A stretch of 25,542 nt of DNA, from positions 1 through 25,542 of IMG/VR virus record IMGVR_UViG_3300046007_011665. One strand, 5' to 3'. The notes under the pieces were generated by a model. The model saw only the letters and a list, made by a program, of their open reading frames with translations, had not been told where the DNA came from and searched no databases. Shown here piece by piece: positions 1 through 25,542 of the stretch (its first letter is position 1; each line of letters opens with the position of its first letter). Source of the DNA: a virus. A program made the translations under genes and the position numbers.

Positions 1-710
1 GCTGATTTAGCTAGAAAAATAAAATCTAATTCTGTAATTGATGAATACACTAGTGTTGTTGACAGAAATGTTGCTAAGGCTGCTAGCGTATCTTTATCTA
101 GATATGTTAAGGATAATGGTATCCAGAATGTTGTATTGTCAACGTGCCATAGGGATATATTAGAATGGCTTGAACCTGATTGGGTAATTGATACAGATAG
201 TGGTGAGCTAATCGACGGTTTTTTTTTGCCCGACCAGAAATCAAACTTGACGTATATCGCGCAAACAATGATAGTTGGAGAATGTTTAGCGACCATCACT
301 ATTTAGATTCTAAAGTAAATAAAGCCGCTAGGTTTTATGTTGGAATCTGGGATGGAAATGTTGTTGCTTTTGGCGCGGCCATAACTATGCCTAGTGGTAC
401 AATTAAAAACGCGTGGAGGGGTCATAGAACGGTTGTGTTGCCAGATTTTCAAGGAATGGGTATAGGTGTTCGATTTTCAGATATGATAGCGCAAATCCAC
501 TTAAATGAAGGTCATAGATATTTTTCTAGAACAGCACACCCGCGCATGGGTCAATATAGGGAAAAATCATCGTTATGGAAACCAACTAGTAAGAATAAAA
601 AATTAAGAACTGATGTTAAACACGAGAATGTTTATAACAATCATTTTGCTGACAATAAGAGAATATGTTACAGTCATGAATACATAGGAAAAAAAGAGGA
701 CCTGTTATAG
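1..710 (+). pseudogene. ABC-type ATPase / GNAT acetyltransferase fusion, 5' truncated by window edge, frameshifted at T9
   Basis: The gene enters from the left edge. Frame 1 gives the end of an ABC ATPase: Walker B and following residues VIDEYTSVVDR, then an H-loop-like STCHRDI, and a WLEPDWVIDTDSGEL tail. At a run of nine T (219-227) this frame fails: it reads on to a stop soon after 300. The homologous continuation (RPEIKLDVYRANNDSW, then MFSDHHYL) is in the -1 frame to 710. That second half is a GNAT-like domain with an acetyl-CoA loop QGMGIG after RTVVLPDF. Proteins joining these same two halves in one chain are known from phages and mobile elements; their substrate is not established. 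An ATG at 282 lies inside the conserved region and is not a real start. The break may be a sequencing indel, a true mutation, or -1 slippage on T-TTT-TTT. Domain identity is fairly sure; the state of the gene is not. Confidence 0.75.
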
Positions 711-720
711 GTCCTATTTT
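697..720. terminator. Bidirectional intrinsic terminator between convergent genes
   Basis: A 7-bp perfect stem AGGACCT / AGGTCCT with loop GTTAT lies at 697-715. It is followed on the plus strand by ATTTTATTTT. On the minus strand it is followed by a C and then a run of T (complement of the A run at 689-695). It sits exactly between the plus-strand GNAT reading frame, whose stop lies inside the hairpin, and the convergent minus-strand gene ending at 719, so it can serve both. Confidence 0.75.
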
Positions 721-1918
721 ATTTTAAATTTTCTCTTAATAAATTTTTAATTAATTTTTTTTGAGATTCATTAATTTCTTTGTAAGGTATTACACTTATA
801 ACCCAATTAAAATTATTTGTCCCACCTCTTTTTATTTCTTTAAACGTTGAATTTTTAGCTTTTATATTTTTTAACCTATCCTCTAAATTACCAGAATCAT
901 CAAATAACAAAGAAATTTTATATATTTTAACGTCACCAGTTTTATATGATACTGTATAGTTTTTCATATCCACATTAATAGAATTAACATCAATATAAAT
1001 GTCTTTTGTTTCTGCGTTTAATTTGTCTCTTAAATCATTAATATCGGTACCAGTAATTTGTTCTATGTTTTGATTATTTGTTGTATTTTTATCATCAGAA
1101 GAAACAAAAAAACTTTGTTTATAAGATATTGTATTACCATTTATTTTGAATGAAATTTCAATTGAATCATCGACTTGTTTAGCAATACCACCATAATGAT
1201 TTTCTAATCTACCAATCAAACCATTTATTTGATTATCATGTCTTTGAGCATAATTAGAACCAATAGAACCTCTAGTTGTAAAATGCGTATAAGCTATTCC
1301 ATCTACAGATTGAACAATATCGCAAGACGCTTTGGTTATAATTTTATCACCTTGTACATATGTTCTTACTTGTATATTAGCAACATCTGGTTTATTTCCG
1401 TTTTTTACTTGGTTTTTTAATTCGTCTTCAACTCTTTTTGCAAAATCATCTTGTAATCTATTTGAACCTAATACACCATGAACTAAATCTAAATCTGGAT
1501 TTGATATTGGTTGAGAACCTCCAATGGATACTTTAGCTAAAACCTTTTGTGTTTGTGTTTGACTTATCGGTGTTATGTCTGAACCTTTGGCTATCTGAGG
1601 GTTACCCAATAAACTTAAACCCAATGAGGCTGCGGCTATAGACTTTTTTATACCTTCATTAGTTTCTTCTTTACCATTTTCCCATTTTTTATTTGCTTCT
1701 TTTTCCATTTTCCCTAGTCTATCGTAATAGTCTGGAAATTCTGTTATATGGTCCATAGCAATTTCTTTGGCTTTTTCTTTATCGTCGGTATGTTCCGATT
1801 CAATTTTAACACCCTTTTTTAATTGTGCTTGTATTTTATCTAGCGATACGTTGAATTTATTAGCGATGTCTTGTAATGACATATTATCTGATTTACCACC
1901 TTTTATTGTGTTTTTCAT
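719..1918 (-). CDS. Hypothetical virion-associated protein with N-terminal DUF5661-like domain
   Basis: This is a 399-residue protein. Residues about 13-75 resemble DUF5661: a short helix-turn-helix-like start (LQDIANKFNVSLDKIQ), then GVKIESEHTDD and AMDHITEFPDYYDRL, a conserved His/Asp/Tyr-rich signature of unknown function. Residues 87-89 read NEG, followed by a hydrophobic Ala/Leu/Gly stretch (about 93-106). The rest is a mixed alpha/beta region I do not recognise. The C-terminus NLLRENLK matches the LLRE motif in the two genes upstream. The start at 1918 lies 3 nt after the stop of the previous gene, so the three minus-strand genes are probably one transcript running toward the terminator at 697-720. 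It could be an internal head or tail protein; I infer this from context only. Confidence 0.6.
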   Translation of the reverse strand: MKNTIKGGKSDNMSLQDIANKFNVSLDKIQAQLKKGVKIESEHTDDKEKAKEIAMDHITEFPDYYDRLGKMEKEANKKWENGKEETNEGIKKSIAAASLGLSLLGNPQIAKGSDITPISQTQTQKVLAKVSIGGSQPISNPDLDLVHGVLGSNRLQDDFAKRVEDELKNQVKNGNKPDVANIQVRTYVQGDKIITKASCDIVQSVDGIAYTHFTTRGSIGSNYAQRHDNQINGLIGRLENHYGGIAKQVDDSIEISFKINGNTISYKQSFFVSSDDKNTTNNQNIEQITGTDINDLRDKLNAETKDIYIDVNSINVDMKNYTVSYKTGDVKIYKISLLFDDSGNLEDRLKNIKAKNSTFKEIKRGGTNNFNWVISVIPYKEINESQKKLIKNLLRENLK

Positions 1919-1921
1919 AGT

Positions 1922-2722
1922 TTATAATCTGTTTTGCATTTGTTGCGTTAATTTATCACCAAATTTTATTTTTTCTGATATTGGCGTAAAAATACCTGTT
2001 ATTAATTCCGCTGTCGCACCTATTGTATTAAACCAATCAAAAATTTGTTTAATATCTTTAGCGCTTGGTACTAAAGCAACCAATTGTTTAAAAAGATTCA
2101 TTTTACTCTCAAACATTTTCATAAATTCTTCGTTAAAAAATTTTGATGTGTTAACTAATATTGGGTCAACATATGTTTTTACAGCATAACTTAATAGCAA
2201 ACTAATTCCAGATACCAATATAAAACCTTTCCACCCATCATAACTTACTAACTTATTTACTATATTTGTAACTTTATCTAAAAAACCTTTTAGATATGTT
2301 GCTATGTTTGTTAGATTAATAGTCTTTAAAAAATTAGTTATTTTTGTAGTTAAATATTTTAACTCAGTGTTTAAATTTTTTTTAGCTAAAAAGATAGCTG
2401 TTTGTAATTTTTTAGGGTTGATTATTATATCTTTAATTAAAATCATTACATCATAAACATTTTTAACTGTTTCTGCAACTTTATCGTATTTATCTTTCAA
2501 AAAAGTTTTAATAGAATCTACAAAAGTTTCATATAATAACTGTTCATTTATTATTTGTTTTCTAATCGAAAGTGAATAACCTTCATTCAAAGGTATTGTA
2601 ATACCTAAAACATTTTTAACATACGTTGAATTTTCTATCATCATCAACGAATGTTTTGATAATAACAGTTTCTTATCGTTTAACGCGATTTCTTCCCTTA
2701 ATAATTTTTTAGTACTATACAT
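1922..2722 (-). CDS. Hypothetical helical protein with one hydrophobic segment
   Basis: This 266-residue protein is rich in Leu, Ile and Lys and mostly helical by composition. It begins MYSTKKLLREEI, containing the LLRE motif, and has PLNEGYSL at about 44-51 and IINEQLLYE at about 58-66, both of the hydrophobic-x-E type repeated in the structural genes here. Residues about 166-183 (GFILVSGISLLLSYAV) form one probable membrane-spanning segment, and a second, weaker hydrophobic stretch is near 235-247. No enzymatic motif is visible. The start codon overlaps the end of the upstream metallopeptidase gene by 8 nt (ATGTATAG), so translation is probably coupled. A virion-carried internal or membrane-interacting protein is possible, but I cannot name a family. 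Confidence 0.55.
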   Translation of the reverse strand: MYSTKKLLREEIALNDKKLLLSKHSLMMIENSTYVKNVLGITIPLNEGYSLSIRKQIINEQLLYETFVDSIKTFLKDKYDKVAETVKNVYDVMILIKDIIINPKKLQTAIFLAKKNLNTELKYLTTKITNFLKTINLTNIATYLKGFLDKVTNIVNKLVSYDGWKGFILVSGISLLLSYAVKTYVDPILVNTSKFFNEEFMKMFESKMNLFKQLVALVPSAKDIKQIFDWFNTIGATAELITGIFTPISEKIKFGDKLTQQMQNRL

Positions 2723-3482
2723 AATCTTCTGGGTGGAGCCTACCCCATTTTCTCATTATTATTCCAGCCAACGAATTAGCTTCATTTTCAATTGGACTTC
2801 CATCAGCACCATCTTTTTCCGTATCAGTTAAACGGCCATCTAAATTTTGTTTATGATGAACTAGTTCATGAGCGATTGAACGCATAATATCGATTTTGGC
2901 TCTATCCTTTACATATACTTTAACCCTACGGTCGTCGTTGTGATAATACGCCGTTGTTCTTAAATCTGGTGTTTTTTCGAAAGCTAGTTCAACTTTTACA
3001 TCGTCATTGATACCTAACAACTCTTTAGCAAAATTAACGAAATCTGATACGTTTAAAACGTCATCTTCTTTCTTTGTCATCAACCCTTCTCTAAGTAGAG
3101 TTTTAATCATTGGTTTAAGGTTTTCTTTCATACCAGCTTTTTTTGGTAAACGAATCATTGTGTCGCGATACTCATAGTTTTTATTATACCCAGTGTTCAT
3201 TTTAAATCCAAATTTTTTATAAAATTGGATTAATTGGTTTACACCAACTCCGTCTATATTATCTGGTGTTAATGTTGCTATTTTATTATTATCGTCCGCA
3301 TATTTAACTAAATCGGTCATTACTTTTGTACCAATTTTAAGGTTGTTACCGTAATTGCTTTTTTTATATCTATACTCTGGTTTAACTTTAATCATAGATA
3401 ATTTTAAACTAGAATTAGTTTCATAGATATCTAATTGGTCTAGGTAATCACCATATTTTTCTATTAATATATCTTCTATCAT
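2715..3482 (-). CDS. GNAT-like domain fused to a zinc metallopeptidase (HExxH)
   Basis: The protein has 255 residues and two domains. Residues about 1-112 look GNAT-like: MIKVKPEYR strand, a degenerate cofactor loop near 40-55, and QLIQFYKKFGFK at 83-94, typical of the last part of the GNAT fold. Residues about 145-250 are a small zinc peptidase: HELVH at 205-209 (H205, E206, H209), with a likely third ligand in IENEAN (E232 or E234). They are joined by a linker with KTLLREGLM at 127-135, a hydrophobic-x-E-G motif that could be a processing site. I chose the start at 3482 because it begins a coherent GNAT strand and follows the TATTTATA motif; an upstream ATG at 3509 lies inside the terminator hairpin. 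Substrates are unknown. Metallopeptidase identity is likely, GNAT identity moderate. Confidence 0.7.
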   Translation of the reverse strand: MIEDILIEKYGDYLDQLDIYETNSSLKLSMIKVKPEYRYKKSNYGNNLKIGTKVMTDLVKYADDNNKIATLTPDNIDGVGVNQLIQFYKKFGFKMNTGYNKNYEYRDTMIRLPKKAGMKENLKPMIKTLLREGLMTKKEDDVLNVSDFVNFAKELLGINDDVKVELAFEKTPDLRTTAYYHNDDRRVKVYVKDRAKIDIMRSIAHELVHHKQNLDGRLTDTEKDGADGSPIENEANSLAGIIMRKWGRLHPEDYV

Positions 3483-3485
3483 ACA

Positions 3486-3493
3486 TATAAATA
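3486..3493 (-). promoter_or_regulatory. Late-promoter-like motif TATTTATA (minus strand)
   Basis: Read on the minus strand the sequence is ATATTTATATGTATG, with TATTTATA 3 nt before the start codon at 3482. It matches the element found before several other genes, but the spacing is much shorter than the usual 10-17 nt. If it is used, the mRNA would be leaderless or nearly so. It also directly abuts the T-tract of the clpC terminator, so one transcript would stop where the next begins. This is the weakest member of the motif set. Confidence 0.35.
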
Positions 3494-3494
3494 T

Positions 3495-3522
3495 AAAAAA
3501 AACCCACAAAATTTGTGGGTTT
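3495..3522 (-). terminator. Intrinsic terminator of the clpC-like gene
   Basis: A perfect inverted repeat, AAACCCACAAA and its complement around one central base, spans 3500-3522. On the minus strand it is followed by a run of eight T. It lies just after the stop of the clpC-like gene (3531). This separates clpC transcription from the metallopeptidase operon downstream. Confidence 0.85.
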
Positions 3523-3530
3523 AATTAAAA

Positions 3531-6032
3531 TTACGATTTTTTTCTTTTTTTAGGTTTTTCTATCACAAGATTTTCTTGTTCTTTAGAATAAACAATCTTG
3601 ATTGTATCACCTTCCTCAAACACTTCAGTAAGAATTTCATCGGCTACTAAGTCTTCAACATAATGCTGAATTGCTCTGTTTAGAGGTCTAGCCCCATACT
3701 CTTCATCATAACCTTCTTTTGCTATAAAATCTAGAGCGCTATCAGAAATATCTAAGTTAAATTTCAATTCAGCTAAACGACTTTCTAAGTTTTTAATCTC
3801 AACATTGATAATTTCTCTAATATTTTCTTTTGAAAGAGAATTGAAAATAATTGCTTCGTCTATACGGTTAAGAAATTCTGGTTTAAATTTCTTTTTAAGC
3901 GCTTTATCAATAATTGCTCTAGATTTAGCTTCTTCATTAAAAGCTGTTGAACCAGTATCAAACCCCATAGTCTTACCAAAAGAGTTTGCCTCTTTAACAC
4001 CGATGTTAGATGTCATAATGATAAGAGCATTTTTAAAGTTAACCTTACGTCCAAGACCATCAGTTAAATGACCTTCATCAAGTAATTGTAACAATAAGTT
4101 AAACACATCATCGTGAGCTTTTTCAATCTCATCAAATAAGATTACACAGTGTGGTTTACGTCTAACTTTTTCAGTTAACTGACCACCTTGGTCATAACCA
4201 ACGTAACCTGGTGGTGGACCAACCAATCTAGACACAGAGTGTTTCTCCATGTATTCTGACATATCAACTCTAACAAGAGCATCAGCATCACCATAAACAT
4301 GTTCGGCTAGTAATTTAGCAAGAAGTGTTTTACCAACACCAGTAGGACCTAAGAAAATAAATGAACCAACAGGTTTGTTTTTATCTTTGATACCAATTCT
4401 ATTACGTTTGATTGCCTTAACAACCTTAACAACAGCATCGTCTTGACCGATTACTTTACCACTCAATTCTTTGTCCATATTCATAAGACGTTTACTTTCT
4501 TGAGTTGAAATTTTGTTAAGTGGAATACCAGTCATCATAGAAACAACCTCAGAGATTAAATCAACACCAACTTCAGTTACTTTAACATCTAGACTTGTTT
4601 GCCAATCAACCATAGCTTTTTCTAAACTATCGGTAATTTCTTTTTCTTTGTCGCGAAGTTTTGCAGCTTCTTCATATTGTTGTTTTTTTACAACTTCTGC
4701 TTTTTTCTCGTTTATGAGTTTTTTCTCTTCCTCAAGTTCTTTAATAGCATCAGGTTTTTCAACTGAAATATTAGTAGTAGCACCAGCTTCATCCAAAACA
4801 TCGATAGCTTTGTCTGGCATTGCTCTATCCATAATGTATCTAGCTGATAATTTGACACATTCTTCTATTGCTTCTTCAGTATATTTAACTTTGTGATGTT
4901 TTTCATACTTCTCTTTGATGTTCATCAAAATAGTTTTAGTTTGCTCTAAGGTTGGTTCTTCAACTAGAACTTGTTGAAAACGTCTAGTTAACGCACCGTC
5001 TTTTTCGATGTTTTCTCGATATTCATCAAGTGTTGTAGCACCAATGATTTGTATTTCACCTCTAGCCAAAGCTGGCTTGAAAATATTAGACGCGTCTAAA
5101 GAACCGCTTGAGTTTCCAGCACCTACGATTGTATGTAACTCATCAATGAACAATACAATATCTGGATTGGCTTTACATTCTTCTAATATGGCTTTCATTC
5201 TCTCTTCAAATTGTCCACGATATTTTGTACCAGCAACAATTGAAGCTAAATCTAACATGTATATTTTTTTACCTGTTAGTGTTCTTGGAGCATTACCCTC
5301 AAAAATAAGTTGGGCAAGTCCTTCTACTATGGCAGTTTTTCCAACACCAGGTTCACCAATAAGGACTGGATTGTTTTTCTTTCTTCTAGATAAAATTTGA
5401 GATACACGTTTTATCTCAATTTCTCTACCAACCACTGGGTCCACTTGTTCGTTTTCAACAGCCTTAGAGATATCTCTACAGAAATTATCTAAAACTGGTG
5501 TTTTTGTTTTTGAATCTTTGTTTTTAGGTTTTCTAAAAGATTCGTTTTCATCATTTTCATCATTGCTAAAAGCACTGTTTTTGTGTTCGAATTTGTCCAT
5601 ATTTGTAACGGTTTTTAAAAATTTGTTGTATGTTATACCAATTTCAGATAACATTTTAATTAACGGTAATTTAGAGTCTAAAATACTAAGCATTACATGT
5701 GTTGTATCTATGTAGGTATCGTTTAGTTTATCACAATGTTTGTCTAAGTTTTTGATTATAACTTTCATTTCATCAGAAAATGGTAGACTTTTTCTGTTTG
5801 TACCTATTCTAGGGGTTAAGTCACTTTTTCTAACAAAATCAGATACTTTGTCGTATACATCAAAAGTATCCACATTCATAATATTTAACGCTCTAACACA
5901 TTCGTTATCGTTGTCTATCATCATAGATAGAATCACATGTTCTGGTTTAATTTTATTATCATCATGGTCTTTAGCTTCTCTAATGGCTTGATTCATGATA
6001 ATTTTAACTTTTGGGTCTATTCTTCTATCCAT
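3531..6032 (-). CDS. clpC: ClpC-type AAA+ unfoldase (Clp protease ATPase subunit)
   Basis: This 833-residue protein has full ClpC architecture. The N-domain is about 1-145, and a charged linker follows (about 150-178). AAA-1 has Walker A GEPGVGKT at 226-233 and Walker B LFIDE at 294-298. A short middle region has a UVR-like coiled coil (about 444-470, KKQQYEEAAKLRDKE). AAA-2 has Walker A GPTGVGKT at 562-569, Walker B ILFDE at 631-635 and the pore loop region GYVGYDQGG. The tripeptide MGF at 689-691 sits where ClpC/ClpA/ClpX carry the loop that docks on ClpP. Clp ATPases unfold proteins and feed them to ClpP; no clpP is in the window, so a host ClpP may be the partner. It has its own host-type promoter and terminator. 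The lysine-rich end (KKRKKS) is unremarkable. ClpC is preferred over ClpB because the middle domain is short and the ClpP loop is present. Confidence 0.93.
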   Translation of the reverse strand: MDRRIDPKVKIIMNQAIREAKDHDDNKIKPEHVILSMMIDNDNECVRALNIMNVDTFDVYDKVSDFVRKSDLTPRIGTNRKSLPFSDEMKVIIKNLDKHCDKLNDTYIDTTHVMLSILDSKLPLIKMLSEIGITYNKFLKTVTNMDKFEHKNSAFSNDENDENESFRKPKNKDSKTKTPVLDNFCRDISKAVENEQVDPVVGREIEIKRVSQILSRRKKNNPVLIGEPGVGKTAIVEGLAQLIFEGNAPRTLTGKKIYMLDLASIVAGTKYRGQFEERMKAILEECKANPDIVLFIDELHTIVGAGNSSGSLDASNIFKPALARGEIQIIGATTLDEYRENIEKDGALTRRFQQVLVEEPTLEQTKTILMNIKEKYEKHHKVKYTEEAIEECVKLSARYIMDRAMPDKAIDVLDEAGATTNISVEKPDAIKELEEEKKLINEKKAEVVKKQQYEEAAKLRDKEKEITDSLEKAMVDWQTSLDVKVTEVGVDLISEVVSMMTGIPLNKISTQESKRLMNMDKELSGKVIGQDDAVVKVVKAIKRNRIGIKDKNKPVGSFIFLGPTGVGKTLLAKLLAEHVYGDADALVRVDMSEYMEKHSVSRLVGPPPGYVGYDQGGQLTEKVRRKPHCVILFDEIEKAHDDVFNLLLQLLDEGHLTDGLGRKVNFKNALIIMTSNIGVKEANSFGKTMGFDTGSTAFNEEAKSRAIIDKALKKKFKPEFLNRIDEAIIFNSLSKENIREIINVEIKNLESRLAELKFNLDISDSALDFIAKEGYDEEYGARPLNRAIQHYVEDLVADEILTEVFEEGDTIKIVYSKEQENLVIEKPKKRKKS

Positions 6033-6051
6033 CGGTTATTTCTTTTTTTTG

Positions 6052-6082
6052 CAAATATACGAAATTATTTTTAAATAGCAAT
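6052..6082 (-). promoter_or_regulatory. Bacteroidetes-type promoter for the clpC-like gene
   Basis: On the minus strand an ATTG (-33 element, 6082-6079) is followed after 19 nt by TATATTTG (6059-6052), matching the Bacteroidetes primary-sigma consensus TTTG / TAnnTTTG. The start codon at 6032 lies 19 nt further on. This is a host-like promoter, suited to early or middle expression. Confidence 0.7.
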
Positions 6083-6114
6083 ATTGATTGTTTAGAAAAT
6101 TATTAGTATATTTG
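6083..6114 (+). promoter_or_regulatory. Bacteroidetes-type promoter for the thyA operon
   Basis: ATTG at 6083-6086, then 20 nt, then TATATTTG at 6107-6114: the Bacteroidetes -33 / -7 pattern. The first start codon downstream is ATG 6130. Its -33 element is back to back with that of the divergent clpC promoter; together they form the palindrome CAATATTG (6079-6086). Confidence 0.7.
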
Positions 6115-6129
6115 TATAAAAAAAAAAAT

Positions 6130-6351
6130 ATGATACCTACAGCACCTAAATTTGGAAAAGTTGAATTACTGGTTAAGACTGGCGGGGATGGTAGAACAAA
6201 CATTACATTCGATGATTGTGGTCTTATGATTACAGGTGATTATATAATAGTAATCTTAGACGAAAAAGATGAGTTAAACCACACCCTTACTAGTACTGGT
6301 AAAATTTTCCAACTAAAAGATATTGATTCTTATAAAACACATGCAAAATAA
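6130..6351 (+). CDS. Small hypothetical protein
   Basis: This 73-residue protein starts MIPTAPKFGKVELLV. It looks like a small beta-rich domain: alternating hydrophobic strands (KVELLVKT, YIIVILDE, GKIFQLKD) joined by polar turns. No known motif is visible. The start at 6130 is chosen because it follows the promoter at 6083-6114; an in-frame ATG at 6088 lies within the promoter and would code an A-run-derived lysine stretch. It is the first gene of a five-gene plus-strand operon that ends with thymidylate synthase, so a role in early host takeover or nucleotide metabolism is possible, but nothing in the sequence shows it. Confidence 0.6.
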   Translation: MIPTAPKFGKVELLVKTGGDGRTNITFDDCGLMITGDYIIVILDEKDELNHTLTSTGKIFQLKDIDSYKTHAK

Positions 6352-6373
6352 CAATTATTAAATAAAACAAATT

Positions 6374-6841
6374 ATGCTTTTAAAAAAACAAGAAAACAAC
6401 AATGTAACTAAGGCTATTTATAGTTCTTCTAATATCTGCGCATCGACGTATGATAAAACTTCAAAAGACCTAACAATTATTTTTAACAACGGTGGTCAAT
6501 ACAGATACTCAAACGTTTCCGAAACCGACTACACTCGTTTTGAATTGGCAGATAGTCAAGGGGTTATTTTTAATTCTCACATTAAAACATATGCTTTTGA
6601 AAAAATGGATAAAGTTGACCCTAGTGCAATCTTATTGGAAGTAACTGAATTAAAAGACGCTGAGAAAAAGATAAAAGCGCAACATGTTACAAATTCAATG
6701 ATAACAGCTATCAATGCAGTTTCTGTTTATTACGAAAAAACTGAAAGTATCGACCCAGCGTTGTATGCTAAAATGAAGTCAGCGATGGATGACTATGAAA
6801 AAATAACAACATCAGCTGCTGCTACTATAGTTAACGACTAA
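6374..6841 (+). CDS. KTSC-domain protein
   Basis: The protein has 155 residues. Residues about 14-80 match the KTSC domain pattern: AIYSSSNICASTYD, then a strand pair DLTIIFNNGGQYRYSNVSETDYTRF, then ADSQGVIFNSHIK.YAFEK. KTSC is a small domain of unclear biochemical role that is common in phages and bacterial accessory genes. The remainder (about 85-155) is helical and lysine/glutamate-rich (TELKDAEKKIKAQH). It starts 22 nt after the previous stop and is followed by the next gene after 2 nt, consistent with one operon. Domain call good, function unknown. Confidence 0.75.
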   Translation: MLLKKQENNNVTKAIYSSSNICASTYDKTSKDLTIIFNNGGQYRYSNVSETDYTRFELADSQGVIFNSHIKTYAFEKMDKVDPSAILLEVTELKDAEKKIKAQHVTNSMITAINAVSVYYEKTESIDPALYAKMKSAMDDYEKITTSAAATIVND

Positions 6842-6843
6842 CT

Positions 6844-7269
6844 ATGGAAATTACAAACCAAACAACAATAAAGGATGTCGAAAGATGTCCTTTTATTGGT
6901 GTTGTAGATTCACCAATGTTTATGCATTGTGAACTTGATGAAGTTAGTAATTACGAACCATTTTCATTAGATAAAGTTAGTAGAGTTGTGATGAACACTA
7001 AACCCATACAAATATTTACATTTAGAAATAATTATAGAGATTTAGTTACAAACACTAAAAATAAGGGTGGTATGGTTTATTTCTACCCAACAGTTGATGG
7101 TAAAATAGTTCATAGAGATTGTGATGGTGAGTATGTACGAATGGCTCAAGTTAAACTAACCAACTATCATTTCAATCAAAAAGTTTATGAAAATGTTAGA
7201 CAAGTTTTTGAACCAAAAATTGTTGAAAAACCACAAAAAAATTACAAATATTTATTGATTAGAAGATGA
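6844..7269 (+). CDS. Hypothetical protein
   Basis: This 141-residue protein has no recognised domain. It shows mixed strands and helices, three cysteines (in VERCPF, FMHCELDE and HRDCDGEY) and a basic C-terminus (EKPQKNYKYLLIRR). The start lies 2 nt after the KTSC gene's stop, and the stop overlaps the next start as ATGA, so it is translationally coupled inside the thyA operon. I do not recognise a family. Confidence 0.6.
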   Translation: MEITNQTTIKDVERCPFIGVVDSPMFMHCELDEVSNYEPFSLDKVSRVVMNTKPIQIFTFRNNYRDLVTNTKNKGGMVYFYPTVDGKIVHRDCDGEYVRMAQVKLTNYHFNQKVYENVRQVFEPKIVEKPQKNYKYLLIRR

Positions 7270-7565
7270 TAAAGAATCAAATAACAAAATATAATGAATA
7301 TAATAAACTTAGTTTATTAAATTATGAAGGGGACGTTTTAAGAGCTTATCACATCCCGTTAGCTAAATGCTTTTTAATTATTGACGACCAAAAACAAATA
7401 GTAGAATCTTTAAAAAAACAAGAATTAATTGGATTTTTTGAAGGTGAGAAAGAAATCACAACTAGCTATGGTAGAACTTACAATTTTACCAAAGAACATG
7501 AGAACGCTAAACCAAGTCAAGAACAGATTGACACATTTTTAAAATTACAAAAAGATGCCGAATAA
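7266..7565 (+). CDS. Small hypothetical protein
   Basis: The protein has 99 residues, charged and soluble-looking, with no recognised motif. Its start shares ATGA with the stop of the gene before it, and its last 11 nt overlap the start of thymidylate synthase, so it lies in a tightly packed operon with likely translational coupling. C-terminal residues from about 78 are helical and polar (HENAKPSQEQIDTFLKLQK). Confidence 0.55.
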   Translation: MIKNQITKYNEYNKLSLLNYEGDVLRAYHIPLAKCFLIIDDQKQIVESLKKQELIGFFEGEKEITTSYGRTYNFTKEHENAKPSQEQIDTFLKLQKDAE

Positions 7566-8850
7566 TTTAGATAAACAATACACAGACTTATTAAAAGACA
7601 TTTTAGAAAACGGTACTAAAAAGACTGACCGTACTGGGACTGGTACCATTAGTGTATTCGGAAGACAAATCAGACATAAAATGTCAGAAGGTTTCCCATT
7701 ACTTACAACGAAGAAAATGCCATTCAAAACAATCGTAACAGAACTTCTTTGGTTCTTACGAGGTGATACAAATATAAAGTATTTAGTTGATAATAATTGT
7801 CATATTTGGGATGGCGATGCTTATAAGAATTATTTAAATAATTGTACTGAAAATTACAAAAACCATAATAAAAATGTTGTTGAAACAGACATACCAGACC
7901 ATTGGAAGGATAGTGTCAAATTGGATTTAAGTGAATTATTATCAGAAGAAGAATTCATCAATAAAATAAAAACAGATAATACGTTTGCACAAGTTTGGGG
8001 TGAGTTAGGTTTCATATACGGTAAACAATGGAGAAGTTGGAAAAAAGTTAATGAATCGTGGGATGAAAGGTTGGACCCTCCATTCAAAATAGATAAAATA
8101 GAATTTATAGACCAAATCCAAAACCTAATCAACGACCTTAAAACAAATCCAGACTCAAGACGATTAATGGTTAATGCTTGGAATGTAGGAGAATTAGACC
8201 AGATGGTTCTTCCACCTTGTCATTATGGGTTTCAAGTTTATACAAGAGAGTTGACTATAAGTGAATTGAACATATTATACAATAAAAGAAGAGGAGTAGG
8301 TGAAGTTGATACTAAGTATACTATTGGTACACTTACAGCTAAAGACCCCAATATACCACGTAGAGCAATCTCTTTAATGTGGAATCAACGCTCAGTAGAT
8401 ACATTCTTAGGTTTACCATTTAACATTGCTTCTTATGGATTGTTATTGGAGATAATAGCAAAAGAAGTTAATATGGTTCCTGATGAGTTGATTGGTAATT
8501 TGGGTGATGTTCATTTATATTCAAATCATATTGAACAAGCCAAAGAACAGATTGGGAGAGAATTAGATATAATTGAAAGAGTTGACTATGGTGTTGATGT
8601 ATTAGGTTATCATGGATTAATGGATTACGGTCATTCACAAAATGAAGATGAAATAATAACAAAGTTTTGTGATGAATACGGTGTACCAAAACGTACTAGA
8701 GAACCTTTTCCATTACCAACAATAAAAGTTAGTGGTTCATGGAAATTTTTATCATCATCACCATGTTTTGGAGATACAATTCAACATAAGGATATAGAAT
8801 TAGAAAATTATCAATCACACCCAACAATTAAAGCACCACTGTCCAATTAG
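7555..8850 (+). CDS. thyA: Thymidylate synthase (ThyA type), enlarged
   Basis: ThyA methylates dUMP to dTMP using methylenetetrahydrofolate. Conserved features: TDRTGTGT (24-31) with phosphate-binding Arg, RGDTNIKYLVDNN and IWD (69-86), GFIYGKQWRSW (152-162), DSRRLMVNAWN (200-210), the catalytic PPCH with Cys222, SVDTFLGLPFNIASY (280-294), GDVHLYSNHIEQ (317-328) and the terminal HPTIKAP. At 431 residues it is much longer than the usual roughly 264. The extra sequence lies mainly at about 90-150 and 235-272, both in frame and outside the catalytic motifs, plus a longer C-terminal part. No intron interrupts the gene. It ends the operon read from the host-type promoter at 6083. A GIY-YIG endonuclease gene follows. 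Confidence 0.96.
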   Translation: MPNNLDKQYTDLLKDILENGTKKTDRTGTGTISVFGRQIRHKMSEGFPLLTTKKMPFKTIVTELLWFLRGDTNIKYLVDNNCHIWDGDAYKNYLNNCTENYKNHNKNVVETDIPDHWKDSVKLDLSELLSEEEFINKIKTDNTFAQVWGELGFIYGKQWRSWKKVNESWDERLDPPFKIDKIEFIDQIQNLINDLKTNPDSRRLMVNAWNVGELDQMVLPPCHYGFQVYTRELTISELNILYNKRRGVGEVDTKYTIGTLTAKDPNIPRRAISLMWNQRSVDTFLGLPFNIASYGLLLEIIAKEVNMVPDELIGNLGDVHLYSNHIEQAKEQIGRELDIIERVDYGVDVLGYHGLMDYGHSQNEDEIITKFCDEYGVPKRTREPFPLPTIKVSGSWKFLSSSPCFGDTIQHKDIELENYQSHPTIKAPLSN

Positions 8851-8885
8851 CCACCAATTAAAGCGGCTTTTATAGAAAGTTGTTA

Positions 8886-8893
8886 TATTTATA
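8886..8893 (+). promoter_or_regulatory. Late-promoter-like motif before GIY-YIG gene
   Basis: TATTTATA in the context TTATATTTATAATAAAAG, with a 15-nt spacer to ATG 8909. It lets the endonuclease be expressed separately from the upstream thyA operon. Confidence 0.6.
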
Positions 8894-8908
8894 ATAAAAG
8901 ATTATAAT

Positions 8909-9589
8909 ATGATAACAGTTTATTTACATAGAAGAAATGATACTAATGAAATTTTTTATGTTGGTATTGGTAAAGATGAAAAAAGAGCTTATGACGCTAA
9001 AAACAGAAAAAATAAATATTGGTTAAATATAGTCAATAAACATGGTTATTCAGTAGAAATAATAGATTATTGTGAAACATGGGAACAAGCTTGTGAAATG
9101 GAGAAAAAATTGATAAAACAATATGGTCGTAAAGATTTAAATGAAGGTTCTTTGGTTAATATGACAGATGGTGGTGATGGACAGTTTAACCCTTCACCTG
9201 AAACCAGAGAAAAACTAAGATACCCTAAAACTGAAGAACATAAGTATAAATTAAGAAACTATCAATTAGGTGTTAAACAAAGTGAAGAGACCATTAAAAA
9301 AAGATTATCACATAATTTCCATCAAACAGATGAATATAAAGAAAAAATGAGAATAGCATTATCTGGTGATAATAATCCTATGAAAAAAGAGGAGAATAAA
9401 GCTAAATTAAGAGTACCAAAACCTAAAAGAACGTTGGCCCATAGTAAAAAAATAAGCGAATCAAAGAAAGGTAAACAAACATGGAATAAGAATAAGACTT
9501 TACCTAAATTTAAATGTGAAATATGTGGTAAAGAAATTGGTGGGAAGTCTAATTTGAACCAACACATAGCAAAGCATAACAAATTATAA
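8909..9589 (+). CDS. GIY-YIG homing endonuclease with NUMOD-like repeats and C-terminal zinc finger
   Basis: The protein has 226 residues. The N-terminal nuclease (about 1-95) has the strand ITVYLHRR, then FYVGIGKDEKRAYD (the YIG part is FYVGIG), a KYWLNIV helix and WEQACEMEKKLIKQYG with the metal-binding-type Glu, ending in MTDGGDG. The middle (about 95-195) is lysine-rich with repeated short SEETIKKRLS / SKKISESKKGK blocks typical of NUMOD3 DNA-binding motifs. The C-terminus has CEICGKEI...NLNQHIAKH, a C2H2-like zinc finger. Free-standing enzymes of this type cut DNA in related phages to spread their own gene. It sits just after thyA and has its own TATTTATA promoter. Confidence 0.88.
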   Translation: MITVYLHRRNDTNEIFYVGIGKDEKRAYDAKNRKNKYWLNIVNKHGYSVEIIDYCETWEQACEMEKKLIKQYGRKDLNEGSLVNMTDGGDGQFNPSPETREKLRYPKTEEHKYKLRNYQLGVKQSEETIKKRLSHNFHQTDEYKEKMRIALSGDNNPMKKEENKAKLRVPKPKRTLAHSKKISESKKGKQTWNKNKTLPKFKCEICGKEIGGKSNLNQHIAKHNKL

Positions 9590-9600
9590 ATGTATTAATT

Positions 9601-9796
9601 ATGAGTTTATTTTTTAGAAATTGGTTAGATGAGGGTTATTACGAAGAAGATAGTTCTGGTGATTTAACTAGACTTGAAGACCCTAAAGATATAAGAAACG
9701 CACAAAAAAAATGGCACATTGTATCATCATGATGGTTTTAGTTTTGGTAAGGCTGCTGATGATGAATTATTAAATATTGAAGATGAAGACAATTAA
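9601..9796 (+). pseudogene. Small acidic protein, frame broken at an A8 run
   Basis: From ATG 9601 the frame MSLFFRNWLDEGYYEEDSSG... stops after 43 residues at 9730-9732. At the A8 run (9704-9711), dropping one A gives a smooth continuation ...NAQKNGTLYHHDGFSFGKAADDELLNIEDEDN, ending at 9796 and overlapping the start of the next gene as is normal here. The joined product would be about 64 residues and acidic. The direction (one base too many) is opposite to the T9 and A10 breaks. A sequencing indel, a natural mutation or slippage are all possible. Function unknown. The 43-residue version is the literal reading of the sequence as given. Confidence 0.5.
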
Positions 9797-10019
9797 AATT
9801 AGATACGTAGAAAGAAATAACACTTACAACATGCAATATAAGTCATGGTTTGGGTGGAAAGATTTAACCTATACTATTGATATGGGTTATGGTGGAATTA
9901 CAAATTATTACGAAAATAAAGACAAAACTAAATTATTGGATGAAGTTTTAGAAAAAAAGTTTAGCACAGTCAGAAAATTTGTAACAATAGTTGAATATCC
10001 TACAATTAAAGTTTACTAA
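9783..10019 (+). CDS. Small hypothetical protein
   Basis: This 78-residue protein is likely a small beta-rich domain (MKTIKIRYVE; FGWKDLTYTIDMGYGG; FVTIVEYPTIKVY). I chose ATG 9783 over an in-frame TTG at 9777 because ATG is the normal start here and it overlaps the presumed end of the upstream reading frame by 14 nt. No recognised family. Confidence 0.55.
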   Translation: MKTIKIRYVERNNTYNMQYKSWFGWKDLTYTIDMGYGGITNYYENKDKTKLLDEVLEKKFSTVRKFVTIVEYPTIKVY

Positions 10020-10033
10020 TCGCTTAATTACGA

Positions 10034-10045
10034 TATTTATTTATA
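10034..10045 (+). promoter_or_regulatory. Late-promoter-like motif (double) before spanin-like gene
   Basis: ATATTTATTTATAAAATAG holds two overlapping copies: TATTTATT at 10034-10041 and TATTTATA at 10038-10045. They lie 14 and 10 nt before ATG 10056. TATTTATT also occurs before the gene at 25158. Confidence 0.5.
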
Positions 10046-10055
10046 AAATAGTACC

Positions 10056-10550
10056 ATGTTTGAAGCAATTAAAAATCTTAAACCAGCGCATAGATTCCAA
10101 GCCTTTTTGGTTGTTGTAATCTTATCTACGTTATCATCAGTTGCAACAGCTTATATGTCAACTGATGATTGTAGTGGATTAGCTAACCAGTATAACGTTT
10201 TGATTAAAAACTACACTGAAACGTTGTCATTGAATAATCAATTGGTTTCTGATAATAACCAGAAACAAAAAGATTTTATGGTTATAAAAAAAATGCTTGA
10301 TAGTCTAGATAGTGTTGAACCAGAAATAATTAAAAAAACCAGTGTAAAAAATAAAAAAGAACCTAATATCATAAAACATCATGATGTTATTAACCATCAT
10401 GATACTATTATGGTTGCGGCGTCTAGAGCTGATATAATTGAAAGAACTAAAACGGTTAAAACTGAAACAACAATATCAAAAATGGGTGATAAACATAAAA
10501 GCATATTAAAAAATGTTTATAATGTCTTACAAAAACACCAGAAACAATAA
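10056..10550 (+). CDS. Membrane-anchored coiled-coil protein, possible inner-membrane spanin
   Basis: This 164-residue protein has a short positively charged N-terminus followed by a hydrophobic segment at about 15-33 (FQAFLVVVILSTLSSVATA), an N-in signal anchor or signal peptide. The rest is a hydrophilic, probably extracytoplasmic, helical region with heptad-like NYTETLSLNNQLVSDNNQ and a His-rich stretch (IIKHHDVINHHDTIM) near 108-122. One membrane anchor plus a periplasmic coiled coil is the layout of inner-membrane spanins (Rz), which disrupt the outer membrane at lysis. No partner lipoprotein gene is visible in or around it, so the lysis role is only inference. It is a single gene with its own late-type motif and terminator. 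Confidence 0.5.
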   Translation: MFEAIKNLKPAHRFQAFLVVVILSTLSSVATAYMSTDDCSGLANQYNVLIKNYTETLSLNNQLVSDNNQKQKDFMVIKKMLDSLDSVEPEIIKKTSVKNKKEPNIIKHHDVINHHDTIMVAASRADIIERTKTVKTETTISKMGDKHKSILKNVYNVLQKHQKQ

Positions 10551-10553
10551 AAT

Positions 10554-10580
10554 AAAAACACCCTTAGAGGTGTTTTTTTT
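10554..10580 (+). terminator. Intrinsic terminator after spanin-like gene
   Basis: A 9-bp stem AAAAACACC / GGTGTTTTT with loop CTTAGA (10554-10577) leads into a T run ending at 10580. It directly follows the stop at 10550 and precedes the next late-type motif at 10592. Confidence 0.85.
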
Positions 10581-10591
10581 ATTTTAATCAA

Positions 10592-10599
10592 TATTTATA
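10592..10599 (+). promoter_or_regulatory. Late-promoter-like motif before fibre-region genes
   Basis: CAATATTTATAATAAAAAC is the best match to the shared element. It has a 13-nt spacer to ATG 10613 and sits right after a terminator, so it must start a new transcript. Confidence 0.65.
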
Positions 10600-10612
10600 A
10601 TAAAAACTAAAC

Positions 10613-10975
10613 ATGGCTTTAAACAACGATATAAGTGATTTTGTAATACCAGCACAAAATGCTAGTTTGTATAATTTAATATACTACGGTGTTGATGGTG
10701 GTAGAACAGGTTGTAACATAAACATAAACGGTGTTGATGTTCAAATGGGTAGTGGTTCTACTATAGAAATATTGGTTAGAACTATCAGTGGTGGTGCTGG
10801 ATGTTATTTATACGGTGATTATCCAGATGTTTTTGGTGGTGTAAACACACCGTTTGTGTCAGACCCTATTCAAATACTAGTTGACGCGTTTAAGAATAGA
10901 GTTTCTAATGATGGTGGTACCTTTGTTTCAGAAACATGTTTAATAACAGAATTAACGAATTTAAACAACATTTAA
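10613..10975 (+). CDS. Small virion protein with Cys pair, paralogue of 12552 gene
   Basis: This 120-residue protein is a Gly/Asn-rich, beta-type small domain with two conserved Cys motifs, RTGCNI and AGCYLYGD, and the core TISGGAGCYL. The same pattern (NNDI, GG.xGC, NG..V, S.I, R.ISGG.GCYL.GD) recurs in the 81-residue protein at 12552, so they are paralogues. This copy has an extra C-terminal helix region (about 83-120, DPIQILVDAFKNRV). It lies immediately upstream of the fibre-like gene and follows a strong late-type motif. A small structural or fibre-assembly protein is likely by context; no biochemical role can be read from sequence. Confidence 0.6.
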   Translation: MALNNDISDFVIPAQNASLYNLIYYGVDGGRTGCNININGVDVQMGSGSTIEILVRTISGGAGCYLYGDYPDVFGGVNTPFVSDPIQILVDAFKNRVSNDGGTFVSETCLITELTNLNNI

Positions 10976-10977
10976 TT

Positions 10978-12192
10978 ATGAGTATATTAGATAAAGCTAC
11001 CTTATTGGTAACACCAAACGCATATAAAACATCAAAAATATATAGTATCATACCTTCAGATGGTAGTGGTGATTTTACATTTACTAGAGCTAGTGGTGCA
11101 ACTATAATTAATTCAACAGGACAATATGAAATTGTTGGTACTAACATGCCTAGGATTAATTATGATTTTTCAGGTGGTTGTCCTACAATATTATTAGAAC
11201 CACAAAGAACTAATCTATTTAGAGATTCAGAACCAGCTACAACCCCAACACCAGGTAGTGGTGTTGTTGCCAGTGGTGTTACTTTTAGTGCGAATGATTG
11301 GGGTGTAGGTTTAAACGGTAAAGTTACATTTACAGGTAATACAATACAAGGACAATATTATAATTCAGCAAGTATCCTTGCTGGTAATTCAGTAACTCTT
11401 AGTTTTATAGCTAAAAAACAAGGGGGTGGTGAAGTTAATTTTGGTACTGGGTCGAGCAACGATATATATGTTAGTATGCAAAATACAGCTGGTATAGGGA
11501 GTATTACCAAAACATATTTAGGTGATAATTTATGGTATTGTAGCGCTACTAGAACATCTAATGGAGCTAGTAGTAATTATGGACCAATAAAACTAACTAC
11601 TAATACTAGTACACCAGTTGAAGTTAGTGCGATTATGTTGGTAACTAATGGTACTGGTACTACTTCTGCTAGTACTGTTACGTTAAGACCAGAATCTTAT
11701 GTTAAAACAACTGGTTCTTCTGTAACTAAAGCCGTTGAAGCTATGGTAGACGTTATTAGTGGTTTTACTGGTGGTGCAGCTGGTGGTTCATGGTATTTAA
11801 AATTATTAAATAACACTAGCCAACATAGAGTTACTAATGGGTCGTTGTATGTTGGTAGTGCTTCTGGTAGTTCAACTAGTGGCGATGTTTTAAGAGTAAT
11901 TAATGATGGTACGAACACTAGATTAAAAGTATCAAAGATTGTGAACGGTTCTCCAACAACTTTATTTATAACAAGTGCTGATATTATTAGTATAGTGTTT
12001 ACATGGAATGGGTCAACAGCTAACATTTATTCAAATGGGTCTAAGGTTATTACCGATACCGCATTTACTGGAACAACTACATTAAATTATTTAGTAGCAA
12101 ACGGTACTGATGTCCCTAAATATATAAAAACAATGGCTATATTTCCAGAGCCTTTAACTGATGCGGAAGCAATATCTTTAACAAATATATAA
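10978..12192 (+). CDS. Fibre/adhesin-like structural protein
   Basis: The protein has 404 residues, rich in Gly, Ser, Thr and Asn, and beta-strand-like throughout. Near the N-terminus it carries DFTFTRASGATIINSTG and, soon after, CPTILLEPQRTNLF, a pair of motifs I know from phage head or tail spike/fibre proteins and lectin-like modules. The C-terminal half (SWYLKLLNN; IISIVFTWNGSTANIYSNG; LTDAEAISLT) resembles a concanavalin/LamG-type carbohydrate-binding sandwich. It probably forms a surface appendage that contacts the host. The start at 10978 comes 2 nt after the upstream stop; a longer in-frame start at 10936 would overlap the upstream gene by about 40 nt and is less likely. The next gene begins 1 nt after the stop. 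Confidence 0.75.
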   Translation: MSILDKATLLVTPNAYKTSKIYSIIPSDGSGDFTFTRASGATIINSTGQYEIVGTNMPRINYDFSGGCPTILLEPQRTNLFRDSEPATTPTPGSGVVASGVTFSANDWGVGLNGKVTFTGNTIQGQYYNSASILAGNSVTLSFIAKKQGGGEVNFGTGSSNDIYVSMQNTAGIGSITKTYLGDNLWYCSATRTSNGASSNYGPIKLTTNTSTPVEVSAIMLVTNGTGTTSASTVTLRPESYVKTTGSSVTKAVEAMVDVISGFTGGAAGGSWYLKLLNNTSQHRVTNGSLYVGSASGSSTSGDVLRVINDGTNTRLKVSKIVNGSPTTLFITSADIISIVFTWNGSTANIYSNGSKVITDTAFTGTTTLNYLVANGTDVPKYIKTMAIFPEPLTDAEAISLTNI

Positions 12193-12193
12193 T

Positions 12194-12487
12194 ATGAGAA
12201 CATATAAATTAAAATATAATGATAACCAATCAGCTATGTCTGATTTAATAAACAAGGGGGTTTATGTAGAAACCTCTGAAGGCTTAATTTTTGGTGATGG
12301 TGTGTATGGTGTAGTTGCTATCGGTTTAATTGAAACTGGTGGTGTTTATGATGATAATTTTAACGTAATAACACCTTCAGAAACTATTGAAGGGTTTCAT
12401 TACGATATATTGGCAGTAGAAGGGTTTGATTTTGGTGTGAATGAAATATTTCCAAAAAACCCTATTCATGGGTTTTACGGTGTTTAA
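12194..12487 (+). CDS. Hypothetical protein downstream of fibre gene
   Basis: This 97-residue protein is acidic and glycine-rich with beta-type segments (YVETSEGLIFGDGVYGVVAIG; EGFHYDILAVEGFDFG) and no cysteines. No family is recognised. It begins 1 nt after the fibre-like gene and is probably co-translated with it. Small proteins in this position in phages are often fibre chaperones or structural accessory proteins, but the sequence itself does not show this. Confidence 0.55.
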   Translation: MRTYKLKYNDNQSAMSDLINKGVYVETSEGLIFGDGVYGVVAIGLIETGGVYDDNFNVITPSETIEGFHYDILAVEGFDFGVNEIFPKNPIHGFYGV

Positions 12488-12527
12488 TATATTTTCAAGA
12501 ATATTAGAATAAATGAAAAAATAAATA

Positions 12528-12535
12528 TATTTATA
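12528..12535 (+). promoter_or_regulatory. Late-promoter-like motif before Cys-pair paralogue and structural block
   Basis: AAATATATTTATAAGTAAAAG has TATTTATA with a 16-nt spacer to ATG 12552. No further copy is seen before 12830 and no terminator before 20154, so this may drive the whole structural block. Confidence 0.6.
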
Positions 12536-12551
12536 AGTAAAAGAAAAAATT

Positions 12552-12797
12552 ATGCCAAAAAATAATGATATATATAGTGTGATTGTACCAGCTACAGCAC
12601 CTGTTTTTACCGCACATACTTACAGTACAATATATGGTGGTTCATCAGGTTGTACTGCTACTGTTAATGGTATAAGTGTTAGCGTTGGACCATCTTCGTC
12701 TATTACTGTGATGATAAGAAGTATTAGCGGTGGTAGTGGATGTTATTTGTTAGGAGATAATCAAAACGTATATTTAGGGTCTCCTAATTTACCATAA
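12552..12797 (+). CDS. Small virion protein with Cys pair, paralogue of 10613 gene
   Basis: The protein has 81 residues. It aligns along nearly its full length with residues 1-80 of the 10613 protein: NNDI near the start, GGSSGCT, NGISVSV, SSITVMIRSISGG and SGCYLLGD. The two spaced cysteines are conserved. It lacks the C-terminal extension of its paralogue. Gly/Ser-rich, beta-type; probably a small virion or fibre-associated protein. It has its own late-type motif. Confidence 0.6.
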   Translation: MPKNNDIYSVIVPATAPVFTAHTYSTIYGGSSGCTATVNGISVSVGPSSSITVMIRSISGGSGCYLLGDNQNVYLGSPNLP

Positions 12798-12829
12798 TGA
12801 TAAAAATAAATTAAAAAAGAAATAAAACT

Positions 12830-13942
12830 ATGGAAAGAAATTTTAAAATTAATCCAATTGGTCTTAAAGGAAATGAAATAAATGAACGTATGAAACAACT
12901 TATGGGTATGACACCTATGAATGAAGGTTTATCGCGTTCAACTGTTGAGTTAACAAAAATTGGCCCAGATGGAAAAACATATGGTATTGTAAGAGAAAAC
13001 CATGAATATTACATTAAAGTATCTGATAAAACTTCAAACCTTACTGTTGAAGATTTTAAATATATTGGTGGTTTACAGAATAAAAAACAAGAAGCTTATC
13101 CATCATACGCTAAAGCTACTAAACACTTGAATTTAAAATTCAATTCTATTTGCGAATCATATGATATTGTGAATACTTTTAACGTATTTGTTGATGATAA
13201 ATTATTATCAGAAGGTGCAGCTAAAGAAGCTACAAAACACATTACAGATACCAAAGGTAAAGACTTAGATGCTAAGGCTAAAGAAGAAGGTGGTGATAAC
13301 TTGGCTGGTAAAAAAGTCATGGATGAAATGGAAGAAGTAACACTTACTGAAGATGAGTTAGCTATTGATGCGATGCTTAATGAAATGGAAGAATTAGAAG
13401 AAGAAGAATCTAAAGATAACCCATGGGCTATCTGTACTGCTAGTGTTGGTCGTAAAGACAAAGAAAAATACGAAGCATGTGTTAGAGACGTTAAAAAAGA
13501 AAAAGGTATCAAAGAAGAATTAAAAGGTAACCAATCAAAAATTGATGCCAATAAAAACGGTAAAATTGATGGTGAGGATTTTAAAATGCTTAAAAAAGGT
13601 AAAGTTAAAGAAAATTTTGGTATAGAACCAGAACAAGAACCAACAACTGATGAGTTAATGGATAGATTGGATAATATGTCAGCAGCTGAATTTATTGAAT
13701 TATTAGGCGATGCTGGTAAAGATGTTATGCAATTTGCTAAAAGAAAAATTGAAGCTGGGACTAAATTTATGTTAAATAAAATGGGTCACGAAGTTGATGA
13801 AGCTAAAGACTTCCCTGATTTAACAGGAGATGGTAAAGTAACTAGAGCTGATATTTTAAAAGGTAGAGGTGTTGATTTAGATGAAGAAATGACTATTGAG
13901 GAAATTCAAGAAGCTATTGCTGATTTAAAAAAAAAACTTTAA
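12830..13942 (+). CDS. Mosaic virion protein with two EF-hand/dockerin-like loops (N-terminal part)
   Basis: The direct reading is 370 residues. The order is: MTPMNEGLSR at 27-36, a hydrophobic-x-E-G motif; a region (about 38-125) rich in strands; LLSEGAAKE at 125-133; an acidic helix (about 163-195); DNPWAICTASVGRKD with KYEACVRDVKK (197-223), a Cys motif I associate with phage structural proteins; an EF-hand-type loop DANKNGKIDGED (239-250); and a second loop DLTGDGKVTRAD (330-341). Both loops fit calcium binding. The frame ends at 13942 just after an A10 run; the adjoining frame continues with TLTEGKKYKLKLDNPAP, so the true product may be one protein of about 857 residues ending at 15402. 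An internal head or core protein is likely. Confidence 0.7.
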   Translation: MERNFKINPIGLKGNEINERMKQLMGMTPMNEGLSRSTVELTKIGPDGKTYGIVRENHEYYIKVSDKTSNLTVEDFKYIGGLQNKKQEAYPSYAKATKHLNLKFNSICESYDIVNTFNVFVDDKLLSEGAAKEATKHITDTKGKDLDAKAKEEGGDNLAGKKVMDEMEEVTLTEDELAIDAMLNEMEELEEEESKDNPWAICTASVGRKDKEKYEACVRDVKKEKGIKEELKGNQSKIDANKNGKIDGEDFKMLKKGKVKENFGIEPEQEPTTDELMDRLDNMSAAEFIELLGDAGKDVMQFAKRKIEAGTKFMLNKMGHEVDEAKDFPDLTGDGKVTRADILKGRGVDLDEEMTIEEIQEAIADLKKKL

Positions 13943-15402
13943 CTGAAGGTAAAAAATACAAACTGAAGTTGGATAATCCAGCGCCAGCGGCTCCTGCCGT
14001 TCCTGCGCCTGCTCCAGCTGAACCAATAACAGAACCAGCTGATGACGCTGGTTTTGGCGATTTTGGTGGTAATGAAACACCAGCAGAAGAACCAGCAAAT
14101 GATATGCCGTTTGATAAAGAACCTTTTGATGCTGGTGTTGATGCCGATGAGGAAACTGACCCTAAAAAATTTATTGAGCAATTGAGTGGTAAATTGGGTC
14201 AATCTCTTAGACAATACACCAAGGACCAAGGTCAACCAGATTTTGAGTTAGAAAAATTTGCTATTAACTCAGTAATATCAGCTACACATACAGCTGAAAT
14301 GGATGAAGAAGATAAAAACGATATTATTAAAAAGATAAATAAATCAGGTGAAAATGACACACAAGATTTTGATGGTGACAATCAAGGTGATGCCGATGGT
14401 GGAGACGATTCTTTCGGTGGACCCGATAACGGGGATGGTGGTTCTGGTGAGCTTGATTTTTCATCACGTGAAGAAGATATTAAAGAAAGTAAATTTATGC
14501 TTGATAAACCTAAAAAACTAAGCATTTTTGCACCTGAAGGTAGTGAGGAATTTATGGAAGAAAATAGAATAAATGAAAACCATGGTGAGTCTAACAATTA
14601 CATGTTTTGGCAAAACCTTAAAACATTGGTACACGCAGGTTCTGAATTGTTAAAAATGGAATGCGACCAAGTTGATACATTATTATCTGATGGCCATGGA
14701 TGGGCGTTAGACCACATAGCAACTTCAGCTGATGATGTTGAAGAAGTATACCATTTTATTGAAGGGTCACTTAATGATTACCATAATGATTCTGAAGAAG
14801 AAATGGATTATTCAAAATGGGCGCAACCAATGAAATTAAATCAACCAGTTACTGTATCTAAAGACTTAGCTTATCACTTAACCAATGAAATTGCGTTAGG
14901 TGAATCTATTTTTAGATATGGTTCTGAAAAATTCCAAACTCTTGTTAAAGAAGTAAGACAATTAAAAAATAAAGGGCTTATTGATTTGAATGAGAACGAC
15001 CAATTCATTGTTGAGGATTATGACAATGGTTTTATTGTAATTGATGAAAACAGAGTTAAATTAAATACTATATTTGAAGAGTTTGATACTGAGACTTTAA
15101 CTGAAGCTGAATATCAAGGTAAAAAAGTTGAAATAGGTAAACCTAAGCGTGGTGGTTCTAAAAAGTTCTATGTTTATGTAAGAAACCCTAAGACGGGTAA
15201 AGTTAAAAAAGTGTCTTTCGGAGCTAAATCTGGTGGTGGTAATTTAGCAGTTAAATTAAAAGACCCTAAGGCTAGAAAAGCATTTGCTGATAGACATAAT
15301 TGTAAAACTAAAAATGATAAAACAAAACCAGGTTATTGGGCATGTCGTTTGCCTCGTTATGCTAAACTATTAGGATTATCAGGTGGCGGTACTTGGTGGT
15401 AA
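13936..15402 (+). CDS. C-terminal part of the mosaic virion protein, in -1 frame from A10
   Basis: This is 488 residues if joined by a -1 shift at the A10 run (13927-13936). It has no ATG near its beginning; the earliest candidate is a TTG at 13969. It starts TLTEGKKYK, then a Pro/Ala-rich linker (APAAPAVPAPAPAEP), then KKFIEQLSGKLGQSLRQY and FAINSVISATH, a helical domain I know from myovirus structural proteins, then a Gly/Asp-rich linker, RINENHGES, and a YMFWQNLKTLVHAGSELLKM helical section. The C-terminus (KKVEIGKPKRGGSKKFYVYVRN...ADRHNC...GYWACRLPR) is a basic Cys-containing module common in T4-like phages. Module boundaries often carry x-N-E or x-T-E motifs (TLTEAEYQ before the last module). 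Frameshift origin is unresolved. Confidence 0.65.
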   Translation, partial: TLTEGKKYKLKLDNPAPAAPAVPAPAPAEPITEPADDAGFGDFGGNETPAEEPANDMPFDKEPFDAGVDADEETDPKKFIEQLSGKLGQSLRQYTKDQGQPDFELEKFAINSVISATHTAEMDEEDKNDIIKKINKSGENDTQDFDGDNQGDADGGDDSFGGPDNGDGGSGELDFSSREEDIKESKFMLDKPKKLSIFAPEGSEEFMEENRINENHGESNNYMFWQNLKTLVHAGSELLKMECDQVDTLLSDGHGWALDHIATSADDVEEVYHFIEGSLNDYHNDSEEEMDYSKWAQPMKLNQPVTVSKDLAYHLTNEIALGESIFRYGSEKFQTLVKEVRQLKNKGLIDLNENDQFIVEDYDNGFIVIDENRVKLNTIFEEFDTETLTEAEYQGKKVEIGKPKRGGSKKFYVYVRNPKTGKVKKVSFGAKSGGGNLAVKLKDPKARKAFADRHNCKTKNDKTKPGYWACRLPRYAKLLGLSGGGTWW

Positions 15403-15415
15403 TAAATTTATAACT

Positions 15416-17539
15416 ATGAAACCATATAAAGAAGAAAAACAAGGTAATATAATAAGACGAACATTTTCAGACAACGTGCCTGAGAGTGAGTTGATATGGC
15501 ATAGAGACCACGAGGATAGAGTTGTTTTGCCTTTAAATGAAAATGATTGGTCAGTTCAATTTGATAACGAGTTACCAAGAAAACTTGTAGTTGGTGAAGA
15601 ATATTTTATCCCTAAGAATGTTTATCATAGAGTTATTAAGGGTAATGGTGATTTAATGGTTGAAATTATTGAAACCAATTTTGATGACGATGCATATGAA
15701 ATATATGAAGTTATTGAAGAGGGTAAAAAGAAAAAAAAGAAAAAGAAAAAAGACGCATGTTACCACAAAGTAAGGTCTAGATATGATGTATGGCCTAGTG
15801 CCTACGCTTCAGGTGCTCTTGTTAAGTGTCGTAAGGTTGGTGCAGCTAATTGGGGGAATAGTTCAAATGAATCTGTTAATGAAGTTATTACTTCAGAAGA
15901 ACCAAAAGCAGAGGTGGATACATTTTTAACTAGAAGTTTAAATTCTTTAAGTAGATTTATTTACGGTAAAGATGTTGTTGATTTTATGAATAAATTAAAA
16001 AACATCGCAAAATTTGATAACTTTACTTTAAAATTATCAAAGGGTAGTGAGGGTGCTAATCAATTTATTATTGAAATTTTAGATGGAAATAATAAAGTTG
16101 GTAAATTTGTTGCTTTTATTTATACAGACAAAGAAACTAGAAACCAAAATTTACAAATACAAAAAGTTGAAATATATCCAGAATATAGGGGTAAGGGTAT
16201 AATGAGAAAATTTTATCAAGAGTTTAATGAATGGTTGAAAGACAATTTAAATAATTTTGATAAATTCACATCTGATTTTATTTTCCTATATAACAAAGAA
16301 ACAGGTAAGTATGATGGTTTTAATATGTGGGAAGATTTAGTTAAAAAAGGTCTAGCTAAAAGATTAGGACCAGATAGTGATTATATACCACCTACCACCC
16401 CACCAAAAAATGGTATGTGGAGCATTAATTCTGGATATGCTTTAAATGAAGTTATTGAAGAAAAATGGTCTAGCGATTATAAAAAAAGTATTGATTGTAA
16501 TAACCCTAAAGGGTTCAGTCAAAAAGCTCATTGTGATGCTAGAAAGAAAAGACAAAGAGGTGAAGAAACTAAATCTAAACCAATAAATGAAAACGTATCA
16601 GAAATTAGTCGTATTGTAAATCAATATATGAAAGATACTGAATACGATATTCAAAATAGTTTAGGTAATTGTTCTTTTTTTACTAGAGATATGATTAATT
16701 GGGCAAAGAATAATGGTATAAAATCAGATTATGTTTATATGCCAATGAGTGAAGAATACAGAAAAGAAAACAATATTTCTGATAATGAATGGGAAGACCA
16801 TATAGTACCAATGATTAATGGTGTTATCATTGATTTTGCTTATACACCTCAAGGTGTTTCTAAGAACGTTAGAACTAAAAATACAATACCACCAAGAATT
16901 TTTAAATATAGTGATAATTTATTTAAACCAAATGGTATATATGGAAAATTTGGATATACAAAACCAGAAATTAATACAGAATATGGAAACCCAAAAGATA
17001 TAAATTCTTTTGATGTTGTTAAACCTAATAAGAAAAAAGAAGATTTAGGTGAATTATCTATTTATGAAGCAAAAAAAACTGATTTCTCAAAAGAAAAAAG
17101 CAAAGGACTTCATGGATGGTTTGAGAGACAGGGTGGTAAGGGTAAATCAAAAGGATGGGTTGATTGTAACACATGTAGAAAAGACCCTGATACTGGTAGA
17201 AAAAAATGTAAAACATGTGGAAGAAAAGATGGTGAGGAAAGAGCTAAATATCCAGCTTGTAGACCTACACCATCAGCTTGTGGTACAAGAGGTAAGGGCA
17301 AGAAGTGGGGTAAAAAAACTTCTAATGAAGGGTTGAATATGTCAGAAAATTTTAGTATCTTTGATAAAAATTATCTAAAAATGAAATTAAACGAAACTTT
17401 TAACTATGAAGAACCGTTAGTATTACCAGCGGAGCCTAAAACAAAACCCAAAGAATCACCTATGATTCAACCGTCTAGACGTAATAAACCTTTCTTACCA
17501 GAAAGAGAATCACAACCAGACCCAAAAGCTGAAGAATAA
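15416..17539 (+). CDS. Multidomain virion protein: cupin-like, GNAT-like, papain/transglutaminase-like and Cys-rich modules
   Basis: At 707 residues, at least six modules can be read. (1) Cupin-like at about 10-88: WHRDHEDR (28-35) and FIPKNVYH (64-71). (2) Lys-run and DACYHKVRSRYDVWPSAYASG (113-133). (3) GNAT-like at about 165-318 with YRGKGIMRKF (257-266). (4) SIDCNNPKGFSQKAHC (358-373), a recurring phage motif. (5) A cysteine-peptidase or transglutaminase-like fold at about 395-530 with a plausible triad Cys419 (LGNCSFF), His462 (WEDHIVP), Asp473 (IIDFAY). (6) A basic Cys-rich module at 556-635 (CNTC, CKTCG, CRPTPSAC). Modules are separated by x-N-E motifs (SVNE, ALNE, INEN, SNEG). The start at 15416 avoids overlap with the previous stop; an in-frame upstream start at 15383 is less likely. 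No single function can be assigned; proteolytic release of modules in the head is a hypothesis. Confidence 0.7.
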   Translation: MKPYKEEKQGNIIRRTFSDNVPESELIWHRDHEDRVVLPLNENDWSVQFDNELPRKLVVGEEYFIPKNVYHRVIKGNGDLMVEIIETNFDDDAYEIYEVIEEGKKKKKKKKKDACYHKVRSRYDVWPSAYASGALVKCRKVGAANWGNSSNESVNEVITSEEPKAEVDTFLTRSLNSLSRFIYGKDVVDFMNKLKNIAKFDNFTLKLSKGSEGANQFIIEILDGNNKVGKFVAFIYTDKETRNQNLQIQKVEIYPEYRGKGIMRKFYQEFNEWLKDNLNNFDKFTSDFIFLYNKETGKYDGFNMWEDLVKKGLAKRLGPDSDYIPPTTPPKNGMWSINSGYALNEVIEEKWSSDYKKSIDCNNPKGFSQKAHCDARKKRQRGEETKSKPINENVSEISRIVNQYMKDTEYDIQNSLGNCSFFTRDMINWAKNNGIKSDYVYMPMSEEYRKENNISDNEWEDHIVPMINGVIIDFAYTPQGVSKNVRTKNTIPPRIFKYSDNLFKPNGIYGKFGYTKPEINTEYGNPKDINSFDVVKPNKKKEDLGELSIYEAKKTDFSKEKSKGLHGWFERQGGKGKSKGWVDCNTCRKDPDTGRKKCKTCGRKDGEERAKYPACRPTPSACGTRGKGKKWGKKTSNEGLNMSENFSIFDKNYLKMKLNETFNYEEPLVLPAEPKTKPKESPMIQPSRRNKPFLPERESQPDPKAEE

Positions 17540-17952
17540 TGGAAGAATTATATTTGATATATGTAAACTATGTTGGTAAAGATTATAAGGGTGATTACCT
17601 TTATGAATTTATATTTTCTGACACTACAGAAGATATAGATGGTGATGAGTGGGATACATACCCAGCTTCTGGAAGACCACAACCACCGCATGATTCTTTT
17701 ATAAAAAAAGTTGGTAGACTTGAATCTGAGTTAAAATTAGATGTGATACAAAATAGTGACACATTTGCAGTTTGGGATGCTATTGATGGTGTAGTTGCTT
17801 TGGCTTGGGAAAATATTGACGATTATGACACGTATCCAGAAAAAAGAATTTGTTTTAAATTTGGTGAAGATTTATCTGAAGTTGAAGATAAATTATACGA
17901 AAAAGACCTAATATTGAATTATAATATAAACAAACATGAACACAAAAAATAA
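17539..17952 (+). CDS. Hypothetical protein
   Basis: The protein has 137 residues, strongly acidic and Tyr/Asp-rich (DTTEDIDGDEWDTYPASG; WENIDDYDTYPEKR), with a beta-rich N-terminus (YLIYVNYVGKDYKGDYLYEFIFSD). Its ATG shares the A of the upstream TAA, and its 3' end overlaps the next start by 17 nt, so it is embedded in the structural operon. No known domain recognised. Confidence 0.6.
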   Translation: MEELYLIYVNYVGKDYKGDYLYEFIFSDTTEDIDGDEWDTYPASGRPQPPHDSFIKKVGRLESELKLDVIQNSDTFAVWDAIDGVVALAWENIDDYDTYPEKRICFKFGEDLSEVEDKLYEKDLILNYNINKHEHKK

Positions 17953-18880
17953 ATTAAAAGAAGCTACATATATTGTCGCATCACCTAATGATGCTCAGAC
18001 AATGGCTGGTACTAATAAATTAAAAAAAGACGACACTGTTATTATTGATAAAGCAGCGTCTGCTAAAAGTGCATCTTCAGCTTTGGTTGGTGAGATTGAC
18101 AATGTAATTCAACCTCAAGATAGAGCAACGATAAAGTACTTATCAAATGTAAAAGATGCTGAATCTGGACAAATAGCTCAACCATTTAACCTTGGTGATA
18201 AAAAATACCAAATGGTAAGAGGTATAACACCAGATAAAAATGTAGTCATGGGTGTTTATTGTTTTGATGAATTAAATGAAGATGGTAGTAACATGATTTA
18301 CCATGTTGATGAATTTGAAAGTAAAATAGCTAGACCAATGCTTGAAATGGAAAAATTAACTACTGAAAGTGAAAATAAAAGTACTGAACCTGAAAGCCTT
18401 AATTTAGGTGAATTTAAACATTTTATTGTAAGCGAAAAAACTGGTAAATTTAAAAAATTTAAAACAATCCCAGAATTGGCCGCTACTACTATGCTTGAAG
18501 ATGAGAGATATATGGGGTTACATGAATTTAAAAAATTCTTTGAAAGTAGAGTGTTTGGTGCGCCTAAGAAAAAAGACTTAAGTGAAGTTGGGTTGACTGG
18601 CCAAGAAAGTGATGAAGAAATGACTATTAAAGCTAAAAAATTAATGGGTCTTATCCAAAAAAGAATTCCAGCAACTATCATAGAGAGCATTAAAACAAAC
18701 AAGTTGGCACAAAGAGAAGTTATCGCTGCATTTGCTGAAATGATTGGAGTCCCTAGAAATGGGCTTACTGGGTTAGTCCAAGGTATTAAAGATTTAGCTA
18801 AAACTGGTTCACAACCACAACAGCAACCAGTTATGGAAAATAGAGTAATAAAAACTATAAAGAAAAAAGACATAAAGTAA
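17936..18880 (+). CDS. Hypothetical structural protein
   Basis: This 314-residue protein lies in the structural block, starting inside the end of the gene before and ending 3 nt before the gene after. The N-terminal half is mixed and carries KYQMVRGITPDKNVVMGVYCFDE (broken here by strands); the middle has EFKHFIVSEKTGKFKKFKTI; the C-terminal part is helical (EEMTIKAKKLMGLIQKR; LAQREVIAAFAEMIG) with a Gln-rich linker and a basic tail (KTIKKKDIK). No cleavage-type NEG motif is obvious. I do not recognise a named family; neighbours suggest a virion or prohead protein. Confidence 0.55.
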   Translation: MNTKNKLKEATYIVASPNDAQTMAGTNKLKKDDTVIIDKAASAKSASSALVGEIDNVIQPQDRATIKYLSNVKDAESGQIAQPFNLGDKKYQMVRGITPDKNVVMGVYCFDELNEDGSNMIYHVDEFESKIARPMLEMEKLTTESENKSTEPESLNLGEFKHFIVSEKTGKFKKFKTIPELAATTMLEDERYMGLHEFKKFFESRVFGAPKKKDLSEVGLTGQESDEEMTIKAKKLMGLIQKRIPATIIESIKTNKLAQREVIAAFAEMIGVPRNGLTGLVQGIKDLAKTGSQPQQQPVMENRVIKTIKKKDIK

Positions 18881-18883
18881 TAT

Positions 18884-20152
18884 ATGAGCAATTACAGAAA
18901 AATAGCTGAACAAGCATTATTAAAATCACTAAACAGAAACAAATCAAAATTAAATGAAGGTGTTGTTTATGGTGATAATATAACAGAAAGAATGCACCCA
19001 CAGTTAGAACAAGAATTAGCTGAAAGAAAACACTCGTTAGGTAAACACCCAGCTATACCTGAGGGTGATGAAAATAACTTTGAACAAAAGATAATGGGTA
19101 AACGTTTCAGTGAAGTTGTTAACCGTTATAAACGCGCATTTGATGTTGATGAAATTGATAATACTCAACTAATGACACAAATGATGCCAATGGTTCACGA
19201 AACAATGGCTTTGGAAACTAAACACAAAAAAGACTTAGAAAAATTGGCTGAGAAAATGATTCGCGATGAGTATGATATGCCAGAAGATATTGTTGAGATA
19301 AAAGCTACTTTGTCACCTAAGATTTCGTTAGAGGGTACTAAAAAACACCCAACACCTAAATCTAATGATTTTCAATTTGAAAGCCATGAAGATATGGTAA
19401 ACGCAAAAGGTGAAATTTATAAAAGAAGATTTTTAAACGCAATGATTCAAGGTGCCGCGAAAAAAACAAATCATATGTTCCATATGGTTGATGATGAATT
19501 AACTAACATGGACCCAAGATTATTGAATCGTTATTCAAAAGTTATGTCGGCGGCTGATTATATGTATTATGTTATACCTAAGATGGATAACGGTACTAGT
19601 GGTGGTGTTGTTAAGGTGACGTTTCCAACCGCTGATAACCCTAAGGCTGTTATTGAAGCTGAAGCTATGATTTTCCCAGTACTTATTCATGAACTAGTTA
19701 AAGGTGTTATGGAATTGTTATCAGCACATGGTTTACCTAAAGATAAAAAGTTAGGTGATTATGTTGTTGATAAGGCAGATTTCTTATCAGCCGAACCATG
19801 GGATATGAGAATTGGACCAGCATTGTGGGATAGATTTACAGATTGTATTGATGCTGACGATTTTAATTTAAAACATCAATTGTACATGGAGTTAGCTTCT
19901 ATGCCAGTAAATGAATTCAATGAAAATATGAGAGAAATTTTAGCTGGTACAAACAAGGGTAAAAAAATGGTAAAAGAAATTATGGGTAGTGTTAAACAAG
20001 AACTACAAGAAGAAGAATTTGATAACGCTATGAATGAGTTAAATTCTAAAGAAGATAAAGATTATTACACATTAGATGAAATAATGTTTGGTAACGATAT
20101 TGAACTAGATGAGGACGATGATGATGTCTTCAATAGTGATGATTTATTCTAA
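18884..20152 (+). CDS. Hypothetical head-associated protein with acidic tail
   Basis: The protein has 422 residues. KLNEGVVYG at 23-31 is a hydrophobic-x-E-G motif near the N-terminus, suggesting that about 25 residues could be removed if it is a prohead-protease substrate. The body is helical with conserved-looking segments such as GVVKVTFPTADNPKAVIEAE and FPVLIHELVKGVMELLSAHG (HELVK lacks the second His, so it is not an HExxH peptidase). The C-terminus is very acidic (IELDEDDDDVFNSDDLF). It is the last gene of the block, 3 nt after the previous stop, and is followed by a strong terminator. Its place just before terminase suggests a head or tail-completion role. No family name can be given. 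Confidence 0.6.
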   Translation: MSNYRKIAEQALLKSLNRNKSKLNEGVVYGDNITERMHPQLEQELAERKHSLGKHPAIPEGDENNFEQKIMGKRFSEVVNRYKRAFDVDEIDNTQLMTQMMPMVHETMALETKHKKDLEKLAEKMIRDEYDMPEDIVEIKATLSPKISLEGTKKHPTPKSNDFQFESHEDMVNAKGEIYKRRFLNAMIQGAAKKTNHMFHMVDDELTNMDPRLLNRYSKVMSAADYMYYVIPKMDNGTSGGVVKVTFPTADNPKAVIEAEAMIFPVLIHELVKGVMELLSAHGLPKDKKLGDYVVDKADFLSAEPWDMRIGPALWDRFTDCIDADDFNLKHQLYMELASMPVNEFNENMREILAGTNKGKKMVKEIMGSVKQELQEEEFDNAMNELNSKEDKDYYTLDEIMFGNDIELDEDDDDVFNSDDLF

Positions 20153-20153
20153 G

Positions 20154-20182
20154 ATAAGGGGCTTTTAGCCCCTTATTTATTT
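20154..20182 (+). terminator. Strong intrinsic terminator closing the structural block
   Basis: A 9-bp stem ATAAGGGGC / GCCCCTTAT with loop TTTTA (20154-20176), then TTATTTT. It begins 2 nt after the stop at 20152. This is the most GC-rich stem in the window. Confidence 0.88.
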
Positions 20183-20211
20183 TAAAACCTTTATTTTACT
20201 TGATTTCAGCA

Positions 20212-20219
20212 TATTTATA
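20212..20219 (+). promoter_or_regulatory. Late-promoter-like motif before a 12-codon remnant ORF
   Basis: GCATATTTATAATATAAAAAG is a good match to the shared element, 17 nt before ATG 20237. No real gene follows on this strand: the next coding sequence is the converging HNH gene. This suggests an orphaned promoter of terL left behind by an insertion. Confidence 0.5.
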
Positions 20220-20236
20220 ATATAAAAAGAAGAAAT

Positions 20237-20275
20237 ATGCTAACAGCACAAGAAATATTTAAATATTTCTTTTAA
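20237..20275 (+). pseudogene. Possible 5' remnant of terL (12 codons)
   Basis: The tiny frame MLTAQEIFKYFF* has a proper promoter-like motif ahead of it. It resembles the N-terminus of the terminase at 21213 (MSFTTTEIFKEYSK): both have Thr then EIFK then an aromatic residue, and GAAATATTTAAA is identical at 20252-20263 and 21231-21242. It runs into the 3' end of the HNH gene. It may be the original 5' end of terL separated by the cassette, or chance in AT-rich DNA. Confidence 0.35.
20250..20271. repeat. 22-bp perfect palindrome at the end of the HNH gene
   Basis: AAGAAATATTT is followed directly by its own reverse complement, with no loop. It covers the stop codon of the HNH gene and the last codons of the remnant frame. 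In RNA it could be a weak hairpin between converging transcripts; it could also be a protein-binding or recombination site. No T run follows on the minus strand. Confidence 0.6.
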
Positions 20276-20936
20276 CATTACGATTATAATAACCACATAA
20301 TGGTTGTAAATTGGTATAATTATTTAACTTTATTAATTCTTCTTCTGTTATCGCATTAGAAGATGGTATTATATGGTCTATATCCCAACCATAATTAAGT
20401 GTACCATTATATAAACCGTAGTTATTCCAATTCATCCAAGGTTCAAATTTAGATTCCAAATATAATTTAAAATCAATTGGGTCACACCCTAAAATAATAA
20501 AGGTTTTGGTGTTCTTTTTAAAATTATTTCGTTTTATAGTTTGTCTTATTAAATTTCTAATGTTTTTCTTTAATTTAAATAAAGGGTCGTTTTTTAAACG
20601 TTTTTTTTCATTTTCTACATTTTGTTTTTTAATTGTTTCTTTGTTTTTCTGATAATATTCTTTGTGATAATTTGGATTATTTTTTCTGTATTCTTTAGCA
20701 TATTCTAATTTTTGTTCTTTGGTTAATTCTTTAGTTTTATTATAATATTCAATTTTTTTATTTTTATTACTAATATAATAAGTTTTAGATTTTTCGTTAA
20801 TTTTTTCTTTATTTTCTATCACATATTTTGCGTTTTTATTTTTTATTTTTTCTTTATTATTTTCACGATATCGTTTATTGGAAACTCTTTTAGCTTCTAA
20901 ACGTTCTTCATCGGTATTATATTTTTTTAAACCCAT
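20259..20936 (-). CDS. HNH homing endonuclease
   Basis: This 225-residue protein starts MGLKKYNTDEER. The N-terminal half is highly basic with repeated K-x-YY-x-x-N-K-E-like units (KRYRENNKEKIKNK; KTYYISNKNKK; KEYYQKNKETIKK), a helical DNA-binding spacer common in phage HNH enzymes. The catalytic HNH part is near the C-terminus: WDIDHIIPSS (D-H pair), NLQPLC (central Asn) and YYNRNVKRN. ATG 20936 is preferred to the in-frame ATG at 20954 because it lies 1 nt after the stop of the RHH gene, indicating a two-gene operon. It is placed between two virion genes on the opposite strand, a typical site for a mobile endonuclease gene. Confidence 0.88.
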   Translation of the reverse strand: MGLKKYNTDEERLEAKRVSNKRYRENNKEKIKNKNAKYVIENKEKINEKSKTYYISNKNKKIEYYNKTKELTKEQKLEYAKEYRKNNPNYHKEYYQKNKETIKKQNVENEKKRLKNDPLFKLKKNIRNLIRQTIKRNNFKKNTKTFIILGCDPIDFKLYLESKFEPWMNWNNYGLYNGTLNYGWDIDHIIPSSNAITEEELIKLNNYTNLQPLCGYYNRNVKRNI

Positions 20937-20937
20937 A

Positions 20938-21108
20938 TTATAAAGGCATTTCATCTATTTCGTTATTTTTTCTAAGGTCTTGATAAATCAACCATTCAAC
21001 ATGTTTTGACACATTACTATGTAGAAAGTTTAGCTTATCTAATACTTTTTTATTAACACTAGCCGTTAATTTACCTTTTTTTTCTGTTTCTTTTAATTTT
21101 TTTCTCAT
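20938..21108 (-). CDS. Small ribbon-helix-helix-like DNA-binding protein
   Basis: This 56-residue protein has a basic N-terminus (MRKKLKETEKKGK), then LTASVNKKVLDKLNFL, HSNVSKHVEWLIYQDL and a polar tail. The pattern of one short strand (KLTASV), a helix, a turn and a second helix fits an Arc/CopG-type ribbon-helix-helix protein, which binds operators as a dimer. It is immediately upstream of the HNH gene (1 nt from its start) and has a late-type motif on its own strand at 21120-21127. It may autoregulate the cassette or help target the nuclease; that is inference. Too short for certainty. Confidence 0.6.
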   Translation of the reverse strand: MRKKLKETEKKGKLTASVNKKVLDKLNFLHSNVSKHVEWLIYQDLRKNNEIDEMPL

Positions 21109-21119
21109 AATTTCTTTTT

Positions 21120-21127
21120 TATAAATA
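21120..21127 (-). promoter_or_regulatory. Late-promoter-like motif for the RHH-HNH cassette
   Basis: Minus-strand ATATTTATAAAAAAG has TATTTATA with an 11-nt spacer to the RHH start at 21108. It shows that the element also works, or at least occurs, on the opposite strand ahead of an oppositely oriented gene. Confidence 0.55.
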
Positions 21128-21190
21128 TAATAAAATAAGAAAAAAAGTAAAGTATTTATCGTATTTATATTTTTTTTACAATATAATTAA

Positions 21191-21198
21191 TATTTATA
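21191..21198 (+). promoter_or_regulatory. Late-promoter-like motif before terL
   Basis: TTAATATTTATAGTAAAAAC has TATTTATA with a 14-nt spacer to ATG 21213. It is divergent from the cassette promoter at 21120-21127. Confidence 0.6.
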
Positions 21199-21212
21199 GT
21201 AAAAACAATATT

Positions 21213-22991
21213 ATGAGTTTTACAACGACCGAAATATTTAAAGAGTATTCTAAATGTCTTATGAATCCAGTTTATGCGATTGAGAATTATTTAGAAACTT
21301 TTGATAAAACACAAGAAGGATTTGTTCCTTTTAAATTATTTCCTAGACAAAAGGAAATTATAGGTGCATATGAAAAACATAGATTTAATTTAGTTACTAA
21401 ACCTCGACAAGCTGGGGTTTCGACTACAACCGCTGCTTATATGGCAATTAAAGTTGGTTGGGCTGATGAAGATAACCCAGAAGCTGTTTTGATTATTGCT
21501 AACAAGCAAGAATTAGCTTTTGAGTTTTTAGCTAAAATTAAAGACTTTTTATCTCAATTACCTAGATGGGTATGGGGTCACGAATACTACGGAAACCCTA
21601 AAAATGATGGTAAATCAATTTTCCTTACTGATTCTAAAAAAGAAATTAGGTTACCTAATGGTAGTCGTGTTAAAGCAGTTGCAACATCTAAAGATGCCTT
21701 GCGTGGTTTTACACCTACGTTTCTTATTATGGATGAGGCTGCTTATATTGACAATGGTGCCGAAGTATTTGGTGCCGCTCTTACAGCATTAGGTACTGGG
21801 GGTAGAGCAACACTTATTTCTACACCTAACGGAATGGATTCTTTATACTTCAAAACTTACGACCAAGCTAAAACAAAAAAGAACAACTTTAATATCATTG
21901 AAATGAAATGGTATGAGGATTTGCGTTATAATAAAGATTTAAGGTGGGTTAAGGGTGACGATGTAGAAAAAGAAATATATTTTTCATTTGAGTCTTACAC
22001 AGCTAGGATTGAAGATGGTTGGAAACCTACATCTACATGGTACGAGCAGATGTGTATGGGTATGAACAATGATGCGCGTATGATTGCTCAAGAGCTTGAT
22101 GTTTCATTTATAGGTTCTGGGGGTAATGTAATTAGTGAAGAATACATAGGTTTTCATGAAAAAAACAATGTGATTGAACCTAAGATAACGATGGGGCTTG
22201 AAAACGAAATCTGGATTTGGGAAGAACCACAAGCTGGTCATCAATATATAATGGGTGTCGATGTGTCTAGAGGTGATGGTGAAGATAGCTCTACGATAGT
22301 TATAATTGATTTCACTACTATGGAACAAGTCATGGAATATCAAGGTAAAATACAACCAGATTTATTAGCTCAAATAGCAGAAGAATACGGTGAGTTATAT
22401 GAAGCATATACTGTTGTCGATGTAACTGGAGGTATGGGTGTTTCAACTGTTCTTAAATTGTTGGAATTTAATTATAAGCGTTTGCATTATGATGATGCTA
22501 GTGGTAAAATATTATCAGCAAGACAAAGAGAGTTAACTAGTTATAATCAAAAGGATAAAATACCAGGGTTCCATGCCACAAATGTTCGTTTACCTATGAT
22601 TTCAAATTTAGAATATAAAATTAGAACCAACGCTGTTAAAATTCGTTCTAGTAGACTTGTTTCTGAAATGAAAACGTTTATTTATAAAAATGGTAGACCA
22701 GACCACATGGAAGGTTATCATGATGATTTACTTATGTCGTTAGCGATGTGTTTATGGGTTATGGAACATTCGTTTAAAAAATTAGAAAGACTAGAAAAAC
22801 AAAATAAAGCAATTTTAAATAGTTGGTTGAATGGAGCTACTTCAAGTAGTTCACCTACCGTAACAGAAAGAGACCAAAATACTGGTGTTGTGACAAAAGT
22901 AGTTAATACTAACCACCCAGCTTATAAAAACGTTCAAGACCCTAGAGGTCAATATTCGTGGTTATTTTCTAAACCAGCAAATATGAGGTAA
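21213..22991 (+). CDS. terL: Terminase large subunit (T4 gp17-like)
   Basis: At 592 residues it is close to T4 gp17 in length. The N-terminal ATPase has Walker A RQAGVST at 65-71, an adenine-type LFPRQKEII at 42-50, Walker B LIMDE at 171-175 and the coupling motif STPNG at 203-207. The C-terminal RNase H-like nuclease has GVDVSRGDG (Asp350), VVDVTGG (Asp403) and YHDDLLMS (Asp504/505), the expected three acidic positions. MIAQELDVSFIGSGGNV (290-306) is the usual link between the two domains. It packages DNA into the prohead through the portal encoded next. A Ser/Thr-rich tail follows from about 541. No small terminase was seen. Confidence 0.97.
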   Translation: MSFTTTEIFKEYSKCLMNPVYAIENYLETFDKTQEGFVPFKLFPRQKEIIGAYEKHRFNLVTKPRQAGVSTTTAAYMAIKVGWADEDNPEAVLIIANKQELAFEFLAKIKDFLSQLPRWVWGHEYYGNPKNDGKSIFLTDSKKEIRLPNGSRVKAVATSKDALRGFTPTFLIMDEAAYIDNGAEVFGAALTALGTGGRATLISTPNGMDSLYFKTYDQAKTKKNNFNIIEMKWYEDLRYNKDLRWVKGDDVEKEIYFSFESYTARIEDGWKPTSTWYEQMCMGMNNDARMIAQELDVSFIGSGGNVISEEYIGFHEKNNVIEPKITMGLENEIWIWEEPQAGHQYIMGVDVSRGDGEDSSTIVIIDFTTMEQVMEYQGKIQPDLLAQIAEEYGELYEAYTVVDVTGGMGVSTVLKLLEFNYKRLHYDDASGKILSARQRELTSYNQKDKIPGFHATNVRLPMISNLEYKIRTNAVKIRSSRLVSEMKTFIYKNGRPDHMEGYHDDLLMSLAMCLWVMEHSFKKLERLEKQNKAILNSWLNGATSSSSPTVTERDQNTGVVTKVVNTNHPAYKNVQDPRGQYSWLFSKPANMR

Positions 22992-23040
22992 TAACTATTT
23001 AATTTTACAATAAATTTAATATATTAAAATAAAAAATACT

Positions 23041-25113
23041 ATGGCAAAAGATAATTTAACAATATTTCAAAAATTAAACAGAGTTGTTAACCCTGATTAT
23101 AATCCACCACAAAAACAAACAACACAAAGATTTAATTTGGGTGGTAATGAGTTGCTTAAAACTACTAGCAAACAAGAATATGAAACAGCAAAATTACAAG
23201 CTCAACAAAACAAGTATTTACAAAGTACTTGGAAACGTGTTGAAAATGGTTTGTTTCAACAATCTATAAATTACGAAACTACACGTGTTGGTTCTTACGC
23301 TGATTTTGAAGCCATGGAATTTTACCCAACAATCGCAGCCGCTCTAGACGTAATGATGGAAGAATCAACAACTGTTAATGACAGAGGTAGAGTTCTTAAC
23401 ATTTATTCTGATAGTAAGCGTGTTAAGGGTATCCTAGAAGATTTATTCTTTAACCGTTTGGATTTACATACTACATTGCCTATGTGGACAAGAAATACAT
23501 GTAAATACGGTGATAATTTTGTTTATTTGAATATCAACGATAGACAAGGTATTATTTCCGCAAAACAAATGCCTAACTACGAGATAGAACGTAGAGAAGC
23601 TGGTTTATATGATTTAGTTAGCGGTAGAGAATATTCTGACGACCAATCTGAAAATAGAGATAGAGTTAAATTTTACTGGAGAGGGCGAGACGTTGAATTT
23701 AATTCATGGCAAATTGCACATTTTCGTTTGTTAGGTGATGACAGACGTTTACCATACGGTACCAGTGTTTTAGAAAAAGCTAGACGTATTTGGAAACAAC
23801 TTATCTTATCTGAAGATTCAATGCTTGTATATCGTGTTACTAGAGCTCCAGAAAGACGTGTTTATAAAATATATGTAGGTAACATTGATGACGCTGATGT
23901 TGAACAATATGTAAACGCTATTGCTGATAGATTTAAGCGTATGCCAATTGTTGACCCTCAAACTGGTCAAATTGATTTAAGATATAATCAGCTTTCTAAT
24001 GACCAAGATTTCTTTATTCCAGTTAGGGATGAAAGCGCGCCTAACCCAATTGATACGTTGCCTGGTGCTTCAAACTTAGACCAAATTGCAGATATTGAAT
24101 ACTTACAGAGAAATTTATTTACAGCATTGCGAGTACCAAAACCATTTTTAGGTTTTGAAGAAGCAACTGGAGAGGGTAAAAATCTTGCTTTACAAGATAT
24201 TCGTTTTTCGAGAACAATTAACCGTATTCAACAATCTATGTTACAAGAACTAAATAAATTAGCAATTATTCATTTATTCTTATTAGGTTTTGAAGATGAT
24301 TTGGATAACTTTACACTTACGTTAAATAACCCATCTACACAAGCTGAAATGCTTAAGGTTGAACATATGCAAGTAAAAGTTTCACTAGTTAAAGATTCTG
24401 TATCTGATATTGGTAACGGATTTGGTGTTATGTCATGGACTAGAGCTCATAGAGATATATTGGGTTGGTCTGACGATGAAATTAAACAAGATTTACTAGA
24501 ACAACGAATGGAAAAAGCAGCATCCGCTGAATTACAAAATACATCAGCTGTTATTAAACATACTGGTATGTTTGACGCTGTTGATAAAATATATGGTGAT
24601 TACCAAGCAGCTCTTAAAGGTGCTCAAGGTGGTGATGAAGCTGGCGCTGAAGGCGGCGGTGGAGGTGGTAGCTTTGGAGGCGGCGGTGGAGGCGGCTTCG
24701 GAGGTGGTGGTCTAGGTGGTGAAGATTTAGACTTTGGAGCAGAAGCTGGTGGTGAAGACGCAGAAGCTGGTGGTGGTGATTTAGATTTTGGAGCAGAAGC
24801 TGGTGCAGAAGAACCTGCGGCTGGAGCTGAGACAACACCTGATGCTGGTACAACACCTGAAACACCAGAAGGGTTATCGGAATCATTAAATAAAACACAA
24901 AAACTTTTAAGTGAACAAAAAATAAAATTAGAAAACCAATTAAAAGTAAGGGCTGAAAAATATCAAAAAAGATTTGTTGATGTGTTGGTAGAGTCGGTTA
25001 AAAAAAATGACAAAGAACATGATGTTAGAGTTAAAATTTACGATAAAAACGTAAAGATTAACGAAGATGTTAATAATATGATAAATGACATAAATAAAAT
25101 GTTAGATGAATAA
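23041..25113 (+). CDS. Portal protein (T4 gp20-like) with Gly-rich C-terminal extension
   Basis: The protein has 690 residues. The portal body covers about 1-525, with segments typical of gp20-like portals (MWTRNTCKYGDNFVYLNI; FNSWQIAHFRLLGDD; TGEGKNLALQDIRFSRTINRIQ, which lies in the stem region). It forms the dodecameric ring at the packaging vertex and binds TerL, encoded 50 nt upstream. From about 530 to 600 the chain becomes Gly/Ala/Glu-rich with a repeated DLDFGAEAG, unlike T4 gp20. The last 90 residues are a charged helix that starts with EGLSESL, a hydrophobic-x-E type motif. No TATTTATA motif precedes it, so it is probably read from the terL transcript. Confidence 0.9.
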   Translation: MAKDNLTIFQKLNRVVNPDYNPPQKQTTQRFNLGGNELLKTTSKQEYETAKLQAQQNKYLQSTWKRVENGLFQQSINYETTRVGSYADFEAMEFYPTIAAALDVMMEESTTVNDRGRVLNIYSDSKRVKGILEDLFFNRLDLHTTLPMWTRNTCKYGDNFVYLNINDRQGIISAKQMPNYEIERREAGLYDLVSGREYSDDQSENRDRVKFYWRGRDVEFNSWQIAHFRLLGDDRRLPYGTSVLEKARRIWKQLILSEDSMLVYRVTRAPERRVYKIYVGNIDDADVEQYVNAIADRFKRMPIVDPQTGQIDLRYNQLSNDQDFFIPVRDESAPNPIDTLPGASNLDQIADIEYLQRNLFTALRVPKPFLGFEEATGEGKNLALQDIRFSRTINRIQQSMLQELNKLAIIHLFLLGFEDDLDNFTLTLNNPSTQAEMLKVEHMQVKVSLVKDSVSDIGNGFGVMSWTRAHRDILGWSDDEIKQDLLEQRMEKAASAELQNTSAVIKHTGMFDAVDKIYGDYQAALKGAQGGDEAGAEGGGGGGSFGGGGGGGFGGGGLGGEDLDFGAEAGGEDAEAGGGDLDFGAEAGAEEPAAGAETTPDAGTTPETPEGLSESLNKTQKLLSEQKIKLENQLKVRAEKYQKRFVDVLVESVKKNDKEHDVRVKIYDKNVKINEDVNNMINDINKMLDE
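24628..24840 (+). repeat. Low-complexity Gly/Ala/Glu-coding stretch in the portal gene
   Basis: This segment is rich in GGT, GGC and GAA codons and markedly more GC-rich than its surroundings. At protein level it repeats DLDFGAEAG twice, about 19 residues apart, within poly-Gly. It is likely a flexible linker, and a site prone to expansion and contraction. Confidence 0.7.
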
Positions 25114-25134
25114 GCTTTTTGCTTAAATCTACCA

Positions 25135-25142
25135 TATTTATT
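25135..25142 (+). promoter_or_regulatory. Late-promoter-like motif (TATTTATT variant)
   Basis: CCATATTTATTAATAAAAAA has a 15-nt spacer to ATG 25158. The last base differs from TATTTATA, as at 10034. Confidence 0.45.
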
Positions 25143-25157
25143 AATAAAAAATTAGTT

Positions 25158-25542
25158 ATGCAAAATTTTGGAAAAATAAAAAACGCTTTTAGTGAAATAA
25201 TTGCAGAAGGGATAGTTTCAAACGATGAATCTAAAAAGATACTCTTCAAAAAATATATAAAAACACTTAGAGAAAACAAAGCGTTAAAAACACAATTTTT
25301 GGTTTACGAAAATATCGAAAATAAAATTGAATCTAATAGAGAAAAAGCTACAGAATTTGTTAAAGAAAATATAGCTTTATTAAACCAATTTTCAAAAAAA
25401 GAATTACAAGAAGCTAATTTAAAGTTAGCTAAACCAATTTTATTTGAAGATAATTCTGTGGTTTCTAATGATACTGAAAAGTTACATGAGGATATTTCTA
25501 AATTAATTTTTACCGAAAGAAGTCCTAAGAATATTGATATCC
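25158..25542 (+). CDS. Partial gene after portal, possible prohead core protein
   Basis: 128 codons are visible before the window ends. The product is helical, Lys/Glu-rich and without cysteines (MQNFGKIKNAFSEII...). It contains SEIIAEGIVSN at about 12-22, another hydrophobic-x-E-G motif, which would put a cleavage point near residue 17. In T4 the gene after the portal is gp67, a small prohead core protein, and this position and composition fit that role. It has its own late-type motif at 25135. The name is inferred from synteny only. Confidence 0.6.
   Translation, partial: MQNFGKIKNAFSEIIAEGIVSNDESKKILFKKYIKTLRENKALKTQFLVYENIENKIESNREKATEFVKENIALLNQFSKKELQEANLKLAKPILFEDNSVVSNDTEKLHEDISKLIFTERSPKNIDI

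Follow-up and report, generated by a model that had tools for sequence, protein, structure and literature searches.

A T4-like giant phage appears to encode module chains and tagged enzymes suited to head loading and cleavage by the prohead protease

Chains of small, swappable protein modules, together with many tagged single enzymes, appear to be made by a T4-like giant phage and look built for head loading, cutting by the phage's head protease, and delivery into bacteria. We studied a window of 25,542 nucleotides (the whole stretch of DNA analyzed) and its relatives, concentrating on a block of genes, g1 to g6, that directly precedes the terminase and portal genes. Judged from sequence comparisons, this block is probably a head-cargo system of the T4 type, expanded into cassette polyproteins, which the protease would cut, and accompanied by many tagged enzymes. 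The strongest part of the case is a genome-wide tag of the form MKxxIKxLLRE/ (a slash marks a known or candidate cut site), which was absent from the first-pass annotation of this DNA.

Landmark genes and the head protease

The window carries a gene for the terminase large subunit, TerL (21213..22991, plus strand), recognized by eye and by its position before the portal gene, as annotated in Flavobacterium phage immuto and in Mel-JY01, and a T4-type portal (gp20) gene (23041..25113, plus strand), the first 440 residues of which match those of a 306-kb contig, G001, at 100%. It closes with the start of a core-like gene (25158..25541, plus strand; truncated by the window end) that carries MQNFGKIKNAFSEIIAE/G, a tag-like peptide at 25188-25208. 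A gp21-like protease gene had been predicted to lie to the right of position 25542, and relatives bear this out: the Pfam family Peptidase_S77, to which the gp21-type protease belongs, matched above its cut-off in 11/11 related records searched, including G001, where the gene lies a few genes rightward at 53563-54288. The window itself gave no S77 match and stops before the expected place.

The enriched motif is hydrophobic-x-E before a small residue

The first-pass annotation had listed a set of hydrophobic-x-E-G motifs in this DNA, and all were found except TLTEG, which reads TLTED in g1 and TLTEA in g2 (15097). Thus, PMNEG (MNEG at 12917), LSEG (13205), SVNE (15875), ALNE (16442), and KLNEG (LNEG at 18950) are present in the block, SNEG lies within g3, PLNEG, TNEG, and LLREG are in the minus-strand genes, GLSE is in the portal, and IAEG follows 25158. 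We compared motif counts with composition-preserving shuffles, taking as the window block the nine gene calls that start at 12-20 kb and using regular expressions fixed after looking at the sequences. The hydrophobic-x-E (hxE) motif is short and glutamate is common, a caveat that attaches to all such counts.

The form hydrophobic-x-E-[GASNT] occurred 33 times in the window block versus 17.3 in shuffles (z 4.0), 30 versus 15.1 in the G001 block, and 33 versus 16.1 in the G001 head-core genes. Tagged proteins had 47 versus 28.7 expected, tail genes 209 versus 172, and the rest 390 versus 341 (z 2.9), so that a mild excess is general across the genome; the excess is ~2-fold in the block and head core, 1.6-fold in tagged proteins, 1.2-fold in tail genes, and 1.1-fold in the rest. 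The narrower form hydrophobic-N-E-[GASNT] reached 8 versus 1.1 in the window block (z 6.6) and 8 versus 0.9 in the G001 block, compared with 15 versus 13.9 in tail genes and 28 versus 23.8 in the rest. Control motifs were not enriched in the window block (hydrophobic-E-x, 13 versus 17.6; hydrophobic-x-D, 13 versus 14.3; hydrophobic-x-K, 18 versus 20.1), although beyond the block hydrophobic-x-D was mildly in excess (rest, 338 versus 291). The literal E-G form was not significantly enriched in the window block (6 versus 4.0), and NEG was rarer than expected across all of G001 (18 versus 28.1); we therefore rejected x-E-G and NEG as a signature. Since the [GASNT] form is enriched and the literal E-G form is not, the signal is hydrophobic-x-E ahead of a small residue.

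Whole modules are gained and lost, often next to hxE sites

Comparison of related loci showed that whole modules are gained and lost within the block, which confirms the mosaic structure proposed for it. The g1 protein (370 aa; 12830..13942, plus strand) is acidic and comprises an N-terminal part up to MNE/G, an NPWAIC module, and a dockerin/EF-hand-like Ca motif, with hxE sites at 12917, 13205, 13328, 13604, and 13793. The g2 protein (477 aa; 13969..15402, plus strand; phrog_7595) has an acidic N terminus, an SNNYMFW module whose copy number differs among relatives, LTE/A (15097), and module D, which is basic (net charge +21 over 98 aa). The cassette polyprotein g3 (15383..17539, first ATG at 15416; plus strand) begins with a cupin-like part (by eye), followed by IEE/G, module A (WPSAYASGALVKC), VNE/, a GNAT-like cassette whose Pfam match is slightly below the cut-off, LNE/, module B (WSxDYKKSIDC), INE/, a Cys-containing cassette, IYE/, the Cys-rich module C, MSE/, an internal tag, and a Pro-rich tail. 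The E of the IYE/A site preceding module C (17060..17068, plus strand) is invariant in a 13-sequence alignment, and the internal tag KNYLKMKLNE/TF (17366..17395, plus strand) reads KNKIKNMLRE/TF or KTQIKSILRE/TF in relatives. An AlphaFold model of g3 made with 13 sequences (pLDDT 40.5) was too poor to compare borders with folded domains. The g5 protein (314 aa; 17936..18880, plus strand) carries KLKE/ close to its N terminus, and g6 (422 aa; 18884..20152, plus strand) has LNE/G at 18950.

Junctions between gained or lost segments fell within 3 residues of an hxE site in 41/72 cases versus 19.6 expected (p 1e-7), in line with the earlier claim that the motifs lie near module borders; the junction events, like the upstream strings described below, come from related sequences, some of them pieces of one contig, and are not fully independent. 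By gene, 20 of the 28 junction clusters in g1, 9/20 in g2, and 7/11 in g5 lay within this distance. For g3 alone the figure was 3/11 (null fraction, 0.21), which does not clearly beat the null, partly because gap placement is ambiguous. TerL junctions were near hxE in 0/4 cases and portal junctions in 1/6, several of these being intein-like inserts. There were no junction clusters in g4 and only two in g6, which for g6 favors a fixed place in the head or neck over a role in carrying cassettes; homologues of g6 were present in 116/136 fetched loci (many of them fetched with g6 as the query). Some block genes, such as g4 and g6, may thus not be cargo.

We also sought hxE within the 22 residues before a module and counted distinct upstream strings, grouping the farther upstream sequence into ungapped clusters, which limits the independence of the counts. 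The motif was present in 17/17 strings for module C (12 clusters), 16/16 for module A (10 clusters), 11/12 for module B (10 clusters), and 28/28 for module D (7 clusters). A point against the head-cargo reading is that contigs without detected S77 also carry module D; it was preceded by hxE in 7/8 contigs with S77 versus 6/18 without detected S77 (p 0.015), a weak contrast in which many contigs are fragments and 21 of the 47 contigs were unparsed and dropped.

Modules also occur away from the block. In cyanophage-type contigs, module B stands alone as a 51-aa protein whose start, MK[TS][FY]xxF, is T4-like, a finding that is partly query-driven. Its MKTFKQFQE start occurred 46 times in 80 fetched loci, the remainder being unmatched by the pattern used; since the query included these residues, their conservation is in part an effect of the search. 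Phage immuto has an A-like module and module C in one 156-aa protein, behind IIKEILSE. Both proteins, as well as the basic character of modules A, C, and D, argue against the view that the block genes encode external or neck/tail structural proteins whose modules are surface or connector domains unrelated to head cargo. We regard that view as very unlikely, even though the block adjoins the terminase and portal genes, the architecture of g4 and g6 hardly varies, and tail genes share in the mild motif excess.

A T4-like tag recurs across the genome

The MKxxIKxLLRE/-type N-terminal peptide was found in 14 G001 proteins versus 0.41 expected, in 10 versus 0.58 in the related genome G002, and in 5 versus 0.57 in G004. 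The excess was weaker in immuto (4 versus 0.24), and there was no real excess in Mel-JY01 (1 versus 0.24). A loose N-terminal motif was not significant in G002 (z 1.2), G004 (z 1.7), or S-PRM1 (z 1.4), and there was no N-terminal excess in two control phages that gave no match to S77 (crAss001, 4 versus 6.1; N4, 3 versus 2.7). Genome-wide, the tag occurs at N-terminal, internal, and C-terminal places, and the tagged G002 proteins include two ART-PolyVal domains. The tag may be similar to the encapsulation peptides of bacterial microcompartments.

Within the window, the tag is N-terminal only in m2, in shortened form, and C-terminal or internal in m1, m3, and g3. The m1 gene (719..1918, minus strand) encodes a DUF5661 protein with an ~290-aa cassette (TNE/G to INE/S), which is absent from the 109-aa G001 homologue, and the C-terminal tag KKLIKNLLRE/NLK (728-757). 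The m2 protein (1922..2722, minus strand) starts MYSTKKLLRE/EIALND (MNNTRTLLRE/EIALND in the G002 homologue), followed by PLNE/G. The m3 gene (2715..3509, likely start 3482; minus strand) joins a GNAT-like domain to a domain with HELVHH through the internal tag KPMIKTLLRE/GL (3087..3116, minus strand), KPxIKxLLRE being present at this fusion junction in 3/3 sequences; in G002, the peptidase-like part has its own gene, the product of which begins MKQMIKQLLRE/AI. An AlphaFold model of m3 (3 sequences; pLDDT 58.6) placed the tag region in a helix at low confidence. Foldseek with this model gave no match at E 0.001 or better, with weak fold support for the GNAT half (Ard1; probability 1.00, E 0.011) and none from fold comparison for the peptidase half; a sequence search with m3 found no solved relative.

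A tag could bring proteins to the head without any cutting between modules, in which case the multi-module proteins would be injected whole as polyvalent proteins and the hxE borders would be flexible, acidic, recombination-tolerant linkers. Acidic stretches are indeed numerous in g1 and g2, the virion RNA polymerase of N4 is reported to be packaged without cleavage, and polyvalent proteins are described as carrying ART, GNAT, peptidase, and ParB-type domains. We nevertheless consider uncut proteins unlikely, given that none of the three control motifs is enriched in the block and that the capsid protein of the same family has an LL[TS]E/ site, which resembles the block motifs in its hxE-before-small-residue pattern. 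Furthermore, LLRE is kept between G001 and immuto in a protein of 104-109 aa (64% identical), whereas the surrounding residues differ.

Tagged proteins and a module polyprotein in cyanophage virions

In the published virion proteome of the T4-like cyanophage S-CREM2, a T4-type tag was carried by 7/52 detected proteins versus 1/178 other genes (p 1.4e-4), and a looser motif by 8/52 versus 8/178 (p 0.012). The gp160 protein, detected in virions with 7 peptides (PMC10665884), is a homologous polyprotein whose three modules are bordered by LSE/, LEE/, and ISE/. Like our phage, S-CREM2 encodes tagged enzymes as well as this polyprotein, and in its case both were detected in virions (PMC10665884); its tags, however, are of the FxxFLxE type. 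The authors of the proteome study caution that contamination may explain some of the soluble proteins, and the term “capsid targeting sequence” has 0 occurrences in the paper (PMC10665884).

The association of tag and virion proteome also bears on the possibility that Glu-rich proteins simply abound in hxE triplets, the border pattern being a product of selection by eye. The brevity of the motif, the choice of expressions after looking, and the failure of the literal E-G form favor this explanation, but the shuffles and control motifs, the tag excess in G001, and the lack of N-terminal excess in crAss001 and N4 speak against it, and we disfavor it as highly improbable. The proposal that the block encodes polyproteins cleaved in the head is partly supported by the motifs at borders, by the likeness to the capsid LL[TS]E/ site, and by the S-CREM2 virion homologue, with the reservation that it need not extend to every block gene.

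A proposed cargo pathway and its relation to known systems

In the pathway that we propose, short amphipathic peptides of the IKxLLRE type would bring cargo into the prohead, presumably by attaching to the scaffold core. Cutting after hydrophobic-x-E by the S77 protease would then free cargo from the tag and split multi-module proteins such as g3, g2, and m3 into their component modules. Once released, these modules (small basic Cys/Lys/Trp-rich, GNAT-like, peptidase-like, and others) would remain with the DNA as it passes into the next host. Because their borders would be protease sites, modules could be exchanged between phages as cassettes, and anti-host effectors may spread in this way, flanked by sites that the head protease itself cuts. 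The wider proposal, that hydrophobic-x-x-hydrophobic-hydrophobic-x-E/ in N-terminal, C-terminal, or interdomain position is a general T4-like cargo code used by at least 12 proteins per phage, with cassettes sharing the site type, has in our judgment an even chance of being right; its set would include tRNA-repair enzymes, kinases, acetyltransferases, peptidases, and ADP-ribosyltransferases. If true, the injected, time-zero head cargo of uncultured giant T4-like phages would be predictable from sequence, and many small modules in aquatic phages that so far lack a name would gain a place and a likely role.

Loading of cargo by means of a cleaved tag has a precedent in T4, where gp24 starts MAKINELLRE/S and loses exactly those ten residues, and where Alt is the prototype of a packaged ART (PMC5512222). 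The T4 internal proteins and Alt, with their capsid targeting sequence cut by the S77 protease gp21, and likewise the gp24 propeptide, share with our phage the N-terminal spacing hydrophobic-x-x-hydrophobic-hydrophobic-x-E (MKTYQEFIAE/A in ipII/ipIII), and ART-type tagged proteins recall Alt in relatives of the window phage. Two hallmarks of the T4 type were found, the S77 gene in 11/11 relatives and the N-terminal propeptides in G001 (14 versus 0.41). Unlike T4, this phage has more tagged proteins, with other functions, tags at internal and C-terminal places, and multi-module polyproteins with internal sites, and its tag sequence is unlike that of the T4 internal proteins. The literature searched, confined to papers outside subscription, contained nothing on cassette polyproteins bounded by prohead protease sites or on tags in these phages.

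Polyvalent proteins, as described in the available text of Iyer et al. 2017 (PMC5512222), are similarly mosaics of effector-like domains thought to enter the host with the DNA. Shared domains are GNAT-like, ART-PolyVal (in relatives), and HExxH-type and ParB-like (both by eye), and g3 and m3 fall within the “two to 15 domains per polypeptide” of that class (by module exchange and gene fusion, respectively), most domains being without family matches. No PolyVal family matched among the 10 window proteins scanned, and here, unlike in polyvalent proteins, borders resemble head protease sites and many domains have tagged genes of their own. The head proteins of SPN3US and phiKZ (gp245/gp175 processing) differ in having a diverged protease with AXE specificity, and the available text describes no swappable small-module polyproteins; they are likewise cut after a short motif ending in E, and gp53/gp54 begin with MANFVKSKLARESVE, which closely resembles our tag (PMC5694885).

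Modules of the block are exchanged at hydrophobic-x-E borders

The first-pass annotation had proposed that the block at 12830-20152, which holds genes of unknown kind (g1 to g6), is built of mosaics of modules with a motif near their borders, and comparison with relatives bore out the module structure. Relatives whose g3 is at least 75% identical to the window g3 at both ends differ by entire inserted modules. In pairwise alignments of distinct relatives, clean insertions of at least 25 amino acids fell into 72 clusters across g1, g2, g3, g5 and g6, with none in g4, and a hydrophobic-x-E end lay within 3 residues of the junction in 41 of the 72 (19.6 expected; binomial p 1e-7). By gene, this held for 20/28 junctions in g1, 9/20 in g2, 7/11 in g5, 2/2 in g6 and 3/11 in g3, the last showing no clear rise above chance when taken by itself. 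The figures for two comparison genes, several of whose inserts are intein-like, were 0/4 for the terminase-like gene (TerL, 21213-22991, named by eye and position) and 1/6 for the T4-type portal (23041-25113).

Independently of gap placement, we sought hydrophobic-x-E in the 22 residues before each module. It preceded module C of g3 (KKTDFSKEK..GLHGWF) in 17/17 distinct strings, whose farther upstream sequence formed 12 ungapped clusters, module A of g3 in 16/16 (10 clusters), module B of g3 in 11/12 (10 clusters; the remaining one has AxE) and module D of g2 in 28/28 (7 clusters). Directly preceding module C, the 13 strings listed all carry hydrophobic-x-E with A, G or T as the next residue.

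Module D was also found in 23 records (H81-H103), namely roseophages, pelagiphages, Methylophilales phages, Tenacibaculum phage pT24 and Flavobacterium phage immuto, and so travels beyond close relatives. Another g2 (13969-15402) module, SNNYMFWxNLK (~70 amino acids), is present in one or two copies, varying among relatives. In relatives among L001-L136, large insertions (226-456 amino acids) interrupt both TerL and the portal, each at three positions; most start with C and end in N or similar and are likely inteins, and the window genes (21213-25113) are without them. A likely intein of ~278 amino acids splits module A precisely between WPSAYA and SGALVKC in the g3 of two relatives (L075:689-3259 and L135:6147-8612).

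A prohead protease gene and its predicted sites

The virus record ends at 25,542 bases, and a gp21-like protease gene had been expected to the right; in relatives it was found. Portal residues 1-440 are 100% identical between the window and G001, a 306-kb contig in which the order continues from portal to core-like gene, small genes, S77 protease (Pfam Peptidase_S77; G001 53563-54288), scaffold-like gene and capsid protein. S77 scored above cut-off in 11/11 related records searched. The metagenomic records in this analysis are possibly fragments. The best named portal matches were Microcystis phage Mel-JY01 and immuto (36-39% identity).

Motif counts were set against shuffles of the same proteins, with motif and tag patterns refined after the data were seen. 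Hydrophobic-x-E-[GASNT] was found 33 times in the window block (17.3 expected), and in G001 30 times in the block (15.1), 33 in head-core genes (16.1), 47 in tagged proteins (28.7; see below), 209 in tail genes (172) and 390 in the rest (341). Hydrophobic-N-E-[GASNT] occurred 8 times in the window block against 1.1 expected, tail genes and the rest being near expectation. Thus the proposed enrichment stood for these two forms but not for the literal E-G form (6 vs 4.0 in the window block). Control motifs with permuted letters, or with D or K in place of E, were not enriched within the block; beyond the block, hydrophobic-x-D was slightly over-represented (338 vs 291 in the rest).

The family capsid protein carries LL[TS]E near residues 57-60, with A, S, T, G or N as the next residue, in 14/14 N-termini printed of 21 distinct ones; a narrower pattern matched 17/21. 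For the core-like gene, 14/14 printed of 44 have [IVL][ILVM]xE↓G (arrow, putative cut point). The likely protease site of the capsid protein therefore resembles the block motif.

A tag of the form MKxxIKxLLRE↓ is carried by diverse proteins

A scan of G001 gave 15 [LI]RE[GSEN][LI] matches against 1.6 expected, mostly near the starts of MKxxIKxLLRE-like proteins. With an N-terminal pattern fixed after looking, and gene starts taken from a simple gene caller, the tag was found in 14/419 gene calls of G001 (0.41 expected; none of 100 shuffles gave more than 2), 10/562 of the relative G002 (0.58) and 5/674 of G004 (0.57). A loose motif was in clear excess at N-termini in G001 (39 vs 22.9), immuto (29 vs 12.2) and T4 (27 vs 14.2), and in weaker excess in Mel-JY01 (20 vs 12.5) and S-CREM2 (15 vs 8.6); the excess was not significant in G002, G004 and S-PRM1, and there was none in crAss001 (4 vs 6.1) or N4 (3 vs 2.7), both without an S77 match.

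The tag also occurs C-terminally (minus-strand gene m1 of the window, KKLIKNLLRENLK) and internally. The window gene m3 runs from a GNAT-like domain through KPMIKTLLRE↓GL to a domain with HELVHH; KPxIKxLLRE is kept in all three fused homologues seen, and in G002 the peptidase-like part is a separate gene starting MKQMIKQLLRE↓AI. An internal tag in g3, KNYLKMKLNE↓TF, precedes a proline-rich tail. In a 104-109-amino-acid protein shared with immuto, LLRE is exactly conserved while neighbouring residues diverge. Next to the minus-strand cargo-like genes is a gene (3531-6032, minus strand) that by eye encodes an AAA+ chaperone of the ClpA/ClpB type.

A Pfam search of 20 tagged or candidate proteins at the curated cut-off identified a CCA-adding-type enzyme (PolyA_pol, E 2e-37; L160:3675-4847 = G001 203675-204847), a tRNA-repair-type kinase and phosphodiesterase (AAA_33, tRNA_lig_CPD; L160:13762-14700 = G001 213762-214700) and two ART-PolyVal proteins; the remaining 16 had weak or no matches. 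Further tagged proteins, without a family match, resemble by eye HExxH peptidases, kinases and one GNAT. The tag sits on both CCA-adding-type and tRNA-repair-type enzymes, as though tRNA repair came in with the DNA.

Homologues in S-CREM2 virions

Table 3 of PMC10665884 gives 52 proteins as detected in S-CREM2 virions, with the authors' caution that soluble proteins may be contaminants. A pattern modelled on the T4 peptide but settled once the data had been seen, [FYL]xxF[LIMFV]xE with its first residue at positions 2-22, matched 7/52 of these and 1/178 other genes from our own gene calls (p 1.4e-4); a looser motif matched 8/52 and 8/178 (p 0.012). The seven are a SAM hydrolase (gp6, MKDFDSFLEE), a kinase (gp14, VKRFDAFLTE), gp12, annotated as Cas9 (L383:7704-10313; LRFASFMAE↓A near the N-terminus), a cytidylyltransferase (gp154, MKNFSSFLTE↓A), gp13, gp136 and the baseplate protein gp122, whose match is probably due to chance. 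S-CREM2 gp160, detected there by 7 unique peptides, is a three-module chain in which LSE↓ precedes a module C-like domain, LEE↓ precedes module G (NCWPGYEKKGTKKMFGKEYNNC) and ISE↓G precedes module A.

A proposed T4-like route into the head

The tag has the hydrophobic-x-x-hydrophobic-hydrophobic-x-E spacing of T4 ipII and ipIII (MKTYQEFIAE) and of T4 gp24 (MAKINELLRE↓S), whose first 10 residues the prohead protease removes (PMC9958956). In the T4 targeting peptide, residues 4 and 7 are reported to serve targeting, and 8 and 10 cutting (PMC9026906). The most similar published peptide found outside T4 was the start of SPN3US gp53/gp54, MANFVKSKLARESVE (PMC5694885). The underlying principle is T4's and already known; as far as our searches show, the new elements are polyproteins made of cassettes whose borders are apparent prohead-protease sites, a tag family that can sit at either terminus or internally, and the occurrence of this tag on many enzymes.

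A reading of these proteins as head cargo has its observed base in the motif, the borders, the exchange, the tag, the S77 gene in relatives and the homologues in another phage's virions. The tag would bind the scaffold core and cargo would be enclosed in the prohead; the activated protease would then cut after hydrophobic-x-E, tags and core peptides would exit, and modules would remain with the DNA. Enzyme cargo would act on the host at once upon injection, as T4 Alt does (PMC5512222). Two structure models were made, both weak. Modules A, C and D lie in segments of high positive net charge (+11, +15 and +21), which fits proteins sitting with DNA.
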